From positions 1 to 41,780 of the IMG/VR virus record IMGVR_UViG_3300044625_000278: a stretch of 41,780 nt of DNA; one strand, given 5' to 3'. Of the stretch, positions 1 to 41,780 are shown piece by piece (the stretch's first letter is position 1; every line of letters begins with the position of its first letter). The position numbers and the translations under genes are program-made. The notes under the pieces were generated by a model. That model made no database searches, was not told where the DNA came from, and was given only the letters and a program-made list of their open reading frames with translations. The DNA is from a virus.

Positions 1-1
1 G

Positions 2-79
2 CACGCTATTCTTGTATCAGAACTGAATAAGACTCGGAGGTTGGTGGACCTTGGCAACAGAAAACCACCATATTTTTAA
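2..79 (+). CDS. C-terminal end of an upstream gene (partial)
   Basis: One frame is open from the left edge for 25 codons to a TAA; the visible end reads RLVDLGNRKPPYF. The other two plus frames stop within about 30 bases, so this is probably the tail of a gene that starts outside the window. It lies 22 bases before the next gene, in line with the dense packing here. Too little is visible to assign a family. The alternative is a short non-coding stretch: a 6-bp inverted repeat (TGGTGG at 42-47, CCACCA at 65-70) falls inside it. Confidence 0.35.
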   Translation, partial: HAILVSELNKTRRLVDLGNRKPPYF

Positions 80-101
80 TATTTAACTTAAACTTATTCT
101 C

Positions 102-410
102 GTGAGAAATAGAATTCCTTTTGGATATACACAATTTGCTGGTATAGTCCTTGTTAAACTGAATGTAAAATTATTTGAAGAGCAAGCAATTGGTCTAGTT
201 CAAAAGTACAAAGGTCTTGTACAATGGGATAATGGTAAGTATGGCAGAGCTATTGAAGGTACAATAGAATTCAGTTCCATTGAAAAATTCCATAAAGATT
301 TAGCTCTTGCAAGAATTGATGCTAAAATTGAGAGACTTATGGAGCAAAAAGCTTCTATGCTTGATAAAGCAGTTACAGATAATAATTTACCAAATTTTGA
401 TTTAATGTAG
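102..410 (+). CDS. Hypothetical protein, 102 aa
   Basis: Not recognised. A soluble protein of mixed composition without membrane segment or cysteine motif; the C-terminal third (about residues 65-92) is probably helical and charged. The start used is GTG behind an AT-rich leader with no Shine-Dalgarno sequence; there is no in-frame ATG near the N-terminus, and the first internal Met is near residue 80. It ends with TAG and the next gene starts 2 bases later, so the two are probably co-transcribed. Confidence 0.6.
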   Translation: MRNRIPFGYTQFAGIVLVKLNVKLFEEQAIGLVQKYKGLVQWDNGKYGRAIEGTIEFSSIEKFHKDLALARIDAKIERLMEQKASMLDKAVTDNNLPNFDLM

Positions 411-412
411 TT

Positions 413-634
413 ATGAAGACAAATATATTATTTACCATTACTTGCTTTACAGCAGGTATAGTTACGGGTTGGTTTATTGCTGACTCTAATGTTAATCAAC
501 CACAACATATTAAAGTAGAATATTATTTGGAGTTAAAACCAAATGATAAAGCTATTATTGAAGATGTTCATGGTAATACTATTCAGTGTGATATGGATAG
601 CATTCCTGCTGTATTGTTAAAAGATAATCTGTAG
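413..634 (+). CDS. Small membrane-anchored protein, 73 aa
   Basis: Not recognised as a family. Residues about 4-23 (ILFTITCFTAGIVTGWFIAD) form one hydrophobic segment after a short positive N-terminus, so this is a signal anchor or an uncleaved signal peptide. The remaining 50 residues are polar and mildly acidic and would lie outside the membrane. It sits 2 bases after the preceding gene and 4 bases before the next one, in a run of three small genes. An inner-membrane or envelope role is inferred from topology only. Confidence 0.6.
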   Translation: MKTNILFTITCFTAGIVTGWFIADSNVNQPQHIKVEYYLELKPNDKAIIEDVHGNTIQCDMDSIPAVLLKDNL

Positions 635-638
635 TATT

Positions 639-899
639 ATGTTAGGAAAGAAAAAACAACAGTTAGCGTATTTAAAAATTGAATGGGCTGAATTAGAATG
701 GGAAATTGCAGAAGCAAAAGTTTCTGATACTGATCCAGATGTAAAAAGTTACCATCTTGGTGAACTTCAGTGCATGCAAATGGCTATTGAAGAAGAGATT
801 GATGCTCTTGAGCATGAATTAGGAATGATTCCACTTAAACTCATGTTAGGTGGATTTGTTATCTTTGTTATTGGTATGACTATCTATATGATGTCATAA
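639..899 (+). CDS. Small tail-anchored coiled-coil protein, 86 aa
   Basis: Not recognised. The first 60 residues are strongly helical and charged, with repeated Glu/Lys/Leu and a likely coiled coil; the last 20 residues (MLGGFVIFVIGMTIYMM) form a membrane segment at the very C-terminus. This is tail-anchored topology with the helical part in the cytoplasm. The same N-terminal length and C-terminal anchor also occur in phage lysis accessory proteins, but no lysis neighbours are present, so no function is assigned. The gene ends 8 bases before the tRNA. Confidence 0.6.
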   Translation: MLGKKKQQLAYLKIEWAELEWEIAEAKVSDTDPDVKSYHLGELQCMQMAIEEEIDALEHELGMIPLKLMLGGFVIFVIGMTIYMMS

Positions 900-906
900 T
901 AACAAT

Positions 907-980
907 GGTCTCATAGCTCAGCTGGATAGAGCAATTCACTTCTAATGAATAGGTCACAGGTTCGAATCCTGTTGGGACTA
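907..980 (+). tRNA. tRNA-Arg (anticodon UCU)
   Basis: A complete cloverleaf can be folded: acceptor GGTCTCA with TGGGACT (two G-U pairs), D arm GCTC/GAGC, anticodon stem ATTCA/TGAAT around loop CTTCTAA (anticodon TCT), T arm ACAGG/CCTGT around TTCGAAT, discriminator A. The CCA end is not encoded. It reads AGA and AGG; AGA is by far the commonest Arg codon in the neighbouring genes, so the tRNA plausibly supports phage translation. It lies between small protein genes and is probably processed from their transcript. Confidence 0.95.
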
Positions 981-1015
981 CTATTATTTTTATTTATTCA
1001 CTTAAAATTCTGATT

Positions 1016-1336
1016 ATGAATGTGTTAGGAAAACTATTCAACAAGAAAAAAACTTATCCAAAGGATAATAAGTTTGAAGTACTTATTATTGGTGAGGACA
1101 AATCTGATTTCCAAGAAATGCTTGGGATTACAGACAAAAGAAAAGATGAGTTACTCAAGCTGGCATTTAAGAGTTATAAAGACAATGATCTTTTTACCAC
1201 TAGTTGTCAAGTAGCAGTAGCTGAATGTACTCATATTAATGAGGTTGTATTTCTAATGACCATACTTACTAAAATAAGAGAATTAGAGAGTAATCCGTTA
1301 TCTGCAATTTTATCTGGTATTGGTCGTGGAGAGTAA
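1016..1336 (+). CDS. Hypothetical protein, 106 aa
   Basis: Not recognised. A Lys-rich N-terminus (residues 1-20) is followed by a predicted alpha/beta region (KFEVLIIGED at about 20-29) and a helical second half (about 42-95) including TSCQVAVAECTHINEVVFLM. No catalytic motif seen. The ATG follows TGATT, the common start context in this window. It overlaps the next gene by 11 bases, which suggests translational coupling. Confidence 0.65.
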   Translation: MNVLGKLFNKKKTYPKDNKFEVLIIGEDKSDFQEMLGITDKRKDELLKLAFKSYKDNDLFTTSCQVAVAECTHINEVVFLMTILTKIRELESNPLSAILSGIGRGE

Positions 1337-1544
1337 AATCTTTACATCAGTATTAGGTTTCAATTTTGAACTTAATCTGGTGGACAATGATGGTCAACCT
1401 ATTAGAACAGGAGCAAGGAGGGTAGATTACTTATCCTCTGAGACTCCTAATGTAGGTACCAAAATTGGTGGAGAATCATGGTTCACTAATTTTAATGAAC
1501 CTTTGTTAAGTAAAATTAGAGATTACAGAAGGAGAAATGACTAA
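1326..1544 (+). CDS. Hypothetical protein, about 72 aa
   Basis: Not recognised. A short protein, probably beta-rich in the first half (FTSVLGFNFELNLVDNDG) with a basic C-terminus (RDYRRRND). The GTG at 1326 gives the protein MESKIF and an 11-base overlap with the upstream gene; a TTG at 1320 in the same frame is the alternative start. It overlaps the next gene by 8 bases. The tight overlaps on both sides support it being real. Confidence 0.55.
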   Translation: MESKIFTSVLGFNFELNLVDNDGQPIRTGARRVDYLSSETPNVGTKIGGESWFTNFNEPLLSKIRDYRRRND

Positions 1545-1968
1545 AATCAAAGTAGAACTAGAAGAAACAGATTTATTTAATGCTATTAAGAAGATCCTTG
1601 ATCATCCTAATAGAGTAGAAATAGCAAGAGCATTAACTAGTATTATTGCACCTCATGAAAAACTAACATCTATATTCTTTAAGACATACTTTGGTGGTTC
1701 TGCACCACCAGTATTACCTGAAGGAACCATGGTTACTGTAAATCCAAATAAATTGAGTTACAAAACCAATGTAGAAGGTATGAAAAGACTTGGCTTACTT
1801 AATATTAGTGGTCATGCAACTGCTATAATCAAAGAATTCAGAGGTTTTCATGAGAGCCACAATTATTATGTAAACTTTATGAATGTTGATGACAATGATA
1901 ATAAATCATATGAAGACACAGGATTCATAAATTATCAAGATGTTATAAGTGTAATAGAAGAGCTTTAA
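1537..1968 (+). CDS. Hypothetical protein, 143 aa
   Basis: Not recognised. The N-terminal half is helical (DLFNAIKKILDHPNRVEIAR, about residues 12-31). The second half has the look of a small beta-barrel of SH3/KOW type: EGTMVTVNPNKLSYKTN, then GHATAIIKEFRGFHE and alternating hydrophobic strands to the end. Such folds often bind nucleic acid or protein, but no function can be given. It is the last gene before a strong terminator and so probably closes the operon that contains the tRNA. Confidence 0.65.
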   Translation: MTKIKVELEETDLFNAIKKILDHPNRVEIARALTSIIAPHEKLTSIFFKTYFGGSAPPVLPEGTMVTVNPNKLSYKTNVEGMKRLGLLNISGHATAIIKEFRGFHESHNYYVNFMNVDDNDNKSYEDTGFINYQDVISVIEEL

Positions 1969-2011
1969 AGATAGTATATCTGTTGGTATGCTTTTCCTAA
2001 CAAAGGAGTAT

Positions 2012-2039
2012 GGGAGGGACTAATAATCCCTCCCCTTTT
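2012..2039 (+). terminator. Rho-independent terminator
   Basis: GGGAGGG (2012-2018) pairs perfectly with CCCTCCC (2028-2034), loop of 9 bases, followed by C and TTTT. It stands 43 bases after the stop of the preceding gene and closes the first transcription unit. The plus-strand tail is short, so some read-through is likely. Confidence 0.85.
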
Positions 2040-2131
2040 CCTTGTTTAGCTATATAATGTGAAATAATAAACACTAGTTTAAGCTATGTAAGATTTAATA
2101 TCATACATTTACTAAACTTTATGTGTATAGA

Positions 2132-2401
2132 ATGTTATATCAGCTACCAAATGGTAAGGTTATTTATTTAACAGTTGAGCAATATCTTGAGCTCACTCAT
2201 GAAGACATTCAATATCTTATGTCTATTGATTTTGGTGAACACATTCTAAATCCTTTTACTGATTCTGCTGTTGTACAAAATACAAAAGAACAGTATTATG
2301 ACTTTGATTACTATCCAGATGATGATAGCTTAGAAGAAAGAGCATCAGATGATGAACCATTTGATGATATAATAGATTTATCAAATACTTCTGATATATA
2401 A
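2132..2401 (+). CDS. Acidic hypothetical protein, about 89 aa
   Basis: Not assigned to a named family. The N-terminal half (MLYQLPNGKVIYLTVEQYLE, then THEDIQYLMSIDFGEH) looks like a small conserved phage protein; the C-terminal 35 residues are very acidic (DDDSLEERASDDEPFDDI). I prefer the ATG at 2132, which places the conserved-looking LPNG motif near the N-terminus; a GTG at 2123 adds three residues. It stands between a terminator upstream and paired inverted repeats downstream, as a single-gene unit. Confidence 0.65.
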   Translation: MLYQLPNGKVIYLTVEQYLELTHEDIQYLMSIDFGEHILNPFTDSAVVQNTKEQYYDFDYYPDDDSLEERASDDEPFDDIIDLSNTSDI

Positions 2402-2450
2402 TATTGCATTAGCAATAAACACTTACTATTAGCAAGAGTAACTAATAGTA
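2402..2450. promoter_or_regulatory. Two tandem inverted repeats in an intergenic region
   Basis: TATTGC (2402-2407) and GCAATA (2412-2417) form a 6-bp arm with a 4-base loop. Directly after it TACTATTAG (2424-2432) and CTAATAGTA (2442-2450) form a perfect 9-bp inverted repeat with a 9-base spacer. Neither is followed by a T-run, so a terminator is unlikely. The position, 44 bases before a probably well-expressed gene, fits an operator or a 5' mRNA hairpin. The role is inferred from symmetry and position only. Confidence 0.45.
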
Positions 2451-2493
2451 TAGTAATCTACTCACATTTTCATTTACTATTTAATTTATTGTT

Positions 2494-2967
2494 ATGAATA
2501 CAAAAGTTATTGTATTGGCAGATGATGCCACAAAAAGTGTTATTAACCTATCAAAGAATCCTGAATTTGGATACATTAGAGTTAAGCAAACAAGATTTTT
2601 AACTGATGAAAAGACTGGTTTCTTAACTGCAAGACCTATTACTGCATTAGTAACTGCTCCTATTGATGATTTAAAAGAAGCAGCATTTTATGAAGGTCAA
2701 GAACTTAAAGGTAAAATTGTTATTGAAGAGTCTTTGACTCCATTTAACAAAAAGAATCCTGAGCGTGACCTTAAAGTTGCAGGTAAAACAGGTATTGTGT
2801 GCCGTTTAGAAGGTTCACCTATTTACCGTAGAACAAGATTTACATTCAATGATCAAGCAAATGATACTTGGGTACAACATGATAATGTATCTGAGCTACG
2901 TAATGCTTATCAAGAAGAAGAGAAAGTTTCTGCAATGAAACCTAATGAAGACTTTTCTGTTCAATAG
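2494..2967 (+). CDS. Hypothetical protein, 157 aa; beta-rich, possible OB-like fold
   Basis: Function unknown. The sequence suggests a compact beta-rich domain (KVIVLADDATKSVINL; FGYIRVKQTRFLTDE; ITALVTAPIDDL; LKGKIVIEESLTPF; GIVCRLEGSPIYRRTRF) with aromatic and basic residues in strands, and a polar C-terminal tail (about residues 135-157). An OB-like nucleic-acid-binding fold is possible, but this is a guess from pattern, not a match. The gene stands alone between paired inverted repeats and a strong terminator with a GAAA loop, an arrangement expected of a highly expressed single gene. Confidence 0.7.
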   Translation: MNTKVIVLADDATKSVINLSKNPEFGYIRVKQTRFLTDEKTGFLTARPITALVTAPIDDLKEAAFYEGQELKGKIVIEESLTPFNKKNPERDLKVAGKTGIVCRLEGSPIYRRTRFTFNDQANDTWVQHDNVSELRNAYQEEEKVSAMKPNEDFSVQ

Positions 2968-2995
2968 CAGAAAATTGTTGATTGATGTGTGATTA

Positions 2996-3017
2996 GGGGG
3001 TAGAAATACCCCCTTTT
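2996..3017 (+). terminator. Rho-independent terminator with GAAA loop
   Basis: GGGGGTA (2996-3002) pairs perfectly with TACCCCC (3007-3013) around a GAAA tetraloop, followed by TTTT. It ends the single-gene unit upstream and lies 8 bases before the next start codon. Confidence 0.9.
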
Positions 3018-3024
3018 CTATTTT

Positions 3025-3525
3025 ATGATTAAACCAATGTATATTATGGAAAAGCTAAAGAAACAGGTAAGAAATTACCAGTTGAGATCACAAACTGTGA
3101 TGTCATATGAACAAGATGGGTATTCTTCCTATCAGAATTATCTCTACAAGAGAGCACTCTATGGTTTAGATGCTCTTACAGAGAAAGAACTTGCTACTAT
3201 GTGTAGTAAGAAAAAACAACGGATTATTAATGTTTACAAACGTGCACAGGTTACACTTAATAAGTTTAAACAGCATGTAACTATTAAATATTCCAATACA
3301 ATCTTTGAAACTCTGTTTCCAAACAGTCCAATTACACAGTTTTTATTGGCTGATACTGAGACAGATGAGAAGTTTAAGAACACTTTAACTTTTAAAGATT
3401 TAGGTATTGAAAAGCAAGATATTATTGCTATCTTTATTGCTGAAGGCATCTTACCAAAAAACTTTTTTGATTTAAAAGATGCACCATTAGCATTACCTAG
3501 ATTAAAACATGAAGTCAAAGCTTAA
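3025..3525 (+). CDS. Hypothetical helical protein, 166 aa
   Basis: Not recognised. Basic and strongly helical (residues about 8-95: many Lys, Arg, Gln and Tyr, including KELATMCSKKKQRIINVYKR), followed by a less charged C-terminal part ending with LPRLKHEVKA. Three in-frame ATGs (3025, 3037, 3046) could be the start; the first is given. The high net positive charge and position in front of an HNH nuclease fit a nucleic-acid-associated role, which is inference. It overlaps the next gene by 17 bases. Confidence 0.65.
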   Translation: MIKPMYIMEKLKKQVRNYQLRSQTVMSYEQDGYSSYQNYLYKRALYGLDALTEKELATMCSKKKQRIINVYKRAQVTLNKFKQHVTIKYSNTIFETLFPNSPITQFLLADTETDEKFKNTLTFKDLGIEKQDIIAIFIAEGILPKNFFDLKDAPLALPRLKHEVKA

Positions 3526-3919
3526 AGAATGTGATGGTTGTCAAAAGATGACTGTTATATGGAAGAATTCTGAGGGATTTAAATTCTGCCGTTATTGCTG
3601 GAGTTGCCAAAAAGCCATTAATAGTGACAGTGCACAGAAACCAAACGACTATAAAGTCCCTCAGGTCTCTTCTAAAAAGAAAAAGAAAGATGTTGAGTAT
3701 CTCAAACTGAGAGAAAGATTTCTTACTGAAAATCCAATATGTCAGGTCTCTGTAGCCGGTTGTATGAATGGTAGTACTGATGTGCACCATAAATTTGCCG
3801 GCTCCAACAGAGATGCTTTCTATTTGGTACAGTCTACATGGTTGAGCGTATGTAGAAACTGTCATGATTGGATTCATGCTCATCCTGCAGAGGCTAGAAT
3901 ACTGAACTATTTAAAATGA
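3509..3919 (+). CDS. HNH-type endonuclease with N-terminal zinc ribbon
   Basis: Two metal-binding parts are visible. Residues 8-33 hold Cys8, Cys11, Cys27, Cys30 and Cys33, a zinc ribbon. Residues about 78-123 hold an HNH-like core: Cys78 and Cys85, the catalytic-type DVHHKFAG (His93, His94), then CRNCHDWIH (Cys115, Cys118, His119, His123). This order matches zinc-containing HNH nucleases of phages (NinG-like and homing types). A Lys-rich linker (55-60) joins the parts. Phage HNH proteins act in recombination, packaging or as homing nucleases; nothing here decides between these. The gene overlaps its upstream neighbour by 17 bases, so it belongs to that operon. Confidence 0.8.
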   Translation: MKSKLKECDGCQKMTVIWKNSEGFKFCRYCWSCQKAINSDSAQKPNDYKVPQVSSKKKKKDVEYLKLRERFLTENPICQVSVAGCMNGSTDVHHKFAGSNRDAFYLVQSTWLSVCRNCHDWIHAHPAEARILNYLK

Positions 3920-3948
3920 TTTTATTTACTGATTAAAAAATTATGATT

Positions 3949-4680
3949 ATGAACTCAAAAGTTAACATTAAGTACAGCAAAGACTATGAAAAATTCTTAT
4001 TCTTAGATAATAATAGAATTTTGAACCCAGGACACGTACAAACAATGATTGAAAGTATACGTACAATGGGTGTAATTAGACCTGTAGTATGTATTGAAAC
4101 AGATGCCATTTCTGGAAAGAAACAGAGATATATTACTGATGGTCAACACTTGTTTACTGCTCTTGTAGCAGAAGAATTAGAGATCCCATACATTGTGCTC
4201 AATGTAGAAGATGAGATTGAATTGGTTGTTAAAATGGCAAAGATGAACAATTCATCAAAGTCATGGACACTTCTAAACTATGTGAATGCATTTAAACCTT
4301 ATCTACCTGATTATCAGAAGTTATTTAAGATGAGAAACAAGTATAATATTGAGCCATTAATGTTGGCTGCAATATGTACTCGTGGTACCTCAGCAGTAGT
4401 TTCTGGTTCTAGATTGATTAAGTCTGGACATTTTAAGATTACTAATCCTGAAGCTCAGGAAATGGCTAAAGCATTTAATGATTTCTTCTTAAAGATTGGT
4501 AGAGCTGACCGTTGGGTTAAACACCAATTCTTACAAGTATTTATGCGTGCATGGGGTACTTATGATCATGATAAAGCATTAGCAAATCTTGATAAACATA
4601 TCAAGACTGTTAAAGCTATGAGTGACACTGGTGCTGCAGAAGCATTTATTAGCAGAAACATTTTCAATTTAACTAAATAA
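3949..4680 (+). CDS. ParB/sulfiredoxin-fold (ParB-like nuclease domain) protein
   Basis: Residues 20-90 match the ParB/Srx-type N-terminal domain: NRILNPGHVQTMIESIRTMG (a helix that in ParB proteins follows the first strand), IRPVV, then ITDGQHLFTALVAEELEIPY in place of the classical GxRRxxA box. The remaining 150 residues are helical with no clear HTH. ParB-like domains bind or hydrolyse nucleotides and occur in DNA partition, nucleases and many phage proteins of unknown role. It overlaps the SF2 helicase gene by one base (TAATG), so the two are probably made together. The start used is the second of two nearby ATGs (3943, 3949), in the frequent ATTATG context. Confidence 0.8.
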   Translation: MNSKVNIKYSKDYEKFLFLDNNRILNPGHVQTMIESIRTMGVIRPVVCIETDAISGKKQRYITDGQHLFTALVAEELEIPYIVLNVEDEIELVVKMAKMNNSSKSWTLLNYVNAFKPYLPDYQKLFKMRNKYNIEPLMLAAICTRGTSAVVSGSRLIKSGHFKITNPEAQEMAKAFNDFFLKIGRADRWVKHQFLQVFMRAWGTYDHDKALANLDKHIKTVKAMSDTGAAEAFISRNIFNLTK

Positions 4681-5774
4681 TGGAAAGAGAAGAGATTCAA
4701 GAACAAGCATTAAAAGCAACAGAAGGGAGACGGAGATGTTCCGTAGTATTAGGCACAGGGGTCGGTAAGACCCTTGTAGGCCTATTACATATTGAGAGAA
4801 ATACTAATGCTATGCAAAATGTATTAGTAGTTGCTCCAAAGAAATCTATTTTTCAGTCTTGGTCTGATGATGCTGTGAAGTTTGGTAAACAAGATTTGTT
4901 AGAGAGAATTACTTTCTCTACATATATTGGATTACCAAAGAGAGATCCAAATGCATATGATTATGTATACTTAGATGAATGTCATTCACTTCTTGATTCT
5001 CATAGAGCATTCCTTGATGTGTATAAAGGTGGAATCCTGGGTTTAACTGGGACTCCACCTAAACACAAAGGATCTGAGAAAGGAATGATGGTTGGTCAAT
5101 TCTGTCCTGTAGCTTATACATTTAAAGCTGATGATGCAATTGAGAATGGTATCATTAATGACTATCAAATCATTGTACATGAGCTTCAATTAAATAAGTG
5201 TAAAGGTTATCAGGCTGTAATGAAGAACAAATCTTTTGTTACCTCAGAGTATGATAATTATGTTTACTGGTCTAGAAGAATTGATGTAGGTTCTGGTAAT
5301 ATGCATATGCTCCGGGTTATGAGAATGAAAGCTCTTATGGAGTATTCTACTAAAGAAAAGTATACTAAAGAACTAATGAAAAGTATTAATACAAAGTGTA
5401 TTGTCTTTGCTAATACTCAAGAGCAAGCTGATAAACTATGTAGATTTAGTTACCATAGTGGTAATAAAGATTCTGAAGATAACTTACTGTTATTTAAAGA
5501 AGGCAAGATCAAACAATTATCCTGTGTACTGCAGTTAAATGAAGGTATTAATATACCGGAATTGAGACAAGGCATTATCATGCATGCGTATGGTAATGAG
5601 AGAAAAGCAGCACAGAGAATTGGTAGATTGCTCAGACTTAATCCAGATGAGAAAGCTATTGTACATATACTATGTTATAAGGGTACAGTAGATGAGAAAT
5701 GGGTTAAAGAAGCTCTTGAGGGATTTGACCAAGATAAGATAGTTTGGAGAAATTATGATTTAAAGTTAAATTAG
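4680..5774 (+). CDS. Superfamily 2 DNA/RNA helicase (DExH type)
   Basis: All core SF2 motifs can be read: motif I LGTGVGKT (24-31), motif II DECH (99-102), motif III LTGTPP (122-127), motif V LNEGINIPEL (286-295) and motif VI QRIGRLLR (312-319). At 364 residues it is a minimal two-RecA-domain helicase without large accessory domains, similar in plan to UvsW/RAD25-type enzymes; crAss-like phages usually carry a helicase of this general kind. Likely roles are fork remodelling or recombination-dependent replication. The one-base overlap with the ParB-like gene and the 4-base gap to the ClpS gene place it in the middle of an operon. Confidence 0.88.
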   Translation: MEREEIQEQALKATEGRRRCSVVLGTGVGKTLVGLLHIERNTNAMQNVLVVAPKKSIFQSWSDDAVKFGKQDLLERITFSTYIGLPKRDPNAYDYVYLDECHSLLDSHRAFLDVYKGGILGLTGTPPKHKGSEKGMMVGQFCPVAYTFKADDAIENGIINDYQIIVHELQLNKCKGYQAVMKNKSFVTSEYDNYVYWSRRIDVGSGNMHMLRVMRMKALMEYSTKEKYTKELMKSINTKCIVFANTQEQADKLCRFSYHSGNKDSEDNLLLFKEGKIKQLSCVLQLNEGINIPELRQGIIMHAYGNERKAAQRIGRLLRLNPDEKAIVHILCYKGTVDEKWVKEALEGFDQDKIVWRNYDLKLN

Positions 5775-5778
5775 CACA

Positions 5779-6033
5779 ATGGAACTACCAGAAGATCACA
5801 AACTTATACTGTATAATGATGATACACATAGTTTTGCATATGTGATAGCATGTTTAATTAAATACTGCGGTCATGAACCACAACAAGCAGAACAATGTGC
5901 ATTGGTTGCTGATCTTGCTGGTCAGTGTACCATAAAACATGGTTGTTGGGCTCAAATAGATACAATGGCTGATTTTCTTCAAGGAGTGGGTCTAAAAGTA
6001 AAAATAGAACCTTATGAAGGCGATATGCATTGA
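5779..6033 (+). CDS. clpS: ClpS-like adaptor of the ClpAP/ClpCP protease
   Basis: The 84 residues align without gaps to the ClpS core: LILYNDDTHSFAYVI (residues 9-23; E. coli ILVNDDYTPMEFVI), QQAEQCALVADLAGQC (35-50), and a final strand GLKVKIEP. ClpS binds N-terminal degrons and hands substrates to ClpA or ClpC. The binding-pocket residues Asn13 and Asp14/Asp15 (Asn34, Asp35, Asp36 in E. coli) are kept, but the His that contacts the substrate amino group (His66 in E. coli) is Asp45 here. The long N-terminal extension is missing. Phage ClpS could redirect host proteolysis or shield host substrates. It overlaps the next gene by 20 bases. Confidence 0.82.
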   Translation: MELPEDHKLILYNDDTHSFAYVIACLIKYCGHEPQQAEQCALVADLAGQCTIKHGCWAQIDTMADFLQGVGLKVKIEPYEGDMH

Positions 6034-6289
6034 TAGCAGTAACAAACCAGCTAAAGTACCTATTGAACAATGGGTAAAAGAGGGTGAGACTTACACTATT
6101 ATTAAAATAGTAAAGATGGGATTACAAGATGGTAGATATGGTGTACTACTTAAAGAAGTACAGATGTCTGCTGATTGTTTTCCATATGAATACTATGATG
6201 CTGAAAGATTTATTCCACTTGATATTAAATTACATCAACTTGAAGAAGAAAAAGAAGAAGTCTTAGAGGCAGATTTAGAATTAATATAG
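6014..6289 (+). CDS. Hypothetical protein, 91 aa, possible SH3-like fold
   Basis: Not recognised. Beta-strand pattern in residues 1-70 (VKEGETYTIIKIVKM; GRYGVLLKEVQM; FPYEYYDAERFIPLD) suggests a small barrel like those of SH3-type phage proteins; the last 20 residues are very acidic (EEEKEEVLEADLE). It starts inside the 3' end of the ClpS gene (20-base overlap) and ends 4 bases before the next gene, which suggests coupled translation. Confidence 0.65.
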   Translation: MKAICIDSSNKPAKVPIEQWVKEGETYTIIKIVKMGLQDGRYGVLLKEVQMSADCFPYEYYDAERFIPLDIKLHQLEEEKEEVLEADLELI

Positions 6290-6293
6290 TTTT

Positions 6294-6749
6294 ATGGCAG
6301 ATTATACAATAGAAGACATTCTAAAAGAATGTGAAGTTCTTGCTGTGCAAAATAAGAGTGCGGCTAAGAAAAGAGAAAGAATGTATCTTGACAGAAGAAA
6401 CTATCTTATAGGCATATTACATTATAAGTATGGTAAGAGCTCAACTTTTATTGCTGATATATTTGGAATGGATGGTTCATCTATTAGAATAGCAAAAAGA
6501 CATGCTTATACTTTACTTAATTATAATGATATAAGTTTTGCAGCTAATGCCTGTGAGTATATTCAAAAGTTTCCATATGATTTTCCATATGCTGGTTCTA
6601 AACAACATAGAGGTACTACTGTAGTAGTTTCACTTGATAGAGCTTTGTATAAGAAAATAAAAGCATATGGTAATCTTGTTGGAGATGCTAAGATAGATGT
6701 TACAATTAAAAACCTACTTAAAAAAGCAATTAAGCTATGGGAAGAATGA
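6294..6749 (+). CDS. DNA-binding protein with DnaA-C-like HTH and ribbon-helix-helix-like C-terminus
   Basis: Residues about 37-75 (YLIGILHYKYGKSSTFIADI, then FGMDGSSIRIAKRHAYTLL) resemble the C-terminal HTH of DnaA, where the sequence DHSTVxHA lies in the recognition helix; here it is DGSSIRIAKRHA. Residues about 108-148 (TTVVVSLDRALYKKIKAYG followed by a second helix) look like a ribbon-helix-helix unit: one strand and two helices. Both assignments are by pattern only. A protein with two DNA-binding modules could be a regulator or an origin-binding protein. It is in the helicase/ClpS operon and its stop overlaps the next start (ATGA). Confidence 0.55.
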   Translation: MADYTIEDILKECEVLAVQNKSAAKKRERMYLDRRNYLIGILHYKYGKSSTFIADIFGMDGSSIRIAKRHAYTLLNYNDISFAANACEYIQKFPYDFPYAGSKQHRGTTVVVSLDRALYKKIKAYGNLVGDAKIDVTIKNLLKKAIKLWEE

Positions 6750-7003
6750 AAGAAATATACATGCGTGTTATGTATGAGAATGATGGTCAGGTTCCAAAAG
6801 AAATGACCATTTCAGACATGGCTCGTATGAAAGAATTAGAAATCTATAATTGGGAAGAGTATGAAAGAGAACAAGAGAAAATTAGAGTTTTCAGAGTTAA
6901 ACAAGAAAATCCAAGAGAGATTACAAAGGTTGCACAAGTCAGAGAATATTGGGAAGAGGAACTCAGGAAAGGTAAAATCAGAAGGGCTACAAAAGGTGAA
7001 TAA
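6746..7003 (+). CDS. Hypothetical charged protein, 85 aa
   Basis: Not recognised. Very rich in Glu, Lys and Arg, mostly helical (IYNWEEYEREQEKIRVFRVK; VREYWEEELRKGKIRRATKG), likely coiled coil. The ATG at 6746 overlaps the previous stop as ATGA, the classic coupling geometry; an ATG at 6737 in the same frame is possible. It ends TAATG, sharing a base with the next gene. Confidence 0.6.
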   Translation: MKEIYMRVMYENDGQVPKEMTISDMARMKELEIYNWEEYEREQEKIRVFRVKQENPREITKVAQVREYWEEELRKGKIRRATKGE

Positions 7004-7209
7004 TGAAGAAGGGGATTAGCCACTTTATTAAATACACATTGGTATGGATAAGCCAAAACTTGTCCATACCTTTTTGGATGGTAGGTCATGTACATCTTAG
7101 CGTAAATGTTTATAAAGACATACATGAAATACTTATGTCCTTTGGTATGAATATAATTGTAGCAGTTGGATTTATTATTGACTATAAAGAAACAAAGAAT
7201 GAAAAATAA
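7003..7209 (+). CDS. Small membrane protein, 68 aa
   Basis: Not recognised. Hydrophobic stretches at about residues 8-30 (FIKYTLVWISQNLSIPFWMV) and 42-60 (ILMSFGMNIIVAVGFII) predict two membrane segments or re-entrant helices, with a positive C-terminus. It begins at the TAATG junction with its upstream neighbour and overlaps the next gene by 11 bases. Confidence 0.55.
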   Translation: MKKGISHFIKYTLVWISQNLSIPFWMVGHVHLSVNVYKDIHEILMSFGMNIIVAVGFIIDYKETKNEK

Positions 7210-7402
7210 AGTAGGAGTATTTATATTAGCATTACTACCAATAATAATTGGAGCAATGTTGCTTTTTGGATATTTTAGATGTGTCTATAAAATGATAACA
7301 TGTAATTGGGAACCTGTTGGTAAAGCTGAGATAGTTTATACTATAGGTACATTTACTGGCTTAGGTGCCATAATTGGATATATTCCCATTGAAGATAAAT
7401 AA
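7199..7402 (+). CDS. Small two-pass membrane protein, 67 aa
   Basis: Not recognised. Two clear hydrophobic segments: VGVFILALLPIIIGAMLLFG (about 5-24) and VYTIGTFTGLGAIIGYIP (about 46-63), joined by a short loop. The ATG at 7199 gives an N-terminus MKNKVGVF typical of inner-membrane proteins; an upstream in-frame ATG at 7166 would lie deep inside the previous gene. Last gene before the structured leader at 7401. Confidence 0.6.
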   Translation: MKNKVGVFILALLPIIIGAMLLFGYFRCVYKMITCNWEPVGKAEIVYTIGTFTGLGAIIGYIPIEDK

Positions 7403-7609
7403 ATCACAAAAAAGTGTCATTTTTGGCATATTTAACCGGTTAATAACCGATTATGTAGGCTAAAACCAGCATAAATTGTGATTTTTTCACAAAAAGATGA
7501 ATTAAGACATCATTAGAAAGGATAAGGGGTAAAAATTACCACATATGTTGAACATAAATGTAAACCTATAAGCTTACAAAACAGTTGAAAATTTAAACTT
7601 GTAGGCTTA
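7401..7609 (+). promoter_or_regulatory. Structured non-coding leader with nested inverted repeats
   Basis: The 220 bases at 7403-7622 hold no credible gene but several symmetric elements. AAATCACAA (7401-7409) pairs with TTGTGATTT (7476-7484), followed by a T-run, which could end the upstream operon. Inside that loop lies CGGTTA-A-TAACCG (7437-7449). Further down TAAGCTTACAA (7569-7579) pairs with TTGTAGGCTTA (7599-7609), and CCTATAAG (7565-7572) can instead pair with CTTGTAGG (7598-7605), so two exclusive folds exist. An A-rich stretch follows directly before the next start codon. Terminator, promoter region, regulatory RNA and origin are all possible. Confidence 0.5.
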
Positions 7610-7622
7610 AATAAAAAAAACA

Positions 7623-7790
7623 ATGAGTGAACCAGAAACAGGATGGGTAAGTGCTCTTATTAAGTGTGACTTATGTGGTTATGAGTCATTGTCAGTACAT
7701 CATGAGTCATGTGATAAGCTTGAGTGTGTTAACTGTGGGCGCATGTCTCACTATGAAGTTTTAGAATATTATACAAATGAAGAACTATGA
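7623..7790 (+). CDS. Small zinc-ribbon protein, 55 aa
   Basis: A short ORF with MSEPETGW at its N-terminus, then CDLCGY (Cys15, Cys18) and CVNCGR (Cys35, Cys38) separated by 16 residues: two CxxC knuckles as in treble-clef or rubredoxin-like zinc ribbons. Its role is unknown; such small zinc proteins in phages often modify host transcription or other host enzymes, which is inference. The ATG is preceded by an A-rich leader (AAAAAAAACA) typical of starts here, and the stop overlaps the next start (ATGA). Confidence 0.7.
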   Translation: MSEPETGWVSALIKCDLCGYESLSVHHESCDKLECVNCGRMSHYEVLEYYTNEEL

Positions 7791-7909
7791 AACTAAACAG
7801 AGAAGACCGTAGAGAAGAGATGGCTGGTATTGGCACGATGGTACTATTAATTTTTGTTACTATATGTGCAATTGGTGCTACTTTACAAGTAATTTTTAAT
7901 TTATTTTAG
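7787..7909 (+). CDS. Tiny single-pass membrane protein, 40 aa
   Basis: A charged N-terminus (MKLNREDRREE) is followed by one membrane helix (GTMVLLIFVTICAIGATLQV, about residues 16-35). It is coupled to the zinc-ribbon gene by an ATGA overlap and followed after one base by another tiny membrane protein. Not recognised. Confidence 0.55.
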   Translation: MKLNREDRREEMAGIGTMVLLIFVTICAIGATLQVIFNLF

Positions 7910-7910
7910 T

Positions 7911-8000
7911 ATGGAAAATTATCCAAAATGGGTAAACAATCTTGTTTACTTTTTAGCAGGCATTGGCTTCGGTCATTTATTATTTAACTTTATATTCTAA
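7911..8000 (+). CDS. Tiny single-pass membrane protein, 29 aa
   Basis: MENYPKWVNN is followed by one hydrophobic helix (LVYFLAGIGFGHLLFNFIF). The start lies one base after the preceding stop, and the stop three bases before the next start, so the spacing fits a real gene despite the very short length. No family recognised. Confidence 0.45.
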   Translation: MENYPKWVNNLVYFLAGIGFGHLLFNFIF

Positions 8001-8003
8001 GTT

Positions 8004-8189
8004 ATGCCGGATATGTCAATGTGTAAAGGAACAGATTGTCCATTAAAAGACACATGTTATAGGTATAAGGCTATAGCAAGTGAATTTAGACAGTCATACT
8101 TCTTTGATCTACCTTACAATAAAGAAGAAGAGAAATGTGATTATTATTGGCCAACTAAAATATTAGAAAATGGGAAAGATAATTCTTGA
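8004..8189 (+). CDS. Small cysteine-rich protein, 61 aa
   Basis: Not assigned a function. Four cysteines are arranged as MCKGTDCPLKDTCYRY (Cys7, Cys12, Cys18) plus a late KCDYYW, a pattern seen in small phage proteins that probably bind zinc or an iron-sulfur cluster; this is a pattern judgement. No membrane segment. It overlaps the next gene by 20 bases. Confidence 0.65.
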   Translation: MPDMSMCKGTDCPLKDTCYRYKAIASEFRQSYFFDLPYNKEEEKCDYYWPTKILENGKDNS

Positions 8190-8406
8190 GTTTGATTCTA
8201 TTGAAGAAAAGGAAGATGCAAGAGATGCATTAGATGGTCCTAGATGGAAACTAGTTGTTTGGGATATTGACCAAAAACTACGTGAGATAACCAAATATGG
8301 TTATGTTGACAAGAAAGAAGCTACTGATCAAGAAAGAGATTTAGCTGATAGACTTAGAAAAGAATTAAGAGAAATATTAGCAGACTATAATTTAAATCTA
8401 GAATAG
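8170..8406 (+). CDS. Hypothetical protein, 78 aa
   Basis: Function unknown. Compact alpha/beta pattern: strand KIILEFDS, helix KEDARDALDG, strand WKLVVWDIDQKLREITKYG, then a helix ending RKELREILADYNLNLE. The DALDGPRWKLVVWDIDQKLR segment looks like a small conserved phage family, but I can name no member. It is translationally coupled to the cysteine-rich gene upstream through a 20-base overlap. Confidence 0.65.
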   Translation: MGKIILEFDSIEEKEDARDALDGPRWKLVVWDIDQKLREITKYGYVDKKEATDQERDLADRLRKELREILADYNLNLE

Positions 8407-8407
8407 T

Positions 8408-8587
8408 ATGAATGTAAACAAGAAAGACTACAGAATTGTAGAAGTACAAGATGGTTATCAAACCAAGTATGCAGTAAAGAAAAGATTCTTATGGTTCTTT
8501 TGGAAGACTGTTAAGAATAATGCAGGATTTGATATTGAGTATACCTCAAGAAGAGCTGCACAATCTTACATTAACTTTCTAAAGTGA
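8408..8587 (+). CDS. Small basic protein, 59 aa
   Basis: Starts one base after the preceding stop (TAGT-ATG). Beta-hairpin-like N-terminus (DYRIVEVQDGYQTKYAVKKR) with aromatic residues (FLWFFWK at about 27-33) and a final helix (RRAAQSYINFLK). The layout resembles small proteins that carry a query sequence plus one helix, but no family is recognised. It is the last of the small-gene run before the radical SAM gene. Confidence 0.6.
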   Translation: MNVNKKDYRIVEVQDGYQTKYAVKKRFLWFFWKTVKNNAGFDIEYTSRRAAQSYINFLK

Positions 8588-8630
8588 TAATTTCTACATG
8601 TGTTAGGAAAGTACAGCGGATTAAGAGATT

Positions 8631-9500
8631 ATGAGTGTTGTAGAAAAAGTCACTAGAAAGAGTATGATTATTAGACCAAGTGGGAGGAGCACTGATTACA
8701 TTGCTCCTTCTTTTGGTCATGGCTGTTTGTATAACTGTACTTACTGTTATATGAAGAGACATAAGCCGGAAGGATTAACTGTAGCTAAGAATACTATGGA
8801 TATCCTGACAGAAATTAATTCCCATGCATTCTTTGCAGATGTAGAGAAACCAAATCAGACTGGAGATTATATTACATATGATATCAGTTGTAATGAGGAC
8901 TTTGCTCTACATGCTAAGTATCATGATTGGAGAACAATCTTTAAGTTCTTTAGAGATCATCCACTTGCTATGGGTTCATTTGCTACTAAGCATGTAAATA
9001 AAGAACTATTGGCATTTAACCCTGAAGGTAAAGTTAGAATTAGATTTAGTCTGATACCCTATGAGTTATACAAGCATCTTGAACCTAATACAAGTACTAT
9101 TCACGAGAGACTTTTAGCTATACCACAGTTTTTAAATGCTGGTTATGAAGTTCATTTGAACTTTAGTCCTGTTATTGTACATGATAATTGGTTACAGCAT
9201 TATATGAGTTTGTTTAACAATGTAGATAGAATAGCCAAAACACATGGCTGGGCTAATGATAGAGTTAAAGCTGAGGTAATCTTTTTAACTCATAATGAAG
9301 AGAAGCATAGATATAATGTAGAGCACAAGTTGCCAGGTGAAGAGTTTCTTTGGACACCTAAAATACAAGAAGGTAAGATATCTCAGTATGGTGGTAGAAA
9401 TGTAAGATATGAGCATAATAGAAAGTCAGACTACATTAAACAGTTTATTCAAATACATGATAGTATAATACCTTGGAATACCATCAGATATATCTTTTAA
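8631..9500 (+). CDS. Radical SAM protein, spore photoproduct lyase-like
   Basis: The N-terminal part holds GCLYNCTYCYM with Cys32, Cys36 and Cys39, the CX3CX2C motif that binds the 4Fe-4S cluster and S-adenosylmethionine. The surrounding sequence (APSFGHGCLYNCTYCYMKRH) and later regions (RFSLIPY; VHLNFSPVIVHDNW) are like the spore photoproduct lyase group, which repairs thymine dimers without light. At 289 residues it is slightly shorter than Bacillus SPL. Family membership is fairly clear; that it repairs UV lesions is inference, since SPL-like proteins have varied substrates. The next gene starts one base after its stop. Confidence 0.8.
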   Translation: MSVVEKVTRKSMIIRPSGRSTDYIAPSFGHGCLYNCTYCYMKRHKPEGLTVAKNTMDILTEINSHAFFADVEKPNQTGDYITYDISCNEDFALHAKYHDWRTIFKFFRDHPLAMGSFATKHVNKELLAFNPEGKVRIRFSLIPYELYKHLEPNTSTIHERLLAIPQFLNAGYEVHLNFSPVIVHDNWLQHYMSLFNNVDRIAKTHGWANDRVKAEVIFLTHNEEKHRYNVEHKLPGEEFLWTPKIQEGKISQYGGRNVRYEHNRKSDYIKQFIQIHDSIIPWNTIRYIF

Positions 9501-9501
9501 A

Positions 9502-9921
9502 ATGGAAAAGAAAATAACACATGAAATGCTGGAATTATCAGCACAGATTGCAAAAGAGCACTATGAATTAACAGAGAGTGTAGATAGAAACTTAAACTAC
9601 CTATGGTATATGTATCATAAGGGTAGTAAAGTTGGGACATTCCGTCCTTTTGTATATATGGCAGAATTACAACTGCTAAAGAGAATGGGCTACATTAATG
9701 ATGATGAAATTAAAAACATGATTAGAATGTTAGAATCATCTGATGAAGAGAACCTGCATATGGTTACTCTATCAATTAAGAGCTTCAGAAATTTAAGAAT
9801 TCTAGAACACGGTGAATACAGTAAAGTAAGTCAAGTCTATTGGAAAATTGCTAAAGACTACCCTCATGAAATACTAAATCATGAAGTATTTATGCAGACT
9901 ATGTCACCAGCAAACAATTAA
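9502..9921 (+). CDS. Hypothetical helical protein with SSDxEN repeat motif, 139 aa
   Basis: Not recognised as a named family. Fully helical. Residues about 70-91 (NMIRMLESSDEENLHMVTLS) contain the motif L/MxSSDxEN followed by a helix, which recurs in two other proteins of this window (genes at 18925 and 21703) and resembles a HEAT-like repeat unit. Such units bind protein or nucleic acid. The gene follows the radical SAM gene after one base and is followed by another small gene after 3 bases. Confidence 0.65.
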   Translation: MEKKITHEMLELSAQIAKEHYELTESVDRNLNYLWYMYHKGSKVGTFRPFVYMAELQLLKRMGYINDDEIKNMIRMLESSDEENLHMVTLSIKSFRNLRILEHGEYSKVSQVYWKIAKDYPHEILNHEVFMQTMSPANN

Positions 9922-9924
9922 GAT

Positions 9925-10179
9925 ATGACAGAACAACAATTAATAGACCTTGGATTTAACAAGGTAGAAGTTAAAGACTCAGAAAGTCAGAATGGTTATG
10001 ATTATTTTTTCTACACATTAGATGTCTTTAATAACTTGACTCTTATGTCAGTAGACAGTGATCAAGTGAAAGAAGAAAATTGGTACGTGTATAATTTAGA
10101 TTGGCCTGATCAGTTTAAACTTCAGACAAAGGATCAAGTTCTTCAATTCCTTCATTCTGTAGGTCACTCTTTTTCATGA
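9925..10179 (+). CDS. Hypothetical protein, 84 aa
   Basis: Not recognised. Small alpha/beta protein with a helix at the start (EQQLIDLGFNKVEV), strands rich in aromatic residues (YDYFFYTLDV; LTLMSVDSDQ; WYVYNLDW) and a final helix. Last gene of this plus-strand run. Its last 65 bases overlap the 3' end of the minus-strand gene at 10115, an unusual convergent overlap in which both frames appear genuine. Confidence 0.65.
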   Translation: MTEQQLIDLGFNKVEVKDSESQNGYDYFFYTLDVFNNLTLMSVDSDQVKEENWYVYNLDWPDQFKLQTKDQVLQFLHSVGHSFS

Positions 10180-10426
10180 GTTTAGCTTTTTCAGATAGCA
10201 TTGCAGATAGAATAAGAATAGAACCTGATTCCCAAGCTTCATCTATTTCTTTAGATAGCAGATCAAATGGCATAGTAGTTTTTAGTATTTCTCCTGTACG
10301 GAGATGTATTTTACTACCAGCATCTGGATTTCTTGGATTAACAAAAGATATTCTTGTTATGTGAGTAACATTAAGATGCTCAATGTATGGGCCATCTTCA
10401 TCTTTAAATTCAATTGGTAGAAACAT
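10115..10426 (-). CDS. Hypothetical protein, 103 aa
   Basis: Not recognised. Beta-rich first half (EDGPYIEHLNVTHITRISFV; GSKIHLRTGEILKTTMPFD) and a helical second half. It resembles small proteins with an SH3-like or PilZ-like fold, without any decisive motif. Downstream partner of the metallophosphoesterase gene: the two share one base (stop/start junction at 10426). Together they form a minus-strand island within plus-strand genes. Confidence 0.65.
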   Translation of the reverse strand: MFLPIEFKDEDGPYIEHLNVTHITRISFVNPRNPDAGSKIHLRTGEILKTTMPFDLLSKEIDEAWESGSILILSAMLSEKAKLMKKSDLQNEGIEELDPLSEV

Positions 10427-11454
10427 CAGACTATTTGGTTACCTTCTATTTTGTAATTGCTAACTTGTACTAAGTTACCATTTCTTTTTAGAATAGCAAA
10501 CCCATGATTCCATTCATTTATTTCTAAATATTCTGGAGTGAGTTCACATAAACAACCAAGGCTATATCCACGGATAGTTGTAGAGTCATCAGGACCATAT
10601 ACTCTTTGTGAGCTAGAACTTGTTTTGTGAAAGTGATTTATAAGACAATTAGTCTTTAATCTCATTAGAGCAGTGCGGGCTGGTACTACACCACCTGCAC
10701 CAGGGATCTTGTCTCCATGTTCTATAAGGAAATCACCAAAGACAACTTTAGATCTAAATGGAATATATTGTACACCATATTCAGCTACATGTAGTAGTAC
10801 ATCTAGTCTGAATTCATCCATGTCTAATAGTTCTGATGCCTTAACTCTAAGGTATCTTTCAAATCTATTCTCATGGTTACCTGGGATAAAGTAAATAGGA
10901 ATACCAGGGAATCTGGATCTGCAGTAATCTAAGAATTGTCTACCTGCTTCTATTTCCTGTTTGAAGTGAACCATTCTTGGGTCTTTCTCATGGAAAGAGA
11001 GTTGGTAAAAGTCTAACATGTCACCGTTGATAAGTAGAGATTCTATGTTTTGCTTTTCCATTTCATCAAATGCTGCTTCTATAGCATCATTATCTTGATA
11101 TGGTATATGAAGGTCACCAATAACTCCTACTGAGTTGCAACCTGATGGGAATATAAAAGTATCACGCTTAGTTGCATAAGACTCTGGTAGAAATTTTTCT
11201 TTCATATTTATTTCAACTTTAAGTTCTTTTTGAAATTGTTTATTATGTAAGCTTTTTCTATGTGCTTTGCCATATTGACCTCTATAGTATCTTACTTTAC
11301 CATAGACAGATTCAAGTGAATTAAGAACAGGATTTTCAGAATATATTTTTCTGGCTAGAGTTTTTGAAGGAGCTTCTGGGAATCTTTCTAGGTAATCTAA
11401 TACTATCTGAGTATCTTTACTTATCTGATTATTATTTCCGGGAATTCTATCCAT
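10426..11454 (-). CDS. Calcineurin-like metallophosphoesterase with N-terminal HTH-like region
   Basis: The phosphoesterase motifs appear in order: GDLH (113-116), NGDMLD (143-148), GNHENR (192-197), HGD (246-248) and NHFH (273-276), which together bind two metal ions. Substrate is unknown; the family includes nucleases (Mre11/SbcD), phosphatases and cyclic-nucleotide hydrolases. Residues 1-65 (TQIVLDYLERFPEAPSKTLA, then a region with SVYGKVRYYRGQYGKAHRK) resemble a winged HTH, so the enzyme may bind DNA. It begins 30 bases from the divergent plus-strand gene at 11485, an AT-rich gap that must hold both promoters if both are expressed on their own. Confidence 0.82.
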   Translation of the reverse strand: MDRIPGNNNQISKDTQIVLDYLERFPEAPSKTLARKIYSENPVLNSLESVYGKVRYYRGQYGKAHRKSLHNKQFQKELKVEINMKEKFLPESYATKRDTFIFPSGCNSVGVIGDLHIPYQDNDAIEAAFDEMEKQNIESLLINGDMLDFYQLSFHEKDPRMVHFKQEIEAGRQFLDYCRSRFPGIPIYFIPGNHENRFERYLRVKASELLDMDEFRLDVLLHVAEYGVQYIPFRSKVVFGDFLIEHGDKIPGAGGVVPARTALMRLKTNCLINHFHKTSSSSQRVYGPDDSTTIRGYSLGCLCELTPEYLEINEWNHGFAILKRNGNLVQVSNYKIEGNQIV

Positions 11455-11484
11455 ATCTATTAATAATATACAAAAAATCAGCTT

Positions 11485-11859
11485 ATGTTTACTACTAAAT
11501 TAGTTAAACGCGGAGGTAAGTTAGTTTATCCTGATGATAAATCCAAATTAAATTTTCAGATCTTTATTGATAAACTGGCTGATGGACAGCAGGTTGAAGT
11601 CTTTATGGGCTTAACTTCTGACAATGCCTCATTAGCTCAGATTGCTAAAGTGCATGCATGTATACGTACATTAGCACAAGAATCTGGCTATACTTTTGAT
11701 GAAATGAAAAGAATTATTAAGACCCATGCTGGTCTTTGTTATGATGCAGGAGATGCAGAGATTTGTAAATCTTTTGCTGACTGCAGTAAAATGGAATTGG
11801 CTCTAGCAATAGAGTCCTGTGTAGAAATAGGAAGAGACTTTAATCTTAATCTTGCTTAG
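11485..11859 (+). CDS. Hypothetical protein, 124 aa, possibly NinB-like
   Basis: Helical protein after an N-terminal strand region. Residues about 50-120 (QIAKVHACIRTLAQESGYTF, then DEMKRIIKTHAGLCYDAG and KSFADCSKMELALAIESC) resemble, by order of helices and the KSF...ELxxAIE pattern, NinB-like single-strand DNA-binding recombination proteins of phages. This is a weak match from memory of the pattern, so the name is not given as a symbol. It is divergent from the phosphoesterase operon, and its last 14 bases overlap the minus-strand gene at 11846. Confidence 0.6.
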   Translation: MFTTKLVKRGGKLVYPDDKSKLNFQIFIDKLADGQQVEVFMGLTSDNASLAQIAKVHACIRTLAQESGYTFDEMKRIIKTHAGLCYDAGDAEICKSFADCSKMELALAIESCVEIGRDFNLNLA

Positions 11860-12157
11860 GTTCAACATAACCTTCATCACCTGGTTGAAGAACTTCTTTT
11901 TCTTCATATTGATCAGTTGCTTTAGCTTGTGTTTCAATTTCTGCAAGTAATAAGGCAACTGTATAAAAAGATCTTTGAAGATCATCTAAATCAGCATAAG
12001 GCTTATTCATGATTTCTGTAAAATATTCATCATTTTGTTTTTGACCAATTTGCTGAAATAAATAAAATGATAGAGCTTTAGCCATCATGTAATAATTCTT
12101 ATTTACATTAATACTGATAGTTGCATCAGATTTGATTTCTTTTATTTTAATAGCCAT
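11846..12157 (-). CDS. Hypothetical protein, 103 aa
   Basis: Not recognised. Short N-terminal strand (AIKIKEIKSDATISINV), then helices (YYMMAKALSFYLFQQIG; DLQRSFYTVALLLAEIETQ) and an acidic C-terminal tail (EEKEVLQPGDEGYVEPKQD). The ATG at 12157 gives a good N-terminus (MAIKIKEI); an upstream in-frame ATG at 12178 would extend into the 30-base divergent gap. It is a single-gene minus-strand unit, convergent with the gene at 11485 (14-base overlap) and divergent from the uracil-DNA glycosylase gene. Confidence 0.65.
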   Translation of the reverse strand: MAIKIKEIKSDATISINVNKNYYMMAKALSFYLFQQIGQKQNDEYFTEIMNKPYADLDDLQRSFYTVALLLAEIETQAKATDQYEEKEVLQPGDEGYVEPKQD

Positions 12158-12190
12158 TATATTATACTTTTTTAACAAATATACATGATT

Positions 12191-12895
12191 ATGACTAATA
12201 TATTAGACTGCAATGATTATAAACAAAAAATATTTAATAAACTTGAACCTAGTGGTTGGGGCAGAGTTCTTAAACCTTTTATATTTAGTTTAGAGTTTGA
12301 AAAGATTCTTACTGACTTATATAATCTTTCAAACAGTGGTAAAAGATTTACTCCTGTATTGAAAGATGTGTTTAGAGCCTTTGAGGAATGTCCTTATGAT
12401 GAACTTAAAGTAGTCATAGTTGGACAAGATCCTTATCCCACAATTGGTGTAGCAGATGGTATTGCATTTAGTTGTAGTAAATCTGAGAAAGAACAACCTT
12501 CTCTAAGATTTATTCTTGATGAAGTTGAGAAACTATACCCTGACGGGTATAAAAGACCCTTAGACCTATCAAAATGGTCCCGACAGGGTATACTTATGCT
12601 AAATACAGCTCTTACAACTGAAGTAGGTAAGATTGGTAAGCATTATGAAATCTGGGCTCCGTTTGTAGCTTATGTGTTTGATTATCTAAAGAACTTTCAT
12701 CCAGGACTAGTTTATGTCTATATGGGTAAAAAATCTCAAGAGTGGGCAGACATGTGTGGAGAAAATTGTACTAAATTTATTGTCTCACATCCGGCAAGTG
12801 CTGTATACAATGGTAGCAAATGGGATTCTAAAGGTGTCTTTGGAGAAGTTCGGGATACTGTACAGCATTTGTATAACTATAAAATCATTTGGTAA
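12191..12895 (+). CDS. ung: Uracil-DNA glycosylase, family 1-like
   Basis: The water-activating loop VGQDPYP (about residues 77-83 from this start; the family has GQDPYH), the uracil-pocket segment DGIAFS, the segment LMLNTALT and the DNA-intercalation loop SHPASAVYNG (family HPSPLS) are all present in the right order, and the length of 234 residues is typical. It removes uracil from DNA and starts base excision repair. The loop variant HPASAVY is unusual but keeps the catalytic His. It argues against a genome in which uracil replaces thymine. Start chosen at the second of two close ATGs (12185, 12191), in the ATTATG context. The next gene overlaps by one base (TAATG). Confidence 0.9.
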   Translation: MTNILDCNDYKQKIFNKLEPSGWGRVLKPFIFSLEFEKILTDLYNLSNSGKRFTPVLKDVFRAFEECPYDELKVVIVGQDPYPTIGVADGIAFSCSKSEKEQPSLRFILDEVEKLYPDGYKRPLDLSKWSRQGILMLNTALTTEVGKIGKHYEIWAPFVAYVFDYLKNFHPGLVYVYMGKKSQEWADMCGENCTKFIVSHPASAVYNGSKWDSKGVFGEVRDTVQHLYNYKIIW

Positions 12896-13482
12896 TGGAA
12901 GAAATCTTTTTTAAGATAAGTAAGATGGGTTTAACACCTAACATGTTTTATGTTTTATATTGCATGCATAATAAAATTGTTCCTGATAAATCTATTAACA
13001 CATCTCTTGAAGTAGCCAAATTATTATCAGGTAATTACCTTACAGAATCCTTGGAATTGTCAGGGAATAGCCTTAAATTTATACAGGAAATTGATGGCTT
13101 CTTCAAGAAATCTAAGAAGAAAACTTCTAAGAATCTAATGGGGGATGACTTCCTAGACAATATTAAACTTTACAATGAATTGTTTCCAAAAGGTAAATTA
13201 CCTAGTGGTGTACCTGCAAGAGTAAATGTTAAGGGTCTTGAGAATGCTTTTAGATGGTTTTTTGAGAACTTTAGCTATTCATGGGATACTGTGTTAAAAG
13301 CTACTGATAAGTATGTAGATGAATATTCTATGAATAGATACAACTACATGAGAAACTCTCAATACTTTGTTAGAAAACAGAACACAGATAAAACCTGGGA
13401 TTCAACTCTAGCAACTTATTGTGATATGATTGAAGCAGATGATTATGAAGAACCAAACTATTTTAAAGAACACATTGTATGA
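12895..13482 (+). CDS. Hypothetical protein, 195 aa; possible replication accessory protein
   Basis: Function unknown. The N-terminal part is helical (MEEIFFKISKMGLTPNMFYV, then an HTH-like arrangement to about residue 60). A basic linker (KKSKKKTSKN, about 67-80) leads to a helical C-terminal domain with many aromatic residues (AFRWFFENFSYSWDTV; YVDEYSMNRYNYMRNSQYFV). This plan, with an N-terminal winged-helix-like part and a C-terminal helical domain, is shared by phage replication initiators and helicase loaders; its position two genes before the DnaB-like helicase fits but does not prove that. ATG at 12895 overlaps the previous stop as TAATG. Confidence 0.6.
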   Translation: MEEIFFKISKMGLTPNMFYVLYCMHNKIVPDKSINTSLEVAKLLSGNYLTESLELSGNSLKFIQEIDGFFKKSKKKTSKNLMGDDFLDNIKLYNELFPKGKLPSGVPARVNVKGLENAFRWFFENFSYSWDTVLKATDKYVDEYSMNRYNYMRNSQYFVRKQNTDKTWDSTLATYCDMIEADDYEEPNYFKEHIV

Positions 13483-13649
13483 TTAAAACCAAATTGTTTT
13501 TCATTGCATTAATAGGAAGCCTTGTTTCCTGGTTATTAGTTTATACTCTTCTTGTAGAGATGAACTTTGTACAATTTCTAGCAATTGAATTTATAGTGGG
13601 TTTATCTCACTACATCTATAATGATGTAAAAAGTAAGCTAACAACTTAA
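13479..13649 (+). CDS. Small two-pass membrane protein, 56 aa
   Basis: Two hydrophobic segments: LFFIALIGSLVSWLLVYTLL (about 6-25) and a second around 29-44 (NFVQFLAIEFIVGLSHYI). Its ATG overlaps the preceding stop (ATGA) and the stop lies 9 bases before the helicase gene. No family recognised. It interrupts the replication genes without disturbing their spacing, so it is likely translated with them. Confidence 0.6.
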   Translation: MIKTKLFFIALIGSLVSWLLVYTLLVEMNFVQFLAIEFIVGLSHYIYNDVKSKLTT

Positions 13650-13658
13650 TCCAAATGT

Positions 13659-14657
13659 ATGGCAGAATTATTTAACGGTGCCCGGGCTCTGAAGCCTGTG
13701 AGTGAAAGAGACGCTCTTAGAAAAGCCCTTCTTAAGATGAAGGCTAGAAGATCTGGTGAGCTAAAGTCACTTAAAAGTTCATGGCCCAAATTTAATGATG
13801 CCTTCTGTGATGGATTGGAATGGAGAACTATCACCGTAGTTGGTGCTAGACCTGGAACAGGTAAAACTTTATTTATGGAACAGTTAATCTCTGATATTAT
13901 TGAAGAGAACCAAGACCATAAGTTTAGAGTACTTAAGTTCCAGTTTGAAATGCTTGATGAGACCAATGGTATCAGAAAGCTGAGTCTGAATACAGGTGCT
14001 GATTACAATACATTAATGAGTAAAGGAGAACCAGTAGATAAAGATCTATATCTAAGATGTGTCCAGTACTATGAAGATAGTTCTAGAAATGACATCATTG
14101 ATGTGGTATATGATCCGTGTACTGTAGATGAGATGTGCGCAACTATACATTATTATATGGAAGCTCACAAAGATGAAGCAGGTAACTACACAAATACTCT
14201 GGTTACTATTGACCACTCAGCTTTATTTAAAGTAGGTAAAGGTCAGAAGGATAAGTTTGAAGTATTATATGCTCTTGGTGAAGCCATGACATATATGAAA
14301 AAACATTATCCTGTGGCGTTTCTTATCTTAAGTCAGTTGAACCGGAATATAGATAACCCAGATAGATCTAAAGATGGTGACTATGGAAATTATGTATTAG
14401 ATTCTGATTTATTTGGAGCAGATGCTTTATTGCAACATGCTGATGTAGTTTTAGGTATTAATAAACCTTCTATCAGAAAGATTAGACAGTATGGTCCAGA
14501 GAGATTTATAATTAGTGATGAAGACACGTTAGCCTTCCACTTCTTGAAATCCAGAAATGGCACCACAAGATTGAGCTTCTTTAAGCTAGATAGAAACTCC
14601 ATGAGAATTATTGAAATAGCAACTCCAGCCCAAGCAAGTAAAACAATTAAAATTTAA
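13659..14657 (+). CDS. Replicative DNA helicase, DnaB-like (SF4)
   Basis: A RecA-type ATPase domain with Walker A GARPGTGKT (62-70), Walker B LVTIDHS (181-187) and the helicase motif ILSQLNRN (223-230, the DnaB H3 glutamine). The 332 residues cover essentially the C-terminal motor domain of DnaB; the N-terminal primase-interaction domain is reduced to about 55 residues. It unwinds the fork and normally works with the primase at 16761. First gene of the core replisome block; the next gene starts after 2 bases. Confidence 0.9.
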   Translation: MAELFNGARALKPVSERDALRKALLKMKARRSGELKSLKSSWPKFNDAFCDGLEWRTITVVGARPGTGKTLFMEQLISDIIEENQDHKFRVLKFQFEMLDETNGIRKLSLNTGADYNTLMSKGEPVDKDLYLRCVQYYEDSSRNDIIDVVYDPCTVDEMCATIHYYMEAHKDEAGNYTNTLVTIDHSALFKVGKGQKDKFEVLYALGEAMTYMKKHYPVAFLILSQLNRNIDNPDRSKDGDYGNYVLDSDLFGADALLQHADVVLGINKPSIRKIRQYGPERFIISDEDTLAFHFLKSRNGTTRLSFFKLDRNSMRIIEIATPAQASKTIKI

Positions 14658-14659
14658 GT

Positions 14660-15241
14660 ATGAGTAGAAAAGAAAAAGAAAAGGAATTCTTTGCCCATCA
14701 CATGGACAAATTCCGTAAAGCTCAGGTAACTGATCCTTTCTTTGCTATCAAGACTGCTTTCTTTCAGAAAGGTAAGTATGGTAGACAAGTCCAGTTATTT
14801 GAGGGTGAACTAAAGAGAGGAGAAGACATCTATATTGAGTTTATTGATATCAATAGAGATGCATCCGGTAAAGAAACAGGTATTGAACCTGCCTTTGAAG
14901 ATAGACCACTCTTTAAGTACAAACACAATCCTTATTTTGCAGAAGAATATGATGTAAAAGAAGGTACAAATTCTAATGGTGAAAATTATTTTGCCTATAC
15001 TATTCCATTATCTGAGTTAATGGTTATTATGCCTGATGGTTCTGAGATTACTCAAAATCTTTATGAGAAAAGAAAAGCTGAAGCTCCTAAAGAGCAAGTA
15101 ACTCTTTCTGTATTTCCAGATTTTGAGGATGAGTTCATTCCAAAGCTTAAAGATGTAAGTTTAGATGTTGAAGAAACAGCTTCTGATATTCTTTTAAGAA
15201 TTGCAACAGATTTTCAAAAACTAGCAACTAAGATAAAATGA
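14660..15241 (+). CDS. Hypothetical protein in the replication block, 193 aa
   Basis: Not recognised. Basic N-terminus (KEKEKEFFAHHMDKFRKAQV), a middle part rich in beta strands (KYGRQVQLFEGELKRGEDIY; PLSELMVIMPDGSEI), and an acidic C-terminal third with a final helix (ETASDILLRIATDFQKLATK). Lying between helicase and Sak4-like ATPase, with a 4-base overlap to the latter, it is likely a replication or recombination partner; no catalytic motif is visible. Confidence 0.7.
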   Translation: MSRKEKEKEFFAHHMDKFRKAQVTDPFFAIKTAFFQKGKYGRQVQLFEGELKRGEDIYIEFIDINRDASGKETGIEPAFEDRPLFKYKHNPYFAEEYDVKEGTNSNGENYFAYTIPLSELMVIMPDGSEITQNLYEKRKAEAPKEQVTLSVFPDFEDEFIPKLKDVSLDVEETASDILLRIATDFQKLATKIK

Positions 15242-15960
15242 GTATAGTACTTCCAACTAAAAAAGTTAAGGCTGAAAGAGTTAATCCAAAGAGATTGGTT
15301 ATCTATTCAAAGCCTAAGACAGGTAAAACAACATCATTTGCAGGTCTAGAAGATAATTTGATTCTGGATTTAGAGAATGGTGCTGATTATGTAGAAGCTC
15401 TTAAAGTAAAAATTAGCACTCTTCAAGAATTACTTGATGCAGGTAAAGCAATTAAAGCTGCAGGCAATCCATACAAATATGTTACAATTGATACTGTAAC
15501 TGCATTAGAAGATATGGTAATGCCTTTAGCTATCAAGCTTTACAAGAATACAAGCATGGGTAAAAACTATGATGGTGACAATGTATTATCTCTACCAAAT
15601 GGTGCGGGGTATTTATATTTAAGACAAGCTTTCTTTCAAGTTTTAGATTTTATTGATACATTAGCTCCCCACATTATTTTGTCTGGTCACATTAAAGACA
15701 AGCAAGTTGATGATAAGGGAGAAATGGTTCTAGCTGCAAACATTGATTTGACAGGTAAAATTAAATCTTTAATCTGTGCTAATGCTGATGCAATTGGTTA
15801 TATGTATCGTAAGGGTAACAAAACTATTTTGTCTTTCAAGACAAATGAAGAAGTTACTTGCGGAGCGAGACCAGAGCATCTCAGAAATGAAGAGATTACA
15901 GTAACAGAGATGAATGAAAAAGGAGAACTTGAGTTCCATTGGGACAAAGTATTTATTTAA
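15238..15960 (+). CDS. Sak4-like RecA-type ATPase (single-strand annealing)
   Basis: Walker A YSKPKTGKTT (23-32), a conserved LILDLENGAD (41-50) and Walker B YVTIDTVTAL (81-90), with a lone RecA-like core of 240 residues: the plan of the Sak4 family of phage recombinases. LSGHIKDK (about 144-151) and the C-terminal beta-rich part also fit. Sak4 proteins anneal single strands, usually helped by the cognate SSB, and the SSB-like gene follows here after 19 bases. Overlaps the previous gene by 4 bases (ATGA). Confidence 0.85.
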   Translation: MSIVLPTKKVKAERVNPKRLVIYSKPKTGKTTSFAGLEDNLILDLENGADYVEALKVKISTLQELLDAGKAIKAAGNPYKYVTIDTVTALEDMVMPLAIKLYKNTSMGKNYDGDNVLSLPNGAGYLYLRQAFFQVLDFIDTLAPHIILSGHIKDKQVDDKGEMVLAANIDLTGKIKSLICANADAIGYMYRKGNKTILSFKTNEEVTCGARPEHLRNEEITVTEMNEKGELEFHWDKVFI

Positions 15961-15979
15961 TTATTAAAAACAAAGAAAA

Positions 15980-16663
15980 ATGGCATTAAGCACAACTGAT
16001 TTGGGCACAGCAGGCTCAGGACTACCAAAAACAATTACTCCAGGTAATCATGTATTGAAAATTAATAGCATTGAACTTGAGGAATTCAAGTTTATTCCTG
16101 GTGCATATCATCTTATGATGCATGTGGAGACTCAACCTATTGAAGGTTTTGAGGGCTTTATGATTGATAAAGATGATGAAAGCAAAGGAAGATATGCGGG
16201 TCAGATTGGTAGAGTAAAAGCAAGCCAATATGCATTTGCTGATGGTGAAACTAAATCTGGCGTTAAAATTCAGAGAGATAGATCTATTTTGATCTTCTTA
16301 AGAACTCTTGCACATACACTAGAACTTGATTCTTGGTTTGTTGAACAAGATGGTCAGCATGAAACAATTGAAGACTTTGTTAAAGCATTCAATAAAACAG
16401 CAGATTTCAGAGGTAAATATCTTGAGTTCTGTGTTGCTGGTAAAGAGTATGAAGGTAAATCAGGTTATACTAACTATGACATGTGGTTACCAAAGGCAGA
16501 AGGTAAAAAGTATGCATTTGGGGCTGTTGAAGGCGGTGTAGTTATACCTTATGATGAAACTAAGCATCTCAAAAAATTAGAAGTTAAAGAAGTTAAGTCC
16601 TTTGGGGATGATGATGATGTTTTTACATCACCGAAAACATCTTCTGACTTTAGTTTAGACTAA
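15980..16663 (+). CDS. SSB-like protein with acidic C-terminal tail
   Basis: 227 residues with a predicted beta-rich core: GNHVLKINSIELEEFKFIPG, AYHLMMHVETQPI, GRYAGQIGRVKASQYAFADG, then a helical insertion and FRGKYLEFCVAGKEYEGKSG. The last 25 residues are acidic and end with DDDDVFTSPKTSSDFSLD. The core plan (OB-like fold, DUF669-type) and acidic tail are typical of phage single-strand binding proteins. Its place directly behind the Sak4-like gene supports this. I give it as probable, since no unique SSB motif exists. An A-rich leader (AAAAACAAAGAAAA) precedes the ATG. Confidence 0.72.
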   Translation: MALSTTDLGTAGSGLPKTITPGNHVLKINSIELEEFKFIPGAYHLMMHVETQPIEGFEGFMIDKDDESKGRYAGQIGRVKASQYAFADGETKSGVKIQRDRSILIFLRTLAHTLELDSWFVEQDGQHETIEDFVKAFNKTADFRGKYLEFCVAGKEYEGKSGYTNYDMWLPKAEGKKYAFGAVEGGVVIPYDETKHLKKLEVKEVKSFGDDDDVFTSPKTSSDFSLD

Positions 16664-16679
16664 CTACTACCTAGATAAT

Positions 16680-16747
16680 AGGGGGGAGTTAGTAATAAAT
16701 TAATGTATAACAGAGATTTCTAACTAAATCAGGAGCCTCCCCCCTTT
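16680..16747 (+). terminator. Terminator-like stem with a long structured loop
   Basis: AGGGGGGAG (16680-16688) pairs perfectly with CTCCCCCCT (16737-16745), then TTTATTTTT. The 48-base loop holds a further small stem (TTAGT 16689-16693 with ACTAA 16723-16727). This is much longer than an ordinary terminator loop. It lies between the SSB-like gene and the primase gene and may lower transcription into the primase, or be processed into a small RNA. Confidence 0.6.
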
Positions 16748-16760
16748 ATTTTTATTGGTT

Positions 16761-17738
16761 ATGATTTCTACAAAGAACTTAGTATCTGATTTACAAGATG
16801 TACCCAGAGAATGGGTATTTGAATATTATCTAAACTTAAAAGAAAAACTCATTGGTCAGGATATAAAAATGCTATCTGCATTTAATGTAAAGGATAAAGT
16901 TCCAAGCATGTTTATCTATCGCAATGGGGATTGCTATAAGTTTAAAGATTTCTCTTCTGGCTTTCAAGGTGATCAAATTGAACTTGTCAAATGTTTATTT
17001 AACTATGATACAAGATTCAAAGCAGTTAATAGAATACTACATGACTATCAAGAGTATCTAAAGTATAATGCGCCTGCAGAAAGAGGACCTATACAATTTC
17101 ATGATAAGTTCAAGGTAACAGATTTCCAAATGAGACACTGGAATTCCCAAGACTCTAAGTTTTGGATGAGTTTTAGGATTTCTTCAGCCATACTGGAGAG
17201 ATATAATGTTGTTCCATTGGAGTTCTTTACTATGGAAAAGACTGAAGTTGATGGTAGCATAACATCTTATAAGTTTGCAAGACCCTATGTCTATGGTTAT
17301 TTTAGACAAGATGGTGAGTTATATAAGATTTACATGCCTAAAGTCCCAGAGAAGAAGTTCATTAAGATCCAGAACTATACACAGGGTATGGATCAACTGC
17401 AATATGATTCCAAGTACCTACTAATTGTTTCTTCACTTAAAGATCTTATGTCTTTCAAGAAGCTTGGTATTGGTAATGTAGAATGTATTGCTCCAGACAG
17501 TGAGAATACAATGATTGGAGAATCTATTATAAATAAACTTAGAGAAAAGTATTCTAAGATTATTGTACTGTTTGATAATGATGAGCCCGGTATAAAGGCT
17601 GCTCAGAGGTATCAGGACAAGTATAATATTCCGCATGTAATACTTGACATGTCTAAGGATTTATCAGACTCTGTCAGAGATCATGGTATTGAAGCTGTGA
17701 GAGATAAATTATTATCTTTATTAAAACAAACAGTATGA
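16761..17738 (+). CDS. dnaG: DnaG-like DNA primase
   Basis: The N-terminal part resembles a CHC2-type zinc domain in layout (PSMFIYRNGDCYKFKDFSSG at 48-67, then GDQIELVKCLF) but without the zinc-binding Cys/His set. The C-terminal part is a TOPRIM domain: LLIVSSLKDLMSFKKLG (220-236), APDSEN (244-249) and IVLFDNDEPGIKAAQRY (268-284). The metal-binding DND motif is intact; at the first TOPRIM motif the usual Glu is replaced (VSSLKD), as I recall for other Bacteroidota phage primases. Makes RNA primers at the fork with the DnaB-like helicase. The ATG at 16761 is preferred over a TTG at 16755. The next gene overlaps by 4 bases. Confidence 0.85.
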   Translation: MISTKNLVSDLQDVPREWVFEYYLNLKEKLIGQDIKMLSAFNVKDKVPSMFIYRNGDCYKFKDFSSGFQGDQIELVKCLFNYDTRFKAVNRILHDYQEYLKYNAPAERGPIQFHDKFKVTDFQMRHWNSQDSKFWMSFRISSAILERYNVVPLEFFTMEKTEVDGSITSYKFARPYVYGYFRQDGELYKIYMPKVPEKKFIKIQNYTQGMDQLQYDSKYLLIVSSLKDLMSFKKLGIGNVECIAPDSENTMIGESIINKLREKYSKIIVLFDNDEPGIKAAQRYQDKYNIPHVILDMSKDLSDSVRDHGIEAVRDKLLSLLKQTV

Positions 17739-18160
17739 GTTGGTTATACAAAGGTGAAGTATTTAATGACAGCAAGATTCCAGATGGTGCTGTAGGTTTC
17801 ATTTATGAAATGGAAGCAATCATTGATGGTAAAGCAGTCCGTTATATTGGTAAGAAGAACTTTTATTCTACAGTTAAAAAGAAACTGGGAAAGAAAGCTA
17901 TTGCTGCAATGACAGACAAAAGGGCATCAAAATACACTTTTGTTAGTAAAACTAACTATCAAAACTATTACAGTAGTAATCAAGTGCTACAGGATGCACA
18001 TAAAGCAGGAGTACTTATAAAGAGATTTATGGTTAGGATATGTTTCTCAAAGACAGAGTTAACATATCATGAGACTAAATTTCAATTTGTAAGGGAAGTG
18101 CTTGAAAAAGAAGAATATCTAAATGCCAATATTCTTGGCAGGTTTTACAAAATCAAATAG
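17735..18160 (+). CDS. GIY-YIG endonuclease, SegE-like
   Basis: GFIYEM (21-26) and YIGKKNF (37-43) are the two motif halves of a GIY-YIG nuclease; Lys/Arg residues and NYQNYYSSNQ (about 75-84) match the middle of SegE-type phage proteins, and ETKFQFVREVLE (about 113-124) carries the later catalytic-type Glu region. At 141 residues it is a lone catalytic domain without a DNA-binding tail, so it may cut with little specificity. SegE-like proteins of T4 are homing endonucleases; a replication or recombination role is equally possible. Its start overlaps the primase stop (ATGA). Confidence 0.75.
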   Translation: MSWLYKGEVFNDSKIPDGAVGFIYEMEAIIDGKAVRYIGKKNFYSTVKKKLGKKAIAAMTDKRASKYTFVSKTNYQNYYSSNQVLQDAHKAGVLIKRFMVRICFSKTELTYHETKFQFVREVLEKEEYLNANILGRFYKIK

Positions 18161-18161
18161 T

Positions 18162-18578
18162 ATGAATGAAATAAATATGATGGGTACCCTTGTCAAATTA
18201 GCTGACTTGGGAGTTACTGGTATTAAGGTACAATATGAAGGCTCTGGTGATTCTGGTGCAATTGAAAATGTAGTTTATACTACAGAAAAAATGGATGAAG
18301 ATGAAGAAGCTGCATTTGATGACATAAATGATATAGAAGTATGGGGACAAGATGTATCACATCTTCAAGAATTAGATTCTGGTCTTAGTTCTGATATAGC
18401 AAATTTTGTTGAAGAACAATTACTTAATGATATTGAGGATTGGTGGAACAATGATGGTGGTTATGGTTCAGTATGTATTTTAATTCCTTCAGGTAAATAT
18501 AAAATCTATAATGATATTAGAATTACTCAAATTGAAAGTTATTTTCATGAAGGATCTTTAATCCAAAAGACATTGTAA
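18162..18578 (+). CDS. DUF6878-like protein, 138 aa
   Basis: Function unknown. The pattern VQYEGSGDSGAIE (about residues 21-33) and DWWNNDGGYGSV (about 99-110), ending in a strand-rich region, matches a small conserved family of phages and bacteria that I recall as DUF6878. The ATG at 18162 follows the previous stop by one base; an upstream in-frame ATG at 18123 lies inside the nuclease gene. It shares one base with the DUF6915-like gene (TAATG), and the two often look paired by this close spacing. Confidence 0.65.
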   Translation: MNEINMMGTLVKLADLGVTGIKVQYEGSGDSGAIENVVYTTEKMDEDEEAAFDDINDIEVWGQDVSHLQELDSGLSSDIANFVEEQLLNDIEDWWNNDGGYGSVCILIPSGKYKIYNDIRITQIESYFHEGSLIQKTL

Positions 18579-18925
18579 TGGCACATCCGTATCAACATGC
18601 AGTATCTTCAGCTAGAAAGTTTGGAGGTATACCAGAAGACTATATGCATATTCATAATTGGTTTGATGAAACCAAAGCATGGGTAGGTCATAGTAAGCAT
18701 AGAATGTTCCGTCACCATAGTGAAGGTATATTTGAATGTGAGAAACGTCATGGTTTTTATATTATAAATTCTGATGACAAAAGAGTGTATACAAGATATG
18801 TTGCAGAACAACATGTTAAGGAAGATTGCAATGGATATATTCCTACTGCAAAAGAATGGATAGATATGATTGCATCCGGTGAAATTAAAGACTGGGCTAT
18901 TAAGACCTTAAAAATTGAAGACTAA
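18578..18925 (+). CDS. DUF6915-like protein, 115 aa
   Basis: Function unknown. AHPYQHAVSSARKFGG, then HIHNWFDETKAWVGHSKHRM and FRHHSEGIFECEKRHGFYI, and AEQHVKEDCNGYIPTAKEWI match the well conserved family I recall as DUF6915, rich in His residues that could bind a metal (His3, His7, His24, His26, His38, His41, His46, His47, His78). Enzymatic activity is plausible but not shown. Sequence conservation appears high over the whole length. One-base overlap with both neighbours. Confidence 0.72.
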   Translation: MAHPYQHAVSSARKFGGIPEDYMHIHNWFDETKAWVGHSKHRMFRHHSEGIFECEKRHGFYIINSDDKRVYTRYVAEQHVKEDCNGYIPTAKEWIDMIASGEIKDWAIKTLKIED

Positions 18926-19326
18926 TGACAAGAGATGAATTAAAAAATCTGATTAACATGTTTCAATCAAGTGATTCTGAGAACCATGTAGTTGCATTTC
19001 ATGCAATTGAGAACAGTAAACTTGATAATAATGAGTTAGTATTATTGTATAAATTTTCTGGACAACCATTTGCACAATGGAAGAAAGAAGTTCCAAAAAC
19101 TGCACAGAGAATTGCTGATGTAATTGGTGATGAAGCCATAGCATTATCATCTGCACGTGTACTTGGTATTATTACTAATAATAAAGCAGCTAAACATGTA
19201 ATAGAAACATTCCTGGAGTTTTTCATCCGGGATTTAACCAGTATGTTAGGAAGCATAGGGTATCCAATGGACAAAGTAGACATCAATGTAAAAATAAAAG
19301 ATGATGGACAAAGCACAGAGCCTTAG
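18925..19326 (+). CDS. Helical protein with SSDxEN repeat motif, 133 aa
   Basis: Not assigned. Residues 8-27 (NLINMFQSSDSENHVVAFHA) carry the same SSDxEN motif found in the genes at 9502 and 21703, followed by helices (DNNELVLLYKFSG; TAQRIADVIGDEAIALSSAR). It reads like a short HEAT-type repeat protein. It is part of the cluster that ends in the VWA/MoxR pair: it overlaps the VWA gene by 26 bases. Confidence 0.65.
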   Translation: MTRDELKNLINMFQSSDSENHVVAFHAIENSKLDNNELVLLYKFSGQPFAQWKKEVPKTAQRIADVIGDEAIALSSARVLGIITNNKAAKHVIETFLEFFIRDLTSMLGSIGYPMDKVDINVKIKDDGQSTEP

Positions 19327-20482
19327 TAAAATAAGTAAAGACTTAATGTTGAAAGAGCCCTATTATGGGTTTTTTCTCATTATGTTAAATAAAGTTTGGA
19401 GAAAAGATCTCCCAACTGCAGGAGTAAGCAAACAGAATATTAATTATCAATTAGCCATCAATGAGGAATTCTGGACTGGTCTAAGTGATGATCATAAAAT
19501 GGGCTTACTGAAGCATGAATTACTCCATATTGCATTTGGTCACCTTACAAGTTTTAGTTCTTTTAGTAACAAAAAGCTTGCAAATGTTGCTATGGATATG
19601 GAAATTAATCAGTATATTGAAGACTCTTGGCTGCCAGAAGGAGGTATCAGAATTGAAGATTATGAAGATCTTAAACTAGATAAAAAGGCTGGTTGTAGAT
19701 ATTACTATGACCAGCTTCTCCGTCTTCAAGATGAGAAGGATAAGAATGGTACAACAGGTAATGATGCCATGGATAAACTTCTTGATAATGTAGCTAGTGG
19801 AAATATTCCAGATCATAGCACATGGGAAGAGTTTGAGGACATGACTGATGCTGAGAAAAAGCTAATTGAAAAGCAAGTTCAGAAGATTCTACAAGATGCA
19901 AAAGAGCAGACTGTAAAGAAACGTGGTACTGTACCAGGTGAGATTGAGGGTCTAATTGTAGTTGAGGAGTTTACTGCACCTAAGTTTGATTGGAAAGGTT
20001 ATCTCAGAAGATTTACTGGAGTAAGTACTAAAGTATTTACTAAGAAGATCAGGAGAAAAGAGAACCGTAGATATGAAGATAATCCAGGTCTGAAGATTAA
20101 GATGCGTCAACACATGTTGCTTGCTATTGATACTTCAGGTTCAGTAAGTGATACAGAGCTTGCTGAGTTTATGAATGAGATACATCATATCTATAAAGTA
20201 GGAGTAGATATTACTGTAGTACAGTGTGATACTTCTATTAAATCTATTGAGCCTTACAAAGGCAAAAATGAAATCAATGTATTTGGAAGAGGTGGGACTG
20301 AATTTGATCCCGTCCTAGATTATTACAATGCAAACCTAAAGAAATATACAAGCTTGGTATATTTTACTGATGGTGAATGTTATACATCTGTAAAACCAAA
20401 GGGTAAAGTCCTATGGGTTTTGTCAGAAAGATCAGGCATGAATGAAGACCTTCCGGGGCAGATAATTAAATTAGAATTATAA
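19301..20482 (+). CDS. HExxH metallopeptidase-like/VWA domain protein (DUF2201-like)
   Basis: Two parts: an N-terminal zincin-like domain with KHELLHIAFGH (His72, Glu73, His76, His81), and a C-terminal VWA domain with the MIDAS motif DTSGSVS (277-283), then GRGGTEFDP and a final FTDGECY (the Thr and Asp of MIDAS). This combination is the DUF2201 type, which is regularly encoded next to MoxR-like ATPases; here such a gene follows 11 bases downstream. In known MoxR/VWA pairs the ATPase acts on the VWA protein as a chaperone-like machine. Target unknown. The HExxH part may bind metal but cleavage is not shown. Two ATGs (19301, 19304) are possible starts. Confidence 0.85.
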   Translation: MMDKAQSLSKISKDLMLKEPYYGFFLIMLNKVWRKDLPTAGVSKQNINYQLAINEEFWTGLSDDHKMGLLKHELLHIAFGHLTSFSSFSNKKLANVAMDMEINQYIEDSWLPEGGIRIEDYEDLKLDKKAGCRYYYDQLLRLQDEKDKNGTTGNDAMDKLLDNVASGNIPDHSTWEEFEDMTDAEKKLIEKQVQKILQDAKEQTVKKRGTVPGEIEGLIVVEEFTAPKFDWKGYLRRFTGVSTKVFTKKIRRKENRRYEDNPGLKIKMRQHMLLAIDTSGSVSDTELAEFMNEIHHIYKVGVDITVVQCDTSIKSIEPYKGKNEINVFGRGGTEFDPVLDYYNANLKKYTSLVYFTDGECYTSVKPKGKVLWVLSERSGMNEDLPGQIIKLEL

Positions 20483-20493
20483 AAACAAACATT

Positions 20494-21663
20494 ATGAACA
20501 CAGTACAATTGAATGCAGAAGAGTTGAAAGGTTTTATCCGTCACATGGTAAATAATAATCAGCACATCCAAGCTCAGGGTAAAGTTCCTGTAGCTGTCAA
20601 TATTGAGGGTGATGCTGGTCTTGGTAAGACTTCAACTATTTTACAATTGGGCAAAGAGCTTGGAATGGATGTTGTAAAACTTAATCTATCTCAGATTGAG
20701 GAGTTAGGTGACCTTGTTGGTTTTCCTGTTAAAGAATTTCTTGTAAAGAATCAAGAGGGTAAACAAAGATGGATTACTGAAGCTCAAGTAAATGGTGCTC
20801 TTAAAGCAGGCTATACTGTAGCTGATAAGAGAATGTCTCATGCTGCTCCTGAGTGGATTCAAGGTAAAGGTGAAGGTGGTTTCCTAATCTTGGATGACTA
20901 TACTCGTGCTGACCACAGATTCATGCAAGCTACTATGGAGATTCTTGACCGTCAAGAATATGTATCATGGAAGCTTCCTAAGAACTGGCATGTTATCTTG
21001 ACTTCAAATCCAGACAATGGTGACTATAATGTAACTAGTCTTGACGTAGCTCAGAAGACCAGATTTATTTCTGTTGAGATGAAGTATGATGCTAATGTAT
21101 GGGCTAAGTGGGCTGAGAGTGCAGGTATTGATGGTAGATGTATTAACTTCATGTTGATGCACCCAGAGCTTGTAACTCAACGTGTGAATCCAAGATCTAT
21201 TACTACATTCTTTAATGCTATTAGTTCTATTCCTAAGTTTGAAGAACAGTTACCACTTATCCAAATGATTGGTGAGGGTTCTGTAGGTGCAGATTTCTCT
21301 AGCATGTTTACTATGTTTATTAATAATAAACTAGATAAGATTATTTCTCCTGAAGATATCCTTACTAAGGATGAAGCATATGTAAAAGGTGCTATTCTAT
21401 CTTCAGTAGGACAAGGTGATGATTTCCGTGCTGACTTATCCAGTGTCATTGCAACACGTGTTATTAACTATGCACTTACTATTGCTGACAAAGGTGGAGT
21501 TCCACAGCCTGTGATTGACAGATTGGCTAAACTAACTACAGAGTTTGATGGCTTTACAAATGACTTGAGATACTATATGGTCAAAGAGATTGTAAATGGT
21601 AACAAAGTCAAGTTTGCAAAGCTTATGCAAGATACTAACGTAGTTAAGATGGCAATTCAGTAA
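20494..21663 (+). CDS. MoxR-like AAA+ ATPase
   Basis: AAA+ core with Walker A GDAGLGKT (39-46), Walker B LILDDYTR (131-138), sensor-1 Asn in ILTSNPDNGDYN (168-179), and the C-terminal lid up to about 250, then a long helical part to residue 389. The wording GDAGLGKTS...ILDDYTRAD...TSNP is that of the MoxR group. Next to the DUF2201-like VWA gene it forms a classic pair. A terminator follows 6 bases after the stop, so the pair ends the operon that starts at or before the primase. The start is in an AAACATTATG context. Confidence 0.87.
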   Translation: MNTVQLNAEELKGFIRHMVNNNQHIQAQGKVPVAVNIEGDAGLGKTSTILQLGKELGMDVVKLNLSQIEELGDLVGFPVKEFLVKNQEGKQRWITEAQVNGALKAGYTVADKRMSHAAPEWIQGKGEGGFLILDDYTRADHRFMQATMEILDRQEYVSWKLPKNWHVILTSNPDNGDYNVTSLDVAQKTRFISVEMKYDANVWAKWAESAGIDGRCINFMLMHPELVTQRVNPRSITTFFNAISSIPKFEEQLPLIQMIGEGSVGADFSSMFTMFINNKLDKIISPEDILTKDEAYVKGAILSSVGQGDDFRADLSSVIATRVINYALTIADKGGVPQPVIDRLAKLTTEFDGFTNDLRYYMVKEIVNGNKVKFAKLMQDTNVVKMAIQ

Positions 21664-21668
21664 TAACT

Positions 21669-21695
21669 AAGGGGGTGTAACAGCCCCCTTTATTT
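21669..21695 (+). terminator. Rho-independent terminator
   Basis: AAGGGGG (21669-21675) pairs with CCCCCTT (21684-21690), loop TGTAACAG, followed by TATTTTAT. It lies 6 bases after the MoxR-like gene and 8 bases before the next start, so it separates two units. Confidence 0.85.
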
Positions 21696-21702
21696 TATAA
21701 TT

Positions 21703-22938
21703 ATGACAAGAGCAGTATTTTTTGATATAGAAGATGGAGTATTCAATGTAGATGTAAGATATGTACTTGAAGACTCTTCAAAATTTGAACTATTTACAAT
21801 AAGTAAAGGGTATACTCCTGCGCAAGGAGATACAATTTATCTTATGCCGGGTGTTAATATCCCAAGAGCCAAACTGAAATACTTAGCACTTAATCAAGGG
21901 ATTAAAGTAGTAAGAGATTCTGACAAAGCAAATGTAATAATTACAGGTAAAGCTACTACAGGCAAACTATTAAATGGTAGTTGGTATTATACAGCACCAG
22001 TAGCTAAGATTGAAGAGTATCTTGATAAAGTAGATGTAGATGATTATTATAAAGATAATCTACGCACAGCTATGCAATCTTCAGAATCAGATAATGTATA
22101 CTTTAATTATAGTACTAAGGTTAGTATTAATCAACATGTAGTTACTAGTGTATTTACTGGAAGTTCTTTTCACTATTATCATATAGATGATGAGTGGAAA
22201 GAATTGATTGAAGAATGTCAGAATAAAGTAGTTTATGATGAATCTGAATTGCTTGCTATGATTAATGGTGATGATGCTGTAACAATTACTAATGAGGTAT
22301 ATACTCAGTTGCGTGAGATGTTTAAGAGCTCAGACAAGGACAATCATATCATGGCAATGGAGATTATGGCAAACTCTAATTATGTAGAGAGTGCATTGTA
22401 TCTACTCATGCTACTTGAAGAATATGGTCATAGGATTGCAGACTGTAATACTAAGAACCATATTAATTTTAAGTCTATGGTTAGTTATTTTGGCCTTAGA
22501 GTTAGAGATGTAGATTGTTTAGATCCAGATGATGTTTCTAAGAAATTAGTTTCACTTAATCTTCTTACCACAGAGTGGTTAAATATTCTTTTAAAGTCTA
22601 GACTTGATTGGTTTATTACAAATATTGCTAGAAGTTCTACTTTTAATGTAGCAAGTATAGTTCCTACACTAGATGTTGCATCAGTAATTCAGTCTGAATA
22701 TAGAGCAGAGATTAGCTTTGATGATAGGAGTCCAATTTTAGACTTTGCTACTGGTGTTAATGAAGTTCCTGAGAGAATAGAAGAAGTAGATCAAGATGAT
22801 TTAAGTGCACCAGTTCTAGAAGAATCAAATGAGTTACCTCCACCACCTGAAGAAATTATTCTTGAGGAAATAGTACCTGTATCAAATAACAATCAAATAG
22901 AAGAAACTAATGAGTCCACTGACATTGACTGGTTCTGA
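21703..22938 (+). CDS. Hypothetical protein with SSDxEN motif and acidic tail, 411 aa
   Basis: Not recognised as a family. The N-terminal part is alpha/beta (AVFFDIEDGVFNVDVRYVLE; YTPAQGDTIYLMPGV), the middle has QLREMFKSSDKDNHIMAMEI (about residues 204-223), a third copy of the SSDxEN motif, with more helices to about 330. The last 90 residues are acidic and Pro-rich, ending EETNESTDIDWF, an acidic tail with a terminal aromatic residue as in SSB-type interaction tails. It is the first gene of its unit, after a terminator. It overlaps the nuclease gene by 29 bases. Confidence 0.6.
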   Translation: MTRAVFFDIEDGVFNVDVRYVLEDSSKFELFTISKGYTPAQGDTIYLMPGVNIPRAKLKYLALNQGIKVVRDSDKANVIITGKATTGKLLNGSWYYTAPVAKIEEYLDKVDVDDYYKDNLRTAMQSSESDNVYFNYSTKVSINQHVVTSVFTGSSFHYYHIDDEWKELIEECQNKVVYDESELLAMINGDDAVTITNEVYTQLREMFKSSDKDNHIMAMEIMANSNYVESALYLLMLLEEYGHRIADCNTKNHINFKSMVSYFGLRVRDVDCLDPDDVSKKLVSLNLLTTEWLNILLKSRLDWFITNIARSSTFNVASIVPTLDVASVIQSEYRAEISFDDRSPILDFATGVNEVPERIEEVDQDDLSAPVLEESNELPPPPEEIILEEIVPVSNNNQIEETNESTDIDWF

Positions 22939-23929
22939 TGAACTAGAATTATTTTACAAGAAACCATTCTGGTTTAGCTACAGTAGCATTAATAAGTTAT
23001 TGTTTTCACCAAGAATGTTTTACAGTCATTATGTTTTGAATCAGAGAGAAGACAGTACAGACGCGCACCTGGTAGCAGGGCGTGTCTTACACTGTCTCTT
23101 ATTTGAGCCAGATCATTATGACAAACAATTTATTAGCATGCCAGGCAAATATCCTACGGATAGCCAAAGAAAGATTATTGATAATATTTTCAAGTACCAT
23201 TGTACAGTTGGAAATGATTCATTATCTTTGGATGATTACTCTCAGGAGATACTCACAGAACTACTCACAGCCAACTTATATCAGTCCCTTAAAACAGATC
23301 AGCAAAGACTTGACAAAGTTTTAACTGATGAAAACAAATCCTATTTTAACTTCTTAAAAGAAAGTCTTGATAAGACTGTAGTAGATGAGGTTACTTTGAA
23401 TAATTGCAAAGAATCCCTCATAGAACTAAAGTCTAATCAAGCAGTAAGAGCCCTTTTACAATTAGATAAAACTCCTAATGATGTTCACATAAAAACATTT
23501 AGTGAGCATATGATTAGTATTAATCAGGAGCATTTACCGTTTGGTTATAAAGGTATCTTAGATAATGTGGTAATGGATTATGATTCCAAGACCTTATTTA
23601 TCAATGACTTAAAGACCACAGGTAAAGACATTGCATCTTTCCCAGAGTCTGTAAGCTATTATAAGTATTGGATTCAGGCTGCCATTTATCACAAGCTTGC
23701 CTGGAATAACTTTATTAAAGTACTTCCGGATGCTGTTGAATGGAATATTGTAATTACATTTATAGTAATTGATAAGTACAATCAAGTGTACCCGTACCAG
23801 GTAAGCAAAGAAACATTAGAAATGTGGTTAGCTGACTTTGAAGACATAGAGGATAAAATTAAATATCACTATGAAAACAGAGAATATAGACTACCATATG
23901 AATTAGCTTTAGGTAATGTAACACTGTAG
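22910..23929 (+). CDS. PD-(D/E)XK nuclease, RecE/Cas4-like
   Basis: A RecB-type nuclease domain: GRVLHCLLFE (57-66, GxxxH motif), KGILDNVVMDYDSKTLFIND (about 214-233, Asp218), DLKTTG (Asp233-x-Lys235) and QAAIY (256-260, the QxxxY motif). This is the order found in phage exonucleases of the RecE/Cas4/lambda-exonuclease-related group. With a Sak4-like protein and an SSB-like protein in the same genome, it could resect double-strand ends for recombination. The start overlaps the previous gene by 29 bases. The start codon is ATG, other in-frame starts are poor. Confidence 0.85.
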   Translation: MSPLTLTGSDELELFYKKPFWFSYSSINKLLFSPRMFYSHYVLNQREDSTDAHLVAGRVLHCLLFEPDHYDKQFISMPGKYPTDSQRKIIDNIFKYHCTVGNDSLSLDDYSQEILTELLTANLYQSLKTDQQRLDKVLTDENKSYFNFLKESLDKTVVDEVTLNNCKESLIELKSNQAVRALLQLDKTPNDVHIKTFSEHMISINQEHLPFGYKGILDNVVMDYDSKTLFINDLKTTGKDIASFPESVSYYKYWIQAAIYHKLAWNNFIKVLPDAVEWNIVITFIVIDKYNQVYPYQVSKETLEMWLADFEDIEDKIKYHYENREYRLPYELALGNVTL

Positions 23930-23932
23930 ATT

Positions 23933-24505
23933 ATGGTAATTAATGCGCTTTATAAGAAGTATTTTCAAAAGTCTAAGATTTTTATTTATCCGCTCTTAGA
24001 CATTAAAAGGGGTACTCAAATTGTTCCAAGTGAGACATATCTTGCTTGGAATGATTTGTATTCTCCTGAGGATAAAAAACTGATATGTGTTTATAATGCA
24101 GAACAATTTGGATTTGCAGAATTTGAAAAGGATGTTTTATTAAAACATGATAGACTATGTGATTATAATAAAATAAATCCTTCTCAATGTGTCTGTGTAT
24201 TTGATTTTTCTGATTTAGGAGCTGATTGGAACAAACTAATTACTGGTAAATACAGTAAAATAAGTGAAGGAGTAAAGCGCAAAATTGTAAACTTTTTTGA
24301 CAAAAACAGTGGAAACCATGTATACGTAACAAGTTACATGTTTCCTAAACAGTTTTTTAAAAGGTATGCGGAAATATTAAATGTTTCTGTAACTTTACTG
24401 GAAGAAGTCGGAGAATTATGTGACAAACCTGATCTTGAAAAAGAAAGGTTAACATTAGAAGTTGCAAATTTGGAAACTATTGATAATTCTAAATTATCTT
24501 TGTAA
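23933..24505 (+). CDS. Hypothetical protein, 190 aa
   Basis: Not recognised. Mixed alpha/beta, with YFQKSKIFIYPLLDIKRGTQ (10-29), LAWNDLYSPEDKKLICVY (about 38-55), YVTSYMFPKQFFKRYAEIL (about 131-149) and an acidic C-terminus with the pair ELCDKPDLEKERLTLE. It starts 3 bases after the nuclease gene, so co-expression with it is likely. No motif tells its function; it looks like a member of a phage-specific family. Confidence 0.65.
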   Translation: MVINALYKKYFQKSKIFIYPLLDIKRGTQIVPSETYLAWNDLYSPEDKKLICVYNAEQFGFAEFEKDVLLKHDRLCDYNKINPSQCVCVFDFSDLGADWNKLITGKYSKISEGVKRKIVNFFDKNSGNHVYVTSYMFPKQFFKRYAEILNVSVTLLEEVGELCDKPDLEKERLTLEVANLETIDNSKLSL

Positions 24506-24522
24506 AATAAAAAACTAACAAA

Positions 24523-24867
24523 ATGAGTGAAAACACAATGATGCTTGTACAAGCAACTTGGCAAGAAAGCCAAACATTTAGAATGATTCCTATTGCAGAA
24601 TCATGTCCTTATGTAGAATGTATTTTTGATCCAAAGACTAAAGTTTTTGTTATCATCTCTAAAATTAAAAGAACATCTTTACAGATGCTTCCTAAATTAG
24701 ATGAGTATGGTCAACCTATTACAGGAACAAAAGGACACAAAGAAGAAAGACATAAGCTTGAAGTATTCCAAGAATTTTATATTGAGGATAAAGAAGCTGT
24801 AAAAAAATTAATTGACTTATTTGCAGTTAATAAAGATTTTGACTATCTTAGCTTTATTAATTCATAG
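24523..24867 (+). CDS. Hypothetical protein, 114 aa
   Basis: Not recognised. Beta-strand-rich first half (SQTFRMIPIAESCPYVECIF; TKVFVIISKIKRTSLQML) and a loop with Gly/Lys (TGTKGHKEERHK), then a helix and FYIEDKEAVKKLIDLF. The pattern suggests a small single-domain protein, perhaps of OB type. It is followed by a terminator, so it ends its unit. Upstream there is an A-rich leader (AAAATAAAAAACTAACAAA). Confidence 0.65.
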   Translation: MSENTMMLVQATWQESQTFRMIPIAESCPYVECIFDPKTKVFVIISKIKRTSLQMLPKLDEYGQPITGTKGHKEERHKLEVFQEFYIEDKEAVKKLIDLFAVNKDFDYLSFINS

Positions 24868-24898
24868 CGAATTGTTTTAAAGGTGTAACAGTAAAAAG

Positions 24899-24926
24899 AG
24901 GTAAATGTACAGTTTACCTTTTTTTA
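24899..24926 (+). terminator. Rho-independent terminator
   Basis: AGGTAAA (24899-24905) pairs with TTTACCT (24913-24919), loop of 7 bases, with a run of Ts to 24925. It separates the hypothetical gene from the DNA polymerase gene, which starts 38 bases further on. Confidence 0.85.
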
Positions 24927-24964
24927 TGCGGTAAAAGGGGGGACAGCTTAACTGAACAAATAGT

Positions 24965-26863
24965 ATGAGAACACATTGGGTAATGGACTATGAAACTCTT
25001 AGTAATTGTTTTATAGCAGTATTTGAAGACATTAAGTCTGAACAGAGAGAGATCTTTGTAGTACATGAATCACAGAATGATATCTTAGAGCTTGTAGAAT
25101 TCTTGCAGGGTAATATTGCAAGAGAAGAATGGCATGTATCTTTTAATGGTCTTGGATTTGACAGTCAGATTACTGAGTATATTCTCAGAAACAGAGACAC
25201 TGTTATTCATAACACAGGAGAGTCAATTGCTAAATGGCTCTATGGTAAAGCTCAGGATATTATTGGAAGACAGAATCGTCAAGAGTTTTTGGAATTCTCT
25301 CCAAGAGATCTTCAGATTAACCAGGTAGATGTATTTAAACTAAATCACTGGGATAATAATGCTAAGAGAAGTTCTTTAAAGTGGATTCAGTATACTATGG
25401 ATTGGCATAACATAATGGACATGCCTATTCATCATACTAGTAAAATCACTGCAGAACAGATTCCAGAAGTTATTAGATATTGTATTAATGATGTTAAGTC
25501 TACCAAGCAAATTATGCAGCTTAGTAAGAGCCAGATTGAGTTGCGTAGACAACTAACAGAAGAATATGGTATTAATCTCTTCAGTGCTTCTGAGCCAAGA
25601 ATTTCTAAGGAGTTATTCCTGATGTTCCTGAGTGAACAGACTGGTATTAAAAGATGGGACCTCAGACAAATGAGAACCCATAGAAGTATGATTAAGGTAG
25701 ATGAAATTATTCTACCCTATATTGAATTCAAGACAGCTACATTCCAGAATCTTCTTAAGAAGTTTAAGGAAGTAGTTATCTTCCCAGGTCAGACTAAAGG
25801 GGGCTTTAAGTATTCTATACAGTACAAAGGAGTCAAGACTGATTATGGTCTTGGCGGTATCCATGGTGCTAGAAGAAGTAAGGTCTATAAGTCTGATGAG
25901 GACATGGTAATAATGACGTCTGACGTTACTAGTTTCTATCCTAATCTGGCTATTAGAAACAAGTGGGCTCCAGCTCATTTACCACAAGATGAATTCTGCA
26001 GTCTATATGAATGGTTTTTTGAAGAGAGGAAGAAGATTCCTAAATCTGATCCTAAGAATTATGTATATAAGATTATCCTAAACTCAACCTATGGGTTAAG
26101 TAATGATGAGAACAGCTTCCTATATGATCCTGAATTTACAATGAGGATTACTATTAATGGTCAGCTAAGTTTATCAATGCTATATGAGATGATCTGTGAA
26201 GAGATTCCCGGTGCAATTCCACTAATGCAGAATACAGATGGTCTTGAGACTATGATCCCAAGACAACATGTAGACAAGTATATGGAGATTTGCAAGAGAT
26301 GGGAAGAGATGACTAATCTACAGTTAGAACATGACACTTATAGTAAGATTGTTCTTGGTGATGTAAATAATTACATTGCCGTTACTGAAGATGGTAAGTC
26401 AAAATGCAAGGGCAGATTTGAGTACAAAGATTTGGCCATGCATAAAAACAAAAGCTTTTTGATTATTCCTAAAGCTTTACATGCATATTTTGTAGATGGA
26501 ATAGATCCTGAAGACTTTATGAAAGCTAACACAGATATATTTGACTATTGTGGTGGTGTTAAAATTAAAGGAGACTGGTCATTCCACTTCCATAAAGTAG
26601 TAAATGGTGAGTATCAAGATGTCCCTTTACAACATACCATTAGATATTATGTATCTAATAGTGGTGGTAAAATTGTTAAGAAGAACAATGAGGACATGCG
26701 GGCTATACAAGTAGAAGCTGGCAAATGGATGCAGACCCTTATGATTGATTATGAAGAAAAAGAGTTTGAGGAGTATGATATTAATCTCAAGTATTACCTA
26801 GAGAAAGTAAGAAAGGAAATTGAGAACCTTGAACCAAGTACAAACCAACTAACTTTATTTTAA
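24965..26863 (+). CDS. Family B DNA polymerase with 3'-5' exonuclease
   Basis: 632 residues with proofreading and polymerase motifs in order. Exo I DYE (Asp8, Glu10), Exo II FNGLGFD, Exo III YCINDV; then motif A DVTSFYPNLA, motif B KIILNSTYGLSN, and motif C LMQNTDGLE. Motif C reads NTDG instead of the usual DTDS: the second Asp, the more important one, is kept. No protein-priming TPR insertions are evident. Many crAss-like phages encode a DNA polymerase, of either family A or B; this one is clearly B. A terminator precedes the gene, so a promoter should lie in the 38 bases at 24927-24964, but none is obvious. The next gene starts 1 base after the stop. Confidence 0.93.
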   Translation: MRTHWVMDYETLSNCFIAVFEDIKSEQREIFVVHESQNDILELVEFLQGNIAREEWHVSFNGLGFDSQITEYILRNRDTVIHNTGESIAKWLYGKAQDIIGRQNRQEFLEFSPRDLQINQVDVFKLNHWDNNAKRSSLKWIQYTMDWHNIMDMPIHHTSKITAEQIPEVIRYCINDVKSTKQIMQLSKSQIELRRQLTEEYGINLFSASEPRISKELFLMFLSEQTGIKRWDLRQMRTHRSMIKVDEIILPYIEFKTATFQNLLKKFKEVVIFPGQTKGGFKYSIQYKGVKTDYGLGGIHGARRSKVYKSDEDMVIMTSDVTSFYPNLAIRNKWAPAHLPQDEFCSLYEWFFEERKKIPKSDPKNYVYKIILNSTYGLSNDENSFLYDPEFTMRITINGQLSLSMLYEMICEEIPGAIPLMQNTDGLETMIPRQHVDKYMEICKRWEEMTNLQLEHDTYSKIVLGDVNNYIAVTEDGKSKCKGRFEYKDLAMHKNKSFLIIPKALHAYFVDGIDPEDFMKANTDIFDYCGGVKIKGDWSFHFHKVVNGEYQDVPLQHTIRYYVSNSGGKIVKKNNEDMRAIQVEAGKWMQTLMIDYEEKEFEEYDINLKYYLEKVRKEIENLEPSTNQLTLF

Positions 26864-26864
26864 A

Positions 26865-28103
26865 ATGCCAAAGAAAATTAAAGAATGTAGTAAGGCGCAC
26901 TTGATTAGTGTGCCACTACCAGATCATGGAGATACTTATACAGTAATTAGCCATGAGTCAGTTATTGATTATGCATATACAGAACTAGCTAATGCTGGTT
27001 TTGGAATTGTATCTGAAGAGTACAGAGCTACTGCAGATGGTAATATTGCACAAGGTATATACAGACTTCAGTATCAGAATGATCCTGAGTTATCTATGAT
27101 GTTTGCTTGGACTAATAGTTACAACAAACAAGTTAGATTTAAGTGTGGAGTTGGTGCATATGTGAACCAGATTGGCACCACCATGGTCTGTGGTGACATG
27201 GGTAGCTGGGCTAGAAAGCATACTGGTACAGCAGATGAAGAGACTGTAGCTACAATTAAAGAACAGATTGCTAATGCTCACATGTATTATGATCAGTTAG
27301 TAGCTGATAAAGATGCAATGAAAGAAATCAAGATGAATAAGAGAAAGCAAGCTCAGCTTCTTGGTATTTTGTTTGCTGAATATCAGATACTTACTACCGA
27401 ACAAGCTAGTATTGTAAGATCACAGATGGATAAACCAACACATGTGTTTGAAGACTCTAGTAGTCTATGGGCTTTCTATAACTATGTAACTACTGCTTTA
27501 CAATCTTCTCATCCAAAAACATGGATGGAGGATCAGAGAGTTCTTCACTACTTTATCTCTAGTGTAAACAACTTTTCTAAACCACTTCCAATTCAACCAG
27601 AACCTGCAGTTAATGATGAGGAAGAAAAAGTTATTGACCCATTGTTGAATAACTATGGTCAGCCTGAGAATCAAACTAATCTTTTAGTTCAGATTGAAGA
27701 AGCTGAGCAAATTGAAGCTGAAATTGTTCAGGCTGCATTAGCAACTGAAGCTCTTGAAGAAACAGTAACTTATACCGATCCTATGGGTAATACTTTTGAA
27801 GCACCAGTATTTGACACTATTGATCTTAATAAAGACACCAAGATGTCAGTTATGATAAATCCATGTTCAGCACATGACTCTGAGCCTACAGATGAGTGGA
27901 TGGATAGTATTGATGAAGCTGTTGAATTAGATGTTCCAGTTAAATCTTTAACACCTACATTTGCAGATGTTCAATTATTAGAAGCTACTGAAAATTCAGA
28001 AGGAGAATCTATTAATGCTAATCTTGATAATTTACCACAAGAAGCAAATGATTTTGACTTTGACTTTTCAGAAGAAGAAGATGATGATTCAAGTTTTTTC
28101 TGA
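26865..28103 (+). CDS. DUF932-like protein with long acidic tail, 412 aa
   Basis: Residues about 1-230 resemble the DUF932 family of plasmids and phages: ISVPLPDHGDTYTVISHESV, YRLQYQNDPELSMMFAWTNS, FKCGVGAYVNQIGTTMVCGD and MGSWARKHTG. The family is often linked to replication or anti-restriction, but its function is not settled. The last 170 residues are acidic and low in structure, ending with FDFDFSEEEDDDSSFF, a tail of the SSB type. It follows the polymerase after one base, so it may be a polymerase partner. This is inference from position and tail. Confidence 0.65.
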   Translation: MPKKIKECSKAHLISVPLPDHGDTYTVISHESVIDYAYTELANAGFGIVSEEYRATADGNIAQGIYRLQYQNDPELSMMFAWTNSYNKQVRFKCGVGAYVNQIGTTMVCGDMGSWARKHTGTADEETVATIKEQIANAHMYYDQLVADKDAMKEIKMNKRKQAQLLGILFAEYQILTTEQASIVRSQMDKPTHVFEDSSSLWAFYNYVTTALQSSHPKTWMEDQRVLHYFISSVNNFSKPLPIQPEPAVNDEEEKVIDPLLNNYGQPENQTNLLVQIEEAEQIEAEIVQAALATEALEETVTYTDPMGNTFEAPVFDTIDLNKDTKMSVMINPCSAHDSEPTDEWMDSIDEAVELDVPVKSLTPTFADVQLLEATENSEGESINANLDNLPQEANDFDFDFSEEEDDDSSFF

Positions 28104-28126
28104 TTAATAACAAACAATAATCAACT

Positions 28127-28158
28127 AAAGGGGTACAGAAATGTGCCCCTTTTTTTTT
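28127..28158 (+). terminator. Rho-independent terminator
   Basis: AAAGGGGTAC (28127-28136) pairs with GTGCCCCTTT (28143-28152; one G-U pair), loop of 6 bases, with T-run to 28158. It ends the DNA polymerase unit, 12 bases before the MazG-like start codon. Confidence 0.88.
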
Positions 28159-28169
28159 AAATTTGAACT

Positions 28170-28577
28170 ATGAAAGAACAATTAAAAGCAGTAGAAGAGT
28201 TCCATAATGCATTTGGACAAAAAAATGGTAAATGGCCACAGCCATTAAGTGAACATGAGTTTAATCTCAGACACTCATTAATGAAAGAAGAGAATGATGA
28301 ATACTTAGAAGCTTGTTTTAAGAATTCACTAATAGAAATTGCAGATGCATTGGGTGATCAATTATACATCCTATGCGGGACTATTCTTAAGCATGGTATG
28401 CAACATATCATAGAAGATGTATTTAATGAAATACAAGCTAGCAATATGAGCAAATTAGGGGATGATGGCAAGCCTGTCCTCCGTGAAGATGGTAAAATTT
28501 TAAAAGGTCCTGGATATTTTAGGCCAGACTTAAGTAAGTTTATTAAAATAGAAGATGGAAACACTAAAGTGCTTTGA
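28170..28577 (+). CDS. MazG-like nucleotide pyrophosphohydrolase
   Basis: The EExxE motif (Glu40, Glu41, Glu44 in KEENDEYLEA) and the ExxD motif (Glu56, Asp59 in IEIADALGDQLY) are those of the all-alpha NTP pyrophosphohydrolases. Length of 135 residues and the C-terminal part (NEIQASNMSKLGDDGKPVLR followed by KGPGYFRPDL) resemble the phosphoribosyl-ATP pyrophosphohydrolase/phage MazG group. It would hydrolyse NTPs or dNTPs to monophosphates and pyrophosphate; phage MazG proteins have been proposed to lower ppGpp or sanitise nucleotide pools. It overlaps the next gene by 23 bases. Confidence 0.85.
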   Translation: MKEQLKAVEEFHNAFGQKNGKWPQPLSEHEFNLRHSLMKEENDEYLEACFKNSLIEIADALGDQLYILCGTILKHGMQHIIEDVFNEIQASNMSKLGDDGKPVLREDGKILKGPGYFRPDLSKFIKIEDGNTKVL

Positions 28578-28806
28578 GTGTAAAATAGAAAAGCCTTTAT
28601 CTAAGTATGCTCCTAACCGTAGAAAGTATCAGATTAAATCTAATAAAGGAATGTGTATAGTATGCAAAAAATGCTGTTTACACAATGCCATTACTAAATT
28701 ACAAGTAGTCAGATATAATTTTGATGAAAATAAATTTGAGATAATTAAGTTCAAAGATGCTAATGAAGCAGTAGAATTTATCAATAAAGAAGAAGGGGAG
28801 TATTAA
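28555..28806 (+). CDS. Small zinc-finger protein, 83 aa
   Basis: Cys residues in CFECKIEKPLSKY (Cys6, Cys9) and CIVCKKCC (Cys34, Cys37, Cys40, Cys41) give a treble-clef-like finger; the rest is a basic strand-helix region ending DANEAVEFINKEEGEY. Zinc fingers of this short type occur next to HNH or recombinase proteins in phages, but there is no nuclease motif here. It is coupled to the MazG-like gene by a 23-base overlap and is the last plus-strand gene before the convergent junction. Confidence 0.7.
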   Translation: METLKCFECKIEKPLSKYAPNRRKYQIKSNKGMCIVCKKCCLHNAITKLQVVRYNFDENKFEIIKFKDANEAVEFINKEEGEY

Positions 28807-28820
28807 CTCCCCTTTTTTTT
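28793..28820. terminator. Bidirectional terminator at the convergent junction
   Basis: GGGGAGT (28795-28801) pairs with ACTCCCC (28806-28812) around a 4-base loop. On the plus strand a run of Ts follows (28813-28820); on the minus strand the hairpin is followed by CTTCTTTATT, a weaker U-rich tail. It overlaps the last codons of the zinc-finger gene and ends two bases into the stop codon of the minus-strand gene. It probably serves both strands. Confidence 0.85.
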
Positions 28821-31800
28821 ATCTAAAGAAACTTGATTCAAATGCTTTTACTGCCTGCTCAGGCTCTATATTGTAACCTGATTGACCCATAAGTTTTAAA
28901 AAAGCTGCCCATGCTTTGTTATCACCCTTTTCCCATACTCCAGTTTCTCTTTTATATTCTTCATTAATATTCCAAGGTAGTACTTGATTTATAAACTTAA
29001 TAAGTCTATCTACAGTACTAGTCATTGCTGTAGGGGATCTGAAGATACGGATAGCATCTATAGGATTTAAATAAGAGGCTGTTTCAGACCTCATTCTAAT
29101 TGTCTCATACAGCATGAAGTTATATACATAGTTATCTTGGATAGGATCTCTCTCATCATCATCAGGATTTACCAGAATTTGTGATAGAATAAATCCTAAG
29201 GTTGCAAGACCAAGAATAAGACCAACCTCAGTTAATACTTTTCTAATTTGTGCTTTTTGAAACGGTGTATAGGTTGACCAGTTTTTAATTATGTTGTACT
29301 TATATTGTTTTAAATCTGACAAAAGAACATCTGCAAAAGTTCTATAGTAACCTTCTGTTGGAGTACCAATTTCATGGTCCATTGAGGCTCTCTTAAATCT
29401 TCTTTTATATCCTGGAGCAACATGCTTTCTATACATTAGAGCTAAGCGTCCTACAGATAATTTTTGCATTACACCCTTATCAAAGTCATTATATACACCG
29501 TTCATGTATTTATTAATACCATGAAGTCTAGCTTGGATATCTTGTCTATGGGTTTCTGTAAATTGGATGTATACAGTATCCCCATTTTGATCTTTTTCAA
29601 TAACTCCGTTGTTGTCTGTTTTAGCAATCTTAATCTTACCTTGAATATCTTTTACACCATATGCATTGTATGCTTCAAGCAATGAAGTCTCTTGATTTTT
29701 CTGAACATCTAATACTTTAATAGAATCTAATAATGCACACATGGTAGATGCCTGAAGTTCATATTCCCCAAAATGCATGTTAAAGAATAAACTATCAGTT
29801 CTAATTAACTTATTTAAAGTTCCTTTAGATACATTTCTACCGTATTGATCTTTAAAGTTACCTTGCATTGCATCATATAACTCTACAAGTTGTCCCAGTG
29901 TACTCTTTGGAGCCGGTAATGTAAAATCATTTAATACTCCAGGTATATTTTTAGCAACAAAAGCTTTACCTCTAAGAACATTTCTACCAGTAAAGAATTG
30001 ACCTCCTGCAGCTTCAATTGCTAATTGAATATTACCTTGCATATTGTTGGCAACACCTTTAAGTAAGTCAGCAGCCAATGATGTTAATGCTGATAAGCTC
30101 ATTGCTGTGTTGGTAATTTTGGTAAAGGATAAACCTCCCCAAAACTCTTCAGCTTTTTGCATCTCACCATATACAACCATGTTGATAAACTCATCTAAAT
30201 GTTTTTTAGAATAGCTTTCTCCATTTTGGCGGAGAAATTCTTCATAACCCATCTTATTTGCAAATGCATCCAATACAGCTTGCCCTCTACTATTTGTAAT
30301 TGGAACCTTGCGGGCACCAATCACAGCTTTCATCATTGATATCTCAGAGTTTACACTATTCATAGCCTCATACTTATTGGCCATTGAACTAAATAAAAGA
30401 ACAGATGAGGCAAAGTCATACGTTACTACATTTGGCTCCATCCTTTGTGTATAGTAGATAGGTAAAAATCTTACGTCTTCTTCTGATAAGTTTCCTAATT
30501 GGAATTCTGTATCATAGTTCTGCATACTAAAAGCTTCTTTAACTCGGCTTGCTAAAGCATCTTTAAGTCCATTCTGCATTAATCTTTCTAAGTTAGACTT
30601 TTCAACAGAAGGAACTGTATATCCAGGTCTTTGTGATTCAGGAAGTTTTTCTTGAGCCTCAAAATAAATTTTAAGAAGTTTCTCATGATACCTACCTTTT
30701 TCATTAATAGGAACATCATTCTGGTTATACATTGCTTTCCACTTGCTACTGATATATTTATCAGCAGGTACTGCTAAGTCTTTTGCGTATATAACTTTTC
30801 CATTAAGATTTAAGACATTACTTCTTTGCCATTTCTTAAAGTCTTCTTCAGATATGATACCACGGTTCATATCTTTCATCTTTTCCTCAATGATTTTTTG
30901 TCTTTCTGATTCCTCTTTTGGAACAGTGTTGTCAGCTAACCATTGGTTTCTTTTAGTCCACCAAGCACTAATTGCATCTTTCTCAGCTTTAGTTGCTTTT
31001 TCACCAACTTTTTCTGGTATAGGTCCAAGAGCTTCATACATCTTTCTTTCAGCAGCTTTGAATGCGTTAACATCATACTTTTGAACAAACTGTACTTCTT
31101 GTATTGTAGTTACTGAACCATCTTTATTATATATTGGAATATCTACTATATCAAATAAACCCTCATTAAATTTTTCAGTGTTATCTGCCGAAGCTGGTGC
31201 AGTAGCTTTGTACTTAAGAAATGCTTCAACAAGCTCATCTCTTGTTTCAATATCCTGCATTCTAGCAAATTCTAAACTACTTTTAATTGACTTGGCAAAT
31301 AATGCTAATGCTCCATCAGAAGATGTAATAAGAGGAGAAATAAGAAAGTCAAAAACAGTCTCATCTTTATAAGCCATCTTTAGAATTTTTGTCATAGACT
31401 CTTCATCCACATTAAAGGTTTCAAAGAGCTTAATTCTTTCTTCTATTTTTTTAATGAGCTTTTCTTTTCTGGCATCCTTCATTTTAGGGTTTGCCTGAAT
31501 CTCTACAATTTCATTTTGCATTCTTGTAATCTCATCTGTAATTGTAGAGTCTTTAAGAGTAGACTTGTATGAAACTAAGAACTTAGCTAACATGGGAATA
31601 GCTTCAGTTATTACTTTCTTTTTTACTTTGTCTCGGATAGCAATAGCTTCTGTAATCATTTTTTGTGGAGTCATTGGACCAGTCATTTCTTCCATTCCTG
31701 GAGGCATTTGAAAGTAATCCATGATATCTGCAGAGTCTATCTCATCTAAAATAGAATAACCATTAACAAAGTCATTAATTGCTGTAAGCTCTGATAACAC

Positions 31801-32271
31801 TTCTTTATAATTCATGTTGTCTTTATTAGACAACAGTGCACCAAATCTTTTTTTAATTTGCTTTGCTTTCTTATAGGCATCATCAACAAAAAGAGCAATA
31901 GACTCTACACCTTCTGCAGCATTAATAGCTGACTCAAGGTCTTTGAGTTTCTTTCTCTTATACTTCTGATTCTCAATCTTCTTTTTATTTATGATTTCAA
32001 TTTGTTTTGCCAAATAGATTTTTACTTTTTGAACTAACTCACTAAGATCTTTTATAGGCTTAGTTTTTTCTTCATCTATTTCATTGAAATCATCATCAAA
32101 CTCTTTATCAGAAGTATAATCATGAAGGTCATCATTTTCTTCATAACCTTCTTCCACCCAGATTTCTTTTGCTCTGTTTTCTATTTCCTCTGCACTACTA
32201 AGACCAGGAGTTCTTAATGCTTTACTATAGCATCTTTGCCATTCTTTACTACTTTTATTAGGACATCTCAT
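28819..32271 (-). CDS. Large virion-protein candidate, 1150 aa
   Basis: Not recognised by motif. N-terminus MRCPNKSSKEWQRC shares the pattern MxCxNKSxK with the gene upstream (32273). The first half is highly charged and helical (probably coiled coil at about residues 75-120), the second half has amphipathic and hydrophobic stretches: LSFTKITNTAMSLSALTSLA (about 710-730) and a membrane-type helix LTEVGLILGLATLGFILSQI (about 1010-1030). In crAss-like phages large neighbours of the RNA polymerase gene encode capsid cargo that is ejected into the cell; a hydrophobic C-terminal part fits contact with the membrane. Function inferred from position, size and this pattern. Last gene of the minus-strand operon. 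Confidence 0.7.
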   Translation of the reverse strand: MRCPNKSSKEWQRCYSKALRTPGLSSAEEIENRAKEIWVEEGYEENDDLHDYTSDKEFDDDFNEIDEEKTKPIKDLSELVQKVKIYLAKQIEIINKKKIENQKYKRKKLKDLESAINAAEGVESIALFVDDAYKKAKQIKKRFGALLSNKDNMNYKEVLSELTAINDFVNGYSILDEIDSADIMDYFQMPPGMEEMTGPMTPQKMITEAIAIRDKVKKKVITEAIPMLAKFLVSYKSTLKDSTITDEITRMQNEIVEIQANPKMKDARKEKLIKKIEERIKLFETFNVDEESMTKILKMAYKDETVFDFLISPLITSSDGALALFAKSIKSSLEFARMQDIETRDELVEAFLKYKATAPASADNTEKFNEGLFDIVDIPIYNKDGSVTTIQEVQFVQKYDVNAFKAAERKMYEALGPIPEKVGEKATKAEKDAISAWWTKRNQWLADNTVPKEESERQKIIEEKMKDMNRGIISEEDFKKWQRSNVLNLNGKVIYAKDLAVPADKYISSKWKAMYNQNDVPINEKGRYHEKLLKIYFEAQEKLPESQRPGYTVPSVEKSNLERLMQNGLKDALASRVKEAFSMQNYDTEFQLGNLSEEDVRFLPIYYTQRMEPNVVTYDFASSVLLFSSMANKYEAMNSVNSEISMMKAVIGARKVPITNSRGQAVLDAFANKMGYEEFLRQNGESYSKKHLDEFINMVVYGEMQKAEEFWGGLSFTKITNTAMSLSALTSLAADLLKGVANNMQGNIQLAIEAAGGQFFTGRNVLRGKAFVAKNIPGVLNDFTLPAPKSTLGQLVELYDAMQGNFKDQYGRNVSKGTLNKLIRTDSLFFNMHFGEYELQASTMCALLDSIKVLDVQKNQETSLLEAYNAYGVKDIQGKIKIAKTDNNGVIEKDQNGDTVYIQFTETHRQDIQARLHGINKYMNGVYNDFDKGVMQKLSVGRLALMYRKHVAPGYKRRFKRASMDHEIGTPTEGYYRTFADVLLSDLKQYKYNIIKNWSTYTPFQKAQIRKVLTEVGLILGLATLGFILSQILVNPDDDERDPIQDNYVYNFMLYETIRMRSETASYLNPIDAIRIFRSPTAMTSTVDRLIKFINQVLPWNINEEYKRETGVWEKGDNKAWAAFLKLMGQSGYNIEPEQAVKAFESSFFR

Positions 32272-32272
32272 T

Positions 32273-33187
32273 TTAACACAAAGCTTTTAATAGGGTTTCA
32301 CTAATTTTATTTAAATCTTGTTCTGTTTCTGCATACCTCAAGTCCTCATAGATGTCTGCCATATCAATACCTTTTTCTGCAAGGTATGAATCAATATGTT
32401 GTTGCTTAATCATTTGCATGATTGATCTAAACATTTTATCTCTTCTTGCTTCATTAATAGGAGTGGTCACTTCTTCCGGTTCTGGTACAACAGTTCCAGT
32501 TTCTAAATCAATATTTTTTAAAAAAGTCATGTTGTTTCCAGGATACACTAAATTGTATAATCCATTTGCATTTATCACCCACTTAAATGTGTCTACTACA
32601 AATGCTTTAGGTTTTTGACCATTGTTTCTTTCAACCAAAGACTTATAAGTATCCATACTTTTAGTAATCTCTGGTGTATCATAGGTATCTTCAGGTAAAT
32701 TATCATCTTCATCTTCCTCAGGCTTTACTTGAGGAGTAATCTTAACTACTACTGTATTACTATTCTTAGTACCTCTTAACGTAAATATTTCTGGAAACTC
32801 TTTGTAAAGACCTTCCATAATTTTTAAATTGGGCTCATATACAGTTTTTAAAGTTTCTTGCGTAAGAGCCTGGGATCCGTTGTATAACCAGCCTGTGGTA
32901 ATAAAGTATGTTCCTTTGTATTTACTGATAACACCTTTGAGTAAATGTTTAATTGCATCTTCAGACATATAAGGATTAATCTTCAATGCTCTTCTTATAT
33001 TTTTACTAATATTATTCTTTTGCTCAGTAAGCCAAAACTTAACTTCAGTGTTTGTAGGAATATAATAGTCTGCATTTTCTCCACCTTTGTTTAGCGGATA
33101 GCTACGCACAAAAGCTTCAGCCAGTGCATCTCCGTAGATGTTAGCTAAAGCTTTGTATCCTTTATCTGATTTATTAATACAACTCAT
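32273..33187 (-). CDS. Putative virion/cargo protein, 304 aa
   Basis: Not recognised. It begins MSCINKSDKGYKAL (MxCxNKSxK pattern, shared with the 1150-aa protein), followed by a helical, charged region, a middle part with beta strands (FEV-like alternation in TYFITTGWLYNG; NTVVVKITPQVK) and an acidic stretch (EEDEDDNLPEDTYD). It shares the A of TAATG with the giant polymerase gene (1-base overlap) and ends one base before the 1150-aa gene starts, so the three are translated together. Probably part of the packaged cargo by context; no enzymatic motif seen. Confidence 0.65.
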   Translation of the reverse strand: MSCINKSDKGYKALANIYGDALAEAFVRSYPLNKGGENADYYIPTNTEVKFWLTEQKNNISKNIRRALKINPYMSEDAIKHLLKGVISKYKGTYFITTGWLYNGSQALTQETLKTVYEPNLKIMEGLYKEFPEIFTLRGTKNSNTVVVKITPQVKPEEDEDDNLPEDTYDTPEITKSMDTYKSLVERNNGQKPKAFVVDTFKWVINANGLYNLVYPGNNMTFLKNIDLETGTVVPEPEEVTTPINEARRDKMFRSIMQMIKQQHIDSYLAEKGIDMADIYEDLRYAETEQDLNKISETLLKALC

Positions 33188-36100
33188 TACAATTTACATT
33201 TTAGCATTTCAATGTAATCCTCAACAGGTTGATTGAATGGTATGTCATTGTAGGCCTCAATCAACTCATCTAAGTTACCTAATATATTTTTTTGTTCTTC
33301 TGTCAGTCCATTATAAAAATCAGTAATTGCCTCAGTTGGTAATGACTCTACAGTAGCACCTTCTTGTGTTGTTGACCTTTTACCATTATTGCTATTTGGA
33401 TCCGCCACTCTAAATGTAAAGTTTAATCTCCAGTCATCAGTTAAATTTAGACCACCTTTGAAGCCTTTATTTACATTTGAATTTTCAAGATTAATAGGAC
33501 CAAGATCTGTCTTTCCATTAACATTAGTTACGGTATGTGAGATTAATCTTGATGGTCCACCAAAGCTTATAACATCACCACTGTTCAGATTAATTTTTTC
33601 AAGCTCATACTTATCAGCAGGATTACCTGATATCCAATCGTTTGGTGTATTAGCAAAAGTAAAGTCTGCGTTTGCACCAATAGATACTGAGATAATATCT
33701 CTATCTAAGTTTCTATGATCTTCAGTTACATCAGTATGCCATCCAAGAGTACGTCCTGAAGGATATAGATTAATGAGTACTGTATCATAGTCACCCATAT
33801 CTTGACCGGTTATCTTTTCTAAGATGGCTTTAATGTTTTGTGGGATAGGTACAATTGGTGATCCATCTAAGTTAGTTGGGTAATAATGATACCCCCAACG
33901 TCCTGTACCATCTGAACCTTTTACAACAGCTTTTTGACTTACAATATTTCTATTATAATTAGAACCTCTATTATAAGCTTTACCAGTTTTATCTGCAACA
34001 AGTTCAGGACTCCATTCAAATTTACCTGCAGATGCCATTACATACTGAGGGAAAGGATTGTACCCATGTTTTTCTAGAATAGACTTACCAAACTCATAGA
34101 ATTCTTTTTGTTCTTCTTTAGAAAGAGCGTTTTTGAATAATTCTAATCCTGCTTGAATCTCTATACTTGCAGTAGGTTGAGTAGTGAATTTTTTAACAAA
34201 CTCTTTAAATCCTTCTATATCTTGTTTATTTCCTAATATATGAATTTGTTCTGGTTCAAACGCAACTCCAATTTCATTTGGAGTAATAATAGCGTCATAA
34301 CCTTCCTCCACAAACTTATCTTTATAAGTTTGTTCTAGACTATCATATTGAAGACTATCTTTTTCTATAAAAGGATTTTTAAAATTTAAAATTAAACTTT
34401 TTGTTTTATCACCAAAAATACTAGTAGTTGGTTTGTAGTAACTAAAATAAATTACAGGACTTTCTGTGGATTTAGACAAATCAAATTTTTCAAAATCTTC
34501 TTTTCCTTGATGATAAACAATATCTTTTACTTTACTATCAGGAAATATAGTATCTAAGTATGCTGAATACTGTTGTGGTGTACCTATTGAAGCTAACTCA
34601 GTATTAGATTCAAATAGTTCTGATACTCCTGGTTTAACTTCACCTACTGGTTGTACTGTAGGTTGAGAGAATGTTTTAGTATATACATCTCTAATAGCTT
34701 GTTTACCAGCTTCATTGATTTCTCTAGTACCAATACCTGCAAAGTTCTTTGTAAGAACCGGAACTTCAGATTTAGACCATTCACCATTAAGATTCTTATA
34801 CCATTGATTTCTTACTTGATCAAATACATAAACTGGTTTACCAGCTTGTATAGCCATTTCCACAGCATATCCTGTACCACCTTGTACTGCAAACTTAAGA
34901 AGCTTTCTTGGTTCATTAGATTTTTCATCTCCTTTCCAAATATCACCTTCTTTACCTAATGTACCAATTGCAAATACAGCATCGGAATTAGCAACTTGTG
35001 CCCAATTTCTGATCAGTCTCTGATCTTTCATTGTAGTGTACTTATACCCCCACATCTGTTTAGCAGCTTGAGCAACTTTACTTGCTCCTTCTATAGCTAT
35101 TGGTAAATCTGTAATATCTTCATTTCCTAATGGTGCATTACCTGGTCCTTTTACTCCGGTATAGTAATGTTTATTATTTACCATTCCAAACTCTTTACCA
35201 ATAATATCCCATTGTGTATCTGAACCAGCAGCACCACCAGAATGATTAGTAAAATCTGCAGGTTTAACACCAGTGGATGGTTGAGTAGATTTTAATTCAT
35301 TTCTTACTTCCATAAGTAATTTAGAAAATCTACCTTTATCTTGTTCTACTCCATTATATTTATGGGTAAGAGTAGCATTACCTGTAGCAAGTAGTTTAGC
35401 TAGAGCATCTGGATTTTGTTCAAAAGAATCTTTTATAAGATTCTTCATAATTGAAGAAGAAAGTCTATCCCATTCACTTCTATTTAATCCAGTTACTTTT
35501 TGTCCTAAAGCTTTTGCTTCAGCACCACTAGCTTCTTGTAGCTTATCTAATAAGTTATTTCCAGCTTTTGTAAGTACATCATTATAAAACATATCTGATA
35601 ACAAAATTTTAGCAGCCTGAAAAGCTCCTTCTACAGATTTAAAACTTAAACCTTGCCACTCGGTTTGATCAATGAAAGGTCTTTCTGCAAAGTTACTTAA
35701 CTCAGCATTTTCTCCTGTACCAGCATAGATATTGATAGTAGTTTCTGGTCCAGGTTGAATAGTAGATGTACCTGGTTTTTCAATAAAGTCTTTTAAGTTT
35801 TCCCAGTCATTATCAGTAAACTCATCAAAAGCATTTTGCAATCCTTTTTCAGGTGATGTGTAGTCTTTTGGATTTACTACATAGTTTTTATAATTAGACT
35901 TAGTATTTAAAATAGTAAAGATCTGATCTAATGTAGCAGTGCTTAAGTTATTAGATAGAAAAGATGCTGAAGCAGTTTCCAAGATGGCCGTAAAGTTTTG
36001 TGGGTCTAATACTTTATTAAAGCCAAGTTTACTATAACCAACGCCATGTTGATAGAACATCATCAATGAGAAATTCTTAAACACATCCGTAATCTTTTTA

Positions 36101-39100
36101 TTATCAGCTTTTTCTTTTACTTTATCCGAGCTTCTAACTTTTCTTACTGTAGGGTCTGCAAGTTGAATTAAATTTTTATAATACTCTGTAGCATCTGCAG
36201 CGCTAAGTGAACCTCTATCATTAAGTTCTAATACATTAACTTCTTTTTCAAATTTAGCTGGTGCTAATTGTGCAAGAATAGGATAGTTAAACTTAATATT
36301 TTGATCTTCAAACTCAGAAATAGTATTCATAACCAAGTCAGTATATGAATACTTAGTGGTACCCATGATAAATGCTCTGTTAAAGCTATTCATCAATGCT
36401 CTTTGAGTTATGAAGCTATCAGTTTCTTCTTTGTAAACACTTTTTAAATATTCTTTTTCAACAATAAATTTTAAGTAGCTTGCAAATGTTGGAAAAGGAT
36501 TTTCACTTGGAAGGAACGTATCTTGATTAGTATTTTTAAAGCTATCTAGTGAATTATTTCCTGCAAGGAAAATTCTTGCTTTATAATCATTCTCAGCTTT
36601 TTCAACATTAACATTAAATCCTTTATCAGTAAGTACTACAGCAGGACCTTCTTTAACTTGATTGATAGGATTGCTATGAATTTGATTAGGTAACAATACA
36701 GGTTGGCCATTCTCATCCGGATAGTTAGACATTGTATTTTGATAGATATAGTTTACTACTGCATTATTATATGCATTTGTAAATCTTTCTTGACCTTTAA
36801 TACCAGCACCATACTTTTGAGCAATAGCTTCTTTGTTCTTAGTGATTCTGTTATCAATATAATTTAATATTGTATCATTAAGTCTTAAAGAGAATAATGG
36901 AACTGTTAAGTCTAATATTAAATCACTTTTGTAGAATGAAGATAAAATTGAGTTGTTTCTTAACCTATTCAAGAAATTTTTATCAACCTTAGATACTTCA
37001 GACAACATAGTTAAAGCATTGTCTCTTTTCTTAACATGTAAGGTAGTATCTAACAATCCAGTATCAGGATTGAATGCCATCTCTAAGGCATCCATTCCAC
37101 TAAATTGTTTTTCTAGCTGAATCATACGTAACAAAATAGCCAAATTTTCAATAGTTGGCTGAGCACCCTGTCTAATTATATCTTTTAATTTCTCTTCAGT
37201 AAGTAAAGCATCTTCACTTCCAAAAGCTCTTGTCCATGCAGCTTGACCAGCATAGTAGTAATTATCATTGTTAGCAATACCTGAACTTCTTTTATAGTAT
37301 TCTTTTTGTTGTTCAAAAGGTACATTCTCAACATACTCTCTAATCTCAACAATTTTATCTAATGGAAAGTCTTTGCTTTTAAACATTCTCTTTCCAGTAG
37401 CTAACATTGGTTTACTTACCTCATCCTCCTCAAATAAAGTAAATATGTATTTTTTATTTAAGTCTTGTTTCTGTAACATATCAGTTACATCCATAAGTCT
37501 TCTATCATTTGCATAGTTTGCAAGCTGTTTTACAACATCTTCAGATAAACCATCTTTTACCATTTGATTAATGGTAAGTCTGGCAGCTGCAGATTTAACT
37601 TGATGCTTTGGTACAGAATCCGTAAGTAATTTAGATGTTGAGCCACCTAAGTATATTTGATTATCAATATAAACTTCAATGATAGGATTATTAATAAATG
37701 CAAAAACCTCAGGTATACTTGCACCAGCTTCAATTAAGTGGTTAATTGTAGTTATAGCCTCTTTAACAATTTTTAATTTATGCGGAAATGGATTGTTTGC
37801 ACGGTCAAGAATACCTTGTAGACCATGTGAAAATATGTCACCAATTTTTTCTCCGTCAACATTATTTTCATGAGACAAGGAAACAATATCCTCAAGATTA
37901 GCACCTTTTATTGATTGATGCTTGATAGGCATGACTACTTTATATTCAGCGTCTAGCTCATCATATTTTTTAGTCTCATCATTCCAGATAGTTGCTTTAT
38001 AAGTTGCAGGCATAACTGCGCCAACACTCTTAAATAAGGTATGTACTTTGTTTTTCTTAGCTAAAATACCTAACGGTAAGTTTCCTGAAAGCATTTGCTC
38101 ATGAACTGCTAAGTTGTATTCATCATCAAAAACTCTTGAAGGGCTCATTACTTCATCACCATCAATGTTTAATCTTACAGGTTCTTGATGAGCATTTTGT
38201 TTGAAATTGTAACCCTTTATATAATCTTCATAAAATTCAACTTGGTCTTCAACTAAGTATGTATTATTAGGTTTAGTCAAAGCGGCATAGTTATCAGGCA
38301 ATGATAAGATTGCTTTAGTACTATTGATTAATTGATTTTGTGACCATTTTTTATACTCATTAATCAAAGACCCTGCACTACGGAAACCTTTAGCTTTTCT
38401 TTCTTTTAATGTAGCTTTATTAGCTTTTTTAACAAGAGTTCTAAGTTCTTCTATTGACTCGGCTGGTTTTTGTGGAAGTGTACCATCTGAATTAATATTA
38501 GGAAGCATGAAGAAGATCTTATCTACGTCAAAGTCAGAACCTGCTTTAGCAACGATTTCTGTTGGCACAATTACTGTATTACCTACTGATGCGTCAAGGA
38601 AATGCCATACTTCAGCAAACTCCATTGAGTTAGGGGCATCCGTTGGGATTCTTGGACCAGTAATAGTAATCAAGTCTCTATTTTCTTTTAACCAATCTTC
38701 ATTTTGTATTAGAGCATTTAATCTATCTCTGTTTCCAATAGGTTCCCCGTCAGGATGTTTAAGTTTAAGGATGTTTAGAAAATCACCATTTAATGCAAGA
38801 GCAACTTTCATAGCTTCTGTAGGTAATCTATTACCATCTTTATCAAAAGATGTTCTATAGAATGGTAAGTTATTAGTACCTAAAAGTTTTTTAATCTCTT
38901 CTTCATCTTTTAATACATCAAAACCATTGTCCCAAATACCATTATAGAAAGTAGATGGTGCTTGTACGAGTGCTTCACCTTTGGTTTTTTGTTTAATTAC
39001 ACTCTTTTGAATACGGTTAACAATGATTTTTTCAATAGTATCCGCCTGAGGGTGAATAGAAAAGTCCATTGACAAGTTACCTGTTACTCTGGTATCAAGT

Positions 39101-41780
39101 AATGTAATAAGGTGGTCTGGTATTTCTTTTGCTCCTAATTCTTCTCTGATAAGTTCAATAAATTTATCTAACTGACCTGTGTAAGTTTCTGTTTTAGGAT
39201 CATACTCATAACCTATTTTATTGAGGAGTTCAAGTTCTGAGATATCTGTGTAGTTACCAACTGCATTAATGTAGTCATCAACAATCTCTTTGTGATCTGA
39301 GTTAATAATCTCCCCAACATCAAACATACCGTCTAGTAATAGTACGCGTTTTTGTGTAGGGTAGCTTATTTCTTTCTTAAGTTTAGAAGAAACCTCAGTT
39401 ACATCTTTTAAATACTCTAAGTGAATTTGATTAAGTCTTACAGGGGCATCTTTAGAAACAGCTTTTTCTTGACTATCTGGTGCAAAAATGTTATCAAAGC
39501 TACCATCCATAGTAAGTGTAGACACTTTTGATCCTGAGCCAAATGCATAGTATTGCATGTTAGACTTTAACATCTTTAAGTGCAAGTCATACATTGCGGT
39601 TCCTGGCTTTGCAACTGTAGGAATAATTGGCGTTACGGCAAACTTATGCATACCTGTTGTTGCAATAGGTGCATTAGCAATAGAACCATAAAAATGTAAT
39701 TTATAGATAGGGAAGAACTCTTTAATTTTATTTGAGTCAACATCTTCTCCATTTATAATTTGTTGGTATAATGATTCTTGTGCAACAGACCATTTGTTAT
39801 TCATAAACCTTAATGTTCTATATGCATCAAGGGTTATAAATGCACCACCATCAGACTCGGTCATTTTCTTGTATGCCTTAGCATCTTTAGCCAGTCTTCT
39901 TTCAACTTCTTTTTTAAGCTTCTTAGGATCTGAAATTACTTTAGATAAGTCTTTTATATACTTCTCTTCCCATGCATCAAGCATGTCTTGTAGATAAACA
40001 GATGTTCTTTCAGCATCAGCAATAACTCCGGTGTTAAGTTTACCTTCCATTACAAACTGATCAACTGTTGGATCATTTAATTCTTTAGCAAGTTTAGCAG
40101 CATATGTGTTTTTATTGAACACATTATTAATAAACTTATGCATATATTCATCATTCAAGAAAGGATCACCATCTGAAGTAGAACCTGGAGCACGTTTAGA
40201 AGCAGCTTGTTTATCATGGTTAAACTGTGAAAGGTCACCATTGATTAAATTAAATGTTTCAAACTTATGAATCCAGTCATTATACAAGTATGCTTTAAGC
40301 AAAGCATAGTCTATTGCTTTTTCTTGCTGTACTTTTATTTTATTAGGATCAATGCCAAGTTTCTCATATAGTTTAGGATCAATGAAAGATAGTTTAGAAA
40401 ACTCATTCTTATATAATGACTCTACTTTTTCATCAAAGTAGTCTACAATATCCTTTTGGATTTTTAAGAAGAGCTCTTGGTTGTTTCTAATAAAAGTAGG
40501 TAAGTCAATTACAGGGTCATTAGCTAATTTATATAAATCAGCTTTTGTATCCTTTCTTAGAATATTATCAAAGGCTGTGAATAATTCTCCAGCTCTAACA
40601 ATTTTTCCAGATTTAGATTTAACAACCTCTCTGTTATAACCCTTTATTGTTAAAAGGTCATTAGGATTTTGTTTGAAGTATCTGATTCTATCAAACTCAG
40701 CAGCAATGTAGTCTAAGAAGTAACCACCAACAGCAACAATCTCACCATCAGTAAGTTTTTGTCCAGGCTTGGTAACAAACTTAGACATGTCAATGTAGAG
40801 GTTTTGATCTACACCATTGGTAATACCATTCACTACAACTTTTGCTTTACCTCCAAGTTGTTTAATACCAAATGCTGATTTTTTTTCAGCATGGCGAATA
40901 AACTCAGCAATACCTTTTAATCCAAAAGTGTGAAGGTTTTGGAAGAACTTTCCTGTTTTATCTAAGTCAGCAGTATTAAAACCATCTATACCAGATATTT
41001 GTGTACCTGCAGGAGTTAAAAACTGAATAGATCTATTACTTTTCTTTTCAAAGTCTTCTGTCTCTCCAGTTGTATCAAACACTGCAGCTAAGAGCTTTGA
41101 TCTTAATGTAAAGAATGATTTACCTGGTTTAAAGTGTGACATGTATGAATACTTAGGATCTGTCCATAAGTCGGCAAGATTCTCAACAGTATTTAATGCA
41201 TCAATTGTAACACTAACTTGGCTGTGATTTACATTTTCATATGCAATGTTTCCATCAGGAAGTAATACACCCGGGTTAGCATTTGCATAACCATATTTAA
41301 TCTGTAACTCAGCAATCCTTTTTAGGATATTTTTTTCTGCTACTTCTTTCTTAAAAGTTTCTAAAATTCCTTTAGGTACCTCAGTTCTAAGAATAGAAAT
41401 AGGATTATTAATAAACTTAGTTAAGTACTCTTTTTGTACATCAGTACTTTGTGGGTTATCCTGAATCTTTTTAAAGTCTTTTACAATATCATAGAAATAT
41501 TGTAATCCATAATATTCAGTATCATTATCAAGTGCTTCTTTAATTGCAGGAAGATTGTCTAGCTTTATTCCTAATGTTGCTGCAAATTCCATAGACTTTG
41601 AAAGATCTAACTCACCTGGGCTCTTTTTATTTTCAAAGTCATTAACAACATTAGTTAAGTTTAAGATAGCTTGATTAACATCATTCTTTGAAATGTATCT
41701 TCCAGGATTGCTACTTTTAAATAAAGCCTCAAATTTTCTAATTGTCCCATCCACTGCAAGAGAAGACTCAGTCACATCAG
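33187..41780 (-). CDS. Giant virion RNA polymerase fused to NADAR, SLOG, ART-like and AlkB domains (5' partial)
   Basis: The frame is open to the window edge, so the N-terminus is missing; numbering below counts from an in-frame GTG at 41775, which gives 2862 residues. Residues 1-1900: large polymerase part with GSDFDVDKIFFM (DFDVD at 1081-1085), the metal-binding DxDxD motif of two-barrel RNA polymerases, as in crAss-like phage phi14:2. About 2010-2160: NADAR domain (ELSNF, SVEGAFQAAK, LLMEVRNEL). About 2172-2366: SLOG-type Rossmann domain (HSGGAAGSDTQWD; KFAVQGGTGYAVEMA; FAGIGTRE). About 2394-2530: ART-like region (IVYHQGKEDFEKFD, VIYFSYY, VAFEPEQIHI). About 2560-2792: AlkB dioxygenase with GWHTDVT (His2680, Asp2682), ISHTV (His2747) and RLNFTFR (2783-2789). 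Probably packaged and injected, starting early transcription. Confidence 0.85.
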   Translation of the reverse strand, partial: DVTESSLAVDGTIRKFEALFKSSNPGRYISKNDVNQAILNLTNVVNDFENKKSPGELDLSKSMEFAATLGIKLDNLPAIKEALDNDTEYYGLQYFYDIVKDFKKIQDNPQSTDVQKEYLTKFINNPISILRTEVPKGILETFKKEVAEKNILKRIAELQIKYGYANANPGVLLPDGNIAYENVNHSQVSVTIDALNTVENLADLWTDPKYSYMSHFKPGKSFFTLRSKLLAAVFDTTGETEDFEKKSNRSIQFLTPAGTQISGIDGFNTADLDKTGKFFQNLHTFGLKGIAEFIRHAEKKSAFGIKQLGGKAKVVVNGITNGVDQNLYIDMSKFVTKPGQKLTDGEIVAVGGYFLDYIAAEFDRIRYFKQNPNDLLTIKGYNREVVKSKSGKIVRAGELFTAFDNILRKDTKADLYKLANDPVIDLPTFIRNNQELFLKIQKDIVDYFDEKVESLYKNEFSKLSFIDPKLYEKLGIDPNKIKVQQEKAIDYALLKAYLYNDWIHKFETFNLINGDLSQFNHDKQAASKRAPGSTSDGDPFLNDEYMHKFINNVFNKNTYAAKLAKELNDPTVDQFVMEGKLNTGVIADAERTSVYLQDMLDAWEEKYIKDLSKVISDPKKLKKEVERRLAKDAKAYKKMTESDGGAFITLDAYRTLRFMNNKWSVAQESLYQQIINGEDVDSNKIKEFFPIYKLHFYGSIANAPIATTGMHKFAVTPIIPTVAKPGTAMYDLHLKMLKSNMQYYAFGSGSKVSTLTMDGSFDNIFAPDSQEKAVSKDAPVRLNQIHLEYLKDVTEVSSKLKKEISYPTQKRVLLLDGMFDVGEIINSDHKEIVDDYINAVGNYTDISELELLNKIGYEYDPKTETYTGQLDKFIELIREELGAKEIPDHLITLLDTRVTGNLSMDFSIHPQADTIEKIIVNRIQKSVIKQKTKGEALVQAPSTFYNGIWDNGFDVLKDEEEIKKLLGTNNLPFYRTSFDKDGNRLPTEAMKVALALNGDFLNILKLKHPDGEPIGNRDRLNALIQNEDWLKENRDLITITGPRIPTDAPNSMEFAEVWHFLDASVGNTVIVPTEIVAKAGSDFDVDKIFFMLPNINSDGTLPQKPAESIEELRTLVKKANKATLKERKAKGFRSAGSLINEYKKWSQNQLINSTKAILSLPDNYAALTKPNNTYLVEDQVEFYEDYIKGYNFKQNAHQEPVRLNIDGDEVMSPSRVFDDEYNLAVHEQMLSGNLPLGILAKKNKVHTLFKSVGAVMPATYKATIWNDETKKYDELDAEYKVVMPIKHQSIKGANLEDIVSLSHENNVDGEKIGDIFSHGLQGILDRANNPFPHKLKIVKEAITTINHLIEAGASIPEVFAFINNPIIEVYIDNQIYLGGSTSKLLTDSVPKHQVKSAAARLTINQMVKDGLSEDVVKQLANYANDRRLMDVTDMLQKQDLNKKYIFTLFEEDEVSKPMLATGKRMFKSKDFPLDKIVEIREYVENVPFEQQKEYYKRSSGIANNDNYYYAGQAAWTRAFGSEDALLTEEKLKDIIRQGAQPTIENLAILLRMIQLEKQFSGMDALEMAFNPDTGLLDTTLHVKKRDNALTMLSEVSKVDKNFLNRLRNNSILSSFYKSDLILDLTVPLFSLRLNDTILNYIDNRITKNKEAIAQKYGAGIKGQERFTNAYNNAVVNYIYQNTMSNYPDENGQPVLLPNQIHSNPINQVKEGPAVVLTDKGFNVNVEKAENDYKARIFLAGNNSLDSFKNTNQDTFLPSENPFPTFASYLKFIVEKEYLKSVYKEETDSFITQRALMNSFNRAFIMGTTKYSYTDLVMNTISEFEDQNIKFNYPILAQLAPAKFEKEVNVLELNDRGSLSAADATEYYKNLIQLADPTVRKVRSSDKVKEKADNKKITDVFKNFSLMMFYQHGVGYSKLGFNKVLDPQNFTAILETASASFLSNNLSTATLDQIFTILNTKSNYKNYVVNPKDYTSPEKGLQNAFDEFTDNDWENLKDFIEKPGTSTIQPGPETTINIYAGTGENAELSNFAERPFIDQTEWQGLSFKSVEGAFQAAKILLSDMFYNDVLTKAGNNLLDKLQEASGAEAKALGQKVTGLNRSEWDRLSSSIMKNLIKDSFEQNPDALAKLLATGNATLTHKYNGVEQDKGRFSKLLMEVRNELKSTQPSTGVKPADFTNHSGGAAGSDTQWDIIGKEFGMVNNKHYYTGVKGPGNAPLGNEDITDLPIAIEGASKVAQAAKQMWGYKYTTMKDQRLIRNWAQVANSDAVFAIGTLGKEGDIWKGDEKSNEPRKLLKFAVQGGTGYAVEMAIQAGKPVYVFDQVRNQWYKNLNGEWSKSEVPVLTKNFAGIGTREINEAGKQAIRDVYTKTFSQPTVQPVGEVKPGVSELFESNTELASIGTPQQYSAYLDTIFPDSKVKDIVYHQGKEDFEKFDLSKSTESPVIYFSYYKPTTSIFGDKTKSLILNFKNPFIEKDSLQYDSLEQTYKDKFVEEGYDAIITPNEIGVAFEPEQIHILGNKQDIEGFKEFVKKFTTQPTASIEIQAGLELFKNALSKEEQKEFYEFGKSILEKHGYNPFPQYVMASAGKFEWSPELVADKTGKAYNRGSNYNRNIVSQKAVVKGSDGTGRWGYHYYPTNLDGSPIVPIPQNIKAILEKITGQDMGDYDTVLINLYPSGRTLGWHTDVTEDHRNLDRDIISVSIGANADFTFANTPNDWISGNPADKYELEKINLNSGDVISFGGPSRLISHTVTNVNGKTDLGPINLENSNVNKGFKGGLNLTDDWRLNFTFRVADPNSNNGKRSTTQEGATVESLPTEAITDFYNGLTEEQKNILGNLDELIEAYNDIPFNQPVEDYIEMLKCKL

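Follow-up and report, generated by a model that had tools for sequence, protein, structure and literature searches.

What is the role of a structured 220-nt non-coding gap that opens a tiny-gene run in a crAss-like phage? A first-pass annotation of the window (the whole 41,780-nt stretch of DNA analysed here) had described nested inverted repeats and competing folds in this gap and had proposed a regulatory RNA, an operator cluster or a replication origin. Comparison with related loci partly supports that interpretation. The gap is probably the start of a swappable tiny-gene cluster, acting as a switch and exchange point and not as an RNA with competing folds.

Phage identity and gene surroundings

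We assign the window, as a fragment, to an environmental crAss-like phage because the 1150-aa product of 28819-32271 is ~23–28% identical to RNA-polymerase-associated proteins of Cellulophaga phage phi14:2 and Bacteroides crAss-like phages, and because close relatives of the window were found among IMG/VR contigs; a window protein is related to phi14:2 g065. Below 28.8 kb the plus strand carries genes for replication and recombination, and the window encodes a Sak4-like annealing protein (15238-15960) and also an exonuclease. The gap sits in this replication half, with small membrane-protein genes on one side and, on the other, the tiny-gene run, which ends before the gene for a spore-photoproduct-lyase-like radical-SAM protein (8631-9500; at least 600 matching stretches in viral contigs). 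It was rightly called the longest gap between genes, extending for 220 nt after the gene that ends at 7402: a scripted listing returned one longer gap, 11860-12184, and this is filled by a minus-strand ORF (11846-12178; ORF list, read by eye), so that the claim holds. The downstream genes, described earlier as a run of tiny zinc and membrane proteins, are indeed tiny and Cys-rich or hydrophobic (Table 1).

Elsewhere in the window, a very large minus-strand reading frame (33187-41775; 2862 aa counted from a GTG start and running off the end of the window) contains 2OG-Fe(II) oxygenase and NADAR domains and a below-cut-off match to ADP-ribosyltransferase, and a tRNA-Arg (anticodon TCT, 907-981) is the sole tRNA found. 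The 6294-6749 protein bears a by-eye likeness to DnaA domain IV; at the thresholds applied it matched neither PHROG nor Pfam. The 7003-7209 reading frame contains a terminator-like element, a 12-bp hairpin with TTTTT behind it (7041-7074), which is also present in relatives L149, L147 and L151.

Table 1. Features of the gap and its flanking genes (positions in the window)
Feature	Position	Strand	Description
Small membrane-protein gene directly upstream of the gap	7199..7402	+	ORF 7166-7402 from TTG; ATG at 7199 by eye
Module A	7411..7495	+	AT-rich imperfect hairpin; similarity borders at 7411 and 7495/7496
Module B	7513..7565	+	Conserved ~50-nt quasi-palindrome AAAGGATAAGGGGTAAAAATTACCACATAT...AAATGTAAAC, array head; 33-row alignment A3
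Module C	7566..7611	+	Optional insert with two TAAGCTTA-like palindromes, the competing folds of the first-pass annotation; alignment A4
A-rich leader before start codon	7608..7622	+	Degenerate copy of the array leader TAAACAACAAGAACA-ATG
First array gene	7623..7790	+	55-aa protein with two CxxC pairs; Lar similarity below cut-off
Array gene	7787..7909	+	40-aa hydrophobic protein, family 1, also in other phages' arrays
Array gene	7911..8000	+	29-aa hydrophobic peptide, family 15
Array gene	8004..8189	+	61-aa Cys-rich protein, PHROG 20586 (of unknown function)
Array gene	8170..8406	+	Family 0, present in most B-headed loci

Inverted repeats and fold of the gap

All of the nested inverted repeats named in the first-pass annotation were found in place. 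The outer repeat pairs AAATCACAA (7401-7409) with TTGTGATTT (7476-7484) and encloses the inner repeat CGGTTA (7437-7442), A, TAACCG (7444-7449). Towards the 3' end TAAGCTTACAA (7569-7579) pairs with TTGTAGGCTTA (7599-7609), in competition with CCTATAAG (7565-7572) and CTTGTAGG (7598-7605); the competition arises because TAAGCTTA, itself a palindrome, is present twice, the second copy having diverged to TAGGCTTA. For 7396-7625 the plus-strand fold has an energy of -44.5 kcal/mol (z -3.8), which none of 200 shuffles reached; the minus strand has z -2.6 (2 of 200 as good). Of 2085 plus-strand windows, 51 are at least as stable as the 84-nt hairpin 7401-7484, and of 1344 windows of similar GC, 12 are (roughly the top 1%), so that the stability of the hairpin is unusual, not extreme.

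Modular structure of the gap

BLAST comparison with relatives placed similarity borders at 7398-7406, 7408/7411, 7495/7496, 7512-7518, 7553-7572 and 7608-7622, and these recurring borders divide the gap into modules A, B and C and a start-codon leader. Of 76 alignment ends, 40 are no more than 4 nt from one of five borders, where a fraction of 0.198 would be expected; the figure is descriptive only, the borders having been picked from similar alignments. A further 13 HSP ends fall at 7398-7406, at the close of the upstream gene, where similarity to several relatives stops. The modules occur independently: among 60 distinct segments bounded by the 7003-family and radical-SAM genes, both A and B are present in 11, A alone in 7, B alone in 6 and neither in 36.

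Module A (alignment A1; 18 distinct sequences, window included) contains the perfect palindrome TTAACCGGTTAA (7432-7443) and TTGTGA-TTTTT-TCACAA (7476-7492). The outer AAATCACAA/TTGTGATTT helix is kept in only part of the relatives because its left arm (7401-7409) falls outside the conserved A core; where the upstream gene differs, this arm is replaced by other sequence. An exact 34-nt match to module C is present in 18 stretches of viral contigs. At the leader position two siblings of the window (L084, L093) carry AAATAACAAGAACAATG; in the window no sequence comes within 2 mismatches of the array leader. In another crAss-like lineage (L149 ~5895-5961; L169, L147, L151, L146) a different set of palindromes stands upstream of B, CTAATATATTAG in some and GTCACA...TGTGAC; CTAATATATTAG occurs once in the window, at 12195, within the start of the gene at 12185. 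The idea that a hairpin always occupies the slot upstream of B was rejected, other gaps of the same phages being equally structured (12 of 27 with z <= -1.7).

Tests for conserved RNA structure and replication origin

Neither A nor B matched Rfam, whose sole match in the window is a tRNA elsewhere, and nine related loci gave no Rfam match and no tRNA. Over the 18 A sequences paired cells amounted to 94.9%, against 94.8% in shuffles. One measure, cells changed on both sides, stood at 4 against a shuffled mean of 0.8, a value reached by 29 of 500 shuffles and depending on a single pair (columns 31-65; states G-C, G-U and A-U); the remaining four of the five pair measures for A were at shuffle level. 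For B (33 sequences, 30 distinct) pairing was 76.4% against 77.9% in shuffles, 497 of 500 of which paired at least as well, and for C (15 sequences, 7 distinct) neither competing helix exceeded shuffles. Sliding the partners by 1–3 columns lowered the percentage of paired cells in every case, as expected of any inverted repeat; at +1 the second C helix scored slightly higher for covariation than it did unshifted (0.163 vs 0.156). Since most of each element is invariant, little covariation is available and these counts argue only weakly against structure. The fold of the gap thus beats its shuffles, yet the pair counts over relatives show no convincing covariation; they rule against competing RNA folds for B and both C helices, less cleanly for A. 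Elements A, B and C appear to be conserved mainly as sequence.

GC skew, examined for an origin, shows no change at the gap and tracks gene direction: it is positive over the first 10 kb and becomes negative near 29 kb, the point at which the genes reverse direction. This, together with the patchy presence of the element among relatives, which often have the same flanking genes and lack it, speaks against the replication origin that had been suggested.

Distribution and conservation of module B

Module B recurs as a unit in fixed orientation, at one place per contig, in different phage groups and beside differing neighbours. Its loci were collected by pattern scans of viral contigs (50 stretches for B, 18 for C, 26 for A) and a profile search; some are overlapping stretches of one contig, and near-identical ones were merged by the sequence around B. 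The 89 loci recovered comprise 52 distinct around B, 25 crAss-like and 27 other as judged by shared genes, the latter group being defined by the absence of crAss-like genes and including short contigs. A search of 24 records with a model of B found one place each in all 20 records known to hold it; reverse-strand matches at the same place in four records reflect the palindrome, G011 gave one further weak match (E 0.012), and no convincing second copy was seen. Four records with the same flanking genes (G005, G013, G014, G016) gave no match, from which it follows that B is dispensable. By eye, L146 carries a half-copy of B (~690-745; E 4.3) before its second array gene.

Three of the non-crAss contigs (G001, G006, G008) were taken in pieces. 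The portal of G001 (66.9 kb), of an elemo-like podovirus kind, is 75.8% identical to that of a Manatee Spring phage and shares 47–50% identity with the portals of Flavobacterium elemo and Maribacter phages, and the G001 terminase belongs to PHROG 6681; the G008 portal is 34% identical to that of Nonlabens phage P12024, and the G006 portal has its best matches in PHROG 11226 and 12. When the whole 41.8-kb window was compared by blastn (E <= 1e-3) with 15 pieces of 10 other-phage contigs, one piece matched per contig. B or B+C was the sole DNA match to the window in 9 of the 10 (83–90% identity, 44–109 nt), and G001 had two short gene matches besides its B match. Among deeper crAss-like relatives (helicase 71–73% identical) B is still 79–83% identical and stands immediately after the 7003-family gene or one gene further. 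In crAss-like loci the gene upstream of B belongs to the 7202 or 7003 family or is some other small gene; in 23 of 27 non-crAss loci it is of one family (family 2), its last codons overlapped or abutted by B in 22 of these 23.

The centre of B is a 5-bp stem with a 3-nt loop, the outer two pairs being G-C in 32 of 33 sequences. In one of the 33 (L109:8982-9033) the 21-nt centre of B is inverted, differing from the consensus at 1 position in the inverted reading and at 8 in the forward one; a palindrome template switch or arm recombination is the likely origin of this flip, which suggests that the arms of B interact as DNA at least occasionally.

Beyond these contigs, the species-genome collection contained no match to a 28-base B pattern and, for a less strict 21-base pattern, two Spirochaete contigs, taken for chance; plasmids gave no match to B. 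Cultured phages gave no match to a 1.6-kb nucleotide query of the locus and nothing credible to an 81-base piece with B, the one hit being 25 bases of a Streptococcus phage (E 0.7; B end plus leader). A Racr-like RNA decoy of CRISPR repeats, considered as B is solitary and palindromic, was dismissed on finding no repeat-like match in genome scans. No description of module B was found in the portion of the literature searched, a statement that holds for that search only.

The gene array and its leaders

In 48 of the 52 loci a same-strand reading frame begins 0–118 nt after B, within 20 nt in 19 of the 48; in the other four no reading frame was found after B. The 48 first genes form 16 clusters (~14 if two pairs merged by the wider clustering count once) and include zinc-ribbon-like, hydrophobic, family 18 (MKTAVEW...) and family 0 (the 8170 gene) types, among others. 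They were re-clustered directly because ORF calling for the wider clustering was greedy and had missed some array genes. Family 0 is present in 29 of the 52 loci (21 crAss-like loci and 8 others have it no further than 1500 nt from B), and its member in the window, the 8170-8406 protein, has no PHROG match at threshold. Both phage groups have members of families 0, 1, 18, 61 and 70 no more than 1.5 kb from B, with best cross-group identities of 49–76%.

Leaders of the form TAAACAACAAGAACAATG or TAAATCAGAATAAGATG, counted with up to 3 substitutions permitted before ATG, stand before 59 of the 252 genes that lie no more than 1.5 kb from B and before 6 of 611 others (4 of 434 upstream, 2 of 177 further downstream; Fisher p 2e-27, the genes of related loci not being independent). 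They directly adjoin start codons and number 0–5 per source among those scanned. The interval between B and leader varies, holding nothing, C, or a stretch of 77, 92 or 118 nt. The 92-nt insert ends with a short GC hairpin and T run (e.g. L153:6196-6287) and the 118-nt insert with AGCCTT...AAGGCTTTTTTT, intrinsic-terminator-like by eye (L154:2128-2245), and from their letters both resemble a short terminated leader RNA. The 77-, 92- and 118-nt inserts fold no better than shuffles (z -0.63, -1.73 and 0.35); the C hairpin of the window has z -3.74.

Relation to known systems

The nearest known kind to the system of B plus leaders is the SAS/ESAS of cluster K mycobacteriophages, similar in working and not related by membership, whether in sequence or in copy number. 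In the published accounts SAS is a short conserved sequence at the starts of differing genes, with 11–19 copies per cluster K genome; it is reported as uncommon outside cluster K, and a similar set is present in Microbacterium cluster EF (PMC3203893, PMC7302621). Cluster K ESAS adds an inverted-repeat extension just upstream, an mRNA hairpin being little supported, and the function of SAS is given as unknown, its position suggesting expression control (PMC3203893, PMC7302621). The present leaders likewise adjoin start codons of differing gene families (59/252 vs 6/611, the window's own copy being degenerate), and B is likewise a quasi-palindrome, with a 3-nt centre, upstream of the leader. The differences are that B has one place per contig (20/20) and leaders are few per source and mostly in one array, that B is shared by phages of different groups, and that the SAS sequence GGGATAGGAGCCC is unlike the leader and B consensus, as compared by eye, unaligned.

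Three other systems bear comparison. Mosaic lambdoid phages carry boundary sequences between modules, short conserved stretches at the edges of exchangeable genes, and B resembles these in its position; it differs in being one directional palindromic unit that heads an array and is shared across portal families. Integron arrays combine a constant head element and exchangeable small gene cassettes with an integrase and att sites. A constant head and exchangeable small genes are found here too, whereas the scan of window proteins, which covered part of the genes, turned up no integrase, no att-like repeat was noticed after the genes, and exchange at the B array would go by homology. The promoters of the N4 virion RNA polymerase are small hairpins with a 5–7 bp stem and a 3-nt loop upstream of early genes; the centre of B is such a small stem with a 3-nt loop, but B is longer, single and apparently not restricted to phages with that polymerase.

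Function of module B and rival explanations

We propose, with a probability of about 0.45, that B is a transcription-start or control element that heads the cassette array and also anchors cassette exchange. Tiny accessory genes would then make up a hypervariable array with the gap as its non-coding head, and B would be a discrete cis-acting element, retained while both flanks are exchanged, that serves as promoter or operator and starts or controls transcription of the array. This reading fits the fixed direction of B, its position ahead of the first start codon, its conservation at one and the same spot in crAss-like relatives with helicases 71–73% identical and the terminator-like sequences that follow it in some phages; a terminator-like insert between B and the first gene (L154, L153) would make sense if transcription starts at B. 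Since unrelated phages share B, its reader would presumably be host-supplied, something common to the hosts of B-bearing phages. The constant B and the recurring leaders would offer homology for swapping cassettes between phages, plausibly by the phage's own Sak4-like annealing recombinase and exonuclease. Module A may be a lineage-specific add-on, an operator or a 3'-end hairpin, and module C an optional leader insert. The palindromes, fixed orientation and cross-phage conservation would fit a DNA-level control element; the operator cluster of the first-pass annotation survives to this extent, as a control element before the tiny genes whose function we infer.

Set against a promoter is the dispensability of B, 36 of the 60 distinct segments holding neither A nor B. 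In 22 of the 23 non-crAss loci with a family 2 gene upstream, the end of that gene overlaps or abuts B, so that B sits inside a gene string there. No promoter of the sigma-70 type rises above background: 89 promoter-like sites were counted in 1-16000, where shuffles gave 80.8 ± 8.2. Bacteroidota promoters have a -7/-33 motif, and this was not seen in a by-eye look. The unremarkable folds of the inserts after B and the degenerate leader of the window also weigh against the proposal.

Several rivals share part of this evidence. That B and the leaders act in RNA in the manner of SAS, as a conserved segment, either a 5' leader or intercistronic, that enhances translation or governs how the mRNA is processed, is doubtful. 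Start codons do follow B on the same strand at short distance in 48 of 52 loci (within 20 nt in 19 of the 48), leaders adjoin start codons, B can sit within a gene string, and the SAS authors infer a translation role from position; but B lacks covariation, 497 of 500 shuffles pairing at least as well, its distance to the start codon varies, and terminator-like hairpins may intervene. Fixed orientation, a near-invariant core through deep divergence and a single place per contig suggest selection, and for this reason we consider it unlikely that B is merely a homology boundary, alike because phages recombine there and free of any regulatory role, even though B or B+C is nearly the sole DNA match between otherwise dissimilar phages and has differing neighbours on both sides.

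A hairpin promoter for a crAss-like virion RNA polymerase, in the manner of phage N4, is very unlikely: the 5-bp stem and 3-nt loop at the centre of B have the shape of N4 promoters, the window encodes the phi14:2 g065 relative, and according to a review the crAss-like virion RNA polymerase drives early genes, but B has only one place per contig and is present in non-crAss contigs (G001, G006, G008) that gave no match to the RNAP-associated protein, a weak absence as G006 and G008 are <30 kb and all three possibly fragments. The first-pass reading of A, B and C as a regulatory RNA (riboswitch or attenuator) with competing folds we hold to be highly improbable. It can draw on the fold z of -3.8, the C hairpin z of -3.74 and the one A pair with G-C, G-U and A-U states; against it, Rfam gave no match, A, B and C show no convincing covariation, the modules occur separately, and hairpins are common in the other gaps of these phages (the 12 of 27 above). 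A replication origin or packaging site is barely credible, since the skew does not change, relatives with the same flanks lack the element, and B is common to phages with different replication or packaging genes, whatever its single place, AT-richness, palindromes and one DnaA-box-like TTTTTCACA seen by eye might suggest.

The preferred reading, of B as a control element and exchange anchor, could be extended further, in a form that we think possible and would sooner bet against: unrelated phages of one host group may share an accessory-gene docking system, made up of the 50-base head B and an 18-base leader, an integron-like array without integrase. CrAss-like, elemo-like and P12024-like phages would then draw tiny genes, perhaps for counter-defence, from a common pool, move them by homologous annealing and express them from the shared head.

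Implications

If the control-element and exchange-anchor reading is true, a 50-base sequence marks accessory-gene sites in several kinds of phage from environmental metagenomes. B could then be used to harvest accessory genes and to link phages that possibly share a host, and the locus would be a concrete case of unrelated phages exchanging genes via a shared non-coding element, the best-known parallels, SAS/ESAS, having been described without a known function.
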